Shown here one piece after another: positions 1 through 64,000 of a stretch of DNA of 64,000 nucleotides (positions are counted from its first letter, which is position 1; every line of letters starts with the position of its first letter). The notes beneath the pieces were generated by a model. It did no database searches. It saw only the letters and a program-made list of their open reading frames with translations, and was not told the origin of the DNA. This DNA is from Polaribacter reichenbachii. Its GTDB lineage: Bacteria > Bacteroidota > Bacteroidia > Flavobacteriales > Flavobacteriaceae. The stretch is taken from positions 4,061,015-4,125,014 of the forward strand of contig NZ_CP019419.1 of assembly GCF_001975665.1 (NCBI RefSeq), read 5' to 3'. Made by a program: the position numbers and the translations under genes.

Positions 1-3000
1 GCTGCGGATGGTGACTGTGCTGCGACTTCTGATGATGTTACGTTTACAGTAACTCCAGTGTGTGATGTAGTTGCTGATAATACAACATCAACAGCTTCTA
101 TAACAGAAGACGAAACTAAAACACTTTCAGGTGCGCCTGCTGGTGGTACTTGGTCAATCGTGTCTGGTGGTGGAACTATCAACGGAACAACTTATACTCC
201 AGATAATATCAACACAAATACAACTATTGTAATTCGTTATACTATTGCTGCGGATGGTGATTGTGCTGCGACTTCTGATGATGTGACTTTTACGGTTACT
301 CCTGTTTGTAATGTAGTTGCTGATAACACTACTTCTACTGCTTCAATTACAGAAGACGAAACTAAAACACTTTCAGGTGCGCCTGCTGGTGGAACTTGGT
401 CAATCGTGTCTGGTGGTGGTTCTATTTCAGGTTCAACTTATACTCCAGATGATATCAACACGGATACAACTGTTGTAATTCGTTATACAATTGCTGCGGA
501 TGGTGACTGTGCTGCTACAACTGATGATGTTACTTTTACGGTTACTCCGGTTTGTGATGTAGTTGCGGATAACAATACGTCTACTGCTTCTATTACGGAA
601 GACGAAACTAAAACACTTTCAGGTGCGCCTGCTGGTGGTACTTGGTCAATCGTGTCTGGTGGTGGAACTATCAACGGAACAACTTATACTCCAGATAATA
701 TCAACACAAATACAACTATTGTAATTCGTTATACTATTGCTGCGGATGGTGACTGTGCTGCTACTTCTGATGATGTTACTTTTACAGTAACTCCAGTTTG
801 TGATGTAGTTGCTGATAATACAACATCAACAGCTTCTATAACAGAAGACGAAACTAAAACACTTTCAGGTGCGCCTGTTGGTGGAACTTGGTCAATCGTG
901 TCTGGTGGTGGAACTATTAACGGTTCAACATATACTCCAGATGATATCAACACTGATGCTACTGTGGTAATTCGTTATACAATTGCTGCTGATGGGGACT
1001 GTGCTGCAACTTCTGATGATGTTACGTTTACTGTTACTCCTGTATGTGATGTAGTTGCTGATAATACAACATCTACTGCTTCTATCACTGAAGATGAAAC
1101 AAAAACTTTAACAGGTGCTCCTACTGGTGGTACTTGGTCTATCGTATCTGGTGGTGGTTCTATTTCTGGAACAACTTATACTCCAGATGATATCAATACT
1201 GATACAACTGTAGTGATTCGTTATACAATTGCTGCGGATGGTGACTGTGCTGCAACCACTGATGATGTTACTTTTACAGTAACTCCAGTTTGTGATGTAG
1301 TTGCTGATAATACAACTTCTACTGCTTCAATAACAGAAAATGAAACTAAAACGCTTTCAGGTGCGCCTGCTGGTGGTACTTGGTCAATCGTATCTGGTGG
1401 TGGTTCTATTTCAGGAACAACATATACTCCAGATGATATCAATACTGATACAACTGTAGAGATTCGTTATACAATCGCTGCTGATGGGGACTGTGCTGCA
1501 ACTTCTGATGATGTTACATTTACTGTTACTCCTGTATGTGATGTAGTTGCTGATAATACAACATCTACTGCTTCTATCACTGAAGATGAAACAAAAACTT
1601 TAACAGGTGCTCCTACTGGTGGTACTTGGTCTATCGTATCTGGTGGTGGTTCTATTTCTGGAACAACTTATACTCCAGATGATATCAATACTGATACAAC
1701 TGTAGTGATTCGTTATACAATTGCTGCGGATGGTGACTGTGCTGCAACCACTGATGATGTTACTTTTACAGTAACTCCAGTTTGTGATGTAGTTGCTGAT
1801 AATACAACTTCTACTGCTTCAATAACAGAAAATGAAACTAAAACGCTTTCAGGTGCGCCTGCTGGTGGTACTTGGTCAATCGTATCTGGTGGTGGTTCTA
1901 TTTCAGGAACAACATATACTCCAGATGATATCAATACTGATACAACTGTAGTGATTCGTTATACAATTGCTGCGGATGGTGACTGTGCTGCAACCACTGA
2001 TGATGTTACTTTTACAGTAACTCCAGTTTGTGATGTAGTTGCTGATAATACAACTTCTACTGCTTCAATTACGGAAAGTGAAACGAAAACTTTAAGCGGT
2101 TCTCCTGCTGGTGGAACGTTCTCTATCGTTTCTGGTGGTGGTTCTATTTCTGGAACAACTTATACTCCAGATGATATCAATACTGATACTACTGTCGTGA
2201 TTCGTTATACAATTGCTGCTGATGGTGACTGTGCTGCTACAACTGATGATGTTACTTTTACAGTAACTCCTGTTTGTGATGTAGTTGCGGATAATACAAC
2301 ATCAACAGCTTCTATAACAGAAGATGAAACGAAAACACTTTCAGGTGCGCCTGCTGGAGGTACTTGGTCAATCGTATCTGGTGGTGGTTCTATTTCTGGA
2401 ACAACATATACTCCAGATGATATCAATACTGATACAACTGTTGTAATTCGTTATACAATTGCTGCGGATGGTGATTGTGCTGCGACAACTGATGATGTTA
2501 CTTTTACAGTAACTCCTGTTTGTGATGTAGTTGCGAATAATACTACTTCTAATGCTTCAATCACGGAAGACGAAACTAAAACACTTTCAGGTGCGCCTGC
2601 TGGTGGTACTTGGTCAATCGTGTCTGGTGGTGGTTCTATTTCAGGTTCAACTTATACTCCAGATGATATCAATACGGATACAACTGTTGTAATTCGCTAT
2701 ACAATTGCTGCGGATGGTGACTGTGCTGCTACAACTGATGATGTTACTTTTACAATAACTTCTGTTTGTGATGTAGTTGCTGATAACACTATTTCTACTG
2801 CTTCAATAACAGAAGACGAAACTAAAACACTTTCAGGTGCGCCTGTTGGTGGAACTTGGTCTATCGTATCTGGTGGTGGTTCTATTTCTGGAACAACTTA
2901 TACTCCTGATGATATCAATACTGATACTACTGTCGTGATTCGTTATACAATTGCTGCGGATGGTGACTGTGCTGCTACTTCTGATGATGTAACGTTTACG

Positions 3001-6000
3001 GTTTCTCCAGTTTGTAACAACCCAGTAAATACAGTGCCAGGAACTCAAACAATATCTGAAAATACTGTAAGACATAGTATTAGCGGTATAAGTGTTACAG
3101 ACCCTGATTCTGATATCGCTAAAGTAAGGTTAACAGTATCTAATGGAACTTTAGGAGTTATTGTAAGAGTTAGCAATAACAGTCCTGTTACATTTAATGG
3201 CCCTGGAGATATTACAATTACAGGTACAGAAAGAGTAATAAATTCTTACTTAAGAACCTTAGTTTATAGTCCAAATTCAGGTTTTTATGGTACAGACATT
3301 TTAACTATGACATCTATGGATAATTGTATTACTTCTTTAAGTGATATTGATACAATTGATATTATAGTTACACAAGTTTGTGAAACTGCTGATAATACAA
3401 CATCAACAGCTTCTATAACAGAAGATGAAACTAAAACGCTTTCAGGTTCGCCTGCTGGTGGTACTTGGTCTATCGTGTCTGGTGGTGGTTCTATTACTGG
3501 AACAACATATACTCCAGATGATATCAATAATGATACTACTGTTGTAATTCGTTATACAATTGCTGAAAATGGTTCTTGTGCTGCAACCACTGATGATGTT
3601 ACTTTTACAGTAACTCCAGTGTGTGATGTAGTTGCGGATAACACAACTTCTACTGCTTCAATTACAGAAGACGAAACTAAAACACTTTCAGGTGCTCCTA
3701 CTGGTGGTACTTGGTCTATCGTATCTGGTGGTGGTTCTATTTCTGGAACAACATATACTCCAGATGATATCAATACTGATACAACTGTTGTAATTCGTTA
3801 TACAATTGCTGCGGATGGTGATTGTGCTGCTACTTCTGATGATGTAACTTTTACGGTTACTCCATTATTAGGAAGTATTGGTGATACTGTTTGGTATGAT
3901 GCAAATAGTGATGGTTCTTTACTTGGTGAAAATGGTTTACAAGGAGCAACTGTAACTTTAGACCCAGGAACTCCTGGAGATGCAAGTGATGATGTAACCA
4001 CTACAACAGATGTAAATGGTAACTATTTATTTGATGATTTGGATGCAGGAGATTACACAGTAACTGTAGATGTAAGCACAGTAACTGGTGGTTTACCTAC
4101 AGGAGTAACAATTGCAGATTTAGTACAAACTTATGATAATGACGGAACAGGTTCTGCCAATACAAGTGATGTAACTTTAGCTTCTGGAGAAAATAACTTA
4201 GACCAAGACTTTGGTTATGTTGGTGATAATGGTTTAGGTTCTATAGGAGATACAGTTTGGTATGATACAGATGGAGATGGAATTAAAGATGCAAGCGAAG
4301 CTGGTTTAGGTGGTGCAACTGTAACTTTAGATCCAGGAACTCCTGGTGATGCTAGTGATGATGTAACTACAATTACAGATGCAAATGGTAATTATTTATT
4401 CGATAATTTACCAGCTGGAACTTACACTGTTTCTGTTGATGTTAGTACTGTAACTTCTGGTATCCCTGCAGGTAAAACTCCAGCTGATTTAGTACAAACT
4501 TATGATGATGATAGTGTTGGTACTCCAAACAATAGTACCATTAACTTAGCACAAGGTGAAGATAACTTAGATCAAGATTTTGCATATATCGTGCCAACAG
4601 GTGGAACTTCTGGAGGAAACTCTGGTGGTGTTGAATCTGAATCTTTAGGTGATGCAATCTCTAAAATCTACGTAGGTAGAAAAAAGAATTCTGTACCAAC
4701 TCAATTTGTAAAATCAAGTGAAAACTTATTTAACAAAGCAAAATTAAAATCAAAACAACCTTACCAAGGTAAAGGACAAACAATGTTAGATATGTTCCCA
4801 GCGCAATTATATGCTGGTAATGTAGCAAACGTTACTTCGCCTACAGATATCTTAGATTACACAATTGCTGATGAAGTATTGTCTGTAGATTTCTCTTTAA
4901 ATGGTGAAACAAAAGGTGTTGTTTTAGGAATTAAAACTTCTGATAAAATTTATAATCACACTAAAGCGTCTTGTGATCGTTTAAGAGGTGCTGAGATTTT
5001 AAACATTCAGAAAGTACAAATTCAAGGGTATAATTTCTTAATGCAAGGTATCAAACAAAGAAGTGGTGAGATAGAATATGCAATCTCTTTTGCAACTGCT
5101 AAGAATAATAACGATGCAAATTATACCATTCAAACGAACTGGTATGTTAACAATTATACTAAGTTTAATGATGTGTATAACTTCCAAGTATGGTCTACAA
5201 GACCAGCTGATACTCAGAAGTTAGTTGCTGATATTTTAAACAACTTAAAAACTTATATTCCTGTTGCACAAACAGAAGTACAGAAGTTTCCAGAAACGTA
5301 TGCTTCTAAAATTTACAGAGATAAAGGAGAATTAGTTGTAGCATTAAGAAGTACAGAAGAAGGTAATACTGCAGATATTTCTATGGTTGAATTGTATTCT
5401 GAAACTGCAAATAACATCAAACACAGATATAATACTGTAAGTACAGAAATTCAACAGAGTTTAAGAGTTGATATTGCAGATGGTTATGAGTATGATGCTT
5501 TAATTAAAGTTGAAGATGAAGTTGAAGATGCATTCTATCACGCAGATGGTAACTGGGGATTAGATTATGATTCTAGATACACAGAAATCAAGAACTACTT
5601 TGTTTGGAATGATTTTGATAGAGAATATCAAGATGATGAATATACAATCAACAGAAGTGTAGAGTTACAAGCAACAAGTGATTATGATTACTTAACAGTA
5701 TACAAATCATTATTACCTGGTACTTTATCAGCAGATTATTCTGAGTACAATTATGTAGCCTTTACAGCTAAAGGATCTGGATTAATGGAATTAGGTTTAC
5801 TAAAATCATCAATCGAAGATTGGACAGCTCAATATAAAGTAATGGTAGATTTATCTGAAGAAGAGCAAACATACTATGTTCCTTTTGATGTATTTACATC
5901 AAGCGCAACTCAAGAAAAATTAACTGCAGAAGATTTAACAATGTTAACCTTTACTTTTTTACCTGTTGAAGCAAACACAACTGAATTAGATTTAGAAATC

Positions 6001-6315
6001 TCTGATGTGAAGTTTACGAAGATTGCAAACGAAGATCAAATCATCGAAAAAATCGAAACTTTTGAAAATGAGTTTATGGCTTACCCTAACCCATCAAAAG
6101 GAAATGTAAACTTATTGTTATTCAGTGAAACTGATACAGAAGCTACAGTAACTTTATCTGATGTAACAGGTAAAGTAATTTACAAAGGTAAAACTCAGTT
6201 AAACGCTGGTAAAAACGAATTAGAGTATAACTTTAAAGTAAAAACAGGCGTTATGTTATTACAAGTAACATCACCAGAAACTGATTATGGAACATCTAAA
6301 ATTATTTTTAGATAG
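1..6315 (+). CDS. Giant repeat-rich T9SS surface adhesin (5' end outside window)
   Basis: The reading frame is open from base 1, so the start lies upstream; 2104 residues are visible. Residues 1-20 end one repeat, residues 21-1004 are twelve 82-residue repeats, and 1005-1126 is a cadherin/VCBS-like module (FYGTDILTM). Residues 1127-1288 are two further repeats and 1291-1530 are two SdrD_B-like modules (GSIGDTVWYD). A unique region of about 490 residues follows, and the last 80 residues are a type A T9SS sorting domain (YPNPSKGN). Each repeat carries two Cys, at its first residue and in DGDCAAT. By family knowledge such proteins are exported by the Por/T9SS machinery and attached to or released from the outer surface; adhesion or gliding is inferred. 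No catalytic domain is visible. Confidence 0.9.
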   Translation, partial: AADGDCAATSDDVTFTVTPVCDVVADNTTSTASITEDETKTLSGAPAGGTWSIVSGGGTINGTTYTPDNINTNTTIVIRYTIAADGDCAATSDDVTFTVTPVCNVVADNTTSTASITEDETKTLSGAPAGGTWSIVSGGGSISGSTYTPDDINTDTTVVIRYTIAADGDCAATTDDVTFTVTPVCDVVADNNTSTASITEDETKTLSGAPAGGTWSIVSGGGTINGTTYTPDNINTNTTIVIRYTIAADGDCAATSDDVTFTVTPVCDVVADNTTSTASITEDETKTLSGAPVGGTWSIVSGGGTINGSTYTPDDINTDATVVIRYTIAADGDCAATSDDVTFTVTPVCDVVADNTTSTASITEDETKTLTGAPTGGTWSIVSGGGSISGTTYTPDDINTDTTVVIRYTIAADGDCAATTDDVTFTVTPVCDVVADNTTSTASITENETKTLSGAPAGGTWSIVSGGGSISGTTYTPDDINTDTTVEIRYTIAADGDCAATSDDVTFTVTPVCDVVADNTTSTASITEDETKTLTGAPTGGTWSIVSGGGSISGTTYTPDDINTDTTVVIRYTIAADGDCAATTDDVTFTVTPVCDVVADNTTSTASITENETKTLSGAPAGGTWSIVSGGGSISGTTYTPDDINTDTTVVIRYTIAADGDCAATTDDVTFTVTPVCDVVADNTTSTASITESETKTLSGSPAGGTFSIVSGGGSISGTTYTPDDINTDTTVVIRYTIAADGDCAATTDDVTFTVTPVCDVVADNTTSTASITEDETKTLSGAPAGGTWSIVSGGGSISGTTYTPDDINTDTTVVIRYTIAADGDCAATTDDVTFTVTPVCDVVANNTTSNASITEDETKTLSGAPAGGTWSIVSGGGSISGSTYTPDDINTDTTVVIRYTIAADGDCAATTDDVTFTITSVCDVVADNTISTASITEDETKTLSGAPVGGTWSIVSGGGSISGTTYTPDDINTDTTVVIRYTIAADGDCAATSDDVTFTVSPVCNNPVNTVPGTQTISENTVRHSISGISVTDPDSDIAKVRLTVSNGTLGVIVRVSNNSPVTFNGPGDITITGTERVINSYLRTLVYSPNSGFYGTDILTMTSMDNCITSLSDIDTIDIIVTQVCETADNTTSTASITEDETKTLSGSPAGGTWSIVSGGGSITGTTYTPDDINNDTTVVIRYTIAENGSCAATTDDVTFTVTPVCDVVADNTTSTASITEDETKTLSGAPTGGTWSIVSGGGSISGTTYTPDDINTDTTVVIRYTIAADGDCAATSDDVTFTVTPLLGSIGDTVWYDANSDGSLLGENGLQGATVTLDPGTPGDASDDVTTTTDVNGNYLFDDLDAGDYTVTVDVSTVTGGLPTGVTIADLVQTYDNDGTGSANTSDVTLASGENNLDQDFGYVGDNGLGSIGDTVWYDTDGDGIKDASEAGLGGATVTLDPGTPGDASDDVTTITDANGNYLFDNLPAGTYTVSVDVSTVTSGIPAGKTPADLVQTYDDDSVGTPNNSTINLAQGEDNLDQDFAYIVPTGGTSGGNSGGVESESLGDAISKIYVGRKKNSVPTQFVKSSENLFNKAKLKSKQPYQGKGQTMLDMFPAQLYAGNVANVTSPTDILDYTIADEVLSVDFSLNGETKGVVLGIKTSDKIYNHTKASCDRLRGAEILNIQKVQIQGYNFLMQGIKQRSGEIEYAISFATAKNNNDANYTIQTNWYVNNYTKFNDVYNFQVWSTRPADTQKLVADILNNLKTYIPVAQTEVQKFPETYASKIYRDKGELVVALRSTEEGNTADISMVELYSETANNIKHRYNTVSTEIQQSLRVDIADGYEYDALIKVEDEVEDAFYHADGNWGLDYDSRYTEIKNYFVWNDFDREYQDDEYTINRSVELQATSDYDYLTVYKSLLPGTLSADYSEYNYVAFTAKGSGLMELGLLKSSIEDWTAQYKVMVDLSEEEQTYYVPFDVFTSSATQEKLTAEDLTMLTFTFLPVEANTTELDLEISDVKFTKIANEDQIIEKIETFENEFMAYPNPSKGNVNLLLFSETDTEATVTLSDVTGKVIYKGKTQLNAGKNELEYNFKVKTGVMLLQVTSPETDYGTSKIIFR
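61..3012 (+). repeat. Twelve tandem 246-bp coding repeats
   Basis: Twelve units of exactly 246 bp (82 codons) run without indels from 61 to 3012, with a partial unit at 1-60. Each unit encodes a domain beginning CDVVADN and ending FTVTPV. Units 5+6 (from 1045) and 7+8 (from 1537) match over more than 400 bp at 492-bp spacing. The first difference I see is at about 1458 versus 1950. Units 1 and 3 also share variant residues (TINGTTYTPDN). This points to recent duplication in two-unit blocks. Confidence 0.95.
3379..3864 (+). repeat. Two further copies of the 82-residue repeat
   Basis: After the cadherin-like insertion (3013-3378) two more units follow. The first (3379-3621) is one codon short, starts CETADN and has ENGSC in place of DGDC. 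The second (3622-3864) is of the standard type. Confidence 0.9.
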
Positions 6316-6357
6316 ATATAAATAAGTGTAAATAAGTTGGGGGATTTATTTATTAAA

Positions 6358-6391
6358 AGACACCTTAAGACTTTAACCTTTTAAGGTGTCT
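6358..6391. terminator. Perfect hairpin just after the adhesin gene
   Basis: AGACACCTTAA (6358-6368) pairs perfectly with TTAAGGTGTCT (6381-6391) around a 12-nt loop. No T-run follows on the plus strand, so this is either a factor-aided terminator or a 3'-end stabilising hairpin. Confidence 0.5.
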
Positions 6392-6450
6392 ACAAAAAAT
6401 CAATAGTTTGAATAATTTTTAGGGGTATTAATTTGAAACTATTGACTCCA

Positions 6451-6479
6451 AGAGAGCTGATTTATCAGCTCTCTTTTTT
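6451..6479 (+). terminator. Intrinsic terminator of the adhesin transcript
   Basis: AGAGAGCTGA (6451-6460) and TCAGCTCTCT (6465-6474) form a perfect 10-bp stem with a TTTA loop. It is followed by a T-run to 6479, a classic intrinsic terminator. Confidence 0.85.
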
Positions 6480-6557
6480 GTTTACCACAACTCCCTCTCC
6501 TTTAAAAAAAGAAAATCAATATTTGACATTTCACTTTTTCATTTTATAAATAAGTTT

Positions 6558-6584
6558 TTGATTCAATTAACATTCGTATTTTTG
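6558..6584 (+). promoter_or_regulatory. Probable promoter of pdxH
   Basis: TATTTTTG (6577-6584) fits the Bacteroidota -7 box TAnnTTTG. A TTG at 6558-6560 lies 16 nt upstream, slightly shorter than the usual spacing. The start codon is 20 nt downstream. Confidence 0.5.
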
Positions 6585-6603
6585 TATCAACAACAAACGG
6601 AAG

Positions 6604-7251
6604 ATGTCACAAGATTTAAGCAACTATAGAAAATCATACGAAAAACAAGAACTCTTAGAAAATAATTGTCCAGAAAATCCTATAGAACTATTTCAAACCT
6701 GGTTTAGAAATGCAGACGAATCAGAAAGTGTAGAAGAAACAAATGCAATGCATATTTCTACAATTGGTTTAGATGGTTTTCCTAAAAATAGAGTTGTATT
6801 ATTAAAAAAAATAACTTGGGAAGGGTTTATATTTTACAGTAATTATACTTCAGAAAAAGGAAAAGCAATAGAAAAGAATAGCAATATCTGTTTATCTTTT
6901 TTTTGGCCAAGTTTAGAACAACAAATCATAATTAAAGGACAGGCAGAAAAATTAGCAGAAAATCTATCTGATGGTTATTTTGAATCTAGACCAGATGGTA
7001 GCAAACTAGGTGCTTGGGCATCTAACCAAAGTACGGTAGTTTCGTCGAGAGAAGAATTAGACAAGAACCTAAAAATGTTCGAAAGAAACTTTGAAGGTAA
7101 AGAAATTTTAAGACCAGATCATTGGGGAGGATATTTAGTAAAACCTATTTCTATAGAATTTTGGCAAGGCAGGCCAAATAGAATGCATGATAGATTAAGA
7201 TATTCTTTACAAAAAGATTTCTCTTGGAAATTAGAGCGATTAGCACCTTAA
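6604..7251 (+). CDS. pdxH: Pyridoxamine 5'-phosphate oxidase
   Basis: A 215-residue cytosolic FMN enzyme that oxidises pyridoxamine or pyridoxine 5'-phosphate to pyridoxal 5'-phosphate, the last step of vitamin B6 salvage. Visible family marks are the FMN-region motif NRVVLLKKI, the YTSEKGKA segment, the SRPDGSKLGAWAS region and the C-terminal block WQGRPNRMHDR. The C-terminus ends RLAP, as expected for this family. Length is standard. The ATG at 6604 has a purine-rich leader and sits downstream of a good -7 element. It is followed after 32 nt by the SixA-like gene. Confidence 0.95.
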   Translation: MSQDLSNYRKSYEKQELLENNCPENPIELFQTWFRNADESESVEETNAMHISTIGLDGFPKNRVVLLKKITWEGFIFYSNYTSEKGKAIEKNSNICLSFFWPSLEQQIIIKGQAEKLAENLSDGYFESRPDGSKLGAWASNQSTVVSSREELDKNLKMFERNFEGKEILRPDHWGGYLVKPISIEFWQGRPNRMHDRLRYSLQKDFSWKLERLAP

Positions 7252-7283
7252 TTTTTATATTTACAATTCATTAACCAAATTAA

Positions 7284-7772
7284 ATGAAAACACTTTATAT
7301 AGTTCGTCATGCAAAATCTTCTTGGGAATATTCAGGAATTGATGATATAGATAGACCTCTAAAAAAAAGAGGAATTAAGGATGCCCATTTAATGTCTAAG
7401 TATTTGGCAAAAAATATTGAAAGACCAGATGTTTTTGTATCTAGTAGTGCAAATAGAGCCTTACATACATCTATTATATTTTGCGAAAACATGGGATACC
7501 CTTTAGCTAACCTTCAAATAAATAGACAGTTGTATAGCTTTAGTGATGGTTATTTGGTAAAAACAGTATGCGCTTTAGATGATGCTTTTAACTCCGCAAT
7601 TATTTTTAGTCATGATCATGGTATCAATACTTTTGTAAATAAATTTGGTAATAAACCTATTGCACATGTAACTACTTGTGGAATTATTGGTATTCAATTC
7701 GAAGAAAAACATTGGAAAAACATCAAAAAAGGTAAAACTTTTATGGTAGAATTCCCTAAAAATCTAAAATAA
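7284..7772 (+). CDS. SixA-like histidine phosphatase family protein
   Basis: A 162-residue member of the histidine phosphatase superfamily. The N-terminus has the RHA motif at residues 8-10 (variant of RHG), with the phospho-accepting His at 9. DRPLKKRG and a downstream SHDHG segment with the second catalytic His follow, as in SixA. Family members remove phosphate from phosphohistidine proteins or small molecules; the substrate here is unknown. It lies 7 bp before the Ppx/GppA-type gene, and the two are probably cotranscribed. A role in phosphate or polyphosphate metabolism is inferred only from that neighbour. Confidence 0.8.
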   Translation: MKTLYIVRHAKSSWEYSGIDDIDRPLKKRGIKDAHLMSKYLAKNIERPDVFVSSSANRALHTSIIFCENMGYPLANLQINRQLYSFSDGYLVKTVCALDDAFNSAIIFSHDHGINTFVNKFGNKPIAHVTTCGIIGIQFEEKHWKNIKKGKTFMVEFPKNLK

Positions 7773-7779
7773 TTTCGGC

Positions 7780-8676
7780 TTGTTAGAAATAAAAAAATAT
7801 GGTGCCATAGATATTGGTTCAAATGCAATAAGACTTCTAGTTTCTAATATTGTTATTAAAAAAGGGAATGATATTCAGTTTAAAAAATCATCTTTAGTTC
7901 GTGTTCCAATAAGATTGGGTGCAGATTCTTTTGTAAAAGGCATTATCAGTGATGAAAATATTACTCGAATGATCGATGCTATGGAGGCTTTTAAACTTTT
8001 AATGAAAGTACATAACGTAGAAAAGTACAAAGCCTGTGCTACTTCTGCAATGAGAGAAGCAAAAAACGGAGCAGAAGTAGTAGCACAAATTTTAAATAAA
8101 ACTGGTGTACAAATAGATATTATTGGTGGTAAAGAAGAAGCTGCAATTATATCTTCTACAGATTTAAGCAAACTTATTAGCGGAGACAATTCTTATTTAT
8201 ATGTTGATGTTGGTGGTGGAAGTACAGAATTTACTATTTTTTCGGCAGGGAAGATTACAACATCAAAATCCTTTAAAATGGGTACAGTTCGTTTATTAAA
8301 CAACAAAAAATCGGTTAACAAAGCGATTTTTGCTGATGTTGAAAAATGGATTAAAAAAAATACTAAAGATTTAAAAAATTTAGCTTTAATTGGTTCAGGA
8401 GGTAACATCAATAAGCTCTTTAAAATGTCTGGTAGAACAGAAGGAAAACCAATTTCTTACATCTACTTAAATGCACAATATCAGTTCTTAAAAAAGATGA
8501 GTTATCAAGAGCGAGTTTCTGAATTAAGTTTAAACCCAGATAGAGCCGATGTTATAATTCCTGCTACTAAAATTTATCTTTCTGCCATGAAATGGAGTGG
8601 AGCTAGTAAAATATACGTTCCAAAAATTGGTCTTTCAGACGGAATTATAAAAAGTTTATTCTACAATAAGATATAA
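7780..8676 (+). CDS. Ppx/GppA-family phosphatase (exopolyphosphatase-like), TTG start
   Basis: A 298-residue actin-fold phosphatase of the exopolyphosphatase/guanosine pentaphosphatase family. The phosphate-1 loop is AIDIGSNAIRL (residues 9-19), and the second glycine-rich loop is VDVGGGSTEF. It matches the short single-module form common in Bacteroidota and lacks the C-terminal HD extension of long Ppx. The start must be the TTG at 7780: a stop lies in frame at 7765, no ATG precedes the essential loop, and TTG is the only start-like codon between. It would hydrolyse polyphosphate or pppGpp. No ppk gene is adjacent. Confidence 0.88.
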   Translation: MLEIKKYGAIDIGSNAIRLLVSNIVIKKGNDIQFKKSSLVRVPIRLGADSFVKGIISDENITRMIDAMEAFKLLMKVHNVEKYKACATSAMREAKNGAEVVAQILNKTGVQIDIIGGKEEAAIISSTDLSKLISGDNSYLYVDVGGGSTEFTIFSAGKITTSKSFKMGTVRLLNNKKSVNKAIFADVEKWIKKNTKDLKNLALIGSGGNINKLFKMSGRTEGKPISYIYLNAQYQFLKKMSYQERVSELSLNPDRADVIIPATKIYLSAMKWSGASKIYVPKIGLSDGIIKSLFYNKI

Positions 8677-8713
8677 ATTCTCATTTTTACACTCGGTTTT
8701 TAAATGTTTTTAG

Positions 8714-8721
8714 TACATTTG
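8714..8721 (+). promoter_or_regulatory. -7 element upstream of first OmpA-like gene
   Basis: TACATTTG matches TAnnTTTG, 48 nt before the chosen ATG at 8770. I see no convincing TTG at -33, so this is a partial match. Confidence 0.4.
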
Positions 8722-8769
8722 GCTTAATGTTAATCACTGAATTCAAAGTATTTGTTAATGTTAAAAATC

Positions 8770-9870
8770 ATGAAAAAAAAATTACTTAGTATTGTTTTGT
8801 TACTGGTAGCTGCTTTTGTTTATGGGCAAGATTTACCAGAAAACCCTGAGCCGGGAAAGTGTTATGTTCGTTGTAAAACTCCAGATATATGGAAAAATGA
8901 AACAGTTCAAGTAGCTGTAGCTCCAGAATATAAAAAAATCATCACTTATCCTGCTGAGTATAAAACAATTCAAGAAAAAGTTCTTATTAAAGAAGCAGGT
9001 CAAGAAATTTTAATTGTGCCAGCTGTTTGGGGTTCTCAAGAAGTTACTTACTTTGAAAAAGAAGATGCTTCTAAATTAGAAGCACAAAAAGCTGTTTTTG
9101 TACAAGGTTTTGAAACTGTAGAAATTAAAGCTGCATCTGCTAGCTGGCAAATGAGCGAAAAATTACCAAACTGTAATTCAGATAATCCAGATGATTGTAG
9201 ATATTGGTGTTATAAACCATTACCTGCAGAATTTAAAACAATGCCAGTAGAAAAACTTCAAAGTGATGCAAGTGTTGTAGAAATTCCTATTCCAGGAATT
9301 AGAAAAACTTACCAAAGAAAAGTAATGGTAAAACCACCAACAACTTCTATCGTAAAAACTGAACCAGTTTATAAAACAATTGAAAAAACAGTTTTAGTTA
9401 GTGATGCTAGAAAAGAAGAAATTATAGTACCAGCTGTATACAGATCAATTACAAAAGAAATCTTAGTTAAAAAAGGAGGTTTAACTTCTTGGAAAGCTGT
9501 AGACTGTGAGTTAGTCGATAATACTCCATTACCAATTAATTGGGATTTTTCTAGTGCTGTGTTAAACGAGGGCGCTAAAAGAATTATCGATGCAAGGTTA
9601 TTACCTATTTTAAAACAAGGTATGGCAGTATTTATTGAATCTCACACAGATATGAGAGGTACTAAAAGTGATAATCAAGCTTTATCTGATAGAAGAGCAA
9701 AAGCAGTAACTGATTATTTAATCTCTAAAGGAATTAACTTAAGCCAATTATATGCTAAAGGTTTTGGAGAATCTAGATTACTAAACAAATGTTCTGATGG
9801 TGTTGTTTGTTCAGAAAATGAGCATGCTGTTAATAGAAGAACAACTTTTAGAGTTGTGAATCAAAACTAA
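8770..9870 (+). CDS. OmpA-family outer membrane protein, copy 1
   Basis: The ATG at 8770 gives a proper signal peptide (MKKKLLSIVL to a cut near YGQ) and a 366-residue protein; upstream in-frame TTG/ATG codons only add residues before it. The mature part opens with a conserved NPEPGKCYVRCKTP segment. A middle region repeats a pattern around VPAVY/KTIEKTVLV. The C-terminal OmpA domain has SHTDMRGT, NQALSDRRAKAV and a ring-binding Arg, and would anchor the protein to peptidoglycan. A near full-length paralogue follows at 10052. The repeated middle segment is of unknown function. A terminator separates the two copies. Confidence 0.88.
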   Translation: MKKKLLSIVLLLVAAFVYGQDLPENPEPGKCYVRCKTPDIWKNETVQVAVAPEYKKIITYPAEYKTIQEKVLIKEAGQEILIVPAVWGSQEVTYFEKEDASKLEAQKAVFVQGFETVEIKAASASWQMSEKLPNCNSDNPDDCRYWCYKPLPAEFKTMPVEKLQSDASVVEIPIPGIRKTYQRKVMVKPPTTSIVKTEPVYKTIEKTVLVSDARKEEIIVPAVYRSITKEILVKKGGLTSWKAVDCELVDNTPLPINWDFSSAVLNEGAKRIIDARLLPILKQGMAVFIESHTDMRGTKSDNQALSDRRAKAVTDYLISKGINLSQLYAKGFGESRLLNKCSDGVVCSENEHAVNRRTTFRVVNQN

Positions 9871-9891
9871 TCAAATAAAAAACTTATTAAT

Positions 9892-9921
9892 AAAAAACGA
9901 AGCACATTTGCTTCGTTTTTT
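9892..9921 (+). terminator. Terminator between the two OmpA-like genes
   Basis: AAAAAACGAAGCA (9892-9904) pairs with TGCTTCGTTTTTT (9909-9921) around a 4-nt loop, and the T-run continues. The two OmpA-like genes are therefore probably separate transcription units. Confidence 0.85.
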
Positions 9922-10051
9922 TTATATAACTATATGTTAAATATTTCTTAAAATTAATTTTCATTTTTTTTTGTGACTTCCTGAAAATTTTGTGTCAAAA
10001 CTATAACAATTAAAGTTTTACTAACAAAAAAAACAAAAACCAGTTTAAATC

Positions 10052-11158
10052 ATGAAAAAATTTTTATTAAGCAGCGCATTTTTGCTTTTAACAGCAAGTG
10101 CATTTTCACAAGTGTTAACATTACCTCAAAATCCAGAACCAGGTAAATGTTACGTAATGTGTAAAACTCCAGAAGTATGGAAAAACGAGCAAGTAACAAT
10201 AGAAATATCTCCTGCATACAAGAAAATCGTTACTCATCCAGCAGAATACAAAACTGTAACCGAAAAAGTATTAATTAAAGAAGCTACCGAAAAATTAGAG
10301 ATTGTACCTGCAGTTTGGGAAACTAAAGCAATTAGCTATATTGCAAAAGAAGATGCTAACAAATTAAATGTTATAAAAGCAGTTTTTTCACAAGATTCTA
10401 AAACTATAGAAACAAAAGCTACATCTGCTAGTTGGCAAATGAGTGGTAGAAAACCAGGTTGTGAATCTAGCGACCCAAATGATTGTAGATATTGGTGTTA
10501 TAAACCAGTACCGGCAACTTATGTTACTATACCATTAACAAAATTAGCTTCAGATGCTAAAACAGAAACTACAAAAGTAGCAGGTTTCGAAAAATCTTAT
10601 AACAGAAAAGTTATTGTACAAAAAGAAACTACAAAAACGGTTACAATTCCGGCTGTTTATGGTACTGTTCAAAAAACAGTTTTAGTTAAAGATGCTTGGC
10701 AAGAAGAAGTTACTGTACCTGCAGAATTTAAAAGCGTTCAAAAAGAAGTTTTAGTAAACAAAGGTGGATTAACATCATGGAAAGAAGTTGAATGTGAATT
10801 AGTAGATAATACTCCATTACCAATAAACTGGAACTTAAACAGCGCTACATTAACGCCTGCTGCAAAAAGAATTATCGATTCTAGATTATTACCAATCTTA
10901 GAAGAAGGTGTTGCAATTGCGCTAGAATCTCATACAGACTCAAGAGGAACAAAAGCTAACAACCAAAATTTATCTGATAGAAGAGCAAAAGCTGTACGAG
11001 CTTACTTAATTTCTAAAGGAATTAACTCAAGTCAATTATCAGGTACTGGTTTTGGTGAGTCTAAATTATTAAACAGATGTGCTGATGGAGTTGTTTGTTC
11101 AGAATCTGAACACGCAGAGAATAGAAGAACTACATTTAGAGTAGTTAATCAACAATAA
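10052..11158 (+). CDS. OmpA-family outer membrane protein, copy 2
   Basis: A 368-residue paralogue of the preceding gene with the same layout. It has a signal peptide (MKKFLLSSAFLLL, cut near AFSQ), the NPEPGKCYVMCKTP segment, and a middle region with repeated VPAVYGTVQKTVLV-like stretches. The DPNDCRYWCYKPVPA block is shared by both copies. A C-terminal OmpA peptidoglycan-binding domain (SHTDSRGT, LSDRRAKAVRAY) follows. Conserved Cys pairs suggest disulfides in the periplasm. A structural, envelope-anchoring role is inferred from the family; retention of two diverged copies suggests different conditions or partners. Confidence 0.88.
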   Translation: MKKFLLSSAFLLLTASAFSQVLTLPQNPEPGKCYVMCKTPEVWKNEQVTIEISPAYKKIVTHPAEYKTVTEKVLIKEATEKLEIVPAVWETKAISYIAKEDANKLNVIKAVFSQDSKTIETKATSASWQMSGRKPGCESSDPNDCRYWCYKPVPATYVTIPLTKLASDAKTETTKVAGFEKSYNRKVIVQKETTKTVTIPAVYGTVQKTVLVKDAWQEEVTVPAEFKSVQKEVLVNKGGLTSWKEVECELVDNTPLPINWNLNSATLTPAAKRIIDSRLLPILEEGVAIALESHTDSRGTKANNQNLSDRRAKAVRAYLISKGINSSQLSGTGFGESKLLNRCADGVVCSESEHAENRRTTFRVVNQQ

Positions 11159-11184
11159 AAGTTCTTATACCCTATATAAAACGA

Positions 11185-11216
11185 AAAACGAAGCAATAAT
11201 TTGCTTCGTTTTTTTT
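11185..11216. terminator. Bidirectional terminator between OmpA copy 2 and the thioredoxin-like gene
   Basis: AAAACGAAGCAA (11185-11196) pairs with TTGCTTCGTTTT (11201-11212) around a TAAT loop. T-runs lie on both strands. It sits 4 bp beyond the leftward gene's stop and serves both convergent genes. Confidence 0.85.
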
Positions 11217-11220
11217 GTTT

Positions 11221-11709
11221 TTAATACTTTTTTATTACAGATTCAAAATAAGGATAATAATACTCTGTCATTACATATCCCTTTTTCTCTGCTAATTTTT
11301 TCCCTCTAGAATTAACCATCATTAAATTAGGAAAAGATTTTACTTTATATTTTTTCTGTAAATATAAATTTTCTTTCATTTTAGCTGGTGCAACCAAATC
11401 TCTTCTTCTTGGTATATCAACTTCTAAAAGCACCAATTCTTTGTCAGATAAATTTTTAAACTTTTCTGTACTAAATAAATCTTTATCTAGAATTTTACAA
11501 GGACCACACCAATCTGACCCCGTAAAATAAATTAAAACAACTTTTCTTTCCTTTTTAGCTTTCTTTAAAGCTTCCTTATAAGTAGGAATCCAATTTAAGT
11601 TATCTTTACTAAACTCATTAACCTCTAGCGTATTTACAGCTATTTCTTGAGAGAATGAGCTTTGTATGGTTAACAAACCAATAATAAAAATTCCTATTAA
11701 TTTATTCAT
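11221..11709 (-). CDS. Exported thioredoxin-like protein
   Basis: A 162-residue protein starting at the ATG at 11709, which gives a signal peptide (MNKLIGIFIIGLL, cut near SFSQ); an upstream ATG-like extension would hide it. Mature residues carry the thioredoxin active site WCGPC at about 67-71 after YFTGSDW. The SFPNLMMVNSRGK region replaces the usual cis-Pro segment. By family, a periplasmic thiol-disulfide oxidoreductase, probably reducing or isomerising envelope proteins. It is monocistronic: it lies downstream of the lpxK terminator and converges with the OmpA-like gene. Confidence 0.82.
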   Translation of the reverse strand: MNKLIGIFIIGLLTIQSSFSQEIAVNTLEVNEFSKDNLNWIPTYKEALKKAKKERKVVLIYFTGSDWCGPCKILDKDLFSTEKFKNLSDKELVLLEVDIPRRRDLVAPAKMKENLYLQKKYKVKSFPNLMMVNSRGKKLAEKKGYVMTEYYYPYFESVIKKY

Positions 11710-11846
11710 AATACATTTAGTTTCTTCAAAAATATCAAAAATAATACCATTATTAAAATTTAAACCGTGACATGCTAAATAATATTGTGTCATATAATTG
11801 TTAAGTAATCATTTTAAGAAAACTTTTAACAAAAATTCAAAAAGCA

Positions 11847-11873
11847 AAAACCGGTGTTTATAACATCGGTTTT
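11847..11873 (-). terminator. Terminator overlapping the lpxK stop codon
   Basis: AAAACCGGTGTT (11847-11858) and AACATCGGTTTT (11862-11873) form a 12-bp stem with one wobble pair and a 3-nt loop. On the minus strand it is followed by a broken T-run and overlaps the TAA of lpxK. Confidence 0.7.
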
Positions 11874-12888
11874 ATTGTATATGGTTGATAATTTTTTGAT
11901 TAAAATCTTCTTTTTGATTGTCTAAAAAACGAGTTTCTATTTCTATGTAAAAAAGTTTTTCTAGTACATCTGATAATCGAGTGTAATCTTTTTCGGTGGT
12001 TAAAATTATTTTTTTATCTGATGTAAAAACATTAAACTTTTCTTTTATTTCTTTTATTTCTTCGAATGAAAAATGATGATGATCTGCATATTTTAAATGA
12101 TTATAATTAATTTTATTATCATCTAAATAATTTAAAAGCGGATTTGGATTTGCAATACCAGTAATCAACAGAACTTGATAATTCTTTAGATCATCAACCG
12201 AAATTAAATTTTGTTTCGACTTAATTTCACCATAAGAAATTGTTGTAAAAAAAACTTCTTTTTGATATTTCTTTAACTTCCTTTTTATAGATTCTTGTTG
12301 ATTAAAATCTAAATTATTTGGACATTTCGTAACAATAATTACATCTGCTCTTTTTGCTCCACTCCTACTTTCTCGTAAATTCCCTGTTGGTAGCAAAAAA
12401 TCTTTCGTAAATAAATCATTGTATTTAGTTAGTAAAATATAAAAACTCCCTTTTATTTTTCTATGCTGATATGCATCATCTAACAAAATAACATCTGGTG
12501 ATTTTTGTTGAATTAAATTTTGAACTCCTTCTACCCTATTTGCATCAACAGCAACAGTAATATTTGTAAACTTTTTAAAGTATTGTAAAGGTTCATCACC
12601 AACATCTAAAGCATTATGAAAGTTATTTAACAACACAAAACCTTTAGTTTTACGCTTATAACCTCTACTTAAAACCGATACTTTAAAAACGTCTTTTAAT
12701 AGTCTTATTAAATATTCTATTTGAGGCGTTTTACCTGTACCCCCAACACTTAAATTACCAACAACAATAACTGGAGTTTTAAAGGAAGTTTGTTTAAAAA
12801 CACCAACATCAAAAAATAAATTTCTGATGGTTGTTACAGCATCATAAATAATTGCAAACGGAAATAATAAAAATCTAAGAAATTTCAT
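11872..12888 (-). CDS. lpxK: Tetraacyldisaccharide 4'-kinase
   Basis: A 338-residue inner-membrane-associated kinase that phosphorylates the 4' position of the lipid A disaccharide precursor, giving lipid IVA. The Walker A-like P-loop GNLSVGGTGKTP is at residues 44-55, preceded by a hydrophobic N-terminal helix that docks on the membrane. LLDDAYQHRKI and TEKDYTRL are further family blocks. Length is typical for Bacteroidota LpxK. It is divergent from the Nif3-family gene and ends in its own terminator. Presence of lpxK confirms a lipid A-bearing Gram-negative outer membrane. Confidence 0.95.
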   Translation of the reverse strand: MKFLRFLLFPFAIIYDAVTTIRNLFFDVGVFKQTSFKTPVIVVGNLSVGGTGKTPQIEYLIRLLKDVFKVSVLSRGYKRKTKGFVLLNNFHNALDVGDEPLQYFKKFTNITVAVDANRVEGVQNLIQQKSPDVILLDDAYQHRKIKGSFYILLTKYNDLFTKDFLLPTGNLRESRSGAKRADVIIVTKCPNNLDFNQQESIKRKLKKYQKEVFFTTISYGEIKSKQNLISVDDLKNYQVLLITGIANPNPLLNYLDDNKINYNHLKYADHHHFSFEEIKEIKEKFNVFTSDKKIILTTEKDYTRLSDVLEKLFYIEIETRFLDNQKEDFNQKIINHIQ

Positions 12889-12934
12889 TCATACGAAAAT
12901 AAGTCATTTTTATGGATTGATGAATTGAAAATAG

Positions 12935-12942
12935 TAACTTTG
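12935..12942 (+). promoter_or_regulatory. -7 element upstream of the Nif3-family gene
   Basis: TAACTTTG fits TAnnTTTG 22 nt before the ATG. A TTG at 12917-12919 is only 15 nt upstream, so the -33 match is weak. Confidence 0.45.
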
Positions 12943-12964
12943 AAGTTAGAATCAATTTTGTTTT

Positions 12965-14059
12965 ATGATAATAAAAGACATCGCAAATTACATAGAAAAA
13001 CTTGCACCTTTAAACTACGCCGAAAGCTTTGATAATGTTGGTTTATTAATTGGTAGTTACAACACAAAAGTTACTGGAGTGCTTGTAACCTTAGATACTT
13101 TAGAAGAAACAGTTGATGAGGCTATTGCAAAAAATTGTAATTTAATTGTTAGCTTTCATCCTATAATTTTTAGTGGATTAAAAAAACTGAATGGTAATTC
13201 TTATGTAGAACGTGTTGTTTTAAAAGCGATTCAAAACAACATTGCAATTTATGCCACTCACACTGCTTTAGACAATTCTAAAAACGGAGTTTCTGCAAAA
13301 ATGTGCGAAGTTTTAGGCTTAACAAACACTAAGGTTTTAATTCCTAAAAAAGGGATTATCAAAAAGCTGACGACTTATGTACCAAACAAAAGTGCTAACG
13401 ATTTAAGAACTGCTCTTTTTGATGCTGGTGCAGGAAATATTGGTAATTATGATAATTGCTCTTTTAATGTTTCTGGTGATGGAACTTTTAAAGGAAATGA
13501 AAACTCTAATCCTGTTTTAGGAGAAAAAGGAAAATTACATACAGAACCTGAAACCAAAATATCTGTAATTTTTGAAAGCAAAAATGAAAAATCCATTTTA
13601 AAAGCGCTACAAGAAAATCATCCTTATGAAGAAGTTGCTTACGAAATTATAACCACAGAAAATGTACATCAAGATATTGGAATGGGAATGATTGGTGAAT
13701 TACAAAAAGAAATGGATGAACAAGATTTTTTACAATATCTTAAAAAAACTATGAAAACAGATTGTGTAAGGCACTCTGCTTTTATCAACAAAAAAATAAA
13801 GAAAGTAGCTGTTTTAGGTGGTTCTGGAAGTTTTGCGATTTCTGATGCAAAAAAAGCTGGAGCTGATGCTTACGTAAGTGCAGATTTTAAATATCACGAG
13901 TTTTTTAAAGCAGAAAATAGTATTCTTTTGGCAGATATTGGGCATTATGAAAGCGAACAGTTTACAAAAAACCTTTTGGTTGACTATCTTACGAAAAAAT
14001 TTAGTAATTTTGCAATCATTTTATCAGAAAAAAGTACAAATCCTATATATTATATATAA
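12965..14059 (+). CDS. Nif3-like dinuclear metal-centre hexameric protein
   Basis: A 364-residue member of the Nif3/YbgI (GTP cyclohydrolase I type 2-annotated) family. It has the long form with a PII-like insertion between the two metal-binding halves (about residues 130-230). Metal-ligand patterns visible are SFHPIIF, ATHTALDNS and, near the C-terminus, DIGHYESEQF. The GGSGSFAISDA block near residue 280 is also characteristic. The reaction is not settled for the family. It is followed after 2 bp by the coiled-coil gene, a conserved pairing in Bacteroidota, so the two are probably translationally coupled. Confidence 0.9.
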   Translation: MIIKDIANYIEKLAPLNYAESFDNVGLLIGSYNTKVTGVLVTLDTLEETVDEAIAKNCNLIVSFHPIIFSGLKKLNGNSYVERVVLKAIQNNIAIYATHTALDNSKNGVSAKMCEVLGLTNTKVLIPKKGIIKKLTTYVPNKSANDLRTALFDAGAGNIGNYDNCSFNVSGDGTFKGNENSNPVLGEKGKLHTEPETKISVIFESKNEKSILKALQENHPYEEVAYEIITTENVHQDIGMGMIGELQKEMDEQDFLQYLKKTMKTDCVRHSAFINKKIKKVAVLGGSGSFAISDAKKAGADAYVSADFKYHEFFKAENSILLADIGHYESEQFTKNLLVDYLTKKFSNFAIILSEKSTNPIYYI

Positions 14060-14061
14060 AC

Positions 14062-14835
14062 ATGGCAAAGAAGAAAGAAATTTCGGTTGAAGCAAAATTA
14101 AGAGCTTTATATGACTTACAATTAATAGACTCTAGAATTGACGAAATTAGAAATGTTAGAGGTGAATTACCTTTAGAAGTTGAAGATTTAGAAGATGAAG
14201 TTGCTGGGTTAAATACTCGTATTGCGAACTTAAACAAAGACGTTACAAGTTTAGAAACAGATATAAATAACAAAAAGTTAGCTATTGATGAATCTAAATC
14301 GTTAATGAAAAAGTACGACGAACAACAGAAAAAAGTAAGAAATAATAGAGAGTTTGATTCTTTATCTAAAGAAATTGAATATCAAGATTTAGAGATTCAA
14401 TTAGCAGAAAAAAGAATTAACGAGTACAAAGCAAAAATTGCTCAGAAAAATGAAGTAATTGATGCTACTAAAGAAAAATTAGCAAGACAAGAAAAACATT
14501 TAGGTCATAAAAAATCTGAATTAGATGCTATTTTACAAGAAACTCAAAAAGAAGAAGAGCTTTTAATTAAAAAATCGCAAGAATTTGGTGAATCTTTAGA
14601 CAGCCATTTATTTGCAGCTTATAACAGAATTAGAACCAAAGTAAAAAATGGTTTAGCTGTTGTTGCCATAGAACGTGGAGCTTCTGGAGGTTCTTATTTT
14701 ACAATTCCACCACAAGTACAACTAGAAATTGCTAATAGAAAAAAAATTACTATAGACGAGCACAGTGGTCGTATTTTAGTTGATGCAGCTTTGGCAGAAG
14801 AAGAAAAAGAAAAAATGGATAAGTTATTCGCTTAA
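14062..14835 (+). CDS. Coiled-coil protein of the C4 zinc-ribbon (DUF164-like) family with degenerate ribbon
   Basis: A 257-residue protein. Residues about 10-180 are charged heptad-like sequence predicted to form a long coiled coil. The C-terminal part has the family framework FTIPPQVQLEI and DEHSGRILVD. In the family this region is a zinc ribbon with two CxxC-type knuckles, but here the positions read GASGGS and DEHSG, so all cysteines are absent. Fold retention without zinc is inferred. It starts 2 bp after the Nif3 gene and ends at a strong bidirectional terminator. Cellular role unknown. Confidence 0.82.
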   Translation: MAKKKEISVEAKLRALYDLQLIDSRIDEIRNVRGELPLEVEDLEDEVAGLNTRIANLNKDVTSLETDINNKKLAIDESKSLMKKYDEQQKKVRNNREFDSLSKEIEYQDLEIQLAEKRINEYKAKIAQKNEVIDATKEKLARQEKHLGHKKSELDAILQETQKEEELLIKKSQEFGESLDSHLFAAYNRIRTKVKNGLAVVAIERGASGGSYFTIPPQVQLEIANRKKITIDEHSGRILVDAALAEEEKEKMDKLFA

Positions 14836-14860
14836 TTCTTTTTTAAAATATAAAGTATAA

Positions 14861-14890
14861 AAAAACTCGAAGCATTTGCTTCGAGTTTTT
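14861..14890. terminator. Bidirectional terminator
   Basis: AAAAACTCGAAGCA (14861-14874) pairs perfectly with TGCTTCGAGTTTTT (14877-14890). It lies between convergent genes and shares the CGAAGCA/TGCTTCG core of the terminators near 9900 and 11200. Confidence 0.85.
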
Positions 14891-14912
14891 TGTTTATAAG
14901 AATAATATTGTA

Positions 14913-16811
14913 TTAATAATCTAACTTTTTTAGATAGCTTAGTTTCTGTTTCCAGATAGCTTGTTGTTCTTTAAAACCGTCAATTTGGTTTCTAACATTA
15001 ATTACTAAAGGATTATCTGCTTTTGCATTCGAGAAAAAGCCTAAATTGTTTTCTAATTGCTGAATTTCTCTTACTGATTCATCAATCTTTTTTCTAACAA
15101 ATAACTGCTCAGAATCTAGCTTTCTATAATCTTCTTCAGCTAAATAACCATCAACTAAAGTAGTAAACTTAAGCATTTCTACTTCTGATTTATCCATAGA
15201 TAAACTAGCTAATAACTTATCTATTTGTTTATTAAATTTACCTTCTAAATGACGTGCATTTCTAGGTAATCTTCCTAAACTTCTCCAAGTTGTAATTGCG
15301 TCTAAAACAGATTCTTTAGTAACTTTTTCGGTTTCTTTTAAAGTATCTAAAAATTCTTTTTTAGCTACTACAGTTGCTTGATCTTCTTTGCTTGCTGCAT
15401 TTTTTTCTTCATGATATCTATCAAAATAATGATTACATGCGGCTTTAAAGCGTTTCCAGATATCATCAGAAAATTTACGAGGTACATGTCCAATTTTTTT
15501 CCAATCAGATTGTACTTTTTTCATAGCATTTGTAGCCATTTCCCAATCTGTGCTTTCTTTTAAAGATTCTGCTAATTCTATTAAAGCAATCTTTTTCTGC
15601 AAATTCTCTTGCTGGCCACTCTTTTCTTGTTTGTAAAATACATTTTTAGCACTATTAAATTTTTTAGTTGCTGCTTTAAATTTTTGCCAAACTTCTTCGC
15701 TTTTATTGTAAGGTAGTTTTCCTACATTAAAATATTGTTGTCTAATTTTCTCGAATTCAACAATACTTTTTTGCCAATCGTTATGCGTTTTATTATTAGA
15801 GGTATCGTAAGCATTAATTAACTCAATAACCGCTAATTTTTTATCTATTATTTCTTGATGTTTAGAGCGCATTTCTTTGAAATAATTATGCCTCTTATCG
15901 TGAATTTTCTTGGTAGCTTCACTAAATTTATGCCAAACTTCTTCACGCATTTCTTTAGCTACCGGGCCAATATCTTCTTTCCACTTTTTGTGTAAATCTT
16001 GCAATTCTTTAGAAGCATAATTTATATCATTTTCATTAGCTAATGCTTCTGCTTGCTGAATAATTTTAAGTTTTTCTTCTAAATTATGTCTAAAATCTAA
16101 ATCTCTTAAATCGTTATTTATGTGCAATAAATCATAAAAACGTTCTACGTGATGATGATAAATTTTCCAAGTATCATTGTAGTAAGACTTTGGTACTGGA
16201 CCTATGGTTTGCCATTTTTCCTGAATCTGTTTAAAGCTTTTATACATTGTAGAAGCATCTGCATCTTCAATTAAGTCTTTTAAACTTTCAATAACAGATA
16301 CTCGCTTTTCTAAATTCTCTTTTAGCTCTTTTTCTAAATTTTTATAATAAGCATCTCTTTGCTTTTTATATTCTGATAGTAAGCTATTGTATTCTGATTT
16401 TATAGGGCTAGAAAACTGAAAATCTATAGAATTACCACCTTCTGCTAAGAAAGCAGCTTTTTTTTCTGCAAGTAAAGCGCCAAATTTTTGGTTAAAAGCA
16501 CTTTTAATTGCTTCTACTTGAGATTTAATTTTCTGAACAGAATTGTTGTTTAAAGCACTTTTTAAACTCGCTGCTAACTCTTCTAAAGAAAGGGAAGTAT
16601 AATCAACTTCAGGTATTTCAGCTTCTTTAGAATCGTCTTTTTCTGCACTTTCTGCTACAGAATTCTCAACTTCTTCTACAGCTTTCGTAGTTTCTTCATT
16701 TACTTCATGAACTACTTCTTCCCTAGTTTCTTGAGCACTAGCTTCAGTGTTATTTACTTCTTCTGGTTTTGAATCGTTTTTATTAACGTCTTCATCTTTA
16801 TTTTCTAACAT
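14913..16811 (-). CDS. DUF349 repeat protein
   Basis: A 632-residue soluble protein. The first 110 residues are acidic and low complexity (Glu/Ser/Val-rich). The rest consists of about five DUF349 units, each with a pattern like W..IG.VP followed by ..W..F, for example QEKWQTIGPVPKSYYNDTW and DWKKIGHVPRKFSDDIWKRF. The units are helical and very charged, with no signal peptide. The function of the family is not established. It follows aroE on the same strand but has its own likely promoter at 16861-16891. Confidence 0.85.
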   Translation of the reverse strand: MLENKDEDVNKNDSKPEEVNNTEASAQETREEVVHEVNEETTKAVEEVENSVAESAEKDDSKEAEIPEVDYTSLSLEELAASLKSALNNNSVQKIKSQVEAIKSAFNQKFGALLAEKKAAFLAEGGNSIDFQFSSPIKSEYNSLLSEYKKQRDAYYKNLEKELKENLEKRVSVIESLKDLIEDADASTMYKSFKQIQEKWQTIGPVPKSYYNDTWKIYHHHVERFYDLLHINNDLRDLDFRHNLEEKLKIIQQAEALANENDINYASKELQDLHKKWKEDIGPVAKEMREEVWHKFSEATKKIHDKRHNYFKEMRSKHQEIIDKKLAVIELINAYDTSNNKTHNDWQKSIVEFEKIRQQYFNVGKLPYNKSEEVWQKFKAATKKFNSAKNVFYKQEKSGQQENLQKKIALIELAESLKESTDWEMATNAMKKVQSDWKKIGHVPRKFSDDIWKRFKAACNHYFDRYHEEKNAASKEDQATVVAKKEFLDTLKETEKVTKESVLDAITTWRSLGRLPRNARHLEGKFNKQIDKLLASLSMDKSEVEMLKFTTLVDGYLAEEDYRKLDSEQLFVRKKIDESVREIQQLENNLGFFSNAKADNPLVINVRNQIDGFKEQQAIWKQKLSYLKKLDY

Positions 16812-16860
16812 ATCTACAATGTTTAAACGTCTGTATATAACACCAATGTTATAATCTCTT

Positions 16861-16891
16861 CAAAAATACTGACAACTTACATTAATTCCAA
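16861..16891 (-). promoter_or_regulatory. Promoter of the DUF349 gene
   Basis: On the minus strand TATTTTTG (plus-strand CAAAAATA, 16861-16868) is preceded after 20 nt by TTG (plus-strand CAA, 16889-16891). This matches the Bacteroidota TTG-N19-21-TAnnTTTG pattern, about 50 nt before the ATG. Confidence 0.6.
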
Positions 16892-16919
16892 GTTTAATTG
16901 ACAATGATATTCATAAATC

Positions 16920-17675
16920 TTACTCATTCCAAATTCGCCAAGATTCTTCTGCTTGTAGTTTTAGCATTTCTAGGCCGTTTTTTATGGTTGCTCCTTTTTC
17001 TTTTCCTTTAGATAAAAAAGTAGTTTCTGCAGGGTTATAGATTAAATCGTAAAGAATATGATTTGATGTAATAAATTGATAAGGAATATTTGGGTATTTT
17101 TCTATTTCTGGTGATGTACCAACTGGAGTAGAATTTACAATTATTGTATATTTTTCCATAATTTCTTGGGTTAAATCATCATAAGAAATTTCTTTTTTAC
17201 CTTTTGGTTTTCTAGATACAAATTTAAATTTGATATCATTTCTTTTAAAAGCGTAAGCAATCGCTTTAGATGCGCCTCCAGTTCCTAAAATTAAAGCTCT
17301 TTTATGATGCTTTTTTAACAACGGAAATATCGAGTTTTCAAAACCAACAACATCAGAATTATAACCTTTTAAATCACCTCTTTTTGTAAATTTTATGGTA
17401 TTTACAGCTCCAATTTCTTCGGCAGTTTTATCTAATTTATTCAAAAACGGAATTACATCTTCTTTGTATGGAATTGTTACATTAATTCCTTTTAAGTGCT
17501 CGTTTTCATCAATAATAGATGGAAAATTTTGGATTTCTTGTAAATCGAAATTTACATACTTGTGTTTGTTTAAATTTAATTCTTTAAACTTTTCTGTAAA
17601 ATATCCTCTAGAAAATGAGTAGGATATATTTTTACCTAATAACCCAAATAATTTATCTTTTTCTTCTTCTCTCAT
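16920..17675 (-). CDS. aroE: Shikimate 5-dehydrogenase
   Basis: A 251-residue NADPH-dependent enzyme reducing 3-dehydroshikimate to shikimate in chorismate synthesis. The substrate site GLLGKNISYSFS is near the N-terminus. NVTIPYKEDV holds the catalytic Lys, GAVNTI and NSDVVGF hold the Asn and Asp ligands, and ILGTGGASKA is the nucleotide-binding loop. NSTPVGT is also present. The ATG at 17675 is inside the 3' end of the upstream DUF368 gene (23-bp overlap) and no later Met precedes the substrate motif. Translation is therefore probably coupled. Slightly short for the family but complete. Confidence 0.93.
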   Translation of the reverse strand: MREEEKDKLFGLLGKNISYSFSRGYFTEKFKELNLNKHKYVNFDLQEIQNFPSIIDENEHLKGINVTIPYKEDVIPFLNKLDKTAEEIGAVNTIKFTKRGDLKGYNSDVVGFENSIFPLLKKHHKRALILGTGGASKAIAYAFKRNDIKFKFVSRKPKGKKEISYDDLTQEIMEKYTIIVNSTPVGTSPEIEKYPNIPYQFITSNHILYDLIYNPAETTFLSKGKEKGATIKNGLEMLKLQAEESWRIWNE

Positions 17676-18663
17676 AATAATCTATAGCTAAAATTAATCC
17701 TATACCTAAAAAAATAAAAAAGACAGCTAAAACTGTTTCTAAATTAAAAACTTCTGGTAAAAAACGTTCGTAATTTTCTATTACCTTATGTCCTTCTTTA
17801 TCATATAAAAAGGTACCATTTTCTTGTGTATAAATTGCTTTTTTCCAAGGCCATACTATACCTAAAGAACCTGTTATAAAACCAAGAATTATGGCATTTA
17901 CCATTTTATTCCATCGTTTTAAAACATAACCTAGAATATGAGATATAGAAACTAAACCAAAAACAGAACCACCTGTAAAAACAGCAATAATTTTTAAATA
18001 CTTTATCTTTATTGGATCTGATAATACTTGAAAATTACCCGTTAATAAATTAGTTATTACATTTAATAAAACATTTACAGAATCTACCAAAAGTAATACA
18101 TAATTACCCAATAATAATAAGATAAAAGAGCCTGAAAGCCCTGGCAACGTCATACCAGAAACGCCAATTATACCACAAACAAAAACAAACCAAAGGTTGT
18201 CGTTTTCTTTTGCCGGAGTTAAAAAACTTATAGCCAAACCAAATATTACACCAAGAAATATGTAGACTAAGTTCTTTCTATACCAATCTTCAAATCCTTT
18301 GCTTATGTATATTATAGATCCAATAATCATCCCAAAAAACCAACTCCAAACAAACAATTCGTAGAGTTGTAAGAAGAAATCTAAAATTAAAGAAACACTA
18401 AAATAACTGAATATGCTACCTCCCATAATCAGTAATAAAAATTGAGCGTTTATATATTGATAAAAACTCTTGTATTTACGTCTAATTAATAAATTAAGTG
18501 CCTTTAAATTAAATCTTTGAAAAGAAAAAATTAACTCCTCATAATACCCCAAAACAAAAGAAACAGTTCCTCCAGAAACACCTGGAACTTTGTTCGCAGC
18601 TCCCATTGCTAAACCTTTTAAAAACAAGGTTAACTTTTGTGAAAATGTTCTTTGTTGATGCAT
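17653..18663 (-). CDS. DUF368 membrane protein (polyprenyl-phosphate translocase family), copy B
   Basis: A 336-residue multi-pass inner-membrane protein with about eight to ten hydrophobic segments. The family signature GAANKVPGVSGGT is near the N-terminus and a related GLSGSFILLLLG occurs mid-protein; the duplicated motif suggests inverted half-repeats. DUF368 proteins (PopT) were reported as undecaprenyl-phosphate flippases that return the lipid carrier to the cytoplasmic face. The ATG abuts the stop of copy A with no gap, and its 3' end overlaps aroE, so this is an operon. A two-protein arrangement is unusual (single copies are commoner). Confidence 0.85.
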   Translation of the reverse strand: MHQQRTFSQKLTLFLKGLAMGAANKVPGVSGGTVSFVLGYYEELIFSFQRFNLKALNLLIRRKYKSFYQYINAQFLLLIMGGSIFSYFSVSLILDFFLQLYELFVWSWFFGMIIGSIIYISKGFEDWYRKNLVYIFLGVIFGLAISFLTPAKENDNLWFVFVCGIIGVSGMTLPGLSGSFILLLLGNYVLLLVDSVNVLLNVITNLLTGNFQVLSDPIKIKYLKIIAVFTGGSVFGLVSISHILGYVLKRWNKMVNAIILGFITGSLGIVWPWKKAIYTQENGTFLYDKEGHKVIENYERFLPEVFNLETVLAVFFIFLGIGLILAIDYYERRRKR

Positions 18664-19587
18664 TTAGTGTTTTTTTACTGCCAATTTTTCCATTATTAAA
18701 ATTAGAGCAAAACCAATTATTGCTAAAATAATAGCAAAAGTAAGTTGTGGGTTTCCTTCAAAAGAAAATGGAGAAACACTTTGTTGATTAAAAGGAACTT
18801 TAATTCCGTGAGAATTTGTACGCCAAGTTAAAGTTTCTTTCCAAGGCCAAATTTTATTTAAAGAACCAATAATAAAACCGGTTAAAGCTGCTAACGTGTA
18901 ATTTTTATAATTGGCAAACAACCATTTTAATACCTTCGAAAAAGACAATAAACCGATAACTGCACCAACCATAAAAATTAAAATTGTTTTAAAATCTCTA
19001 TCATTTACAGCATCTAAAACAGGTTTATAAGCCCCTAACAAAACTAAAATAAAAGAACCAGAAATACCTGGTAAAATCATTGCACAAATGGCTATTGCAC
19101 CTGCAAATAAAATATATAAAGAGGATGAACTCTCAGAAACTAAAGGATTTAAAGTAGTAATATAATAAGCTAAAAAAGCACCCAAAACCAAAGCTACTAT
19201 TGAAACAACATTCCATTTAGAAATTTGTTTAGCAATGTAAATAATACTCGCTAAAACCAACCCAAAAAAGAAAGACCATAGTAATATTGGCTCATTCTCT
19301 AAAAGGTATTTAATAGCTTTTGCTAAAGAAATAATACTTATGAAAATTCCGATAAAAAGAGCCAACAAGAAATTACCATTCAATTGTTTCCAAGCTTCTT
19401 TAAAACCTTCTTTTTTTAAAGTTTTAAACAAACCTAAATTCACATTACTAATAGAACCTAATAATTCTTCGTAAATTCCAGAAATAAAAGCAATTGTACC
19501 TCCAGAAACTCCAGGGACAACATCTGCAGCTCCCATAGCCATTCCTTTTAAACTAATTACAACATAATCTTTAACCTTTCTACTCAT
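18664..19587 (-). CDS. DUF368 membrane protein (polyprenyl-phosphate translocase family), copy A
   Basis: A 307-residue paralogue of copy B and the first gene of the leftward operon. It has the same N-terminal signature (GAADVVPGVSGGT) and internal PGISGSFILVLLG, with multiple hydrophobic helices and a short basic tail (KLAVKKH). Role by family: recycling of undecaprenyl phosphate for peptidoglycan, O-antigen or capsule synthesis at the inner membrane. Whether the two copies work as a heterodimer or on different carriers cannot be told from sequence. No strong promoter was recognised upstream. Confidence 0.87.
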   Translation of the reverse strand: MSRKVKDYVVISLKGMAMGAADVVPGVSGGTIAFISGIYEELLGSISNVNLGLFKTLKKEGFKEAWKQLNGNFLLALFIGIFISIISLAKAIKYLLENEPILLWSFFFGLVLASIIYIAKQISKWNVVSIVALVLGAFLAYYITTLNPLVSESSSSLYILFAGAIAICAMILPGISGSFILVLLGAYKPVLDAVNDRDFKTILIFMVGAVIGLLSFSKVLKWLFANYKNYTLAALTGFIIGSLNKIWPWKETLTWRTNSHGIKVPFNQQSVSPFSFEGNPQLTFAIILAIIGFALILIMEKLAVKKH

Positions 19588-19662
19588 TTTTCAGTATTAT
19601 TTTTAAAAAACGAAGATAAAGGAATTTAAAGAAATGTTTACAACAACTTTTTTGATTATTCT

Positions 19663-19670
19663 TATATTTG
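19663..19670 (+). promoter_or_regulatory. -7 element that fixes the start of the MBL lipoprotein gene
   Basis: TATATTTG matches TAnnTTTG. Because transcription would begin about 7 nt downstream, an upstream TTG at 19668 cannot be the start codon. The ATG at 19689 or 19692 must be used. Confidence 0.5.
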
Positions 19671-19688
19671 AAAGAACCAATATTTTTT

Positions 19689-20486
19689 ATGATGAAAAGA
19701 CACTTTTTAACATTATCAATTCTATTTTTAACGCTGTTATCTTGCAAAAATGAGCAGAAGAAAGAAGTTGCTGTATCTAAAAAAGCGACAACAGAAACAA
19801 AAAATGCAATATCTGAAACAAAAATAATACCTGTAAGTCATGCAACAGCGGTTATCGAATTTGATAACTCTACTATTTATTTAGATCCTACAGGTACTGC
19901 TGATGATTTCGCTAGTTTTAAAAAAGCCGATTATGTTTTAATTACAGATATTCATGGAGACCACATGAATCTGAATACTTTAAAAGCTTTAGAATTAAGC
20001 AATTCAACTGTTATTGCTCCAGAAGCTGTAGCCAAAAATTTATCAGAATTAAAAGTAAAAGAAATTATTACAATAAATAATGATGAAACCAAAAGCTTCT
20101 CAAATTTTAAAATTGAAGCAATACCAATGTACAATTTAAGAAAAGAGGCATTAAAATTTCATAGTAAAGGAAGAGGAAATGGATATGTTTTAACAATTGC
20201 TAATGAACGTATTTACTTTTCTGGAGATACCGAAGACATACCAGAAATGAGAAATTTAAAAAATATAGATAAAGCTTTTGTTTGTATGAACTTGCCTTAT
20301 ACTATGAACGTTGAAAGTGCTGCTGATGGAGTTTTGGCTTTTAAACCAAAAAAAGTGTATCCTTATCATTATAGAGGTACAAATGGTTTAAGTGATGTTA
20401 CCAAGTTTAAAGAAATAATTAAAGAAAAGGATAAAGAAATCGAGGTTATTCAATGGAATTGGTATCCGAATAGAAAAAAAGAATAG
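19689..20486 (+). CDS. UlaG-like metallo-beta-lactamase-fold lipoprotein
   Basis: About 265 residues from the ATG at 19689 (19692 equally possible). The N-terminus is a lipoprotein signal with lipobox LLSC. The core is a metallo-beta-lactamase-fold hydrolase of the UlaG/YtnP-like branch. Metal-binding segments are ITDIHGDHMN, YFSGDTEDIP and a C-terminal YPYHYRG. The substrate is unknown; related proteins act on phosphodiesters or lactones. It is exported and probably lipid-anchored in the periplasm. Its stop codon directly abuts the stop of the convergent Crp-like gene, leaving no room for a terminator between them. Confidence 0.8.
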   Translation: MMKRHFLTLSILFLTLLSCKNEQKKEVAVSKKATTETKNAISETKIIPVSHATAVIEFDNSTIYLDPTGTADDFASFKKADYVLITDIHGDHMNLNTLKALELSNSTVIAPEAVAKNLSELKVKEIITINNDETKSFSNFKIEAIPMYNLRKEALKFHSKGRGNGYVLTIANERIYFSGDTEDIPEMRNLKNIDKAFVCMNLPYTMNVESAADGVLAFKPKKVYPYHYRGTNGLSDVTKFKEIIKEKDKEIEVIQWNWYPNRKKE

Positions 20487-21068
20487 TTACTTTTTAGCTT
20501 TTGTTCTTTTTATTTTACTTAAAAACTCGTGAGTAATTCCTAAGTAACTAGATACTTGTCTATCCGTGAGTTTAGAAACCATTTTTGGATATTTTTCTAT
20601 AAAGTGATAATAACGTTCTTTAGCGGTTAACGTATGATTTTGAATAAGCCTTTTTTGCCAAGCAATTAAGGCTTTTTGACTCATAACTCTAAAAAGTTTT
20701 TCTACAATAGGTTTTGTTTTGTAAAGTTGTTCTTTATCAATTTTAGTAATACTAAGTATTTCACTATCTTCTAATGCTTGAATATTTAAAGCAGAAGGAG
20801 TTTGATTCATAAAACTATCTACATCCATAAGCCACCAACCTTTTACTGCAAAATACAAAGTATTTTCATTTCCTTTTTGATCGATCGTAAAAATTCTAAA
20901 ACAACCTTCATTAACAAAACCTTCGAACTTGCAAACTTTACCTTGAGTAACTAAAAAATCGCCTTTTTTAACAATAGAATGTTTAAAATTTTGGCAAATA
21001 GATTCTAAATCTGATTTAGAAATTTCTACAGATTTTTGAATATTTTGTTTTAGTTGATCGTGAAGCAT
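20487..21068 (-). CDS. Crp/Fnr-family transcriptional regulator
   Basis: A 193-residue regulator with an N-terminal cyclic-nucleotide-binding-like beta roll (VKKGDFLVTQG, GCFRIF). A C-terminal winged helix-turn-helix follows (TDRQVSSYLGITHEFLSKIKR). The phosphate-binding cassette of true Crp (RxS) is not evident, as in many Bacteroidota members of this family, so the ligand is unknown. It begins 10 bp after the TPR gene's stop and is probably cotranscribed with it. The target genes cannot be deduced here. Confidence 0.85.
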   Translation of the reverse strand: MLHDQLKQNIQKSVEISKSDLESICQNFKHSIVKKGDFLVTQGKVCKFEGFVNEGCFRIFTIDQKGNENTLYFAVKGWWLMDVDSFMNQTPSALNIQALEDSEILSITKIDKEQLYKTKPIVEKLFRVMSQKALIAWQKRLIQNHTLTAKERYYHFIEKYPKMVSKLTDRQVSSYLGITHEFLSKIKRTKAKK

Positions 21069-21078
21069 TTAAAAGAAA

Positions 21079-22449
21079 CTATTCTAAAGCCTTTTTATAA
21101 TTGGTTAAAAGTTTTTGTACTTTTTTATCATCATAAACTGTAGGAAATAATTCGTTTAAAATGGTATGATATTCGTAATCTATTTTCATTGCAACAATTA
21201 AATGATTAAATCCGTGTTTTTCTTTATCTAAAACAAAAAACAAACCAGCCAATCTATATTCTACTTCTGCAAAATCTTTATACGTTTTTTGAGATCTAAA
21301 CAGCAAATCGATAGCTTCATTAAATTCACCAACAAAAGATAAAAGATCTGTTAATGCAATATAAATTTCTAAAGCATCATAATTTAATGCTAAACATTGT
21401 TTATAGCCAATTATTGCCTCTTTATTAAAACCTAACTTTAATTTAATTTCTGCATATCGTCTCCAATAAACAGCGTTACTTTCATCAATTTTTATAGCTT
21501 TAGAAATGTAATAAGAAGCTTTTTCATAATTCTCTGAATTATAATAAAGATTGGTTAACAAAATCCAACCTCTATCTAACAATGGGTCTTCATGAACTGC
21601 TTTTTTATAAAAAGAAATAGCATCATCGAATTTATTCAATTTTTCGTAACACTCGCCTATTCTTACATAAGCAAACGCAGTTGGGTCATCTAATTCTAAA
21701 GTAATTAAATAATTTTCAATTGCTTTTTCATAGTCTTCTAATTCTTCTAAAGTTTTGGCTTTTTCTAAATATCCACCAATAAAATGTTCATCAATTAAAA
21801 CAGCATAATCAAAAGCAGTTAAAGCTTTATCAAACTTATCTAACATAAAATATTGCCTCCCTAATTGATGCCAAGCAACTTCGCAATACGGATTTATATC
21901 AATATAATTATTTAAATAATTTATAGCTTGTTCATGCTCTTTTTCCATATCAAAACAATACACAATATTATAAAGTGCAGAATAATCTTCAAAATCCACA
22001 TCAATACATTTGGCAAAATTTAAACGTGCATTTTCAAAATCGTCTAAATACAGATACTCCATCCCCATCAAAGACCAAACGTCTAATTTATCTTCTGTAA
22101 AAGTAAGCGCTTTTTGTAGGTTGATGATAGCTTCTTGATGATTGCCTAACTTCGATTTTATGGTTGCCTTTTGTATAAAAAGCTCATCGTTGTTTGGGTC
22201 TATTAATTCAATTCTTTTTAATAAAGTAGAAGCTTTATCTAATTCATTTTCAAAAATATACAATTCGACTCTTAAAAATTTTAAATCTATAGATTCTGGG
22301 TGTTGTTCTAAACCTAATTGAACAGCTTTTTTAGCTAAAGAGTGCTTACCAACATCTAAATAATGGATTATAATTTCCTCAAACTCAACCAAATCAAAAA
22401 AATATATTGCATTGGTTTTAAGCATGGATTCAAATTTTGTCAAAGACAT
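21079..22449 (-). CDS. Tetratricopeptide repeat protein
   Basis: About 456 residues from the ATG at 22449 (MSLTKFESML). An upstream ATG at 22473 would add eight residues, but the MSLTKFE start resembles flavobacterial homologues as I recall them. It is made almost entirely of TPR units of about 34 residues, for example PDLx-like AWHQLGRQYFMLDKFDKALTAFD, forming a superhelical scaffold. There is no signal peptide, so it is cytosolic. The Crp-like gene follows at 10 bp. Function is unknown beyond protein-protein interaction. Confidence 0.82.
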   Translation of the reverse strand: MSLTKFESMLKTNAIYFFDLVEFEEIIIHYLDVGKHSLAKKAVQLGLEQHPESIDLKFLRVELYIFENELDKASTLLKRIELIDPNNDELFIQKATIKSKLGNHQEAIINLQKALTFTEDKLDVWSLMGMEYLYLDDFENARLNFAKCIDVDFEDYSALYNIVYCFDMEKEHEQAINYLNNYIDINPYCEVAWHQLGRQYFMLDKFDKALTAFDYAVLIDEHFIGGYLEKAKTLEELEDYEKAIENYLITLELDDPTAFAYVRIGECYEKLNKFDDAISFYKKAVHEDPLLDRGWILLTNLYYNSENYEKASYYISKAIKIDESNAVYWRRYAEIKLKLGFNKEAIIGYKQCLALNYDALEIYIALTDLLSFVGEFNEAIDLLFRSQKTYKDFAEVEYRLAGLFFVLDKEKHGFNHLIVAMKIDYEYHTILNELFPTVYDDKKVQKLLTNYKKALE

Positions 22450-22573
22450 AGCTATAGTATTTGAATTATACACATTAAAAATAATACAAGTCTTTAAGTA
22501 CTTTAGGCAAATTTGTTTTTGTTTTCAACAATTTAATTAACAAAGCATAATTTGCAATTAGTATCTATAAATT

Positions 22574-22604
22574 TTTGCATATACATTTATTTACATTAAT
22601 TTTG
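22574..22604 (+). promoter_or_regulatory. Promoter of the pyrR-pyrB run
   Basis: TTTG (22574-22577), 19 nt, then TAATTTTG (22597-22604): an exact TTTG-N19-TAnnTTTG Bacteroidota promoter. Transcription would begin near 22611, about 33 nt before the pyrR ATG. A second TAnnTTTG at 22625-22632 is too close to the ATG. Confidence 0.75.
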
Positions 22605-22643
22605 ATTTTCAATAACTATCAACTTAAATTTGATAGGTTTCTT

Positions 22644-23183
22644 ATGAGCAAAAAAACTTTACTTAACTCAAAAGATATTGAAATCATTCTTCATAGATTG
22701 GCTTGCCAATTAATTGAAAATCATAACGATTTTTCTAATACAGTCTTAATTGGTTTACAACCAAGAGGCTCTTATTTGGCCAATAGATTAGCGAATTTAT
22801 TAAAAACTGAATATCAAATCAAAGACTTACAATTAGGGCTTTTAGACATTACCTTTTATAGAGACGATTTTAGAAGAAGAGATGAACCTTTAGCTGCAAC
22901 ATCGACCAAAATTAATTTTTTAGTAGAAGATAAAAAAGTAGTTATTATAGATGATGTGTTGTTTTCTGGAAGAAGTATTAGAGCAGCATTAACAGCAATT
23001 CAATCTTATGGAAGACCAAAAAATATAGAATTGTTGGTTTTAATTGATAGACGATTTAGTAGACATTTACCAATTCAGCCCAACTATAGGGGCAGACAAG
23101 TAGATGCTATAAATGAAGAAAAGGTGTTGGTTTCTTGGAAAGAAAACAATAAAAAAGACGCAGTTTATATTGAGCAAACATAG
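22644..23183 (+). CDS. pyrR: PyrR-type bifunctional pyrimidine regulator / uracil phosphoribosyltransferase
   Basis: A 179-residue phosphoribosyltransferase starting at the ATG at 22644 (MSKKTLLN). The PRPP loop VVIIDDVLFSGRSIRAAL is diagnostic, preceded by YRDDFRRRD and LIGLQPRG blocks typical of PyrR. By family it converts uracil plus PRPP to UMP. In Firmicutes it also binds pyr mRNA; RNA attenuation is not shown here. The promoter-to-ATG leader is only about 33 nt, which leaves no room for a classic PyrR attenuator upstream. It is followed after 1 bp by pyrB, so cotranscription is near certain. Confidence 0.9.
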   Translation: MSKKTLLNSKDIEIILHRLACQLIENHNDFSNTVLIGLQPRGSYLANRLANLLKTEYQIKDLQLGLLDITFYRDDFRRRDEPLAATSTKINFLVEDKKVVIIDDVLFSGRSIRAALTAIQSYGRPKNIELLVLIDRRFSRHLPIQPNYRGRQVDAINEEKVLVSWKENNKKDAVYIEQT

Positions 23184-23184
23184 T

Positions 23185-24114
23185 ATGGATAAATTAAGTG
23201 TAGAACATTTATTAGGTATAAAATACCTAAACCCAAATGATATTGATTTAATATTTAAAACTGCAGATCATTTTAAAGAAGTAATTAACAGACCTATTAA
23301 AAAAGTACCTTCTTTAAGAGATATAACCATTGCCAATTTATTTTTCGAAAATAGCACAAGAACTAAACTTTCTTTTGAATTGGCAGAAAAAAGACTTTCT
23401 GCGGATGTCATTAATTTCTCTGCAGGACAATCTTCTGTTAAAAAAGGAGAAACATTAATAGACACAGTTAACAATATTTTATCTATGAAAGTAGATATTG
23501 TTGTTATGCGTCATGGAAATGTTGGTGCAGGTGTCTTTTTATCGAAACACGTAGATGCAAAAATTATAAATGCTGGAGATGGAACTCATGAACACCCAAC
23601 ACAGGCATTATTAGATTCTTACTCAATAAGAGAAAAATTAGGAACTGTAAAAGGTAAAAAAATTGTTATTGTTGGCGATATTTTACACTCTAGAGTTGCT
23701 TTATCTAACATATTTGCATTGCAATTACAAGGTGCTCAAGTAAAAGTTTGCGGTCCCACAACTTTAATACCTAAATATATTTCTAGTTTAGGTGTAGAAG
23801 TAGAAACTAACCTTAAAAAAGCTTTAGAATGGTGTGATGTTGCCAACGTTTTACGTGTACAACACGAAAGAATGGATATTAAATATTTTCCATCAACCAG
23901 AGAATATACACAGCTTTTTGGTATAAATAATGAGATTTTAGATAATCTTGGCAAGAAAATTGTAATAATGCATCCAGGACCAATAAACAGAGGAGTAGAA
24001 ATAACAAGTAGTGTTGCAGATTCTGACCAATCTATTATTTTAAACCAAGTAGAAAATGGTGTTGCTGTAAGAATGGCAGTTATTTATTTGTTAGCGCAAC
24101 AGATTAAGAGGTAG
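23185..24114 (+). CDS. pyrB: Aspartate carbamoyltransferase catalytic chain
   Basis: A 309-residue enzyme joining carbamoyl phosphate and aspartate in de novo pyrimidine synthesis. The carbamoyl-phosphate site ENSTRTKLSFE, the HPTQALLD block and the C-terminal MHPGPINRGVEI are all intact. The ATG at 23185, one base after the pyrR stop, is used because it gives the standard N-terminus (MDKLSVEHLLGI); an upstream extension would lie within pyrR. No pyrI regulatory chain is adjacent. It forms one transcription unit with pyrR and perhaps the following small gene (32 nt gap). Confidence 0.96.
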   Translation: MDKLSVEHLLGIKYLNPNDIDLIFKTADHFKEVINRPIKKVPSLRDITIANLFFENSTRTKLSFELAEKRLSADVINFSAGQSSVKKGETLIDTVNNILSMKVDIVVMRHGNVGAGVFLSKHVDAKIINAGDGTHEHPTQALLDSYSIREKLGTVKGKKIVIVGDILHSRVALSNIFALQLQGAQVKVCGPTTLIPKYISSLGVEVETNLKKALEWCDVANVLRVQHERMDIKYFPSTREYTQLFGINNEILDNLGKKIVIMHPGPINRGVEITSSVADSDQSIILNQVENGVAVRMAVIYLLAQQIKR

Positions 24115-24146
24115 AAGTTGGAAGTTAAATCTTTAAAAATTTAGTA

Positions 24147-24479
24147 ATGAAAATAGAAAAAAAAGAAAAATACACGCTTGTTTCTTCGGATGACAATTCG
24201 TTTTCTAGTTTCTATGAATCGTTTTTAGAAAACCTAACCAGTTTAAAAAAAGAGCATTTAGTTTTACAAATTTCTGAAAATCTTAACGTTAAAACAGAAG
24301 AAATTTTACTATTTTTGAGTATAACCGAAGAAAAAAAGGAAAATGGCACTTCTTTTGTTATTGTAAAAAGCAATATTAATATGGACGATTTTCCAGAGAA
24401 TTTTAACATTGCTCCTACTCTAATTGAAGCAGAAGACATTCTAGAAATGGAAGCTATGGAAAGAGAACTAGGATTTTAA
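24147..24479 (+). CDS. Small conserved-looking protein of unknown function
   Basis: A 110-residue acidic protein without signal peptide or membrane segment. It shows alternating beta/alpha character (YTLVSSDDNSFSSFYESFL; HLVLQISENL; TSFVIVKS) and a Glu-rich helical tail ending MEAMERELGF. The layout is loosely like an STAS fold, but I cannot claim a family. It stands 32 nt after pyrB and 11 nt before the sorting-domain mini-protein, which is coupled to rnz. It is therefore probably in the same operon. A link to RNase Z or to pyrimidine metabolism is only positional. Confidence 0.65.
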   Translation: MKIEKKEKYTLVSSDDNSFSSFYESFLENLTSLKKEHLVLQISENLNVKTEEILLFLSITEEKKENGTSFVIVKSNINMDDFPENFNIAPTLIEAEDILEMEAMERELGF

Positions 24480-24490
24480 CTCCCCCAACT

Positions 24491-24811
24491 ATGAAGAAAA
24501 AATTACTTTTTACATTTTTTTTATTGATTTCTTGCCTTGCGTTTTCGCAAGAAAAATCGATATATAAAGTTTCTGCTGTACCAAATCCATTTACAAATTC
24601 TACAAAAATTATTTTTAATGCTGTAAATAGTTCTCCAACAACTTTTACAGTTAAAAATGTTTTAGGGAAAACTGTATATTCTAAAAAAATAAATACCGTA
24701 AAAGGTAAAAATTCGGTTCCTTTTTACAAAGGAGATTTATCAAAAGGAATTTACATTTATTCTCTACAAAACAAAAAACAGATTACATCTAAACGTTTTG
24801 TTATTCAATGA
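24491..24811 (+). CDS. Signal peptide plus T9SS sorting domain mini-protein
   Basis: A 106-residue protein. Residues 1-20 are a signal peptide (cut near AFSQ). The remaining 85 or so residues are essentially only a type A T9SS C-terminal domain: AVPNPFTNSTKIIF, TVKNVLGKTVYSKKI, and a GIYIYSLQNKKQITSKRFVIQ-type end. No cargo domain lies between. Its TGA overlaps the ATG of rnz (ATGA). By family the sorting domain directs passage through the outer membrane and is often cleaved. What a cargo-less sorting signal does is unknown: it may be a remnant, a decoy or a small secreted protein. Confidence 0.8.
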   Translation: MKKKLLFTFFLLISCLAFSQEKSIYKVSAVPNPFTNSTKIIFNAVNSSPTTFTVKNVLGKTVYSKKINTVKGKNSVPFYKGDLSKGIYIYSLQNKKQITSKRFVIQ

Positions 24812-25725
24812 GCATAAACCTTACTATTTTAGGCTGTCACTCTGCAACACCCAGAGCAAATGCTTTTCCTACTGCCCAATATTTAGAAATTAACAATAGG
24901 CATTTTTTAATAGATTGTGGTGAGGGCACACAGCGTCAAATGCGAAAATACAAAGTTGGTTTTACTAAAATAAATCACATCTTTATCTCTCATTTACATG
25001 GAGATCATTTTTACGGCTTAATAGGTTTATTATCTACTTATGGTATTTTAAGTAGAGAAAAAGAACTGCATATTTTTGGCCCAAAAGGCATTAAAGAAGT
25101 TACACTTTTGCAACTAAAAATATCTCAATCTCACGCAAAATATCCTTTAATTTTTCACGAATTAACATCCAAAGAAAGTGAACTTATTTTTGAAGATGAT
25201 AAAGTTACTGTAAGAACAATACCTTTAAAACATCGTGTTTACACAAATGGTTATTTATTTACAGAAAAAGAAAAACCTAAGAAACTACACATAGACAATA
25301 TCAATCATTATGAAGAGATTGATAGAGCAGATTATAATAATATAAAAGCAGGTAAAGATATTGTTTTATCTACAGGAGAAATTGTACCAAATTCAGAATT
25401 AACATTACCGCCTAAAAAACCTTTAAGTTATGCTTTTTGTAGTGATACTTGCTACAAGCCAGACATAATACCAATTATAAAAAACGCAGATTTACTGTAT
25501 CACGAAGCAACTTTTTTAGCAGATAAAACAGATTTAGCAAAAAAAACAAAACACGCTACAACTAAAGAAGCTGCACTAATTGCAAAAGAAGCTACTGTAA
25601 ATAAGCTTATTATAGGCCATTATTCTGGCAGATATAAAGACATCACTTTATTTAAAGATGAAGCCCAAGAAATTTTTAAAAACACTAAATTAGCTGAGCC
25701 TGGAAAAGTTTTTAAAATAATCTAA
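24808..25725 (+). CDS. rnz: Ribonuclease Z
   Basis: A 305-residue metallo-beta-lactamase-fold endonuclease that trims the 3' end of tRNA precursors. The zinc motif SHLHGDHFYG is at residues 61-70. FLIDCGEGTQRQM precedes it, FCSDTCY and YHEATFL follow, and the last His is in GHYSGRYKD. Length is standard for the short dimeric form. The start codon overlaps the preceding stop by ATGA, so translation is coupled to the sorting-domain mini-protein. The LuxR-type gene follows after 3 bp. Confidence 0.95.
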   Translation: MSINLTILGCHSATPRANAFPTAQYLEINNRHFLIDCGEGTQRQMRKYKVGFTKINHIFISHLHGDHFYGLIGLLSTYGILSREKELHIFGPKGIKEVTLLQLKISQSHAKYPLIFHELTSKESELIFEDDKVTVRTIPLKHRVYTNGYLFTEKEKPKKLHIDNINHYEEIDRADYNNIKAGKDIVLSTGEIVPNSELTLPPKKPLSYAFCSDTCYKPDIIPIIKNADLLYHEATFLADKTDLAKKTKHATTKEAALIAKEATVNKLIIGHYSGRYKDITLFKDEAQEIFKNTKLAEPGKVFKII

Positions 25726-25728
25726 AAA

Positions 25729-26499
25729 ATGAAGTCTATCAAAATCAATTCAATATATAATGAAATCTTCGATACCTACCCAAAAGTAGAAATTGAGGAA
25801 CATATTAAAAAATTAATAGAATTAGATTATTTCTATCCATACAACTCTACTTTTTATTGCATTACAAATACAGTTCATCAAAATTTTGAATACGTCAGTA
25901 AAAACTTTACCTCATGCACAGGTTTATCTAAAGAAAAAATGATGGCTGGTGGTATGGATTATTTTTGGTCGCTTTTTCATCCAGAAGATATTAATCTTTG
26001 GTTAAAAAGTTTAACCAATTTAATGACTTTTACAATGACTGAGTTAAATGATAAGCAACGTAAAAGAATGAGTTATACCTGGAATTACAGAATAAAAAAT
26101 GCGAAAGGTAATTACATAAATATAATTCAGAATACTACTCCACTTCAGTTTGATGAAGCCAACAAACCTATAATTGGTATGGCGCATTACACCGTTTTAG
26201 ATTGTGATACTCAGATGGATATTTGCGCTACTGCAAAATATTTAAATCATAAAAACGAGTATGAAACACTATACTATCAAAATATTTCTAGCTCTAAATT
26301 ATTAAATTTAATAAGCAACAGAGAAAGAGATATTATACGTTTAATTATTACTAAAAATACTAGCGAAGCTATTGCTAATAAATTAAATATTAGCATTCAT
26401 ACAGTAAATACGCACAGAAGAAATATTTTAAAGAAAATAAATATCGATTCTACTTTTGAGTTGATTAGTTATTTTAAAAATAATCCGAAATTGATATAA
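25729..26499 (+). CDS. LuxR-type regulator with PAS-like sensor domain
   Basis: A 256-residue protein. Residues about 40-180 look like a PAS-type sensory domain (FEYVSKNFTSCTGLSKEKM; FWSLFHPEDI; YRIKNAKGNY). The last 65 residues are a LuxR/GerE helix-turn-helix (SNRERDIIRLI, SEAIANKLNISIHTVNTHRRNIL). There is no phosphoacceptor receiver domain, so it probably senses a ligand or redox state directly. It starts 3 bp after rnz. Targets are unknown. This domain order is common in Flavobacteriia. Confidence 0.83.
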   Translation: MKSIKINSIYNEIFDTYPKVEIEEHIKKLIELDYFYPYNSTFYCITNTVHQNFEYVSKNFTSCTGLSKEKMMAGGMDYFWSLFHPEDINLWLKSLTNLMTFTMTELNDKQRKRMSYTWNYRIKNAKGNYINIIQNTTPLQFDEANKPIIGMAHYTVLDCDTQMDICATAKYLNHKNEYETLYYQNISSSKLLNLISNRERDIIRLIITKNTSEAIANKLNISIHTVNTHRRNILKKINIDSTFELISYFKNNPKLI

Positions 26500-26541
26500 A
26501 TACTCATTATGAGTATTGTATTTTTTACCTACTAAATATAT

Positions 26542-26667
26542 TTTTGTTGTTGAAAATATAACAACAAAATGGATTGGTATCATTTATTAAATATTCAAAA
26601 TTTAATAAATAGCACAATATTTTGAAAAAGAATGTAGAAGTTACCACACAAAACCAATCCGTTTTGT
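26542..26667. repeat. Nested inverted repeats in a convergent intergenic region
   Basis: There are three pairings. TTTTGTTGTT (26542-26551) pairs with AACAACAAAA (26560-26569). ATTTATTAAAT (26582-26592) pairs with ATTTAATAAAT (26600-26610). The outer 15-bp arms are ACAAAATGGATTGGT (26564-26578) with ACCAATCCGTTTTGT (26653-26667), one G-T wobble. A T-run follows at 26668-26672. It may be a complex terminator, a small RNA or a MITE-like remnant. Confidence 0.5.
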
Positions 26668-26671
26668 TTTT

Positions 26672-27034
26672 TTAATATTGATTTGTAGACAATAAAACTA
26701 AAGTGCATGAAATTTCAGATTCAATATTATTTTCTTTTAGCAACTTTATAAATTCCATATTTTCTGTTCCCGGATTAAAAATTACTCTTCTTGGTTTTAA
26801 GCTAATAATGTAATTATAATATTCTTCTTGCCTTTTTGGGTTTAAATACAAAGTAACTGTATCAATAGTAGTGTAAGGGACTTTTTCATCATCAATATCT
26901 ACATCTAAAACCTTTCCTTTTCTTAAACCTATAGCGCTTGTAGACAACCCTTTACCTCTTAATCTCTTAATTGCAATATTAGAGTATCTATTTGGGTTTG
27001 TAGATGCGCCGATTACTAAAGTTACGTTTTTCAT
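26672..27034 (-). CDS. CoA-binding domain protein (YccU-like)
   Basis: A 120-residue single-domain Rossmann protein of the CoA-binding family. The nucleotide loop VIGASTNPNRYSN is at the N-terminus, followed by GLRKGKVLDVDID and a VIFNPGTENMEF segment near the end. Such stand-alone domains bind coenzyme A in structural studies; the physiological role is not known. Cytosolic. It is monocistronic and convergent with the LuxR-type gene, with a -7 element about 40 nt upstream. Confidence 0.83.
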   Translation of the reverse strand: MKNVTLVIGASTNPNRYSNIAIKRLRGKGLSTSAIGLRKGKVLDVDIDDEKVPYTTIDTVTLYLNPKRQEEYYNYIISLKPRRVIFNPGTENMEFIKLLKENNIESEISCTLVLLSTNQY

Positions 27035-27072
27035 ATTGTTAATTATAAGTTAAAGAAAGTTAATCCCAGTAA

Positions 27073-27080
27073 CAAAGATA
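27073..27080 (-). promoter_or_regulatory. -7 element upstream of the CoA-binding protein gene
   Basis: Plus-strand CAAAGATA reads TATCTTTG on the minus strand, matching TAnnTTTG 38 nt before the ATG. No well-spaced -33 TTG was found. Confidence 0.45.
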
Positions 27081-27130
27081 AACTTTTGTTCGTCTAAAAA
27101 ACATCAACCAAAATATATAAATCAATCAAA

Positions 27131-29524
27131 ATGAAAAAAATAATACTAATGTTTTTGCTGATTAGTGCTGCAAATTCTTCTGCCCAAATGGCAAAAAATG
27201 AACTACCCAAACCCGGTAAGATATCAGGAAAGGTAATTGAAAACAACACAAAACAAGCTTTACCTTATGTAAATATTGTAGTTAGAGATATAGCTAAAAA
27301 AATTATTACTGGTGGTATTACTGATGAAAACGGACTTTTTAAAATAAAAGATATACCAAAAGGAAAAAGCATTGTTGAAGTACAATTTATAGGATATAAA
27401 ACATTTTCTAAAAATATTGAAATCACTAATAAAAATAAAGAAATAAACTTAGGCACAATTGCTCTAAATGAAGATAGTGCATCTTTAGATGAAGTTGTAG
27501 TAAGAGCAGAAACATCTACAGTAGTACAAAAAGTAGATCGTAAAGTAATAAATGTTGGTAAAGATTTAACTTCTGCAGGTGCAACAGCTTCTGAACTTTT
27601 AAACAATGTACAATCTGTAAGTGTAGATAGCCAAACAGGTAATATAAGTTTACGTGGTAATGAAAATGTTAGAGTTTTAGTAGACGGTAAACCAACCAAC
27701 ATTTCTGCTGCTCAATTGTTAAAACAAATACCTTCTACTTCTATAAAAAGCGTTGAGTTAATTACAAATCCATCAGCAAAATACAACCCAGAAGGTATGA
27801 GTGGTATTATTAATATCATCTTAAATAAAAATGCAAATATGGGTTTTAATGGTTCTATAAATTCTGGTATAGAAGCTGGTCATTATGTTCGTTATAATGC
27901 ATCTACAAATATGAATTATAAAACTGGTAAAGTTAATTTCTTTGGTAATTATGGTTTTAATGGTGGCGATCAATTAAACCAAGGTTATGTAAACAGACCT
28001 GGAGTTAATAATCAAGATTTTATTTTTGTAAATGAAAATGAATCTCACTTACTTAAACTTGGTGCAGATATTTATTTAAATGATAAAAACACATTATCAT
28101 TTTACACCACTCAAAACTGGTTTGACAGAAACGCCGTTGGTGGTGCAAAAATAAATTTAAGTGATGGTACTCTTTATGAAAACTCACCAAACTCATCATT
28201 TTCTGATAGCAAAAACGCAACCTATAATGTAAATTATAAGCACGATTTCGATAAAAAAGGACATAATATAGAGTTTGAAGCTACATATTCTGAAAATGAC
28301 AATCCGAACTTTTTAGAAAATACATTCGATTTAAATACGCAACCAGATTATATAAATGATATTAATAACCTTGGTAAAAACACGTTAATTAATTTAGACT
28401 ACACAAAACCAGTTGCAAAAGATGGTAAATTAGAATTAGGGTTAGAATATAGATTAAATAAAACTGACAACACCAATTTAACTACTCAGCAAGATTTTGA
28501 TAATTCTTCTTTTAGTTATGATAGAGATATTATGTCTGGATATGTAAACTATGCTCAAAAAATTGGTAAAGTGAGTATGCAATTGGGTGCAAGATTAGAA
28601 AATTACGAAATAGAAGGTGTTTTTAATCAAGAAAACCAAGCTACAGAAACGGTTACAGATAAAATATTTACAGTTTATCCATCAGCATTTTTTACGTATA
28701 ATCCTTCTGATAAAAACCAATTTCAATTTAGTTATAGTAGAAGAGTTGATAGACCAAGCATACAGCAAGTAAACCCAATTAGAGAGTGGAGTACTCCTTT
28801 AATTACCTCTTTAGGTAATGCTGAACTTGTGCCACAGTTCACAAATTCTTTCGAGGTAAATTATACAAGACAAATAAAAGGAGGCTCTATAACTTTAGGT
28901 ACTTTTTACAGAAGTATAAACGATGTAATTAATAGAGTTACGTACAAAGACCCTTCTGATGCGAATGAAGTAAGACAAATTTTAACTTTTGCTAATTTTG
29001 ATGACACAAACGCATTTGGTTTTGAGTTTTCTACAAACTATAAAATTACAAAGTGGTGGAGAGCAAATGCTAGTTTAGACTTTTATTCTCAAAAACAATT
29101 TGGTGTTACAGATTTAAGCAATGCAAATGCTACAACTTTAGAAGTACAAAACGAAGTTTTTAATGCAAGATTAAGCAATAGTTTTACTGTTACTAAAAAA
29201 TTACGCTTACAATTATTCTCTATGTACAGAGGTGCAAACCAAGACATTCAATGGAAAGTTAAACCAATGTGGATGATAAACTTAGGTGCAAATTATTCTG
29301 TATTTAAAGGCAAAGGAAACATAACTTTTAGAGTAAATGATATTTTTAGAGGAATGAAATTCGCATTCGATTCTACAAATCCATACGTTCAAAACGGTCG
29401 TTTTCAGTGGGAAAGCAGAAATACCTATTTAGGTTTTAACTACAGATTTGGTAATGGAAAAAACAAAGCAAAAAGCAGAAGACAAAGAGATAATAATATA
29501 AAACAAAGTGGAGCAGGTTTTTAA
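27131..29524 (+). CDS. Outer-membrane beta-barrel receptor (TonB-dependent type), copy 1
   Basis: A 797-residue outer-membrane protein. It has a signal peptide (to about SSAQ), then a carboxypeptidase-like regulatory domain (GKISGKVIENNTKQALPYVNI). A plug-like domain follows (VRVLVDGKPTNISA, NPSAKYNPEGMSGIINIIL), then a long beta-barrel of the OMP_b-brl_3 type with YSRRVDRPSIQQVNP. The C-terminus is basic (KNKAKSRRQRD) and ends GAGF. Transport of an unknown ligand is inferred from family. No SusD partner is present. A strongly related paralogue follows at 29677; a terminator lies between them. Confidence 0.87.
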   Translation: MKKIILMFLLISAANSSAQMAKNELPKPGKISGKVIENNTKQALPYVNIVVRDIAKKIITGGITDENGLFKIKDIPKGKSIVEVQFIGYKTFSKNIEITNKNKEINLGTIALNEDSASLDEVVVRAETSTVVQKVDRKVINVGKDLTSAGATASELLNNVQSVSVDSQTGNISLRGNENVRVLVDGKPTNISAAQLLKQIPSTSIKSVELITNPSAKYNPEGMSGIINIILNKNANMGFNGSINSGIEAGHYVRYNASTNMNYKTGKVNFFGNYGFNGGDQLNQGYVNRPGVNNQDFIFVNENESHLLKLGADIYLNDKNTLSFYTTQNWFDRNAVGGAKINLSDGTLYENSPNSSFSDSKNATYNVNYKHDFDKKGHNIEFEATYSENDNPNFLENTFDLNTQPDYINDINNLGKNTLINLDYTKPVAKDGKLELGLEYRLNKTDNTNLTTQQDFDNSSFSYDRDIMSGYVNYAQKIGKVSMQLGARLENYEIEGVFNQENQATETVTDKIFTVYPSAFFTYNPSDKNQFQFSYSRRVDRPSIQQVNPIREWSTPLITSLGNAELVPQFTNSFEVNYTRQIKGGSITLGTFYRSINDVINRVTYKDPSDANEVRQILTFANFDDTNAFGFEFSTNYKITKWWRANASLDFYSQKQFGVTDLSNANATTLEVQNEVFNARLSNSFTVTKKLRLQLFSMYRGANQDIQWKVKPMWMINLGANYSVFKGKGNITFRVNDIFRGMKFAFDSTNPYVQNGRFQWESRNTYLGFNYRFGNGKNKAKSRRQRDNNIKQSGAGF

Positions 29525-29559
29525 AAAATAGAGCTCTAAAATTATAATTATTTGAAGCT

Positions 29560-29597
29560 AAAACCTCAAATTTTGCAACGCAAATTTGGGGTTTTTT
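29560..29597 (+). terminator. Terminator of the first beta-barrel receptor gene
   Basis: AAAACCTCAAATTTTGC and GCAAATTTGGGGTTTT pair with one wobble and one bulge around an AAC loop, followed by a T-run to 29597. Confidence 0.75.
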
Positions 29598-29676
29598 ATT
29601 GTGAAAAATTTAACTACTTTTATAAAACTTTTTAACAACACATATTGCTATGTTATTAAAAAGTTAAAAAAAGTAT

Positions 29677-32085
29677 ATGAAAAAGATTTTGCCTTTACTG
29701 GTATTCATTATTTATTATCCATTACATTCTCAAAACAATAGAGAATCTTTCAACGAAAATGGAATTATTACAGGAAATGTTATCGATTTTAAATCCAAAA
29801 AAAGTTTATCTTACGTAAACATTATTTGTAAAGATAAAACTTCAAAAATTATTTCTGGCGGAATTACAGATCAAAAAGGGATTTTTAAAATACAGAAATT
29901 ACCCTTAGATTCAATTTATATAGACATACAATTTATGGGCTATAAAACCATAAAAAAAATAATTGTACTTTCTAAAAACCTGCCGAATTTTAATCTTAAA
30001 AATATCTATTTAGAAGAAGATATCAATCTAATAAATAATGTTATTGTTGATACTGAAGTTTCAACTTATGTAAAAAAAATTGATAGACTAGTTGTAAATA
30101 TTGGTAAAGACTTAGCTTCTACTGGCACAAATTCTTTACAGATGCTAGAAAACATCCCTTCTGTTTATGTAGATTATCAATCTGGAAATATCAGTTTAAA
30201 AGGGAACAATAATGTTCGGGTTTTAGTTGATGGTAAACCTTCTAATTTATCACCCTCTAATTTACTAAAGCAGATTCCATCATCATCAGTAAAAAGTGTA
30301 GAGCTAATTACAAACCCATCTGCCAAATACAACCCAGAAGGTATGAGTGGAATTATAAACATAATTCTTAAAAAAAATACTACAATTGGCTTTAATGGTT
30401 CTGTAAACTTTGGTGCAGAACACAGTATAAATACAAGACCTTCTGGATCATTTGATTTTAACTACAGAGTTGGTAAAATTAATATTTACGGTAACTATGG
30501 CTTAGATTTAGGTAAATTCGAAACTTTTACGTTCTTTAACAGAAATGATAAAAACTTGAATCAAGACCTCAATTTTTTAGACAATTCTACCAATCATTTT
30601 GCTAAGTTGGGTGTTGATTATTATATAAATGATAAAAATACATTCTCCTTTTTTACAATTCAAAATATAGCGAATACTGATTTTTATGTAGATTCTAGAA
30701 CAACTTTAAACAATAACTTAATTTTTGATGCAGAAAACATTTTCTATTTCAATACAAAAGAAATCACTTACAATTTAGATTATAAATTAGATTTATCTAA
30801 AGAAGGTGAATACTTAGAGTTCGAATTAAATTACTCAAAAAGCACTGATCCAGAAGAAGATATAATTACTGAAAACTTAGACACAAACAATCAAGAATAT
30901 AATTACAATAATAGTATTTCTGATAATAGTTCTATTCTAATGGCCAATTTAGATTATTCTAAACCGCTAAAAAATGGTCTTCTAGACATAGGTTTGGAGT
31001 CTAGAATTCTAAAGACTGATAACTCAATAATTACAAATCAAGAATTAAATTTTAATTCAACAACAATACCTGTAGGCAATTCTGAATTAAATTATAATAG
31101 AGACATTTATTCAGCTTATATTAATGTTTCTAAAGAGTATAAAAAAATTAGTTTTCAAACAGGTTTACGTTTTGAACAATTCAATTTAAATGGAGTATTC
31201 TCTAACACAGAACAATTAGATTTAGAACCTATTTCTGATAAAATTTTCAGCGTTTATCCTTCTGCATTTATTACCTATGATACATCAGAAAAAAATCAAT
31301 TTCAATGGAGTTATAGTAAAAGAGTTGATAGACCAAGTATTGATCAAGTTACACCAATACAAGAATGGAATTCACCTCTTTCAATTTCTGTTGGTAACAG
31401 AAAATTAGTACCCCAATTCACCAACTCTTTCGAGTTTAATTATAGAAAAAAAATTAAAAACGGATATCTAAGTTTAAGTACATTTTACAGAAAAACAGAT
31501 AATAAAATTGGTAAAATTATATCTATTGATGCTACAAATACAGACAGACAAATACTTTCTTACACCAATTACGATGCTGCAGAAAGTTATGGTGTAGAAT
31601 TTTCATCTCGCTTTAAACCTTTTAACTGGTGGATTTTAAGACCAAGTGCAAATGTTTATTTTCAAGACAATCAAGGCTTTATAAATAATAATTTAGAAGT
31701 CGCCAACAATACTTTTGTTACAGCCAGAATTAGCAATAGTTTTAGAGCATCTAAAAAACTACGTTTTAGTTTGTCTGCTTCTTACAGAGGTAATAATGAA
31801 AATGTAATCTCTAAAATTGATGATTATTTTTTGGTAAATGTTGCTGCAAGATATTCTTTGTTTGATGGTAATGGAGCAATTTCAATAAGAGGTAGAGATA
31901 TTTTTGATGGTTATAAACTAAATTTTACAACTACAAATCCTTTTCCGCAAACTGGTCAATTCTCATTAGAGTATAGTGCTATTTATATTGGTTTTTCTTA
32001 CAATTTTGGTAAAGGTAAAAACAGAGAAAGAGACAGAAAATATAGAGAAGAAAATGAAACTGAAGGAAGTATGGGCGTTTTTTAA
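29677..32085 (+). CDS. Outer-membrane beta-barrel receptor (TonB-dependent type), copy 2
   Basis: An 802-residue paralogue of the previous gene with the same domain order. It has a signal peptide (to about HSQN), a regulatory-like domain (GNVIDFKSKKSLSYVNI), a plug (VRVLVDGKPSNLSP, NPSAKYNPEGMSGIINIIL) and a barrel with YSKRVDRPSIDQVTP. The tail is basic and ends GSMGVF. The plug region is much more conserved between the copies than the loops of the barrel, consistent with the same energy coupling but different ligands. It ends at a bidirectional terminator. Confidence 0.87.
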   Translation: MKKILPLLVFIIYYPLHSQNNRESFNENGIITGNVIDFKSKKSLSYVNIICKDKTSKIISGGITDQKGIFKIQKLPLDSIYIDIQFMGYKTIKKIIVLSKNLPNFNLKNIYLEEDINLINNVIVDTEVSTYVKKIDRLVVNIGKDLASTGTNSLQMLENIPSVYVDYQSGNISLKGNNNVRVLVDGKPSNLSPSNLLKQIPSSSVKSVELITNPSAKYNPEGMSGIINIILKKNTTIGFNGSVNFGAEHSINTRPSGSFDFNYRVGKINIYGNYGLDLGKFETFTFFNRNDKNLNQDLNFLDNSTNHFAKLGVDYYINDKNTFSFFTIQNIANTDFYVDSRTTLNNNLIFDAENIFYFNTKEITYNLDYKLDLSKEGEYLEFELNYSKSTDPEEDIITENLDTNNQEYNYNNSISDNSSILMANLDYSKPLKNGLLDIGLESRILKTDNSIITNQELNFNSTTIPVGNSELNYNRDIYSAYINVSKEYKKISFQTGLRFEQFNLNGVFSNTEQLDLEPISDKIFSVYPSAFITYDTSEKNQFQWSYSKRVDRPSIDQVTPIQEWNSPLSISVGNRKLVPQFTNSFEFNYRKKIKNGYLSLSTFYRKTDNKIGKIISIDATNTDRQILSYTNYDAAESYGVEFSSRFKPFNWWILRPSANVYFQDNQGFINNNLEVANNTFVTARISNSFRASKKLRFSLSASYRGNNENVISKIDDYFLVNVAARYSLFDGNGAISIRGRDIFDGYKLNFTTTNPFPQTGQFSLEYSAIYIGFSYNFGKGKNRERDRKYREENETEGSMGVF

Positions 32086-32108
32086 TACTCCTTTATAATT
32101 GAATAAAT

Positions 32109-32141
32109 AAAAAAGGTTTTACATTTTGTAAAACCTTTTTT
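32109..32141. terminator. Bidirectional terminator between receptor copy 2 and fabH
   Basis: A stem of A6GGTTTTACA (32109-32123) with TGTAAAACCT6 (32127-32141) has a 3-nt loop and T-runs on both strands. It serves the convergent receptor and fabH genes. Confidence 0.85.
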
Positions 32142-32163
32142 ATTTTATAATTAAGAATGTAAA

Positions 32164-33171
32164 TTACCAACGAATTATAACAGAACCCCAAGTAAAACCA
32201 CTACCAAAAGCAGCTAAAACAACTAAATCATTATCCTTTATTTTACCTTTTTCCCAAGCCTCTGTTAAGGCAATAATTACAGATGCAGCTGTAGTATTAC
32301 CATAATTCATAATGTTGTTATAAACATTATCATCTGATAACCTGAACTTTTTTTGTATAAATTGTGCAATTCTTAAATTAGCTTGATGAGGAATTAACAT
32401 ATCTATATCTTCTTTCTGTAAATTGTTAGCTTGTAAACCTTCTACAATTGCTTCAGAGAAACGAGTTACAGCATGTTTAAATACAAACTGCCCATTCATA
32501 TAAGGAAAATAAGAAACATCATCAGGATCATTGGCTTCCATAATTTCTGGCACCCATCTTCCTGTACTTGGTCCTTCTAACATTAATTCTCTAGCGTGTT
32601 TACCTTCTGAGTGTAAATGAGATGATAGAATTCCTTTTCCTTCTTCTTCAGATCTTGATAAAATTGCAGCTCCTGCTCCATCACCAAAAATTACAGAAAC
32701 ATTTCTTCCTCTTGTAGATTTTTCTAATCCTCCAGAATGATTTTCAGAACCTATTACCAAAATGTTTTTATACATTCCTGTTTTTATAAATTGATCTGCC
32801 ACAGACATAGCATAAATAAAACCAGAACATTGGTTACGAACATCTAAAGCACCAATAGTTGGCATATCTAACATATCTTGTACACGAACTCCACCTCCTG
32901 GAAAATACATATCTGGACTCAATGTAGCAAACACAATAAAATCGATATCATCTTTTGTTAAACCTGCTCTTTCAATGGCAATCTTAGCAGCTTTAACCCC
33001 CATTGTTGATGTATTTTCACCAGTTTTTGGGCCTATCCATCTTCGTTCTTTGATACCTGTTCTTTCTTGTATCCATTCATCAGAAGTATCCATAAATTCT
33101 TTCAAATCGTTGTTCGTAACAACATTTTCTGGAACAAAATACCCTAAGCCAGTGATTTTTGAATTATACAT
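32164..33171 (-). CDS. fabH: 3-oxoacyl-ACP synthase III
   Basis: A 335-residue condensing enzyme that joins acetyl- or branched acyl-CoA with malonyl-ACP to start fatty acid synthesis. The active-site Cys is C115 in RNQCSGF. The His and Asn of the triad lie in PHQANLRI and MNYGNTTAASV. GDGAGAAIL is also present. Length is standard. The gene stands alone, without the plsX/rpmF/accB neighbours often seen, so it may be one of two KAS III paralogues. It is divergent from htpG across a palindromic repeat element. Confidence 0.92.
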   Translation of the reverse strand: MYNSKITGLGYFVPENVVTNNDLKEFMDTSDEWIQERTGIKERRWIGPKTGENTSTMGVKAAKIAIERAGLTKDDIDFIVFATLSPDMYFPGGGVRVQDMLDMPTIGALDVRNQCSGFIYAMSVADQFIKTGMYKNILVIGSENHSGGLEKSTRGRNVSVIFGDGAGAAILSRSEEEGKGILSSHLHSEGKHARELMLEGPSTGRWVPEIMEANDPDDVSYFPYMNGQFVFKHAVTRFSEAIVEGLQANNLQKEDIDMLIPHQANLRIAQFIQKKFRLSDDNVYNNIMNYGNTTAASVIIALTEAWEKGKIKDNDLVVLAAFGSGFTWGSVIIRW

Positions 33172-33505
33172 ATTTTATTGGTCTGTTTTTTTGTTATTTG
33201 TTTTTTTGTAATAAGCTAAAATAGTAAAAATTCAATATAAAAGTCTTTTATGCCAATTTTTAATTATTATGTCATCTTGTCAGAAATAAATCTTTGGTAT
33301 TTTTTTTGACTATTGTATCCACAGAAATAAAAACGTTCTGTCAGTTCGAGTGAATTTTGAGATTATCGAAATCAAAATATATTTTGATTGAAGATAACTA
33401 GCGAAGCTAAAAAATTTGTATCGAGAACATTTAAACTTCTCGATACGATTTTCAAAAAAGAAAATCACTCGAAGTGACAGTCTTAAACTAAAATAAACAT
33501 AAATT
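33172..33505. other. Intergenic region between fabH and htpG
   Basis: This 334-bp gap must hold the divergent promoters. The fabH-proximal part (33172-33330) is plain AT-rich sequence, in which I find no clean TAnnTTTG box. The htpG-proximal part is filled by the palindromic element at 33338-33480, leaving 25 bp before the htpG ATG. Confidence 0.6.
33338..33480. repeat. Palindromic interspersed-repeat-like element (about 143 bp)
   Basis: The ends are inverted: CTGTCAGTTCGAGTGAATTTT (one longer than its mate) at 33338-33358, against AAAATCACTCGAAGTGACAG at 33461-33480, with one mismatch and one extra base. Inside are a perfect 18-bp palindrome ATCAAAATATATTTTGAT (33371-33388) and a hairpin GTATCGAGAA (33418-33427) with TTCTCGATAC (33437-33446). 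As RNA or single-stranded DNA it would fold as a cloverleaf. It has no coding content. It resembles MITE/REP-like repeats seen in Flavobacteriaceae intergenic regions, from memory; only one copy lies in this window. Confidence 0.7.
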
Positions 33506-35413
33506 ATGAGCAAAGGAAACATTAATGTATCAGTAGAAAATATTTTTCCGCTGATTAAAAAATTCTTGTATTCTGATCACGAAATCTTTTTACGAGAATT
33601 AATTTCAAACGGAACTGATGCAACTACAAAACTAAAACACTTAATTTCTATTGGTGAAGCAAAAACAGAATTAGGTGATGCTAAAATAGAAATTAGTATT
33701 AATGAAGAAGCTAAAACCCTAACTATTAAAGATCAAGGTTTAGGTATGACAATGGATGAAGTTGAAAAATACATCAACCAAATTGCATTTTCTGGTGCTG
33801 AAGAATTTTTAGATAAATATAAAGATGATAAAAACGAAACTGGTGTTATTGGGCACTTTGGTTTAGGTTTTTATTCTGCTTTTATGGTAGCCGATAAAGT
33901 TGAAATCTTTACAAAATCATTTAAAGATGCACCTGCTGCTCACTGGACTTGTGATGGTTCTCCTGAATATACTTTAGTAGAAAATGATAAAGCTGATAGA
34001 GGTACAGAAATCGTTTTACACATTGCAGAAGATTCTACAGAGTTTTTAGAAGAAGGTAAAATTAGAGAATTACTAACTAAGTACAATCGTTTTAACCAAG
34101 TGCCAATTAAATTTGGAACTAAGAAAGTAAACGACCCAACTCACGAACCACAAACTACAAAAGATGCTGAAGGTAAAGAAACTACTGAACCTCACAGACA
34201 AATTGAAGTTGATGATATTATCAATAATACAGACCCAGCTTGGACAAAAAAACCAGCTGATTTAGAAAAAGAAGATTATGATAATTTCTATAGAGAATTG
34301 TATCCAATGCAATTTGAAGAGTCATTATTCCACATCCATTTAAATGTAGATTATCCTTTTAATTTAACAGGTATTTTATTCTTCCCTAAGTTATCACAGA
34401 ACTTAGATATGCAAAAGGATAAAATTCAATTGTATCAAAATCAAGTATTTGTAACTGATAATGTAGAAGGAATTGTACCAGACTTTTTACAAATGCTAAA
34501 AGGTGTTATTGATTCTCCAGACATTCCTTTAAACGTTTCTCGTTCTTATTTACAAGCTGATGGTGCTGTAAAAAAGATTTCTGGTTACATCACTAAAAAA
34601 GTTGCTGATAAATTATCATCTCTATTCAAAAAAGATAGAGCAGATTTTGAGCAAAAATGGAATGACATTAAAGTAATTATTGAGTATGGAATGTTATCCG
34701 AAGATAAATTCTTCGATAAAGCTAAGAAATTTGCATTATACCCAACAGTTGCTGATTCTTATTTTACGTTTGATGAATTAATTGAAAAAACAAAAGATTC
34801 GCAGACTGATAAAGAAGGTAACCACGTAATTTTATATGCTTCTAACAAAGACGCACAACACAGTTACATTCAAGAAGCTACTGCAAAAGGTTATGAAGTT
34901 TTAATTTTAGATTCACCAATTATTTCGCATTTAATGCAAAAATTAGAAGGTGGAGATGCTAAAGTTAAGTTTACAAGAGTAGATGCTGACTTTATTGATA
35001 ATTTAATTAAGAAAGATGATGCTGTAATTTCTAAATTATCTGATGAAGAAAAAGACAAATTAAAGCCAATTATTGAAGCTGCTGTACCAAAACAAACGTA
35101 CACTGTTCAATTAGAAGCTATGGATTCAAATTCATCTCCTTTTTTAATTACGGTTCCAGAATTTATGCGTAGAATGAAAGAAATGCAAGCTTCTGGCGGT
35201 GGAGGAATGATGGGAATGGGTAATTTCCCTGATATGTATAACTTAGTTGTAAATACAAACAATCCATTAGTTTCAGAAATTTTATCTGCGGATGAAGACA
35301 AGCAAAAACACTTAATTTCTCAAGCTTTTGATTTAGCAAAATTATCTCAAAACCTTTTACATGGTGAAGAGTTAACCAACTTTATTAAACGTTCTTACGA
35401 GTTGATTAAGTAG
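33506..35413 (+). CDS. htpG: Molecular chaperone HtpG (Hsp90)
   Basis: A 635-residue cytosolic ATP-dependent chaperone. The N-terminal ATPase domain shows ELISNGTDAT (residues 31-40), KDQGLGMT and GHFGLGFYSAFMV. The middle domain includes NVSRSYLQ, and the C-terminal dimerisation part holds a Gly/Met-rich stretch (GGGGMMGMG). It lacks the long charged linker and MEEVD tail of eukaryotic Hsp90. The ATG at 33506 gives the canonical start. It sits 25 bp downstream of the palindromic element, which may therefore affect its expression. Ends at an intrinsic terminator. Confidence 0.96.
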   Translation: MSKGNINVSVENIFPLIKKFLYSDHEIFLRELISNGTDATTKLKHLISIGEAKTELGDAKIEISINEEAKTLTIKDQGLGMTMDEVEKYINQIAFSGAEEFLDKYKDDKNETGVIGHFGLGFYSAFMVADKVEIFTKSFKDAPAAHWTCDGSPEYTLVENDKADRGTEIVLHIAEDSTEFLEEGKIRELLTKYNRFNQVPIKFGTKKVNDPTHEPQTTKDAEGKETTEPHRQIEVDDIINNTDPAWTKKPADLEKEDYDNFYRELYPMQFEESLFHIHLNVDYPFNLTGILFFPKLSQNLDMQKDKIQLYQNQVFVTDNVEGIVPDFLQMLKGVIDSPDIPLNVSRSYLQADGAVKKISGYITKKVADKLSSLFKKDRADFEQKWNDIKVIIEYGMLSEDKFFDKAKKFALYPTVADSYFTFDELIEKTKDSQTDKEGNHVILYASNKDAQHSYIQEATAKGYEVLILDSPIISHLMQKLEGGDAKVKFTRVDADFIDNLIKKDDAVISKLSDEEKDKLKPIIEAAVPKQTYTVQLEAMDSNSSPFLITVPEFMRRMKEMQASGGGGMMGMGNFPDMYNLVVNTNNPLVSEILSADEDKQKHLISQAFDLAKLSQNLLHGEELTNFIKRSYELIK

Positions 35414-35440
35414 TGGCAAAGCCACAAACAAATTATAAAC

Positions 35441-35468
35441 CTCTTTGTTTAAGCAAAGAGTTTTTTTT
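35441..35468 (+). terminator. Intrinsic terminator after htpG
   Basis: CTCTTTG (35441-35447) pairs with CAAAGAG (35454-35460), then eight T residues. A small hairpin GTGGC-AAA-GCCAC (35413-35425) lies immediately after the stop. Confidence 0.8.
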
Positions 35469-35537
35469 GTGATAAAAAAATAGAAAACTAAAATTCTATT
35501 ATTGTTTTTGTAAATTAGAATATTAAAATCAACTTTA

Positions 35538-35876
35538 ATGAAACTAGTCCATACAAACCAATTACCAGAAATTGGTACAAGTCATAATGATGATATCAAG
35601 AAAAAAGTTTTTATCAAAAAAAATGAAGTGCCACAATTAATGATGTTTGGTTCTGCGACTTTTACTCCAGGGCAAGCAGTAGAAACACATAAACACGATT
35701 CTATGTACGAAGTTTTCTACATTCAAACAGGTAAAGCAGAATTTATAATAAACAATAAAAAACTAATTGTAACTCCAGGTGATTGCATTACGATTGAGCA
35801 GGGCGAATACCATTCTATGAGTAATCCTTTTACAGAAAATGTAACTTGGGTTTATTTTGGGATTGCCACAGACTAA
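35538..35876 (+). CDS. Cupin-domain protein
   Basis: A 112-residue single cupin barrel. The first motif includes PGQAVETHKHDSMYEVFYI (His ligands HKH plus Glu) and the second is PGDCITIEQGEYHSMSNP with the last His ligand. It therefore has the usual metal site of a small cupin. No signal peptide. The substrate is unknown; small cupins of this sort act as isomerases or ligand-binding proteins. It lies between htpG and the helicase gene, each apparently its own unit. Confidence 0.85.
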   Translation: MKLVHTNQLPEIGTSHNDDIKKKVFIKKNEVPQLMMFGSATFTPGQAVETHKHDSMYEVFYIQTGKAEFIINNKKLIVTPGDCITIEQGEYHSMSNPFTENVTWVYFGIATD

Positions 35877-35891
35877 CAATTCTATTTAAAC

Positions 35892-35899
35892 TAACTTTG
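35892..35899 (+). promoter_or_regulatory. -7 element upstream of the DEAD-box helicase gene
   Basis: TAACTTTG matches TAnnTTTG 14 nt before the ATG, implying a very short leader. The nearest TTG upstream is at non-ideal spacing. Confidence 0.45.
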
Positions 35900-35913
35900 C
35901 ACAAAAATAATAC

Positions 35914-37149
35914 ATGCAGTTTTCTGAATTACCATTAAATAAATCCATATTAAAAGCAGTTGCAGAACAACGCTTTCATACACCAACTTTAGTTCAAAAA
36001 AAAACGATTCCTTTGGTTTTGGCTAAAAAAAATGTAATTGTTTCTGCGCAAACTGGTACAGGAAAAACTGCTGCTTTTGCTTTACCAATTATCGAATTAT
36101 TGTTTGATAAACAAGATGCAGAAAAAGGCGAAAAAAAGATAAAAGCTTTGGTGGTTACTCCTACTCGTGAGTTGGCAATTCAGATTTTAGAAAACTTTAA
36201 ATCGTATAGTAAATATTCTAACTTAAAAACTACAGCTGTTTTTGGCGGAGTTTCTTTAGAACCGCAAAAAGAAATTTTAGCCAAAGGTGTAGATATTTTA
36301 GTAGCAACACCTGGTAGATTAATCGATTTACAAATGCAAGGAAATATCGATTTAAGTCAGCTAGAAATTTTGGTTTTAGACGAAGCTGATTTAATGCTAG
36401 ATATGGGGTTTATCAATGATGTAAAAAAGATTGAAAAATTTTGTCCTAGAAAAAAACAAACGCTTTTATTTTCTGCAACTATTCCTGATAAAATTGATGA
36501 ATTAGCCAATAATATCGTAAAAAATGCGACTAAAGTTGAAATAAATCCAGAGGAAACTACAGCAAAAAATATTGGGCAGTTATTGTATTATCTACCTAAA
36601 AAGAACAAAACAGATCTATGTTTGCATTTGCTTAGAAATACAATTAATGGTAAAATTATCATTTTTAGACGTACCAAATTTGGTGTAGATAAATTAGAAC
36701 AAACTTTAATAAAAAACGGCTATAATGTTGCCAGTATTCACGGTGATAAAACACAAGGAGTTAGAAACAAAGCCATAGAAGATTTTAAAACCAAAAAAGC
36801 TTCAATTTTAATAGCTACTGATGTTGCTGCACGTGGAATTGACATTACAAATGTAGATGCTATTATTAATTTTGATATTCCGAATGTACCAGAAACTTAC
36901 GTACATAGAATTGGTAGAACTGGTAGAGCTGGTAAATCTGGAATTGCATTTTCGTTTTGTTCGCCAGATGAAAATAGTTATATCAAATCAATAGAAAACT
37001 TAATTGAAAAATCAATAAAGGTTATTGACGATCATCCTTATACTATCAACAAACCAAAGCACACTAAAAAACAGCCAAATACTGTAAGTAAAAATAAAAA
37101 AAGCAGAAAATCGGCAGCATCAAAAAAGAAGAAAAAACGCTGGTATTAA
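35914..37149 (+). CDS. DEAD-box ATP-dependent RNA helicase
   Basis: A 411-residue RNA helicase of the RhlE-like group. Motifs run in order: Q motif (TLVQKKTIP), I (AQTGTGKT, residues 45-52), Ia (PTRELAIQ), Ib (TPGRLID), II (DEAD) and III (SATIP). Then come IV (IIFRRTK), V (ATDVAARGID) and VI (HRIGRTGRAG). The C-terminal 40 residues are Lys/Ser-rich, a likely RNA-binding tail. It would unwind RNA duplexes in ribosome assembly or decay, cytosolic; the exact role cannot be assigned. Confidence 0.93.
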   Translation: MQFSELPLNKSILKAVAEQRFHTPTLVQKKTIPLVLAKKNVIVSAQTGTGKTAAFALPIIELLFDKQDAEKGEKKIKALVVTPTRELAIQILENFKSYSKYSNLKTTAVFGGVSLEPQKEILAKGVDILVATPGRLIDLQMQGNIDLSQLEILVLDEADLMLDMGFINDVKKIEKFCPRKKQTLLFSATIPDKIDELANNIVKNATKVEINPEETTAKNIGQLLYYLPKKNKTDLCLHLLRNTINGKIIIFRRTKFGVDKLEQTLIKNGYNVASIHGDKTQGVRNKAIEDFKTKKASILIATDVAARGIDITNVDAIINFDIPNVPETYVHRIGRTGRAGKSGIAFSFCSPDENSYIKSIENLIEKSIKVIDDHPYTINKPKHTKKQPNTVSKNKKSRKSAASKKKKKRWY

Positions 37150-37312
37150 GGTTATATAATTAACTAGGTTCAATATCTTTTTAACAATTCAAATTTTCCT
37201 TTTCCCTAAATAAAAAGTAACTTTAACCTTTAAAAAAGAATCAGTTACTAAATCTCATTTTTAAATCTTGGTATGCTCTACTAAGTTTACAATGAATTTA
37301 AAATATATTATT

Positions 37313-37720
37313 ATGAAAACTATTGAAACATTTACTTCAAAAAAAACAACAGTTATTTTATTCGGTTTATTTTTATCTCTTTTCTTATTTTCTAACCAAT
37401 TACAAGCACAAAGCATTCAAGTTAAAGGAATTGTAAAAGGAAAAACTTATGAAGAAACAGAAGTTTTAAACGGAGCAAACATCTTTTTAAAAGGTACAAA
37501 AACAGGAACAAGTTCAAACAAAAAGGGCGAATTCACTTTTCCACAAAGTTTAAAAGCTGGCGACGTTTTAGAAATTTCTTACTTAGGTTTTATTACCAAA
37601 AGAGTAAAAGTTTCTGCTAATTCTACCTACTTAATTGTTACTTTACAAGAAGATGACAACCAAATGTTAGGCGCTTTAAATAGCAACAAACGTTTTAAAT
37701 CTAAAAGAAATAAAGAATAG
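37313..37720 (+). CDS. Carboxypeptidase-regulatory-like domain protein
   Basis: About 135 residues from the ATG at 37313 (MKTIETFTSKK); upstream ATG/TTG codons are possible but add no conserved sequence. A hydrophobic signal-like segment (VILFGLFLSLFLF, cut near LQAQ) precedes one beta-sandwich domain of the CarboxypepD_reg-like type (GIVKGKTYEETEVLNGANIFLKG; GEFTFPQSLKAGDVLEISYLGF). Such domains usually precede TonB receptors; here the domain stands alone. It lies 5 bp before the transglutaminase-like gene, so the two are probably one operon. Confidence 0.78.
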   Translation: MKTIETFTSKKTTVILFGLFLSLFLFSNQLQAQSIQVKGIVKGKTYEETEVLNGANIFLKGTKTGTSSNKKGEFTFPQSLKAGDVLEISYLGFITKRVKVSANSTYLIVTLQEDDNQMLGALNSNKRFKSKRNKE

Positions 37721-37725
37721 GTTTT

Positions 37726-38736
37726 ATGCCAAAAACTACATTCTATTTACTTTTATTTTATGTTAGTATTGGTTTTTCTCAACAATCTGATTTTAAGCAC
37801 ATCAATTTTACGAAAGCTGATAAAATTGCCAATGCTACCAAAACCAAAAGGTTGTATGAGTTAAATAAACTTACTTACGATTTAACCAGTAATTTAGAAA
37901 CAGATGTAGAAAAACTAAGAGCAATTTACGTTTGGATTTGCAATAATATTGCCAATGATTTTAGATTGTATACATTAAACGAAAGAAAAAGAAATCGTTT
38001 TGAAAAAGACTCCTTAAAGCTAGAAAACTGGAATTCTAAATTTAAAAAAATTCTCTTTAAAAAATTATTAAAGAAGAAAAAAACCATTTGCACAGGTTAT
38101 GCCTATCTACTTAAAGAAATGTGTAAAATAGTAGGCATAGAATCTTATATGGTTAATGGTTTTGCAAGAACAGCAACTGTAGATTTCTCTACACTTACAA
38201 TGCCAAATCATACTTGGAATGTTGTAAAATTAAATAACAAATGGTATTTATGCGACCCAACTTGGTCTACAGGAATTTCTTTTCCAGAAGAAGGTAGATT
38301 TCAATTCATTTATAATAATGGTTATTTTTTAGCAGATCCAGAATTGTTTTTTATGAATCATTTTCCTGCTGATAATCAATTTTCACTTTTAGGAGAAACA
38401 ACTCCAAACTTTACAGAATACACAGAACTTCCTTTAGTTTATGGTGATGCTTTTACAATAGTTAAAGAACACATTGTACCAAAGAAAATGCATCATATAT
38501 TAAAAAAGAATGCTGTTTTTACTTTTAAATATTTATTAAAAGAAGAACATAATATCAATAAAGTAAAATTTGTTATTGATAGTGGAGCATCAGAAAAAAC
38601 AATAAAACCAGAATTTAATATAGAGAATAGCATTTTAACCCTAAAACATACTTTTAAAAGCAAAGGTTTTTTTGATGTTCATTTGTATATAGAAAACAAA
38701 TTAATTGCCACATACACTTTTAAGGTAACTAAGTAA
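37726..38736 (+). CDS. Exported transglutaminase-like protein
   Basis: A 336-residue protein with a signal peptide (MPKTTFYLLLFYVSIGFSQ). The transglutaminase core is complete: a Cys in KTICTGYAYL, a His in MPNHTWNVV and an Asp in YLCDPTWS. The helical LRAIYVWICNNI segment before it is typical of bacterial TgpA/YebA-like cysteine protease members. The last 100 residues look like a beta-rich domain. Probably a periplasmic or surface peptidase or cross-linker acting on an unknown protein. Operon with the preceding regulatory-like domain protein. Confidence 0.82.
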   Translation: MPKTTFYLLLFYVSIGFSQQSDFKHINFTKADKIANATKTKRLYELNKLTYDLTSNLETDVEKLRAIYVWICNNIANDFRLYTLNERKRNRFEKDSLKLENWNSKFKKILFKKLLKKKKTICTGYAYLLKEMCKIVGIESYMVNGFARTATVDFSTLTMPNHTWNVVKLNNKWYLCDPTWSTGISFPEEGRFQFIYNNGYFLADPELFFMNHFPADNQFSLLGETTPNFTEYTELPLVYGDAFTIVKEHIVPKKMHHILKKNAVFTFKYLLKEEHNINKVKFVIDSGASEKTIKPEFNIENSILTLKHTFKSKGFFDVHLYIENKLIATYTFKVTK

Positions 38737-39193
38737 ATTCTATCAAAGTTTAGATGTATAAGCTGTAACAAAATAAATGAAAATAAGCTCAAACTATTTG
38801 TAAATAATGTAATTTACTATTTCAAAATTAAAATCTAATATTAAAATACATTTAAATGCTCATATATTTTAGAGTACAGATAAAAACGGTGTAGCTTAGA
38901 ATGGTTAAGGAATTTACACTTTTAAGAGTGATATTATTACTAAAAAATTGACATTAACCTTAAAATCAATGTAAAGTGTTGTTAATACCTACGTAATTAT
39001 TATTGATTTTAACAGCATCTCTTACAAGTAAATAAATACATATTTTAGAAATGATAGCATTTTTAAAAATATAGAAATATTTACTAGAATTAATTAGTCA
39101 AGTTATTGATTACCTTATGATAGCTTTAGAATAACGTTTTAATTTTCTATAAATTCACTACTTTTATCCCAGAAATAAAAAAATAGAGAATTT
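38737..39193. other. 457-bp intergenic region
   Basis: The sequence is AT-rich with no open frame of note. A stretch at about 38888-38931 resembles the D-arm half of a tRNA (GTGTAGCTTAGAATGGTTAA) but has no T-arm or paired acceptor, so I do not call it. Short TACTTTTA at about 39160 is a one-base miss of the -7 box for the following gene. No terminator or repeat is convincing. Confidence 0.5.
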
Positions 39194-40087
39194 ATGAAGT
39201 GGAGAAGTAATAAAAAAAGTTCTAATGTAGAGGATAGAAGAGGACAAAGTTCTAGCAGAGGATTTAGTGGTGGTAGTGGTTTAGGTGGTATGTTAATTCC
39301 TTTAATTCTAAAATTAATTACCACAAAAAAAGGATTAATTATAGTTGCTGTAGTTGGTGTATTAATGTACTTTTCTGGAGTAAACCCTTTACAATTATTA
39401 TCTGGTGGATCTACCAATCAAATTCAAAATACCAATTATAAAGGTACAGCTAAAGAAAATGAATTAGCAGAATTTAGCAATCGAGTTTTACGAAGTACAG
39501 AAGATGTCTGGAATGATATTATACGTAATTACAGAGAACCAACTTTGGTGCTTTTCTCAAATTCTGTAACCTCTGCTTGTGGTTCTGCATCAAGTGCAAC
39601 TGGTCCTTTTTATTGTCCTGGAGATGAAAAATTATATATCGATTTAAGTTTTTTTCAAGAAATGGAAACCAGATTAAATGCTCCTGGAGATTTTGCTCAA
39701 GCTTATGTAATTGCTCATGAAGTTGGGCATCACATTCAAAATTTAATGGGCACAACAGACAAAATGCAGCAATTAAAAAGTAAAGTTAGCCAAAAAGATT
39801 ACAATCAATTTTCTGTAAAATTAGAACTACAAGCAGATTTTTTAGCCGGAGTTTGGGCACATCATGCTAAAAATATGAATTTAATTTTAGATGATGGTGA
39901 TTTACAAGAAGCGCTAGATGCAGCTTTTGCTATTGGTGATGATCGACTTCAAAAACAATCTTCTGGTAGAGTAGTACCAGATTCTTTTACACACGGAACA
40001 TCTGCACAAAGAATGCGTTGGTTTAAAAAAGGTTTTGTAACTGGCGATGTTAATCAAGGTGACACTTTTAATGCAACTTCTTTATAA
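39194..40087 (+). CDS. Neutral zinc metallopeptidase (YpfJ-like)
   Basis: A 297-residue membrane-anchored protein. The N-terminus is basic and Gly/Ser-rich. One membrane helix (LIIVAVVGVLMYFSG) lies at about residues 50-65. The peptidase domain has the zinc motif AHEVGHHIQ and a downstream Glu ligand in LELQADFLAGVWAH. The segment SACGSASSATGPFYCPGDEKLYIDL is the family's substrate-side block, with two Cys that may form a disulfide. Its substrate is unknown. It is followed after 16 bp by the acetyltransferase gene, likely cotranscribed. Confidence 0.88.
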   Translation: MKWRSNKKSSNVEDRRGQSSSRGFSGGSGLGGMLIPLILKLITTKKGLIIVAVVGVLMYFSGVNPLQLLSGGSTNQIQNTNYKGTAKENELAEFSNRVLRSTEDVWNDIIRNYREPTLVLFSNSVTSACGSASSATGPFYCPGDEKLYIDLSFFQEMETRLNAPGDFAQAYVIAHEVGHHIQNLMGTTDKMQQLKSKVSQKDYNQFSVKLELQADFLAGVWAHHAKNMNLILDDGDLQEALDAAFAIGDDRLQKQSSGRVVPDSFTHGTSAQRMRWFKKGFVTGDVNQGDTFNATSL

Positions 40088-40103
40088 TTTTTTTGGTTGA
40101 TAA

Positions 40104-40619
40104 ATGGACAAAATTGTAAAAGCAACTTTTAAAGATGCAAAACTTTTATCAAAATTAGGTATAGACAGTTTTTTAACGGCTCACGGCCATTCTGCACCTA
40201 AAAAAGATATAGAAAATTATCTTGCTAATAACTTAACAGAAAATAATTTTACATCAGAATTAAAAGATATTAGAAACGAATTTTATCTTTTATATGTTGA
40301 TAATAAACTTGCGGGTTACTCTAAAATAGTCTTTAATAAAACCAACATAAATATACCTGCTCATAATGTGACAAATTTGAGTAGACTATATTTATTAAAA
40401 GAATATTATGGTTTGGGTTTAGGTAAAATTTTATTCGATTTTAACATACAACTTTGTAAAGAAAATAAACAATCTGGAATTTGGTTAGCGGTTTGGGTAG
40501 AAAACCAAAATGCGATAAAATTCTACCATAAAACAGGTTTAAAAAAAGTAGGGAATTTCGATTTTAAAATATCTGAAACCCATAGCAATCCAAATCATAT
40601 AATGTATTTAGAATTTTAA
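40104..40619 (+). CDS. GNAT-family acetyltransferase
   Basis: A 171-residue N-acetyltransferase. The acetyl-CoA site is the segment LYLLKEYYGLGLGKILFDF, and the C-terminal core strand and helix are WLAVWVENQNAIKFYHKTGLKKVG. The acceptor substrate cannot be told from sequence. Cytosolic, with standard length for a single GNAT fold. It lies 16 bp after the YpfJ-like peptidase gene; the next gene seems to have its own promoter. Confidence 0.88.
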   Translation: MDKIVKATFKDAKLLSKLGIDSFLTAHGHSAPKKDIENYLANNLTENNFTSELKDIRNEFYLLYVDNKLAGYSKIVFNKTNINIPAHNVTNLSRLYLLKEYYGLGLGKILFDFNIQLCKENKQSGIWLAVWVENQNAIKFYHKTGLKKVGNFDFKISETHSNPNHIMYLEF

Positions 40620-40632
40620 ATTTATCTTTTGT

Positions 40633-40640
40633 TATCTTTG
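40633..40640 (+). promoter_or_regulatory. -7 element upstream of the propeller/NTF2-like gene
   Basis: TATCTTTG matches TAnnTTTG. It lies 17 nt before the second of two close ATG codons (40658), favouring that start over 40649. No TTG is well placed at -33. Confidence 0.45.
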
Positions 40641-40657
40641 AGAAAAAGATGTTTAAG

Positions 40658-41833
40658 ATGAAAAAAATTACTTTCCTATTTTTATTTGTTTCTAAAATAA
40701 TTATTGCACAAACTAATACAGAAATTCATCTTTTTGATATTGAAGTTTCTGATGATAATTACAAACTTACAAACGGAAAAAACATTTCTAATAACAAGGG
40801 TTATGACAGTCAGCCTTATTTTTATAATGATAATCTTGTTTTGTTTGCATCAGCAAGAAATGGACAAACAGATATTGCAAAATATAACATAAGAGATCAG
40901 GAAATAACTTATATCAATAACACAGAAAATGGTGGTGAATATTCGCCTCAAAAAATTCCGAATTCTATGAATGTTTCTGCTGTAAGATTAGATAATGATG
41001 GCTTACAACGTTTTTATGCTTATAATTTTAAAACAGGAAAAGACAAGGAATTAATACCAAATTTAAAAGTTGCTTATCCTCTTTGGTTAAATAAAAACAC
41101 ATTAATTGCTTCTGTAATTGTAAATGATAGTTTGCACCTTATTTCATCTAACTTAAAAAAGAAAACCAACACTACTATTGCAAAAATGGTAGGTAGATCT
41201 ATTCATAAAATACCAAATTCTAACTTGGTAAGTTTTATCAGCAAAGAAAATAAAGAGTATTGGTTATTAAAATCTCTGAACCCTCAAACACTAGAGATTA
41301 AAACTATTTGCTCTGTAGGTAAATCTGAAGATGTAACTTGGTTAATTAATGGTACTTTATTAATTTCTAAAGGGAATTCTATTTACAAATTCAATCCGAA
41401 GAAAGATAAAAATCTAAGTTTATTTTTTAATTTTACTGATGAAAACATCAATAATATATCAAGAATTACTGTAAATACCACAAGTACTAAACTTGCAATT
41501 GTTGCAGAAGTTTCTCCTGAATATTTAGCTGAAGAACAATTACAAGGTTATAATAAAAGAGATATTGATGCTTTTTTAAAACCTTATGCTAAAAATGTAA
41601 AAGTATATAACTTTCCTAATCAATTAAATTATGAAGGTGTAGAAAAAATGAGAGAAAATTATGCTTCGTTTTTTAAAAATACGCCAGATTTACATTGTAA
41701 AATTTTAAAAAGAATTGTTTTTAAAGATAAAGTAATAGACCATGAATTGGTTACAGTAAATGGCAAAACGTTTAAAGCTGTTGCCATTTATACAATAAAA
41801 AATGGTAAGATTACAAGTGTAACTTTTATGTAA
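40658..41833 (+). CDS. Exported beta-propeller-like protein with C-terminal NTF2-like domain
   Basis: About 391 residues from the ATG at 40658, which gives a signal peptide (MKKITFLFLFVSK, cut near IIAQ). Residues about 25-280 resemble WD40/TolB-like propeller blades (DSQPYFYNDNLVLFASARNG; GGEYSPQKIPNSMNVSAVRLD). The last 110 residues resemble a SnoaL/NTF2-like barrel (YNKRDIDAFLKPYAKNVKVY to YTIKNGKITSVTF). No active-site motif is clear. I infer a ligand-binding or scaffolding role in the periplasm or at the surface; the domain combination is the main clue. Confidence 0.75.
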   Translation: MKKITFLFLFVSKIIIAQTNTEIHLFDIEVSDDNYKLTNGKNISNNKGYDSQPYFYNDNLVLFASARNGQTDIAKYNIRDQEITYINNTENGGEYSPQKIPNSMNVSAVRLDNDGLQRFYAYNFKTGKDKELIPNLKVAYPLWLNKNTLIASVIVNDSLHLISSNLKKKTNTTIAKMVGRSIHKIPNSNLVSFISKENKEYWLLKSLNPQTLEIKTICSVGKSEDVTWLINGTLLISKGNSIYKFNPKKDKNLSLFFNFTDENINNISRITVNTTSTKLAIVAEVSPEYLAEEQLQGYNKRDIDAFLKPYAKNVKVYNFPNQLNYEGVEKMRENYASFFKNTPDLHCKILKRIVFKDKVIDHELVTVNGKTFKAVAIYTIKNGKITSVTFM

Positions 41834-41903
41834 GCTCTAATAAAACCTTTGATTAAAAAAGGTTTAGATTCTGAAAACTTCATAAAAAACACAATTTAAA
41901 ATA

Positions 41904-42314
41904 CTAATGAAATTTTTTATTAAAGTGATTTTTTAAAAATACAACTTGGGCTACAATCATTAATCCTAAGAAAAATATAGCATATAAAACTGTTTTTGAA
42001 AGACTTACTGTTGATAACAATTCTGGAACTTGAATTTTATCTAAAAATGAAAAATTAAGTTCTGGTGTCTTAAATAAACTCTTTTCAGTTGATTTAAAAG
42101 AAATTAAAACAATTGCTAAAACCAAAACAGAAATAATTGCCCATCCTTTTTTAGAAATTAAAGCTTTAGTTTTAAAAACTTTAGACCTACTTCCTTCTAA
42201 AATATTTTTCATTAAAGAAGCTGTAAAATCTGCTGATGGCTTTTCTTGCTCAATTTCTTTTACATACTTTTTTGCGAAAGCATCTAGCTCGTTTATATGT
42301 TTATTTTCTCCCAT
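41904..42314 (-). CDS. Probable anti-sigma factor (single membrane pass or two)
   Basis: About 136 residues. The ATG at 42314 (MGENKHINEL) overlaps the sigma gene's 3' end by 14 bp; an upstream TTG at 42323 is less likely. The N-terminal 45 residues are charged and helical, as expected for a sigma-binding segment. Two hydrophobic segments follow (GWAIISVLVLAIVLI and LYAIFFLGLMIVAQVVFL), suggesting a hairpin in the inner membrane. There is no zinc-binding HxxxCxxC motif. Calling it an anti-sigma factor rests on overlap with the ECF gene and membrane topology. Confidence 0.65.
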   Translation of the reverse strand: MGENKHINELDAFAKKYVKEIEQEKPSADFTASLMKNILEGSRSKVFKTKALISKKGWAIISVLVLAIVLISFKSTEKSLFKTPELNFSFLDKIQVPELLSTVSLSKTVLYAIFFLGLMIVAQVVFLKNHFNKKFH

Positions 42315-42885
42315 AATTTTCAATCATTTCTGGTTCAACATTTTCTTTAACAATCGTCAATAATTTTTTTCTAGCTCTGTGCAATTTTACCTTTAAATTG
42401 GCTTCAGATAAAGAAGTTACTTCCATAATTTCTTTTAAAGATAATTCATCATAATAAAACATCCAAATTATTGCACGTTGTTCATCTGGTAATTTCTGCA
42501 AACAAATATCCATAACTTTAGAGCGTTCATTTCTTTCAATTCCTTGTAAAATAGTTTCAACAGCTTGTATTTGATTAAAAGTAACTTCATTAATTTCAAA
42601 CGTTGCATTATTATTTCTATTCTTTTTTATGGCATCTAAACTTGTATGATACGCAATTCGATACAACCAAGTAGAAAATTTAGAATCGCCTTTAAAATTC
42701 TTTAAATTTTTAAACGCTTTTATAAATGTATCTTGACTTATTTCTTCTGCCTCTTCTCTACTCTTTGTCATTTTAAAAGCCAAACTAAACACCATATTCT
42801 TATAATTATCAACAAGATGTGCAAATGCATTTACATCTCCTTTAATAATTTTTGTAATATAAAGTTGGTCGTTTTTGTTGGTCAT
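42301..42885 (-). CDS. ECF-type RNA polymerase sigma factor
   Basis: A 194-residue sigma-70 family protein with only regions 2 and 4. Region 2 is EEAEEISQDTFIKAFKNLKNF and STWLYRIAYH. Region 4 has YYDELSLKEIMEVTSLSEANLKVKLHRARKKL, the promoter -35-reading helix-turn-helix. It is translationally coupled (14-bp overlap) to a membrane protein that is probably its anti-sigma factor. A TGTAACC-N17-GTC element lies just upstream on the coding strand and a matching one faces the divergent DUF6249 gene, so autoregulation is likely. The predicted transcript start falls only a few bases before the ATG. Confidence 0.92.
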   Translation of the reverse strand: MTNKNDQLYITKIIKGDVNAFAHLVDNYKNMVFSLAFKMTKSREEAEEISQDTFIKAFKNLKNFKGDSKFSTWLYRIAYHTSLDAIKKNRNNNATFEINEVTFNQIQAVETILQGIERNERSKVMDICLQKLPDEQRAIIWMFYYDELSLKEIMEVTSLSEANLKVKLHRARKKLLTIVKENVEPEMIENYGRK

Positions 42886-42894
42886 TTATATTAT

Positions 42895-42921
42895 GACTGA
42901 CTATTGCTTAATTAGGTTACA
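42895..42921 (-). promoter_or_regulatory. ECF-type promoter of the sigma operon
   Basis: On the minus strand TGTAACC (plus 42915-42921) is followed after 17 nt by GTC (plus 42895-42897). ECF promoters typically carry AAC at -35 and CGT/GTC at -10. The same motif and spacing occur at 43049-43075 on the other strand. Confidence 0.65.
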
Positions 42922-43048
42922 GTTTTTTGTGATTTTTTTATCAGATTTAAATAAAAAAAGCTTTTCATCTATTGAATAACTTCTTAAGTCGAAATAACCT
43001 GATCTTTTTATCCTTTAAATTAAATTTTAAAAAAAAATAAATCTTTTC

Positions 43049-43075
43049 TGTAACCTTAATTAAAATTCTGTCGTC
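43049..43075 (+). promoter_or_regulatory. ECF-type promoter of the DUF6249 gene
   Basis: TGTAACC (43049-43055), 17 nt, then GTC within TCGTC (43073-43075). It matches the element upstream of the divergent sigma gene in core, spacing and the AT-rich spacer. The predicted leader is about 45 nt before the ATG at 43127. Confidence 0.65.
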
Positions 43076-43126
43076 AAAGCTACAAACACAATAAAATTAA
43101 TCATTTAAACTTTAAAATTATAAATT

Positions 43127-43471
43127 ATGGAAATCGCAGTTTTGGCAATAATATTTGGTAGCATCTTTGGAGTATTTTATTTATTCTTTTCTACAAGAAA
43201 TAAAGAAAGATTGGCGTTAATAGAAAAAGGAGTTGAAGCTTCAATTTTTATGAAAGGGCATCAAAAAACCTCATCATCTACAGGTAAAGTTATCATTTTA
43301 AATTTAGCTGTTTTATTAATGGGAATTGGGCTTGGTGTATTTTTAGCACTTTTATTAGATACTTATTCAACTATGGATAGTGATGGAATTTATCCTGCTT
43401 GCATTTTCTTTATGGCTGGTGTTGGTTTGTTTACAGGCTTTACCTTAACTAAAAAATTAGATAAGGAATAA
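43127..43471 (+). CDS. DUF6249-like small membrane protein
   Basis: A 114-residue inner-membrane protein with three hydrophobic segments (VLAIIFGSIFGVFYLFF; VIILNLAVLLMGIGLGVFLALLL; PACIFFMAGVGLFTGFTL). A basic loop RNKERLALIEKGVEASIF follows the first; the phrase ERLALIEKG is typical of DUF6249 proteins in Bacteroidota. Function unknown. It is divergent from the ECF sigma operon and has a matching ECF-type promoter, so it is probably a target of that sigma factor and may help sense envelope state. Ends at a clear terminator. Confidence 0.8.
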   Translation: MEIAVLAIIFGSIFGVFYLFFSTRNKERLALIEKGVEASIFMKGHQKTSSSTGKVIILNLAVLLMGIGLGVFLALLLDTYSTMDSDGIYPACIFFMAGVGLFTGFTLTKKLDKE

Positions 43472-43491
43472 AATTTTATCAAAATATACTT

Positions 43492-43523
43492 AAAACCACT
43501 TTATTTAACATAAAGTGGTTTTT
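43492..43523 (+). terminator. Intrinsic terminator after the DUF6249 gene
   Basis: AAAACCACTTTAT (43492-43504) pairs with ATAAAGTGGTTTT (43510-43522) around a 5-nt loop, followed by a short T-run. Confidence 0.8.
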
Positions 43524-43566
43524 CTATTTTTAAAAAGCGAAGTATCTTTAGCTATATTTTTTCTTG

Positions 43567-44889
43567 ATGGAACACAATTATCAAAATTCTAAATTCAGAG
43601 AATTATTAGACAAACTGCAACAAGAAAGTTGGCAACTAGAACTACTAATCTCTGGTTTTGCCATTTTCGGACTTTTTTCTGCCATAGAACCTATAGGTAT
43701 TAAATACGATATTGCAGAAAACGAACAAGATTTAGTTAGTACAATATTGTGGTATGCTGCCTTAGTTTCTAGCTGGATTTTGGTCTCAAATCTACTAATT
43801 CACGTAATTTTAAGAGGTTTATGGATTGGTGCTTTAGGTTTACGTTATATTTCTGGAGATATAGATTATGACGAACTCAATTACTCAGAAAAATTCACCA
43901 ATTTTCTTCAAAAAAGAATTGGTTCTTTTGATAAATATATTGCCAATTTAGAAAATTATTGTAGTGTACTTTTTGCAGTTTCTTTCCTATTTATTTTCTA
44001 TTTCTTAGCTTGTTTACTATGTATAATTGCTATACTATTAACGGTTTTTATTTTTTTAGATACTGGCTTACAAGACACTTGGGGTTTTATATTATTAATG
44101 ATAGGTATATTATTAATTTTATTTATTTGCTTTGGTGCATTACTAACATTTATAGATTTTATTAGCCAAGGTTTTTTAAAAAGAAAAAAATGGACTTCTA
44201 AATTCTATTTTCCAATTTATAAAATATTTAGTTTTATAACTTTATCCTTTTTATATAGACCTTTAGTTTACAACTTTTTAGATAACAAATTCGGTAAAAA
44301 ACTCAGCTGGATTTTAATACCTATTTATGTAGGTATCATTTTCTTAACTACATTTAGCAACCATAAATCGAATTATTTAAACAAAGAAAACAGATCCTCT
44401 AAATATTATTCTAATGCCAATAATTACGATGATCAAATACTGCATGAAAACGATTTTATTAAAACTGCCACAATTCCATCAAAAGTAATAACAGATAATT
44501 ATTTAAAAGTATTTCTGGTTCATAATGAAAATTTAGAAGATAGATTATATGAACTTAACAAAGGTCTAAAACCAAAAGAAGATAGAAGAGGCTTTAGATC
44601 TAGCGCAGTTTCTTTTGGCAGTTTTCTTCAAAAAAGAGATAGTTTAACTAAAGAATATTACCAAACTCTTAATAGTACTTATAAAATTTATATTGATAAA
44701 AACAAACACCAAACAGATTTTATAGCAACTACAAACAAATATAAACGACTGGGTTTTGAAACTTTTTTAGATATTGATACTTTATCTTATGGTAAACATT
44801 TTTTAGAAATTACAAAGAAAAGAATTCGAAAAAAAGATACTTTAAACCCAATAATTGTAACCATTCCTTTTTGGAAATTTAAAAAGTAA
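43567..44889 (+). CDS. Multi-pass membrane protein of unknown function
   Basis: About 440 residues from the ATG at 43567. The first 250 residues hold about six hydrophobic segments, for example LLISGFAIFGLFSAI, ILVSNLLIHVILRG, FLFIFYFLACLLCIIAILLTVFIF and LSWILIPIYVGIIFLT. The last 190 residues are soluble, Lys/Asp-rich and of mixed structure. I recognise no family motif. It lies 3 bp before the M28 peptidase gene, so the two are probably translated from one message. A membrane partner or regulator of the peptidase is possible but is only positional inference. Confidence 0.7.
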   Translation: MEHNYQNSKFRELLDKLQQESWQLELLISGFAIFGLFSAIEPIGIKYDIAENEQDLVSTILWYAALVSSWILVSNLLIHVILRGLWIGALGLRYISGDIDYDELNYSEKFTNFLQKRIGSFDKYIANLENYCSVLFAVSFLFIFYFLACLLCIIAILLTVFIFLDTGLQDTWGFILLMIGILLILFICFGALLTFIDFISQGFLKRKKWTSKFYFPIYKIFSFITLSFLYRPLVYNFLDNKFGKKLSWILIPIYVGIIFLTTFSNHKSNYLNKENRSSKYYSNANNYDDQILHENDFIKTATIPSKVITDNYLKVFLVHNENLEDRLYELNKGLKPKEDRRGFRSSAVSFGSFLQKRDSLTKEYYQTLNSTYKIYIDKNKHQTDFIATTNKYKRLGFETFLDIDTLSYGKHFLEITKKRIRKKDTLNPIIVTIPFWKFKK

Positions 44890-44892
44890 TAC

Positions 44893-46218
44893 ATGAAAAA
44901 AATTACATTCTTATTTATTTTATTTACTGCAATAATTACTGCACAAACCGATCAAAAAATTTATGATATTATAGATGCAGTTTCTGCGGATAGAATTAAA
45001 GCTGATGTAAAAAAATTGGCCGATTTTGGTACAAGAAATACTTTTTCTGATACCATTTCTGAAACTCGAGGAATTGGAGCAGCAAGAAGATGGATAAAAT
45101 CTGAATTCGAAAGCATTTCTACAAATTGCGATAATTGCTTAAATGTATTTTATCAAAAAGATTTTGTAACCAAAGAAGGTAACAGAAGAGTGCCTCATGA
45201 TGCCTATGTAGTTAATGTTGTAGCGATACAAAAAGGCACAAAATATCCAAACAGATATGTAATTATGAGTGGAGATATAGACTCACGTGCAAGTAACACA
45301 ATGGATTTTACTACAGATGCTCCAGGTGCTAATGATAATGCCTCAGGAATGGCAGGAACTATAGAAGCAGCAAGAGTTTTAAGCAAATACAAATTTGAAA
45401 GTAGCATTATTTATGTTGGTCTTTCTGGTGAAGAACAAGGGCTTTTTGGTGGTGCTGGTTTGGCAAAATATGCCAAAGAAAAAGAATGGGAAATTATCGG
45501 AATTTTAAATAACGATATGATTGGTAATATTACTGGTGTAGATGGTGTTACAGATAATAGAGCTTTTAGAATTTTTTCTGAACCTGTACCAGCTAATGAA
45601 ACTGAAAGAGCAAGAAAAATGCGTAGATTTTATGGTGGTGAAGTTGATGGAATTTCGCGTCAATTGGCAAGATATATTCATAAAAATGTAAAGACTTATA
45701 TGCCAGAAATGAATCCGATGATGATTTATAGATTAGACAGATTTGGTAGAGGAGGCCATCACAGACCTTTTAATGATTTAGGTTTTGCAGGCATTAGAAT
45801 TATGGAAGCTCATGAAAACTATACGCAACAACATCAAGACATTAGAACCGAAAACGGAATTAATTATGGCGATACTTTTGAACACGTAAATTTTCCTTAT
45901 GCTAAAAAATTAACTGCTGTAAATGCAATTAATTTAGCTTCTTTAGCTTGGGCTCCAGAAGCACCAAAAGAAGTAGCAATTGGTGGAATTGTACAACCAT
46001 CAGTAAAGCTAAAATGGACAAAAGTTGATGGAGCAAAAGGCTATAAAATTTATTGGAGAGATACTACTTCTCCTACTTGGGACCATTCTAGATATGTAGA
46101 AACTACAGAATTTACTTTAGAAGGAATTGTTATTGATAATTTCTTTTTTGGTGTAGCTGCTGTTGGTGAAAATGGACACGAAAGTGTCGTTGTTTTTCCA
46201 AATAAAATTTGGAGATAA
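44893..46218 (+). CDS. Exported M28-family zinc peptidase with C-terminal FN3-like domain
   Basis: A 441-residue protein with a signal peptide (MKKITFLFILFTAIITAQ). The M28 aminopeptidase core has an Asp bridging ligand in PGANDNASGMAG, the catalytic Glu pair in VGLSGEEQGLFG, and an Asp ligand in LNNDMIGN. A late His is probably in GFAGIRIMEAHENY. The final 85 residues look like a fibronectin type III module (PSVKLKWTKVDGAKGYKIYW). It would trim amino acids from peptides in the periplasm or outside. No T9SS sorting domain. In a unit with the preceding membrane protein. Confidence 0.9.
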   Translation: MKKITFLFILFTAIITAQTDQKIYDIIDAVSADRIKADVKKLADFGTRNTFSDTISETRGIGAARRWIKSEFESISTNCDNCLNVFYQKDFVTKEGNRRVPHDAYVVNVVAIQKGTKYPNRYVIMSGDIDSRASNTMDFTTDAPGANDNASGMAGTIEAARVLSKYKFESSIIYVGLSGEEQGLFGGAGLAKYAKEKEWEIIGILNNDMIGNITGVDGVTDNRAFRIFSEPVPANETERARKMRRFYGGEVDGISRQLARYIHKNVKTYMPEMNPMMIYRLDRFGRGGHHRPFNDLGFAGIRIMEAHENYTQQHQDIRTENGINYGDTFEHVNFPYAKKLTAVNAINLASLAWAPEAPKEVAIGGIVQPSVKLKWTKVDGAKGYKIYWRDTTSPTWDHSRYVETTEFTLEGIVIDNFFFGVAAVGENGHESVVVFPNKIWR

Positions 46219-46235
46219 AAACCTATTATTAATAT

Positions 46236-46285
46236 AATAATTGCCTTTAAGCACCTAAAATAAAAAGGTTTTAAAGGCAATTATT
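46236..46285. terminator. Long perfect hairpin between convergent genes
   Basis: AATAATTGCCTTTAA (46236-46250) pairs perfectly with TTAAAGGCAATTATT (46271-46285), a 15-bp stem with a 20-nt loop. The flanks are AT-rich but without a clean T-run. It is likely a bidirectional terminator for the peptidase and glycosyltransferase genes. Confidence 0.65.
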
Positions 46286-46363
46286 TTATAAACAAAAGAA
46301 AAAATAGAACAAAATATATAATCACTTTTGCTAAATATCTTACTTGCTTTTTTCGTTTGTGTT

Positions 46364-47638
46364 TTAATAAATATTAGTTTCTGATGTTCTTTGATTTATA
46401 GAACTTGCAAAAATTGCCAACATTCGTTTTGCAATCCCTGTCCAACCAAAATTTCTACGTGCAAAACGTGCGCCTTCTACAGACATTTCGTTTCTTAAAT
46501 CTGGATATAAAAGAGGCATTGCCATCATTGCTCCAAACTCTAAAGGTCTATGAGGGTCTGCAAACAAAGCCTGATTTCCGAAATCTATCAAATCGCATAA
46601 GCCCCCATGAACAGTAACTACACTTGGTGTACCACAAGCCATTGCTTCTATAGCAACCATACCAAAAGGCTCATATCTAGAAGGCATAGCAAAAATACTT
46701 GCAGATCTGTAGACATTAGCTAAATCATCATCTTCTATATAACTTTTCCATTTTATTTTATCCATAACACCAATTTCTGATGCTACCTTTTTTAGCTCAT
46801 TGATACCTTCTATATCTTGTTTAGAATCTCCACCAATGGCAGCCACTAATCTTGCTTCTGGGCACAATTCAAAAACCGTTGGTAAAGCATTTATCAATAA
46901 ATCATACCCTTTGTTATGTGCCATTCTTCCTAGTGCTAAAATATCAGTAGGATTAATATCATACTTTAATCTTATCTTATCATTTTCTTTTGATGGAACA
47001 GGAAAAAATCGATTTTCATCAATTCCTGGAGGAATCATACTGCAATTTCTTGCTAATACATCATATTGCTGAATTAACAAATCTACTTGAGGTAAAGTTG
47101 TAGCAATTACAAAATTACACATCTGATAAACAAAATATTCTTTTCGAATACGTTCTTTAAAGCGATAGGTTTTTTCCATTTCTACTTCGTCCATATCACT
47201 ACCCATAGTATGTTGTTTCCACCAACCTAAAGAATGAGGTGTATGCACATGACAAATACCTAATTCTTCTGCTATTTTTTGACCTGCCCAACCAGCATCC
47301 CAATAATGAGAATAAACAACGTCGTATTTTTTATTTTCTTTTTTTATTGCAGCTAAAGTATTAGTAACAAACTTTTTTAAATGATCATGCATGTCTTCTT
47401 TTCGGATGAATTTTTTACCACCAAAAGGAATTCTCCATACTTTAAAGTTTTCATTTACATCATCATATTCTGGCTGATCTTCAAATTGTCTTGTAACTAA
47501 ATCTACAGTTTTACCAAGTCTACTAAAACGTTCTGCTAATTCTAAAACATATACTACTTGTCCTCCTGTATCTGGTTTTCCTAATTCTGCATGCGCCCCT
47601 ACATATCCATGTAAAGAAATCATTAATATCGATTTCAT
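46364..47638 (-). CDS. GT4 glycosyltransferase, sucrose-phosphate-synthase-like
   Basis: A 424-residue cytosolic glycosyltransferase. The N-terminus ISLHGYVGAHAELGKPDTGGQ matches the donor/acceptor region of sucrose synthase and sucrose-phosphate synthase, and HVHTPHSLGWWKQ is also characteristic. The C-terminal half has the GT4 signatures LALGRMAHNKGYDLLI and SRYEPFGMVAIEAMACGTPSVVT with the catalytic EX7E. It would transfer glucose from a nucleotide sugar, plausibly to fructose 6-phosphate. It lies 24 bp downstream of a gene whose N-terminal domain looks like the matching sucrose-phosphatase. Other disaccharide products are possible. Confidence 0.82.
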   Translation of the reverse strand: MKSILMISLHGYVGAHAELGKPDTGGQVVYVLELAERFSRLGKTVDLVTRQFEDQPEYDDVNENFKVWRIPFGGKKFIRKEDMHDHLKKFVTNTLAAIKKENKKYDVVYSHYWDAGWAGQKIAEELGICHVHTPHSLGWWKQHTMGSDMDEVEMEKTYRFKERIRKEYFVYQMCNFVIATTLPQVDLLIQQYDVLARNCSMIPPGIDENRFFPVPSKENDKIRLKYDINPTDILALGRMAHNKGYDLLINALPTVFELCPEARLVAAIGGDSKQDIEGINELKKVASEIGVMDKIKWKSYIEDDDLANVYRSASIFAMPSRYEPFGMVAIEAMACGTPSVVTVHGGLCDLIDFGNQALFADPHRPLEFGAMMAMPLLYPDLRNEMSVEGARFARRNFGWTGIAKRMLAIFASSINQRTSETNIY

Positions 47639-47662
47639 CTTTCTATTTTTAAGTTCTACTAT

Positions 47663-49762
47663 TTAGTTTTTAGTGTTATTTTTATTTAATTTTAAATCAT
47701 GATAAGCAGAAATATATTGAGCTGCAGACCAAGCTTGGTAGGCTTTACCCATTGGTTTACCTGTTACACCATGTGCCCATTCTGTAAATTCCCATTCATG
47801 ATTAATACCTTCTTTATTAATTAAAGCTAGTTTGTGTAACTCTGCAATTGCAACATCTCTAAAGCCTAATTTGTTTACGAATTTTACCCAAAACCCACCA
47901 ACAAAAGGCCAAATACCTCCATTGTGATAATGATTAGGTAAGTTAAGTAGGTTTACAGTGTAATAAGGTCTCCAATCTGGGTCTCCAGGACTTACAACAG
48001 GATACACGTTTGCTACAGGAAATGGATCATTTACACCAACACCTAACATAAATTTAAAAGTTTGATGCGCTTTTTCTGCATCTATTGTACCGTGTAAAAA
48101 AGCTAGAATGTTTCCAAGAGTATCACATCTCCAAGAAAAATCGAAAGGCGTGGTTTGTGCAATTAAATAAGAAGTGTCTCCTAAAGTAAATTGCTTTTCT
48201 GCAAAAGAAACTGAGGTAAATAGTTGCTGTTGTGTAGATGGCCAAAAATTAGTAACAATCTCTTTTTTAATTACTTGAGACCATCTAATATATTCACCTG
48301 CTTCTTCATGGTTACCTAACATTTCTAACATTCTACCAAAACAAACATTAGATCTGTACCATAAAATTTCATCGTATAAAATATTATAGCTTCTACCAAA
48401 TAAATCTGTCCAATCTCCAGCTTCAGGAATTTCTAAAAGTGCATCATTATTACTATCATGGGCACCCAACCAACGCATTGTTTCTTTAATATCACCTATA
48501 TATTTTCTTAAAAAGTCGATATCTTTAGTAACATTTACATATTCATAAAAAGCGATAACTACCCAAATTCCGCTATCAATAGAACAAATACCTCCTACAC
48601 CTGAATAATCTGGAGTATTGTCTTTTATTCTTACGTTTGATGGAATTTGACCATTTCTAGAAATGTGTTCTAAAAGTGTTAGTAATGTTTGTCTTTGGCA
48701 ATCATGAATTTCTTTATCATGAATTAAAGATAATGAGCCAATTACAGTAATTGCACCATCTCTTGCCCAAACACTGTAATAATTTTCATCTGTACCATGT
48801 GCTACATTATCTTTTATAGAACAAGCAGAAAATCCAAGTGGCGTTATATTTTTCTTTAAAGCCTCGACCGCTTTTACATAACCTTCTTGAATTAATGCCA
48901 ATTGCTCATCACCATCCTCAGAGGCTATATTATCTAATTCTTTTTGAATGTAGAAATCATCTGAATGATCTATATAAGTTTCTTTAATAGCCTCTTCTGG
49001 TAAAATCTTATAATAAATTAAACCTTCTATAATTCCGTTACCTTTTTCTTTTTCTGTGTGATAAACTTTTTTGTGTTTTGTGTAGTTATACAACTCTTCG
49101 TGCGCATTAGAAACTACAATACCATATACATTTTTTAAATCGAACATTGCAGAATCATTACCACTATCTCCAGCTACTAAAACTTGATTGGTTTTTATTT
49201 TTAATCTTCTTAATAACCATTCTAGTGCATTTCCTTTATTTGCCCATTTAGGTAATATATCTAAAAATTTATTGCCAGAATAAACTACATTTACATCCAT
49301 ATCTGCATCCCAAAATCTTTGAGAAACACTTTCAATTAATTCATCGCCTGCATTATGAAAAAAGTAGCTTCTTTTATAGCTATGTTGAAATTTACTAGGC
49401 TGCTCACTAATAGGATGATCTAGACTGTACATAATACTTTCTACAGATTCTAGATTCCAGCCATCATCTAAAATATCGTTAAATTCTTTTACTAATGCCC
49501 CTTTTTTGTAATCGTAAATATGTGTACCAACACCCGAAATTATATAATCTGGTTTAGGCAAAACACCTTTATCAATTAAACCTAAAACATCATCTATTAA
49601 CCTACCTGTGTTATACGTTAGAATTACGTCTAAATCACTCGCATACTTTATCCAAGTTTTTGTAAAATTACTTTTAAATGTATGGAAATCGATAAGGGTA
49701 TTATCGATATCAAAAGATAATAATTTAATATTGTTTTTTAAATTTGAGCTGTTCTCTATCAT
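47663..49762 (-). CDS. HAD-IIB sucrose-phosphatase-like domain fused to invertase/glucosidase-like domain
   Basis: A 699-residue fusion. Residues 1-250 are a HAD-IIB phosphatase: motif I DIDNT (18-22), motif II TYNTGR, motif III lysine in NKG (175-177) and motif IV GDSGND (198-203), as in sucrose-6-phosphate phosphatase. Residues about 290-690 form a likely (alpha/alpha)6 glycosidase domain (YYSVWARDGAITVIG; EAGDWTDLFGR; FSWRCDTLGNILAFL; HNGGIWPFVGGFW), closest in flavour to GH100 invertase or GDE-type glucosidases. Upstream in the same unit as the glycosyltransferase. The two activities would dephosphorylate and then cleave or remodel the sugar; substrate assignment is inferred. Confidence 0.8.
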   Translation of the reverse strand: MIENSSNLKNNIKLLSFDIDNTLIDFHTFKSNFTKTWIKYASDLDVILTYNTGRLIDDVLGLIDKGVLPKPDYIISGVGTHIYDYKKGALVKEFNDILDDGWNLESVESIMYSLDHPISEQPSKFQHSYKRSYFFHNAGDELIESVSQRFWDADMDVNVVYSGNKFLDILPKWANKGNALEWLLRRLKIKTNQVLVAGDSGNDSAMFDLKNVYGIVVSNAHEELYNYTKHKKVYHTEKEKGNGIIEGLIYYKILPEEAIKETYIDHSDDFYIQKELDNIASEDGDEQLALIQEGYVKAVEALKKNITPLGFSACSIKDNVAHGTDENYYSVWARDGAITVIGSLSLIHDKEIHDCQRQTLLTLLEHISRNGQIPSNVRIKDNTPDYSGVGGICSIDSGIWVVIAFYEYVNVTKDIDFLRKYIGDIKETMRWLGAHDSNNDALLEIPEAGDWTDLFGRSYNILYDEILWYRSNVCFGRMLEMLGNHEEAGEYIRWSQVIKKEIVTNFWPSTQQQLFTSVSFAEKQFTLGDTSYLIAQTTPFDFSWRCDTLGNILAFLHGTIDAEKAHQTFKFMLGVGVNDPFPVANVYPVVSPGDPDWRPYYTVNLLNLPNHYHNGGIWPFVGGFWVKFVNKLGFRDVAIAELHKLALINKEGINHEWEFTEWAHGVTGKPMGKAYQAWSAAQYISAYHDLKLNKNNTKN

Positions 49763-50051
49763 AAAAATATTTTATAAAGTTTAAGTTCCAATATTCGTTA
49801 AATTAAAAAAAACAGAGACCAATTCCAAGTAGATGCCAGATTTTAGCTTTTTAGAATTCGATTTTTATGATTATGATAATTATAAGTATTAATTAATTTG
49901 ATTGCTGTATTTTAAAAAAACATCATTTTAAAATAGTACATAAAAATTTTACTCTAATTATTAAAGAAATTGCTGTTTTTGAATTGTTAAATAGCTGATT
50001 TAACTGGTTACTATTATAACCATTTTTTCTGTTTTATTGTATCTTTATAAG

Positions 50052-50627
50052 ATGGTAGAAAAACCTGAACTTTATTTTAAAAATGACATAGAATGGAGAA
50101 ACTGGCTTTCTAAAAATTATTCGACTTCTACAGGAGTGTATTTAATTTTTTACAAAGTAGAAAATTTAGAAGAATCCATGAGATGGGAAGAAGCTGTAAA
50201 AGTAGCTCTGTGCTTTGGTTGGATAGATTCTACAGTAAAAAGTTTAGGTAATGGAAAACGAAAGCAATATTTTTGTCCAAGAAATACTAAAAGTATTTGG
50301 AGTGCTTTAAACAAGAAATACATTAAAGAACTTGCTGAAAATAATTTAATGCACAAAAGCGGTTTAGAAATTATTAAAATTGGTAAAAAAAATGGCTCTT
50401 GGTCTGCTTTAGATAAAGTTGAAAAAGGTATAATTCCTGATGATTTACAAGCTGAATTCAATAAAAATAAAACTGCTTTTATCAATTTTAAAAACTTTGC
50501 ACCTAGTTATAGAAAGAACTATTTATATTGGATTCATCAAGCAAAAAGACCAGCTACAAGACAAAAAAGAATATCGGAAATTATTGCTTTTTGCGAGCAA
50601 AACATTAAATCTAGAGATGCTCGTTAA
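50052..50627 (+). CDS. YdeI/OmpD-associated family protein
   Basis: About 191 residues from the ATG at 50052 (MVEKPELYF); an earlier in-frame ATG at 50037 adds only MYLYK. Family blocks are EWRNWLSKNYSTSTGVYLIFYK, EEAVKVALCFGWIDSTVKSL, YFCPRNTKSIWSALNKKYI and a C-terminal YWIHQAKRPATRQKRISEII. These match the YdeI bacteriocin-protection/AmiK-like family, whose biochemical role is unclear. Cytosolic, no signal peptide. It is alone and convergent with the HmuY-like gene, with a hairpin between. Confidence 0.85.
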   Translation: MVEKPELYFKNDIEWRNWLSKNYSTSTGVYLIFYKVENLEESMRWEEAVKVALCFGWIDSTVKSLGNGKRKQYFCPRNTKSIWSALNKKYIKELAENNLMHKSGLEIIKIGKKNGSWSALDKVEKGIIPDDLQAEFNKNKTAFINFKNFAPSYRKNYLYWIHQAKRPATRQKRISEIIAFCEQNIKSRDAR

Positions 50628-50631
50628 ACTA

Positions 50632-50665
50632 GAAAGCTATCTAGAACAAATTCTAAATAGCTTTC
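50632..50665. terminator. Hairpin between convergent YdeI-like and HmuY-like genes
   Basis: GAAAGCTATCTAGAA (50632-50646) pairs with TTCTAAATAGCTTTC (50651-50665) with one mismatch and a CAAA loop. No T-run follows on the plus strand, so the termination mode is uncertain. Confidence 0.55.
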
Positions 50666-50693
50666 AGATAAAAAAAATAAACAAAAAGAAAAA

Positions 50694-51776
50694 TTATTGA
50701 AGTAAGCTGTATACAAATTCTGGATGACCACGTTCTCCATCAGCATTTGTTAATGCTAAAAACTTTAACTTGTAAAGATTACCATCTGTATCATTAACAA
50801 CATAAAAAACATTGTCTTTTAAAGAAGGTAAACTTCCTGGTCCACCACCATTTCTCCAACTACTTCCTATACTTCTTTGGTCTGTTGTAAAATTTGCTGT
50901 TGCAAGATCTGCCAAAGTAAAATCATCATAAGTAAAAGCATCTACATCTGTATCTATCATATATACTTGTGCGTCTGCTTTTGTGTTATTCGTAATAAAA
51001 TCAGAATATCCGTAAGAACCATAGCCTTCTATTTCGTTTGTAAAAACAGTAAAGTTTAAATCCCAGTTTTGTTTTACTGGCTCTACACTTGCTTCTGCAT
51101 CAGAATTAAAACTAAAAAAAGTAAAATTATAAGCCGAGTTTTTAGCAATAGTTACTTCGTTATAAGTTGTTGCATCTAAATCTGCATATTGTAAAACATA
51201 ATCAGATCCACTTTTTAGAATTCTAATTTTTTTCCATCCTCTAGAATCACCTGAAATAGCTACACTTCCTGTTTCTGGAATATCTGTACCAACTTCATAT
51301 CCTAAGTTTAGTAAATACACATTATTATTTGCATCATTATCAGAAATTTCTGCAATTGCTGTTTCTGTTATTGTACCATTTGGTGCATCTACATAAGCTG
51401 TGTTTGCTGCATCAAAAGTACCAACTGCAACTTTTGGTTGTAATTCTCGTACTTCTGCTGTTGTAGAATTTACTGCATTTATATCCGTAGAAGATAATTG
51501 AGCAACTGCCATATAAAGTGATCCATTTAATACTACTCTAAACTCTGAACCAGAGTAAAAACCAAGATCCCAAGAATCTCGTTTTATAGCTGTTGTTGTA
51601 CTTGTACTTAAGTCTACATAAACTTGGTTTGGTTGGTTTGGTCCACCAACTTCTGGTGCTATTGATGCTCCATCAATTACTACAACTATGGGTTCTGTTG
51701 GTGCATCATCATCATTACAGCTTGTAAAAGAAAATACTGCAATACATAAAATAAAAGTTAAGAATTTGTTTGTCAT
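50694..51776 (-). CDS. HmuY-like haem-binding lipoprotein
   Basis: A 360-residue lipoprotein: signal MTNKFLTFILCIAVFSFTSC with lipobox Cys at about 20, then an acidic linker. The body has the HmuY pattern of two similar halves, each with a DSWDLGF/QNWDLNF-type block (TAIKRDSWDLGFYSG; VEPVKQNWDLNFTVF). The final GHPEFVYSLLQ is also typical. In Porphyromonas HmuY takes haem and passes it to the receptor HmuR. Haem ligands cannot be assigned here. It follows the TonB receptor after 11 bp, so they form an operon that fits the HmuYR scheme in reversed order. Confidence 0.82.
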   Translation of the reverse strand: MTNKFLTFILCIAVFSFTSCNDDDAPTEPIVVVIDGASIAPEVGGPNQPNQVYVDLSTSTTTAIKRDSWDLGFYSGSEFRVVLNGSLYMAVAQLSSTDINAVNSTTAEVRELQPKVAVGTFDAANTAYVDAPNGTITETAIAEISDNDANNNVYLLNLGYEVGTDIPETGSVAISGDSRGWKKIRILKSGSDYVLQYADLDATTYNEVTIAKNSAYNFTFFSFNSDAEASVEPVKQNWDLNFTVFTNEIEGYGSYGYSDFITNNTKADAQVYMIDTDVDAFTYDDFTLADLATANFTTDQRSIGSSWRNGGGPGSLPSLKDNVFYVVNDTDGNLYKLKFLALTNADGERGHPEFVYSLLQ

Positions 51777-51787
51777 GATTATTTAAA

Positions 51788-53914
51788 TTAAAAATTAAGA
51801 TTATATAATAGTTTTAAGTAATAAGATTTGCCATAGCCAAGTAATAGTGCACTATTATCTGTAGAATGAATACCTTCTGAATTCGTGCCACTAACATTTA
51901 CGTTAACAACATCGAAAAGATTTCTACCTCCTAGAGTTACTTGGATTTTGTTTTTTAAAAATGATTTTTTTACTGAAGCATCTAACCAGTTATAAGCAGC
52001 TGTAGTAGATTTTGTAAAAATTGAATTACCATCTGTATCTACACTAGAAGACACATAATTTTGTTGTTTACCATTATGTTTTAGTAAAACTGTTAAGGCT
52101 GTTTGCCATTTTTTGATGTTGTAAGTTGCACTTGTATTTAATTGAAAAGAATACAAAAAATCATCTTCTACATTGGCTTCATTTTCAGATACTCTAGATA
52201 TTCCTTGTAAAGTAGCTCCTAAATTAAATGTCCACACATCTTTTTTAAAGCTGTTAGTAGTGGTAATACCCCAAAGTTTATAACTATCAATATTTATGTA
52301 TTGATATTGTAGAGGAATTGTATTAACAATAGCCAAATCAATTTTATCAGAAACATCTAAATAGCTAATTTTTAAACTATTTAGCACAGAAACATCATTT
52401 ATATAACTGTATTTTTTTAGGTTGATAAATGCTGTAAATCCGTTTTCTGGATTCAAATTTTCATTACCTCTAACATCATGGTTAGAGTCTACAAAATAAT
52501 AATAGAGTTCTTCAAAATTAGGTGTTCTGTAAGAAGTACCAATATTACCACGTAGTTCAAATCCATTTTTCATTAAGTAACGTGCACTTAAAGAACCTAA
52601 AACTTTCGATTTAAATAAGGAATTATATTCGTATCTAATTCCTGGTCTTAACGTAAATTTATCTGAAAATTTATATTCAGCAGAACCAAAAACAGCAAAA
52701 TTATTTTGTGACTGTTCCTTATCTTCTCCAGTAATTTCGCCAGAAGATTCTGTATCAAAACCAGTTATAAAACGAGTTTCATAACCCAATTGAAAATTAA
52801 ATTTATCACTTTTTACAAGGTTGTTAATATTACCTCTAGAAAAGAATACTTTACTAGATTGATAAGTTTCATCGGTTTCATTACTTCTTTCTTTACTTAA
52901 AATAAAGTAGTTAAACTCATTTAAATTTCTTTTTTGTTCTTGATAAGAAAGAGCAAAATTATAATTAGCTCCAGAATTTAATTGACCAATAAAATTTAAG
53001 TTATTTACAAATCTATTGGTTGTAAAAATTTTGTCTGTCGAGGAAGGATTACTCGTTTGTGAAGCAACATCTATATTAGCTCTTACAGCAGCATCGTAAT
53101 AATTAATTAACTCATTAAAATATTCGAACTTATAAAAAAACTGAAATTTTTCTTTACGATATTGTACAAAAGCGTTTGTGTTTACTTGTTCTTTTGGCAA
53201 CCAATCATAACCTCTTAAACCATCATTTTCGTAATAATTAGCACCTTGTCTGCCATTATAAAAACCAGCAAAATCATTTCTATTTATACCTAATCTTACT
53301 AACCAATTATCAGCAACTTGATTCGCTATATTTAAAGATTGTATATGCCTACCTTCATCAAACAATGCATATTCTTTACTAACAGTTTCTTCTTGTATAG
53401 CAGCTCTAATTTGCCAATCATTATCTATATTTTTTTTAGTGATAATGTTTATAACTCCAGAAACTGAATTAGCTCCATATTCTACACCCATTGCACCTTC
53501 AACAATTTCAATACGCTCTATATCATCTAAATTAATCTGGGTTAAATCGATGTTATTTCCTAAACCTGTATCACTTACTAAAGGAATGTTATCTACTAAA
53601 ATATTAAAGTATTGAGCATCTAAGCCAAAAAATGAAATGGTAGATTTCCCTGTTTGAGAACTTGGTATTATTGTTAAGTTTAAATTAAAATTTAATAAAT
53701 CTGCTAAACTATTTGCTGCCTGATTTTCTATTTGCTCTCTTTTTATAACAATTACATTATGTACAGATTTTTTAATAGACCTTGGATTATATTGGCCAGT
53801 AACCACAACCTCCTCTAGTTCAGTAATATTAGTAGAGTCTTTTTTTTGCTCTTGGCTAAATACAACCAAGTTTATCAATAAGAAAAAAAGTATATATTTG
53901 TTATTTAGAAACAT
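51788..53914 (-). CDS. TonB-dependent receptor (HmuR-like)
   Basis: About 708 residues from the ATG at 53914, which sets a signal peptide (YILFFLLINLVVFSQ). The upstream in-frame ATG at 53956 lies inside the promoter element and is rejected. The plug domain has ELEEVVVTGQYNPRSIKKSVHNV (TonB-box region) and EIVEGAMGVEYGANSVSGVINIIT. A barrel with PEARRGNxx-like region NIGTSYRTPNFEELYYYF and ending YYLKLLYNLNF follows. It imports a large ligand with TonB energy. Its pairing with the HmuY-like gene suggests haem. It is the first gene of the leftward pair. Confidence 0.87.
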   Translation of the reverse strand: MFLNNKYILFFLLINLVVFSQEQKKDSTNITELEEVVVTGQYNPRSIKKSVHNVIVIKREQIENQAANSLADLLNFNLNLTIIPSSQTGKSTISFFGLDAQYFNILVDNIPLVSDTGLGNNIDLTQINLDDIERIEIVEGAMGVEYGANSVSGVINIITKKNIDNDWQIRAAIQEETVSKEYALFDEGRHIQSLNIANQVADNWLVRLGINRNDFAGFYNGRQGANYYENDGLRGYDWLPKEQVNTNAFVQYRKEKFQFFYKFEYFNELINYYDAAVRANIDVASQTSNPSSTDKIFTTNRFVNNLNFIGQLNSGANYNFALSYQEQKRNLNEFNYFILSKERSNETDETYQSSKVFFSRGNINNLVKSDKFNFQLGYETRFITGFDTESSGEITGEDKEQSQNNFAVFGSAEYKFSDKFTLRPGIRYEYNSLFKSKVLGSLSARYLMKNGFELRGNIGTSYRTPNFEELYYYFVDSNHDVRGNENLNPENGFTAFINLKKYSYINDVSVLNSLKISYLDVSDKIDLAIVNTIPLQYQYINIDSYKLWGITTTNSFKKDVWTFNLGATLQGISRVSENEANVEDDFLYSFQLNTSATYNIKKWQTALTVLLKHNGKQQNYVSSSVDTDGNSIFTKSTTAAYNWLDASVKKSFLKNKIQVTLGGRNLFDVVNVNVSGTNSEGIHSTDNSALLLGYGKSYYLKLLYNLNF

Positions 53915-53923
53915 TCTTAATAA

Positions 53924-53986
53924 TTTTCGACAAATATATATCTTATTTTTAATCAATCTAAATAAATTTTATATTTTTGTCGAAAA
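53924..53986. promoter_or_regulatory. Mirror-image divergent promoter with 11-bp inverted repeat
   Basis: TTTTCGACAAA (53924-53934) and TTTGTCGAAAA (53976-53986) are perfect inverted copies 41 bp apart. Each covers part of a Bacteroidota -7 box: TATATTTG on the minus strand (plus 53931-53938) and TATTTTTG on the plus strand (53972-53979). The motif thus sits at the same place, over the -7 and transcription start, of both divergent promoters. This looks like a shared operator for a repressor or co-activator; which regulator is unknown. Confidence 0.65.
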
Positions 53987-54011
53987 TAAATATTATTTAA
54001 ATAAATCATAA

Positions 54012-54914
54012 ATGAAAAAACTAGTACTAACATGTTTAATATGCATTGTTACAATTGCAGTAAATGCACAAAGCAAAAAAACAAAAGACAAAAACGCTAT
54101 TAAAGAAATGTGTGGTTGTTTTGAGGTAACTTTTAATTTTACAGAAACTTTTAATTATAGCAAAGATGAAAACTATAAGCCTTCTAAAACAAAGATTGAT
54201 AAAGGTCTAGAATGGGCTGGTTTGGTTGTAGATGATAACAACAAAATTTCTATTCAACACTTATTACAAGTGGGTAACCCAGCTAAACCTATGATTATAA
54301 AACATTGGAGACAAGATTGGTTGTATCAAAACACAGATTTTTATATGTATAATGGCGATAATAATTGGACATTTAAACAAAAAGACAAAAAAGATGTAAA
54401 GAAACAATGGACGCAGAAAGTATATCAAGTAGATGATAGCCCAAGATACGAAGGTTCTGGAACTTGGGTACATGTAGATGGAAAAAGTTATTGGGAAAAC
54501 ACAACTACAGCACCTTTACCAAGAAGAGAATACACAAAAAGAAGCGATTACAACATAACATTAAGAGGTAACAGACACCAAATTACAGATTATGGATGGG
54601 TACATGATCAAGATAATAGTAAAATAATTCGCAAAGCTGGTAAAGATGATATAATTCTTGCCAAAGAAAAAGGATACAATACTTATAAAAGGGTTGCAGA
54701 AAGCAAATGTAAAGCTGCTGCAAATTGGTGGATTGCTCATAATGATAAATGGCAATTGGTTAGAAATAAATGGGCAGAAGTTTATGGTAGAAATAAAGAT
54801 TTAACTTTAGAAACAAAAGTAGATAACAAACCACTTTACAAACATTTATTTGCTGATGAAGTAACTAAAGAACAAGAAATGAATACAATAATTGAATCAT
54901 TTGTAAAAAAATAA
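54012..54914 (+). CDS. DUF6607-like exported protein
   Basis: A 300-residue protein with a signal peptide (MKKLVLTCLICIVTIAVNAQ). Recognisable DUF6607-like blocks are EMCGCFEVTFNFTETF, ISIQHLLQVGNPAKPMIIKHWRQDW, GSGTWVHVDGKSYWENTTTAPLPRREYTKRSDYN and a WWIAHNDKWQLVRNKW end. It is Trp-rich with a pair of N-terminal Cys (MCGC). The function of the family is unknown. It heads the rightward set of five genes and shares a divergent promoter region with the TonB receptor. Involvement in haem or iron handling is inferred from context. Confidence 0.72.
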   Translation: MKKLVLTCLICIVTIAVNAQSKKTKDKNAIKEMCGCFEVTFNFTETFNYSKDENYKPSKTKIDKGLEWAGLVVDDNNKISIQHLLQVGNPAKPMIIKHWRQDWLYQNTDFYMYNGDNNWTFKQKDKKDVKKQWTQKVYQVDDSPRYEGSGTWVHVDGKSYWENTTTAPLPRREYTKRSDYNITLRGNRHQITDYGWVHDQDNSKIIRKAGKDDIILAKEKGYNTYKRVAESKCKAAANWWIAHNDKWQLVRNKWAEVYGRNKDLTLETKVDNKPLYKHLFADEVTKEQEMNTIIESFVKK

Positions 54915-54917
54915 ATA

Positions 54918-56396
54918 ATGAAAAGTTCTCAAAAAATATCAATCTTATTATTTCTGATTAGTTTCAGCGCTTTTGCACAACAAAAAAATATTTTTCACGA
55001 TAGAAGTTTTTGGCAATCTAAACCAAGTATAGCAACTATAGATCAAAAAATAGCAGAAGGTAATGATATCGAAAAATCGAATATAAATGCTTTTGATGCA
55101 ACTGTTTACGCTATTAACGCTAAAGCTGATGATGACGTAATTAAATATATTATAGCAAAAAACAACAACAAAGTAAATAAACTTACTCATGATGGTAGAA
55201 CTTATTTACATTGGGCTGCTTACAGTGGTAAATTAGAAATTATGAAATATTTAATTTCTAAAGGCGCAAAAACCGATGTTGTAGATACACATGGTAATAC
55301 ATTTTTAAATTTTGCTGCTTCTTCTGGGCAAAACAATCTAGAAATTTACAAATATGGTATAAAAGCTGGTGCAGACATTACCAAAGAAAAAAATCATGAT
55401 GGTGCTAATGCATTACTTTTAGTTGCTTCTCAATTAAAAGATTTTAAAATTGTAGATCTTTTTGTTGCAAATGGTGCTTCTTTAAATGATAAAGATGACT
55501 ATGGAAATGGCTTTTTTGAATATGCTGCAAAAGGTGGAAACACTCAATTTTTATCAACTTTAATTGATAAAGGAATTGATACTGGTAATAACGCAATGAT
55601 TTTTGCAAGTCAAGGTTCTAGAAGAAAAAGCAACACTTTAGCTACGTATCAATTTTTAGCAGATAAAGGAATTAAGGTTAATGTTATAGATCATGAAAAC
55701 AGAAATCCTTTACATTTAATTGCTAGAAATAATAAAGACATTAATATCTATAAATTCTTTTTAGATAAAGGTGTAGACGTAAATTTACAAGATAATGAAG
55801 GTAATACTCCTTTTATGATTGCTGCAAATGGTGGTAACTTAAAAGTTGTAGAATTTTTAGCTAAAGATGTAAAAAATATCAACCTAAAAAATAAAAAAGG
55901 TAATACTGCATTAACCAATGCTGTTGGTAGAAATTCTGCTGAAGTTGTTACTTTTTTAATTGAAAAAGGTGCTGATATTAATACTTTAGACAAAGATGGT
56001 AATACACTTTCTTACTACTTAATTAATAGTTTTGGTGGCAGAAACAAAGATGCTTTCGAAACAAAATTAAAGGTTTTAGAAAAAAACGGATTGGTTATAA
56101 ACAAACCACAAAACTCTGGTAACACTTTATTACATATTGCTGCAACCGAAAATAATTTAGCTTTATTAAAAAGATTGGCTAGCTTTAATATTGATGTAAA
56201 TGCAAAAAATAAAGAAGGTATAACAGCTTTACAAATTTCAGCAATGAAAGCCAAAGATGATAAAATCATAAAATACTTATTAAGCATTGGAGCAGACAAA
56301 AACATTAAAACAGATTTTGATGAAACTGTATATGATTTAGCATCAGAAAACGAATTATTAAAAAAACAAAACGTAAATATTAGCTTTTTAAAATAA
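54918..56396 (+). CDS. Exported ankyrin-repeat protein
   Basis: A 492-residue protein with a signal peptide (MKSSQKISILLFLISFSAFAQ). After a short leader there are about ten ankyrin repeats with the usual DGRTYLHWAAYSG, DNEGNTPFMIAANGG, NKKGNTALTNAVGRN and GNTLLHIAAT helix-turn signatures. The repeats run to the C-terminus, so it is a pure scaffold. Periplasmic ankyrin proteins are less common than cytosolic ones. It lies 3 bp after the DUF6607-like gene and 4 bp before the DUF2271-like gene, an operon. It may hold partners of the redox/haem proteins together. Confidence 0.87.
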   Translation: MKSSQKISILLFLISFSAFAQQKNIFHDRSFWQSKPSIATIDQKIAEGNDIEKSNINAFDATVYAINAKADDDVIKYIIAKNNNKVNKLTHDGRTYLHWAAYSGKLEIMKYLISKGAKTDVVDTHGNTFLNFAASSGQNNLEIYKYGIKAGADITKEKNHDGANALLLVASQLKDFKIVDLFVANGASLNDKDDYGNGFFEYAAKGGNTQFLSTLIDKGIDTGNNAMIFASQGSRRKSNTLATYQFLADKGIKVNVIDHENRNPLHLIARNNKDINIYKFFLDKGVDVNLQDNEGNTPFMIAANGGNLKVVEFLAKDVKNINLKNKKGNTALTNAVGRNSAEVVTFLIEKGADINTLDKDGNTLSYYLINSFGGRNKDAFETKLKVLEKNGLVINKPQNSGNTLLHIAATENNLALLKRLASFNIDVNAKNKEGITALQISAMKAKDDKIIKYLLSIGADKNIKTDFDETVYDLASENELLKKQNVNISFLK

Positions 56397-56400
56397 GAAG

Positions 56401-56895
56401 ATGAAAACGAAAAGAACCCTATTAATATTGCCAGTTGTATTGTTAATGATAACTGCTTTATTTAGTTTTAAAAAATACTCAGGAAGTTCGCCATATAAAT
56501 GTATGATTCAAATGAAAAATTATACAGGTGAAGGTGCATATATTGTAATTTCATTATTAAATCCAGAAGGTAAATATGAAGAAACTTTATATGTACAAGG
56601 TGATGATGATGAATGGTATTTTGATATTACAGAATGGTGGAATTTTCAAGGAAAAAAACGTGCTGATATAGACGCAATTACAGGCGCAACTATTAGTGGT
56701 GGAGAGCGCTCTATAAGCGTAATTCAAATTCCTGATGATAAATTAAACCAAGGCTATAAACTTCGATTTGAAACAGCTGTAGAAGATAAAGACTATTATA
56801 AAGATGATGTTGAGTTTGAGCTAACTTCAGATAACATAAAATCTAAAATAGAAGGTAAAGGCTTTATTCGTTACATAAGAATGATACCTCAATAA
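56401..56895 (+). CDS. DUF2271-like exported protein with flavinylation-type motif
   Basis: A 164-residue exported or membrane-anchored protein. Residues 5-23 are hydrophobic (LLILPVVLLMITALF). The rest is a beta-rich domain of the DUF2271 type (NYTGEGAYIVISLLNPEGKY; DEWYFDITEWWNF). Residues 91-100 read DAITGATISG. TGATIS fits the covalent-flavin consensus (S/T)GA(S/T)x(S/T) recognised by ApbE transferases, the modified residue being the last S/T (S99). I infer an extracytosolic flavoprotein that takes electrons from the next gene's reductase. No apbE is in the window. It is in a tight operon, 4 bp after the ankyrin gene. Confidence 0.75.
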   Translation: MKTKRTLLILPVVLLMITALFSFKKYSGSSPYKCMIQMKNYTGEGAYIVISLLNPEGKYEETLYVQGDDDEWYFDITEWWNFQGKKRADIDAITGATISGGERSISVIQIPDDKLNQGYKLRFETAVEDKDYYKDDVEFELTSDNIKSKIEGKGFIRYIRMIPQ

Positions 56896-56911
56896 CTTAC
56901 CTAATTAACAG

Positions 56912-56962
56912 CAATTCCACTGATTAACCAGAATTGATTTAATTAACAAATTGGTGGAATTG
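56912..56962 (+). terminator. Hairpin with 33-nt loop before the reductase gene
   Basis: CAATTCCAC (56912-56920) pairs with GTGGAATTG (56954-56962), followed by TTTTAT. It may be a partial terminator or attenuator inside the operon, so the reductase may be made at a different level from the genes before it. Confidence 0.35.
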
Positions 56963-56994
56963 TTTTATAAAACACAGTCAGAACTAACACTTTT

Positions 56995-59193
56995 ATGACA
57001 ATTTCTATTTGGAGATATAGCCATTTAACTTTGGCAATATCTACTGCCCTATTTATTATAATCGCTTCAATTACAGGAATAATTTTAGCTTTTGAACCTA
57101 TTTCTAATAAGCTACAACCTTATTCACCTGCAAATATTGAGCAAATTACTGTTGCAGAAACTGTAGGTGTTTTATCAAATAAATATGATGAAATAATTAC
57201 CTTAGAAATTGATGAAAATAATTTTGTTAGTACATCTGTAGTTACAAAAGAAGGTAAAAGTGAAACCTTTTACATTAACCCAAAAACAGGAGAAAAAGTT
57301 GGTGATATTATAGAAAAAGCACCAATTTTTGAATTTGCAACCAATTTACATAGATCTTTATTTTTAAAATCTACAGGCCGTTTTCTTATTGGTTTTGTAT
57401 CTTTTTTACTTTTATTAATTGCCATTTCTGGTGTAGTTTTAATAGCAAAAAGACAAGGTGGCTTTTTAAAGATTTTCTCTAAAATAGTTAAAGAAGATTT
57501 TAATCAATATTATCATATAATTTTAGGTCGATATTTTTTAATTCCGATTATAATTATCACAATAACTGGTGTTTATTTATCCTTAGAAAAATTTTCTTTG
57601 TTACCAAAGGATAAAAATATACATCAACAAAACTTAGCTTTTAACAATGAAGCTTCAAAACTAAAAACTACTGATTTTGATTTTTTCCAAAAAACAAAAT
57701 TGGCAGATGTAACTAGTTTAGAGTTCCCTTTCTCTTCAGATGAGGAAGATTACTTTTATGTAAAAACTGTAGATAATGAATTAGCTATTCATCAATTTAA
57801 TGGACAAATTGTAAGCAACAAAAAACAATCTTTAACTAGTTTAGGGTCTTATTATAGTTTGATTTTACACACAGGGCAAGGTTCAATTTTATGGTCTATT
57901 GTTTTACTTTTAGCCTGTTTTACTATTCTTTTCTTTATCTTTTCTGGTTTTTCTTTAACTCTTAAAAGAAGAAAAAATACATCAGTAATAAAAAATAAGT
58001 TTTATAAAGATGAAGCAGAATTTATAATTTTAGTAGGTTCAGAAACAGGGAGCACGTATAATTTTGCAACTGTATTTTATAAAGCCTTATTAACATCAAA
58101 TAAAACTGCTTTTATATCAGATTTAAATAGCTATACAACTTACAAAAAAGCCAAAAATATCATAGTTTTTACTGCTACTTATGGAGATGGAGAAGCGCCT
58201 GTAAATGCCACTAAATTTATTAATAAGTTTAATCAAATTATACAAAAAAACACCATCCAATTTTCTGTAATTGGTTTTGGTTCTACTGATTATCAAGCTT
58301 ACTGTAAGTTTGCAATTTTAGTGCATTCTACAATGCAATTACACAAGAAATTTGTACCTGTTTTACCAATTTTCAAAATTGATAATCAGTCTTTTTCTGC
58401 TTTTGAAAATTGGTTAAAAGAGTGGAACTCTTATTACAGATTAAATTTACATATTAACAAAGAAGATTTAGATAAAAATAAACCAAAAGAGCAAATATTT
58501 AGAGTTATTAATAAAACTGAATTAAACTGCGATAATACTTTTTTAATTGAACTAAAACCCTCTAAAAAACTAAAATTTACTTCTGGAGATTTACTATCTA
58601 TCACCCCAAAAAACGAAAATAAAAATCGTTTGTATTCTATAGCTAAAGTAAATGGGAATATATTATTGAGCATTAAAAAACACGAATTTGGTGTTTGTTC
58701 TAATTATTTGAAATTTGTAAATAAAAATGATAAAATTGTAGCTTCTATTGTTAAAAATGATAGTTTTCATTTTCCTGATAAAGCTAAAGAAATTATCTTA
58801 ATTGCAAATGGAACAGGAATTGCTCCATTTTTAGGAATGATTAGTAAAAATAGTAAAAAGAAGATTCATTTGTTTTGGGGAGGAAGAACTAAAGAATCTT
58901 TAAAAATTTATCAAAATAAGATTGAGCATGCTATAGAAAATAAAAGTTTAACTTCTTTCCATTCTGCTTTTTCACAAGAACAAAAAGAGAAATTTTATGT
59001 TCAAGATCTTTTAACAAATCATTCAGAATTAATTGCAAAGACTTTAAGAAATGGAGATGAAATTTTAATTTGTGGTTCTTTGGCTATGCAAAGAGGAGTT
59101 ATATCTGCATTGAATACTATTACTGAAAAATCGTTAAAAACATCAATTAAAAAGTATCAAGAGAATCATCAAATTAAAACAGATTGTTATTAA
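56995..59193 (+). CDS. PepSY membrane domain fused to flavodoxin and FAD/NAD(P)H reductase
   Basis: A 732-residue inner-membrane redox fusion. Residues 1-330 are a PepSY-type membrane module with four helices. Conserved His at H10, H119, H174 and H292 are positioned like haem b ligands. Residues about 342-480 are a flavodoxin domain (ILVGSETGSTYNFA, FTATYGDGEAP). Residues about 490-732 are a ferredoxin-reductase-like module with FAD site RLYSIAK and NAD(P) site GTGIAPFLGMI, GGRTKESL and CGSLAMQRGV. It would carry NAD(P)H electrons across the membrane. Related proteins reduce siderophore iron or periplasmic flavoproteins. Confidence 0.88.
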   Translation: MTISIWRYSHLTLAISTALFIIIASITGIILAFEPISNKLQPYSPANIEQITVAETVGVLSNKYDEIITLEIDENNFVSTSVVTKEGKSETFYINPKTGEKVGDIIEKAPIFEFATNLHRSLFLKSTGRFLIGFVSFLLLLIAISGVVLIAKRQGGFLKIFSKIVKEDFNQYYHIILGRYFLIPIIIITITGVYLSLEKFSLLPKDKNIHQQNLAFNNEASKLKTTDFDFFQKTKLADVTSLEFPFSSDEEDYFYVKTVDNELAIHQFNGQIVSNKKQSLTSLGSYYSLILHTGQGSILWSIVLLLACFTILFFIFSGFSLTLKRRKNTSVIKNKFYKDEAEFIILVGSETGSTYNFATVFYKALLTSNKTAFISDLNSYTTYKKAKNIIVFTATYGDGEAPVNATKFINKFNQIIQKNTIQFSVIGFGSTDYQAYCKFAILVHSTMQLHKKFVPVLPIFKIDNQSFSAFENWLKEWNSYYRLNLHINKEDLDKNKPKEQIFRVINKTELNCDNTFLIELKPSKKLKFTSGDLLSITPKNENKNRLYSIAKVNGNILLSIKKHEFGVCSNYLKFVNKNDKIVASIVKNDSFHFPDKAKEIILIANGTGIAPFLGMISKNSKKKIHLFWGGRTKESLKIYQNKIEHAIENKSLTSFHSAFSQEQKEKFYVQDLLTNHSELIAKTLRNGDEILICGSLAMQRGVISALNTITEKSLKTSIKKYQENHQIKTDCY

Positions 59194-59204
59194 AATGTAA
59201 GAAT

Positions 59205-59558
59205 ATGTGTCAGAATTCTAGAATAATATCAAGTGTAAAAAATGGAGAACTAGCTGTTTGTAATGGTTGTAAAAATTATGCATTAACGTTTAATAATGTC
59301 TATTTTCAATTTGATAAAAATCAACTTTTAGAATTCAGAAAATATATTGCAAATATAGATGTTGATTATTGGCAAGAATATTATGCTTACACTTCTAAAA
59401 AGAGAAAAATACCAGTAACCACTTTACATCAAAATTTAATTTTGATTTTTAGTTTAGAAGAAATTGAAGATTTAAAGACATTGTTATTATTGAAAGAAAA
59501 TTCTAAAAATGAATTTATATCTCTAGAACAAATTAACTATCCTTTTATTCTAAATTAA
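59205..59558 (+). CDS. DUF6686-like small protein
   Basis: About 117 residues from the ATG at 59205 (MCQNSRIISS), just after the reductase stop; an upstream ATG would overlap the reductase. The pattern ELAVCNGCKNYALTFNNVYFQF with a CxxC is typical of DUF6686-like proteins in Bacteroidota. No signal peptide. The CxxC plus the N-terminal Cys might bind metal, but no further Cys are present. It is the last gene of the locus and ends at an intrinsic terminator. Function unknown. Confidence 0.72.
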   Translation: MCQNSRIISSVKNGELAVCNGCKNYALTFNNVYFQFDKNQLLEFRKYIANIDVDYWQEYYAYTSKKRKIPVTTLHQNLILIFSLEEIEDLKTLLLLKENSKNEFISLEQINYPFILN

Positions 59559-59563
59559 AAAAT

Positions 59564-59594
59564 CCTCACAAAATTTACATTGTGAGGCTTTTTT
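59564..59594 (+). terminator. Intrinsic terminator closing the haem/redox locus
   Basis: CCTCACAA (59564-59571) pairs with TTGTGAGG (59580-59587) around an 8-nt loop, followed by a C and six T. Confidence 0.8.
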
Positions 59595-59786
59595 AGATTA
59601 AATCTTCTTATGGATATTTATCAAAATAATGAGCTAGATTACAAATCACTAAAAAACAAATTCTGCCCATTAACTCATATTTAGCTAAATATTTAATGAT
59701 TATTATAAACTATAATACTATTTAATGTATTACCGTTTATTAGTTTTAAGTAGAAAAACTAATCATAATTAGTAGGATAAAAAATC

Positions 59787-60713
59787 TTAACTTTTTACAA
59801 ATCTTTTGATAGTTTTACCCTTATTAGTTTCTACTAGTGTAAAATATTGTCCTTTTGATAAATTATGAACATTTACTCTATTAGAAGTTTCATCTAAAAT
59901 TAATTGACCTTTGATATCATATACTTTAACACTTTTCAAAACTATATTTTGTGGTATATTAATTAGAAGTTCATAAACTACAGGGTTAGGATAAACTTTA
60001 ATAATAGATTCGATATCAAAATCATTAATATATAATACCCCAATATTAAAACCTTGCCAGTTTATTGAACTCGAGTATGTTGCAACACTTTCATTTGGAA
60101 CAGATAAATTAATATTAGCAAGTACTAAACCTTCAAATGAATTTGCATTTAATGTTGGTGGTGTAGTTGCTAAACTACTTACGTTAAGCAATGAGTTACA
60201 ATAAGCAAAAGCTTCACTTCCTACAGAAGTTAATCCACTTCCAAAATTAATCTCTGCTAAATCTGTATTGGCAAAAAAAGCTACATTATCTATTGTAGTT
60301 ACAGAGTTTGGAATAGTTACACTGGTTAATCCTGTTTTATAAAACGCACCTATTCCTATATAAGTTAAGCCTTCTCCAAGACTAACAGAAGTTAACAAAA
60401 TATTATTTGCAAAAGCATCATTAGAAATACTTGTTACAGTATTGGGTAAAGAAATACTAGATATAGATGATACTGCTGCATCACCTTGAGCAAAAGCCCA
60501 TCCTTTTAAAGAAATTACAGTATATGTATTTGTTCCATCTGTTACTGTTTCTGGAATAACAATATCTCCTGTTAGTTCGTTATTACTACCTACTTGGGCT
60601 GTCATTGTAATATTGCTTACTACTTCGTAATTAATTCCACCATCTTTAAATTGGGCGAAAGCTGTATTACAAATTAGTGCGAATAACACATAAATAAAAT
60701 AAATTTTTCTCAT
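59787..60713 (-). CDS. BspA-like leucine-rich-repeat T9SS protein
   Basis: A 308-residue secreted protein. It has a signal peptide (MRKIYFIYVLFALICNTAFAQ), then about five LRR_5/BspA-type repeats of about 23 residues (SISLPNTVTSISNDAFANN; SVTIPNSVTTIDNVAFFAN; INFGSGLTSVGSEAFAYC). A type A T9SS sorting domain follows (KVYPNPVVYELLINI to YFTLVETNKGKTIKRFVKS). Surface proteins with this layout bind host or matrix polymers. Short compared with many BspA proteins. It is alone, with no promoter recognised. Confidence 0.88.
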   Translation of the reverse strand: MRKIYFIYVLFALICNTAFAQFKDGGINYEVVSNITMTAQVGSNNELTGDIVIPETVTDGTNTYTVISLKGWAFAQGDAAVSSISSISLPNTVTSISNDAFANNILLTSVSLGEGLTYIGIGAFYKTGLTSVTIPNSVTTIDNVAFFANTDLAEINFGSGLTSVGSEAFAYCNSLLNVSSLATTPPTLNANSFEGLVLANINLSVPNESVATYSSSINWQGFNIGVLYINDFDIESIIKVYPNPVVYELLINIPQNIVLKSVKVYDIKGQLILDETSNRVNVHNLSKGQYFTLVETNKGKTIKRFVKS

Positions 60714-60833
60714 GATAAATTAGTTTTAGTTAATAAAAATTAAACACATTTAGAGGCTAAATTTTAGCATAAATATCCTATTCAGTTTATTTATAAAATT
60801 AAACTGTTGATTTTAAGCGAAATAAATTATTTG

Positions 60834-62027
60834 TTATTTTAGTTTTTCTTGAACTTGTTTATAGTTTTTTTTACAAAATAATTCAATAGTTTCTTTTAGT
60901 AATTCTGAAATAGTATCATTATTATTTTGAATGGCATCATGAATTTCTTTAGCCAACTCAAATTTTAATGAATTCTCTTTGATATTTGTTCCTTTTAATT
61001 TGTTAACATGTTTTGCTGTTTTTGTTAAATACTGATAACCGTGTTCTAAGCTTGGTTCAATCTCAGTACCTTCATTCCAATCATTCCATGTTTCTAACAC
61101 CACATAATCCATAGGTATTTTTCCTTGGTAATTATGTATATAGTTCCAAGTATCATCAAACACTTTTCCATTTTGTCTACTAATTAACCTGTTTCCTCCC
61201 CAAGAAGTATTTTTTCTATCATCAAAGCCTGCCCATACACCACCAACTACAAAACTGGATTTTGTTTCAAAGGTGTTTACCTCATCATAGAAATAGTTTA
61301 AATAGTCTTTACCCCAATTAAGCCCTTTCTCGTCCCATTCACCTCCTGGTTGCACCCAAGGATAAAAAGCATTTACATAAGGTTGAACTTCTTCTCCTTC
61401 TCCAAAGGTATTCCAGATTAAATACGGTTTATTATTTTTAAATACGGAATCAATAACTGTACTAAAACTCTTTGCTGTCAAAAACTTTTTAGGATAATCA
61501 AAAGAGAAAAACAATGGATGTTTTTTATGATACAAATAGTTTTTTCTTTTCATTATATTCTCTTTAAAATCTTTCATTTTTATAAAAGTTGTATCTAAAG
61601 GTTCTTCCAAATCAAATCCCTGATCATCATAACTAATTAAATATTTTAGATTAAAGTTCTCTTTAGATATAGATTGCAACTCATCTATGGTATTAAATAA
61701 TTCTACCATAGTTTCATAATCGTATTTATCTTTTATATTAATGGCAATAGCATCTATACCAGATAACCAAGCCAATAGAGTATGATAGACTAAAGTAGCT
61801 TTGCTTTTAGAATTATATGCTCCAATAATTGGTGTATTTGCATAACCATGTTCCCAATGCCTCAGCTTTTTATTTGATGCATTTTTATCAGAATACCATC
61901 CCATATAATGAACAATCACCTTTGTTGAATTTTTTGCCAAGTTACTTTTTGTAATTTTTGATTTGGTATTATCAACACAGTTAAACAAAAACATACATAA
62001 ACAAACAACTATTATCGAATTTTTCAT
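60834..62027 (-). CDS. GH99/GH71-like lipoprotein, copy 2
   Basis: About 397 residues from the ATG at 62027, which gives a lipoprotein signal (VVCLCMFLFNC); the upstream frame would overlap the preceding gene. The barrel resembles the GH99/GH71-like family: VIVHYMGWYSDKN, AWLSGIDAIAINIKD, SYDDQGFDLEEP and the C-terminal catalytic-type block ETWNDWNEGTEIEPS. Family members cleave alpha-mannan or alpha-1,3-glucan; the substrate here is unknown. A Lys-rich helical tail follows. It starts 13 bp after copy 1, so they are in one operon and arose by tandem duplication. Confidence 0.82.
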   Translation of the reverse strand: MKNSIIVVCLCMFLFNCVDNTKSKITKSNLAKNSTKVIVHYMGWYSDKNASNKKLRHWEHGYANTPIIGAYNSKSKATLVYHTLLAWLSGIDAIAINIKDKYDYETMVELFNTIDELQSISKENFNLKYLISYDDQGFDLEEPLDTTFIKMKDFKENIMKRKNYLYHKKHPLFFSFDYPKKFLTAKSFSTVIDSVFKNNKPYLIWNTFGEGEEVQPYVNAFYPWVQPGGEWDEKGLNWGKDYLNYFYDEVNTFETKSSFVVGGVWAGFDDRKNTSWGGNRLISRQNGKVFDDTWNYIHNYQGKIPMDYVVLETWNDWNEGTEIEPSLEHGYQYLTKTAKHVNKLKGTNIKENSLKFELAKEIHDAIQNNNDTISELLKETIELFCKKNYKQVQEKLK

Positions 62028-62040
62028 TACTCTTTTAGTA

Positions 62041-63330
62041 TTAAGAACCTGATATAATCTCCTCTGCCAACTCATACGCTTTTTGCCCATTAGTTTTTAA
62101 ATAATGACCAATAGACTCTTCCAAAACTGGATAATATGTATTATAATCTCTATCACCATTTTCTATTAATTTTGCAGCTTCATAAATTCTTATTGGAGCA
62201 CCAAACATCCATTTTTCTGAATCAACCAAAGTTGGTTCTCCTTTGTAAGTTGAGATATGATTTGCTGTTAATTCAATATATTGATAATTACCAGACCCTT
62301 TTACTGGCTCAATTTCAGATCCTTCATTAAAATCATTCCATGTTTCAAGAATAACCCAGTCAATTTCACCTGGATGTGTATCGTTTATAAGTGCCCAAGT
62401 ATCATTGTAAGTTTCACCATTTCTACGATCTATCCATCGTCCTTGTCCCCAAGATGCGTTTCTATCATCAAAACCAGGCCAAACCGCACCAGTAACAAAT
62501 TCCACTTTATTGTTTAATTTAAAATCTATTTGTGTGTTGTAAAACCAATTCATGTAACCTTCTCCCCAAGCCGAACCATCATCTGCCCAACCTTGTACCC
62601 AAGGATAAATAGAATTCATTACAAATTGACCAGGAATAGCACCTAAATCCAATTCATTTTTTAATAAAATTGGTGTGTTTTCTGTAAAAACTAAATTAGC
62701 TACATCTCTATAATCTTGTGATGTTAAGTATCCATCATAATTCCAAATAAAAATAACTGGTTCTCCATCTTTATGTAAATAATGATTAGTATTTGGAATT
62801 ATATTATCTTTTAAATCTGTAAACTCTGCAATTGCAGAAGCTGATGTTGCATCTTGATCGTCGTAACTAACAGAAATATCATATTCAAATTCAGGATAAA
62901 TTGCATCAATACGCTCTATAGACTCTACAAATTTCTCAAAAGACAACTGATCATAATCTGTTCTAACATTAATTACAGCACCATCTATACCAACAGCAGC
63001 AGATAATAAAATATGATACATATGTGTAGCCCAAGAATCTGAACTATAATAACCAATTAGAGGTTGGTTTACGGTACCATCTGCCCAATGATTTCCTTGC
63101 TCACCTTCGCTAAACCAAGGCAAGTAATGCATATACACTTTTTCTTGTACTGTTGATGGTTTACCTACTTCAAAGGTTTCATTTAAAGGTAATATAGTTC
63201 CACTGTTAGGAATATCATTTGCTCCTGGATCATACCTTCTATCTCCATCATCACTTTCACAAGATAATAATGTAACTATTGAGATAATTAGTATAAGCCC
63301 AACTTTTTGTTTTAATATTTTTAAACTCAT
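62041..63330 (-). CDS. GH99/GH71-like lipoprotein, copy 1
   Basis: A 429-residue lipoprotein with signal (LILIISIVTLLSC, lipobox LLSC) and an acidic Asp/Gly linker. The glycosidase-like domain has VYMHYLPWFSEGEQ, SAAVGIDGAVINVRT, SYDDQDATSA, YPWVQGWADDGSAWGEGYMNW and ETWNDFNEGSEIEPV, parallel to copy 2. It would act on an external or periplasmic polysaccharide at the outer membrane. No SusC/SusD pair is in view. It is the first gene of the pair. Confidence 0.82.
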   Translation of the reverse strand: MSLKILKQKVGLILIISIVTLLSCESDDGDRRYDPGANDIPNSGTILPLNETFEVGKPSTVQEKVYMHYLPWFSEGEQGNHWADGTVNQPLIGYYSSDSWATHMYHILLSAAVGIDGAVINVRTDYDQLSFEKFVESIERIDAIYPEFEYDISVSYDDQDATSASAIAEFTDLKDNIIPNTNHYLHKDGEPVIFIWNYDGYLTSQDYRDVANLVFTENTPILLKNELDLGAIPGQFVMNSIYPWVQGWADDGSAWGEGYMNWFYNTQIDFKLNNKVEFVTGAVWPGFDDRNASWGQGRWIDRRNGETYNDTWALINDTHPGEIDWVILETWNDFNEGSEIEPVKGSGNYQYIELTANHISTYKGEPTLVDSEKWMFGAPIRIYEAAKLIENGDRDYNTYYPVLEESIGHYLKTNGQKAYELAEEIISGS

Positions 63331-63524
63331 ATGATAAAAATTTTATTTTTTGTTGTTAATAATTTGTTATGCTAACAGATATAATTGTTGTTCATTTGTT
63401 TCACAATATTCTAGATCTAACTATTTAAATTACTGCTTTTTAAATGCATATTGAAATTTATATAAAAACGAATAAACGACTTACTATCTATTTTGATTTT
63501 TATAAATCATAAGATTCTTTTCTT

Positions 63525-64000
63525 TTAATTGGACTTGTTAATGATATGTTTAGCCAAAGGAATAGATAACAATTGAACTATTCCAATAATAATTAGAGAA
63601 TATCTTAAAGCAATTATATCTGAGGCATAAACTGCTAACATTAAAAATAATCCTATACCAATTATTCTTCCTATGTATAAACCAAATTCATGATTTAAGA
63701 TATATGAAAACTCACTTATATTTTCTTTTTCAGATAAAACATCTATAACTTTTAATTGAATTGGGAAATATGAAATATCATGTAATGGCTGATATAATAC
63801 TTTACTTAAAATAAAGATGATTACACCTAAAGCTGAAAATAAATAAGCATGGATAAAAGCACCTATAAAAAAGATAATGTAAGCAATAGCAAAAATGTAA
63901 ATACGATGGTTAGGCTTAGTAAATCTTCCTAACAAATACAATGTAATAGCTGCAATAATACCACTGATACTCAAAACAGTAGAAAGAGCTTCTTCATTTC
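63525..64000 (-). CDS. MFS-like transporter, C-terminal part (5' end outside window)
   Basis: The frame is open to the right edge of the window and no start codon of its own is clear, so this is the C-terminal 158 residues of a longer protein. About five hydrophobic helices alternate with short basic loops (GIIAAITLYLLGRFTKPNHRIYIF; ALGVIIFILSKVLYQPLHDI; FGLYIGRIIGIGLFLML; YSLIIIGIVQLLSIPLAKHII). The pattern fits an MFS-type transporter; the substrate cannot be read. Same strand as the GH99-like genes and upstream of them by about 195 bp, so it could belong to the same carbohydrate-use region. Confidence 0.7.
   Translation of the reverse strand, partial: NEEALSTVLSISGIIAAITLYLLGRFTKPNHRIYIFAIAYIIFFIGAFIHAYLFSALGVIIFILSKVLYQPLHDISYFPIQLKVIDVLSEKENISEFSYILNHEFGLYIGRIIGIGLFLMLAVYASDIIALRYSLIIIGIVQLLSIPLAKHIINKSN

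Follow-up and report, generated by a model that had tools for sequence, protein, structure and literature searches.

In a marine bacterium, haem-capture genes lie beside genes for a chain that could carry electrons from the cytoplasm into the periplasm, which raises the question of whether the two act together, and on which acceptor. At a probability of roughly 0.6, we propose that the locus encodes RhuH/HmuY-type haem uptake with its own XusC/FoxB-type reductase module, which would reduce haem iron in the periplasm. The haem-capture part is known; what is added is the ankyrin-DUF2271-PepSY/flavodoxin reductase.

Genes and operator-like sites of the locus

The window, the 64-kb stretch of DNA analysed here, holds all seven genes and named domains where the sequence-only reading had placed them; their Pfam scores exceed the curated cut-offs, and two start codons were corrected. 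Two genes lie on the minus strand: a 360-aa HmuY-family lipoprotein in the HfpY/RhuA position (50694..51776; PF14064, 6.9e-29) and a TonB-dependent receptor in the HfpR/RhuR position (51788..53914; barrel PF00593, 1.9e-21, and plug PF07715, 2.1e-20, both scored with a query that begins at 53917 and is one residue over-long). The receptor most likely starts at the ATG at 53914 rather than the TTG at 53956. The plus-strand row is headed by DUF6607, a 300-aa RhuH-family haemophore by homology (54012..54914; PF20311, 4.8e-95), and continues with an exported 492-aa ankyrin-repeat protein (54918..56396; Ank_2 PF12796, 1.3e-71), DUF2271, a predicted ApbE-flavinylated periplasmic electron carrier (56401..56895; PF10029, 6.5e-40), and a PepSY_TM-flavodoxin-ferredoxin-reductase fusion, a predicted inner-membrane NAD(P)H reductase (56995..59193; PepSY_TM PF03929, 1.8e-33; Flavodoxin_1 PF00258, 2.4e-12; NAD_binding_1 PF00175, 3.6e-10). 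The row ends with the small protein DUF6686 (59205..59558; PF20391, 7.4e-42), its start corrected from 59184 to the ATG at 59205 (MCQN...). A search for relatives found the closest loci in Polaribacter.

Two Fur-box-like palindromes, each with two mismatches to TTATTTAGAnTnAnTCTAAATAA, lie between the halves, one across the receptor start codon (53901..53923) and one 5' of the DUF6607 gene (53943..53965); the 64-kb window has these two, where 0.08 would be expected. At least one site falls within 220 bp 5' of DUF6607 in 72 of 79 related loci (a set that omits L025, whose DUF6607 frame is short) and at least two in 58, against 3 of 1580 shuffles, a comparison that is partly circular because the consensus was derived from those same loci. 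Similar sites adjoin ferritin, feoB, TonB receptor, sdh and nqrA genes, and three of the ten site neighbourhoods examined, out of 15, have no clear iron role (L127, L138, L139). In Riemerella anatipestifer, deletion of fur is described as raising rhuH transcription (PMC11967795). We infer that both halves of the locus are probably under Fur control.

DUF6686 shows no obvious signal sequence by eye. Its Cys2, Cys19 and Cys22, the latter two spaced as Cys-x2-Cys, occur in 28, 31 and 33 of 33 rows of an alignment that was separated from an unrelated small-protein cluster. The protein is placed differently in other rhu loci, and its AF2 model reaches a pLDDT of only 74; it is possibly an accessory protein with a three-Cys metal site. 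Kinship to a 95-aa protein encoded before ferritin at another locus (L130) was considered and rejected (blastp E 0.013, profile-profile probability 1.4%, no Pfam match).

The haem-capture half

DUF6607 had been taken for a family without an assigned function, which is wrong: homology and modelling place it in the RhuH haemophore family. It is homologous over its full length to RhuH (PDB 8xjc; 47% identity, phmmer 2.2e-88), its AF2 model (pLDDT 94.5) superposes on 8xjc with TM scores of 0.86/0.93, and its N-terminus looks by eye like a signal peptide. Residues H98, R145, Y146, R172, R185 and Q200, which correspond to RhuH His96, Arg143, Tyr144, Arg170, Arg183 and Gln198, do not vary across 50 aligned rows, made up of the window protein and 49 of the 100 relatives that a search had returned. 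His96 is the iron ligand in the published RhuH model, where the other five residues lie at the propionates, and the same account, in the portions drawn on here, reports haem binding and haem extraction from haemoglobin for RhuH and three homologues (PMC11967795). A full-text search of the open-licence literature returned no mention of DUF6607 or DUF6686 by name. That DUF6607 replaces HmuS, or is a new dechelatase, was set aside as the main reading, the haemophore structure 8xjc having been found; it survives in weaker form in the bolder version described below. With RhuH, HmuY, a TonB receptor and two Fur-box-like operators in place, the earlier proposal of a haem or iron uptake system stands.

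The HmuY lipoprotein carries a Cys20, present in 37 of 37 aligned rows, followed by NDDD, which we take to resemble the Bacteroidota surface-export signal. Met can serve as iron ligand in other HmuY proteins. That of Porphyromonas gingivalis uses two His (PMC12106395). No His or Met other than the start Met reaches 80% conservation across the 37 rows, and membership of the HmuY family is based on the PF14064 domain; Tyr residues are conserved, and haem ligation may differ from that of known HmuY. Pfam found one HmuY in the genome, a count that we rejected because it missed a T9SS-type relative with 49% identity to a Kordia protein (L040:5064-6317), and Pfam counts of HmuY, including the class-wide count given below, are therefore lower bounds.

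The receptor and HmuY form a cassette that has been exchanged repeatedly beside the reductase, as is now documented by the PepSY tree and by comparisons of sister pairs; the third pair, Kordia L040/L036, is not a clean swap, since there the cassette is also inverted.

The reductase triad and its acceptor

The ankyrin protein, with an N-terminus that resembles a signal peptide by eye, is a close companion of the reductase. Wherever a full-length PepSY reductase occurs at a locus that lacks RhuH (14 loci), the ankyrin gene adjoins it, and among 76 loci that have RhuH it does so in 74 (exceptions L098 and L101); one family-survey locus, L231, has PepSY without a neighbouring ankyrin gene. DUF2271 carries the flavinylation motif DAITGAT with Thr97 as target. 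This Thr is present in 80 of 80 rows, 60 of which follow the strict [ST]GA[ST] pattern; 19 of the others read GET and one SSAT. The genome has a single ApbE gene (G000:C1:1860326), outside the cluster, and Pfam detected neither ApbE nor DUF4198 among the scanned cluster genes; DUF2271 is probably flavinylated in the host organism. Like FoxB/XusC-type reductases, the fusion has a PepSY_TM domain and four His (His10, His119, His174 and His292, in 73 of 73 rows), which predicts binding of two haems; its match to FoxB 7abw is weak (E 0.017). The invariant His, the ApbE-type motif and the one genomic ApbE bear out the composition of the NAD(P)H-to-periplasm chain that had been suggested.

Following capture of haem by HmuY at the cell surface and by RhuH, which is extracellular or vesicle-associated in Riemerella, we propose that the TonB receptor would carry haem across the outer membrane. 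Electrons from cytoplasmic NAD(P)H might pass through the FAD and then the FMN of the PepSY fusion, cross the inner membrane via two bis-His b-haems and reach the covalent FMN of DUF2271, which the exported ankyrin protein perhaps docks. In the periplasm, DUF2271 could then reduce either the Fe(III) within imported haem or iron as haem releases it, and Fe(II) would enter through FeoB. The two Fur-like operators could turn on both halves under iron shortage. The scheme builds on families, RhuH haem-contact residues, redox residues, linkage and operator-like sites established at the level of sequence; the direction of electron flow, docking by the ankyrin protein, the choice of haem over other ferric complexes as acceptor, and exit through FeoB are steps that we infer.

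The two halves are linked in other genomes as well, contrary to the first of the two refuting conditions set by the sequence-only reading. In a set of relatives biased to close kin (the nearest 80 of 110), 76 loci have the HmuY-receptor pair, 79 DUF2271, 76 PepSY and 74 the ankyrin gene. An even sample of 149 genomes from 148 genera of the family, made to offset this bias, contains DUF6607 in 55; HmuY and a TonB receptor lie within 8.5 kb of it at 49 of these loci, with the receptor divergent at 45. The full ankyrin-DUF2271-PepSY triad is found at 28 of the 55, and 26 of the 28 also have HmuY and the receptor. Three of the 27 loci without the full triad hold part of it, and some of the 27 lie near contig ends. 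Of the 149 genomes, 36 have both DUF6607 and DUF2271 (Fisher 4e-11, which ignores relatedness; two below-cut-off DUF2271 places, G390 and G425, are dropped from the count), and in 30 the two lie on the same strand within 8 kb. Class-wide, 0 of 20 DUF6607 loci have the ankyrin or DUF2271 gene; rhuH stands there with HmuY and a receptor and no reductase. These 20 loci and the 27 family loci without the full triad argue that haem uptake in itself does not require the chain, and RhuH loci that lack the full triad presumably still take up haem.

As a portable module, the triad is found beside XusA/XusB-like siderophore receptors too, or alone. Xus-type receptors adjoin it in 9 of 19 loci without RhuH (in L187, only the ankyrin and DUF2271 genes), and in some of the others no receptor was recognised next to it. 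The nine Xus-type loci pair a receptor of about 805 aa with a partner of 424-463 aa; the Pfam scan of receptors covered L179 among these nine, and L069. PF14298 matches two of ten partner proteins taken singly, and DUF4374-like partners accompany the triad in other genomes. A chain serving haem only is thereby ruled out, and this range of settings, with other receptors or no receptor, leaves room for an acceptor other than haem. It could instead be a general periplasmic reductase of ferric iron or ferri-siderophores, placed in one Fur-controlled operon with rhuH merely to be co-expressed, while haem enters the cytoplasm whole. We consider this rather unlikely, though it accords with the 27 RhuH loci without the full triad and with the siderophore or free ferric iron used by the characterised PepSY proteins in the parts of PMC13142918 and PMC8238504 that bear on them. 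Against it, the 8 Xus-type, 4 receptor-less and 1 HmuY-only rows of the PepSY tree form one group (99% SH-aLRT), apart from the RhuH-linked rows, in a tree that leaves out the short rows L033, L066, L089 and L098 (of 76) and all family-survey loci; moreover, the triad stays by rhuH in 28 of 55 genera even though the receptor cassette changes. The description of the chain as dedicated accordingly survives in part: the triad is not confined to haem loci, but its siderophore-linked copies group apart from the haem-linked ones.

In a bolder version of periplasmic haem reduction, a route in aerobic marine Bacteroidota free of haem oxygenase and HmuS, imported haem, perhaps bound by periplasmic RhuH, would accept electrons directly from flavinylated DUF2271, with the ankyrin protein docking the two; reduction would loosen the hold of haem on its iron, and Fe(II) would leave for FeoB. 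Searches of the genome with PF01126 for haem oxygenase and with PF02514 for CobN/HmuS found neither. If RhuH served as haemophore and substrate carrier alike, this would account for the place of rhuH at the head of the reductase row beside a freely swapped receptor-HmuY cassette. In Riemerella, RhuH was detected in vesicles and secreted fractions but not in whole-cell extracts (PMC11967795), which counts against periplasmic action of RhuH and leaves this route improbable.

Alternatively, the chain might keep haem or haem-binding partners ferrous, for hand-over or for protection from haem toxicity and oxidants, with the ankyrin protein acting as in catalase-linked ankyrin proteins. Campylobacter Cj1386 is a haemin-binding ankyrin protein, there are papers that mention ankyrin, catalase and haemin, and the exported ankyrin protein is nearly always part of the module (exceptions L098, L101 and L231). 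Such a role is nevertheless very doubtful: the Fur-box-like sites are common to ferritin, feoB and TonB receptor genes, and no catalase or peroxidase was found among the scanned cluster genes. That two unrelated operons lie side by side by chance, as the separability of the halves and the reductase-free class-wide loci would allow, is refuted by the survey, with the triad beside rhuH in 28 of 55 genera and DUF6607 and DUF2271 close together on one strand in 30 genomes.

For the proposed reduction of periplasmic haem iron, the frequent pairing of haem capture with the chain suggests that some such bacteria reduce haem just inside the outer membrane and so free its iron. Among 295 genomes of the class, at least 108 have an HmuY match and only 4 a PF02514 (CobN/HmuS-type) protein, so that HmuS cannot account for iron release in most genomes with HmuY. 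About half of the family's DUF6607 loci pair the haemophore with an NAD(P)H-to-periplasm chain of its own, which opens a reductive step to direct testing and offers a testable role for a common exported ankyrin protein. One reductase module is also seen to occur at uptake loci of both the haem and the siderophore type.

Comparison with known systems

The sequence-only reading regarded the whole system as undescribed, which does not hold. The rhuH/rhuR-rhuA half is published for R. anatipestifer, where rhuH diverges from a TonB haem receptor and a haem-binding partner with a shared Fur-box promoter (PMC11967795). The window has the same divergent layout, operator-like sites and six conserved haem-contact residues; the Riemerella locus legend names rhuH, rhuR and rhuA only, whereas rhuH here heads a row with the ankyrin, DUF2271, PepSY-flavodoxin reductase and DUF6686 genes (PMC11967795). 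HfpR/HfpY of Flavobacterium psychrophilum likewise combine a TonB receptor with an HmuY-family haem-binding protein, are iron-repressed, and sit in a 19-kb region said to contain putative transmembrane electron-transfer proteins (Zhu et al., PMC9331221); unlike in the window, a DoxX gene is described there between receptor and HmuY. HmuY, PepSY and Flavobacterium together gave no match in the open-licence full-text literature.

HmuYRSTUV of Bacteroides and Porphyromonas also pairs HmuY with a TonB receptor. Periplasmic release of haem iron under reducing conditions has been proposed for it, and the electron donor for HmuS is presented as unresolved (PMC12583661, PMC13227078). The window genome differs in having no CobN/HmuS (PF02514, 0 matches), and an electron chain is encoded instead. 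The PepSY-ApbE-DUF2271 flavinylation systems share with our locus a PepSY transmembrane cytochrome, a flavinylated DUF2271 (predicted in the window) and a link to iron uptake; as those systems are outlined (PMC8238504, PMC11334425), the window differs in that its scanned cluster genes include no ApbE or DUF4198 and in being joined to haemophores. XusABC of Bacteroides consists, as described, of a TonB receptor, a surface lipoprotein and a PepSY inner-membrane reductase, XusC, that is proposed to free siderophore iron by reduction (PMC13142918). In contrast to that account, the window's receptor and lipoprotein are of haem type, with HmuY rather than a DUF4374 lipoprotein beside the receptor, and the PepSY protein itself includes flavodoxin and NAD(P)H reductase domains, with DUF2271 and the ankyrin protein added. 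The closest known kind is XusC/FoxB-type reduction, here joined to haem uptake.

The haemophore gene and its neighbours

ORF calling and a Pfam scan bore out the reading frames and domains that the sequence-only reading had placed at 50694..59558, within the final 64 kb of a genome that is one contig of 4.1 Mb. HmuY and a TonB receptor (start most likely at 53914) are encoded on the minus strand; the plus-strand genes for DUF6607, ankyrin, DUF2271, the PepSY-flavodoxin-reductase fusion and DUF6686 (start most likely at 59205) run near-contiguously over 54012-59558, with intergenic gaps of 3, 4, 99 and 11 bases. Among the best 80 of 110 relatives, Polaribacter vadi (L065) is nearest at all seven genes (84-94% identity). 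A BspA-type leucine-rich repeat protein with a T9SS tail (59787-60713), convergent with the operon, had no match in those 80 loci. Two secreted-looking proteins with weak WbsX and GH71 matches, the GH71 one under the cut-off, lie at 60834-63330, and SusC/SusD-like genes, recognized by eye, follow at the contig start; a glycan-use locus therefore probably spans the contig junction. At 46364-49762, a sucrose-synthase-type glycosyltransferase adjoins a sucrose-phosphate phosphatase-glycosidase domain fusion.

DUF6607, which had been taken to lack an assigned function, belongs to the RhuH haemophore family. Its profile (50 rows, the window protein plus 49 of 100 related proteins) and the single window protein both matched PDB 8xjc, 'haemophore', and its AF2 model (pLDDT 94.5) superposed on 8xjc with TM 0.86/0.93 and 47% identity; nitrobindin-type haem barrels were among far weaker structure matches. 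The iron ligand of Riemerella anatipestifer RhuH is His96, mutation of which lowers haem affinity by about six orders of magnitude, while Arg143, Tyr144, Arg170, Arg183 and Gln198 hold the haem propionates in an AF3 model (PMC11967795, 2025). The matching window residues H98, R145, Y146, R172, R185 and Q200 are invariant (50/50 rows). HmuY has Cys20 in 37/37 rows, and a search of that alignment for conserved His or Met found none; the protein may therefore ligate haem differently from P. gingivalis HmuY.

Gene-neighbourhood surveys found the two halves of the proposed system linked in other genomes. In the best 80 of 110 relatives, all named genomes, an HmuY-receptor pair lies near DUF6607 at 76 loci, in two mutually exclusive versions (long HmuY 37, ~210-aa HmuY 39); neither occurs at L029, L069, L079 and L090, the absence at L079 being limited by less than 1 kb of upstream sequence. 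DUF2271 was present at 79 of the 80, the PepSY fusion at 76, ankyrin at 74 and DUF6686 at 33. Across a class sample of 295 genomes, DUF6607 was found in 21 and HmuY in 108 at E 0.001 (105 above cut-off); 19 of the 21 also carry HmuY (Fisher 2e-7, kinship ignored). Outside the window's genome, HmuY and receptor are close by at 17 of 20 class-wide DUF6607 loci, and neither ankyrin nor DUF2271 was seen at any of the 20. In a family sample (149 genomes, 55 with DUF6607), HmuY and receptor accompany 49 of 55 loci, the full triad of ankyrin, DUF2271 and reductase 28 (26 of these with HmuY and receptor), a partial triad three more, and DUF6686 11. These counts indicate that rhuH-HmuY-receptor is the wider core, which the triad supplements at roughly half of the DUF6607 loci in the family.

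DUF6686 is associated with haem loci by position: it lies 3' of the reductase, as in the window, directly 3' of rhuH (L159, L120), ahead of the receptor (L160, L166) or ahead of DUF2271-PepSY (L161). Over 33 rows, Cys2 is kept in 28, Cys19 in 31 and Cys22 in 33; in a chosen 19, Cys2 and Cys19 never vary and Cys22 almost never does. A second copy, broken by one internal stop (G000:C1:7697-7951, L152), would on a circular chromosome lie past the right edge of the window.

Operator-like sites and apparent receptor cassette exchange

Two Fur-box-like palindromes (53901-53923 and 53943-53965) match TTATTTAGAnTnAnTCTAAATAA, against 0.08 sites expected in the window. Within 220 bp at 79 loci, at least two palindromes occur in 58 and at least one in 72, compared with one in 3/1580 shuffled controls. 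Since the consensus was derived from the same locus sequences, independent support comes from the genomic counts: 22 sites versus 10 for a control pattern. We read the surroundings of ten sites beyond this locus. Among the genes there are those for ferritin, feoB, two TonB receptors, a T9SS HmuY, sdh and nqrA, and three of the neighbourhoods (L127, L138, L139) are without a clear iron role. The T9SS-tailed HmuY relative (L128:4-1254, minus strand, near C1:1184138-1184204 of the same genome) has two such sites upstream and 49% identity to a Kordia protein (L040), and was overlooked by the genome's Pfam HmuY search. Directly before ferritin, behind another site, is a 95-aa protein (L130:1541-1825) for which a Pfam search found no family; its 108 matches, where named, are nearly all Polaribacter, with one labelled Paraglaciecola. 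Its kinship with DUF6686 was tested and unsupported.

It looks as though the HmuY-receptor cassette has been replaced beside a standing rhuH-reductase row. On a quick tree of 87 reductases, supported branches carry a minimum of 13-14 switches between the long and short HmuY-receptor versions, and parsimony gives 16-17. Whole-cassette replacement is seen between sister strains L049/L055 (7.0-9.9 kb) and L030/L042 (6.7-9.9 kb), where the DNA is 82-85% similar up to a point short of the HmuY-receptor genes and similarity returns at the operator region, no more than about 65 bases into the receptor frame; in a third pair, L040/L036, the cassette is also inverted. An extra ~807-aa TonB receptor lies between rhuH and ankyrin at L169:8227-10647 (by Pfam) and, judged from size and position, at 10.9-13.4 kb in L030 and L042.

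The reductase triad

Hydropathy predicts about four membrane helices in residues 1-330 of the PepSY fusion, which has His10, His119, His174 and His292 in 73/73 rows. Alignment to FoxB (7abw), described as having two haem sites with two conserved His at each, was weak (E 0.017) and paired His10 and His119 with FoxB His. DUF2271 keeps Thr97 in 80/80 rows, within a strict [ST]GA[ST] motif in 60, GET in 19 and SSAT in one; a DUF2271 protein has been experimentally demonstrated as an ApbE substrate (PMC8238504), and the window's genome has one ApbE gene.

The triad is portable between types of loci. We read 19 family DUF2271 loci, none adjoining RhuH: 14 have a full-length PepSY-flavodoxin reductase, all with DUF2271 and ankyrin, and nine are preceded by a TonB receptor of ~805 aa together with a partner of 424-463 aa. 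Aligned, the partner proteins match DUF4374/XusB structures, with PF14298 in 2/10 members. One (L175) is divergent from receptor-HmuY without RhuH, and three RhuH-linked loci (L098, L101, L231) are without ankyrin beside PepSY. On the tree of 87 reductases, copies from eight Xus-type, four receptor-less and one HmuY-only locus cluster together with 99% SH-aLRT, separate from those linked to RhuH; the tree does not settle the position of L069 (both systems), L172 or RhuH-linked L087, L101 and L102. Both types of loci thus carry the same kind of module, but the sampled siderophore-linked copies are a separate lineage. Flavicella L069:4792-14239 carries in one row DUF6607, two DUF2271, ankyrin, a Xus-like receptor and partner, and a PepSY reductase.

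Profile searches of the window's genome found neither CobN/HmuS nor, for that haem-oxygenase family only, PF01126; feoB is present. The HmuS papers, in the portions available, leave the physiological electron source open (PMC12583661, PMC13227078). We infer that the window's electron chain may carry out a reductive step on haem in the periplasm.

Relation to known systems

The system as a whole had been proposed as undescribed, which the analysis does not support. No description of the reductase half within a haem system was found in the literature searched; Zhu et al. 2022 (PMC9331221) hinted at the proximity of such a module to haem uptake genes. The haem half (rhuH, receptor and partner) is already published. 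The window shares the Riemerella rhu layout, with DUF6607 divergent from TonB receptor and HmuY, and Riemerella RhuH was detected in secreted fractions and vesicles and not detected in whole-cell extracts (PMC11967795). The reductase half is a module like XusC, described as the Bacteroides inner-membrane reductase that liberates siderophore iron (PMC13142918).
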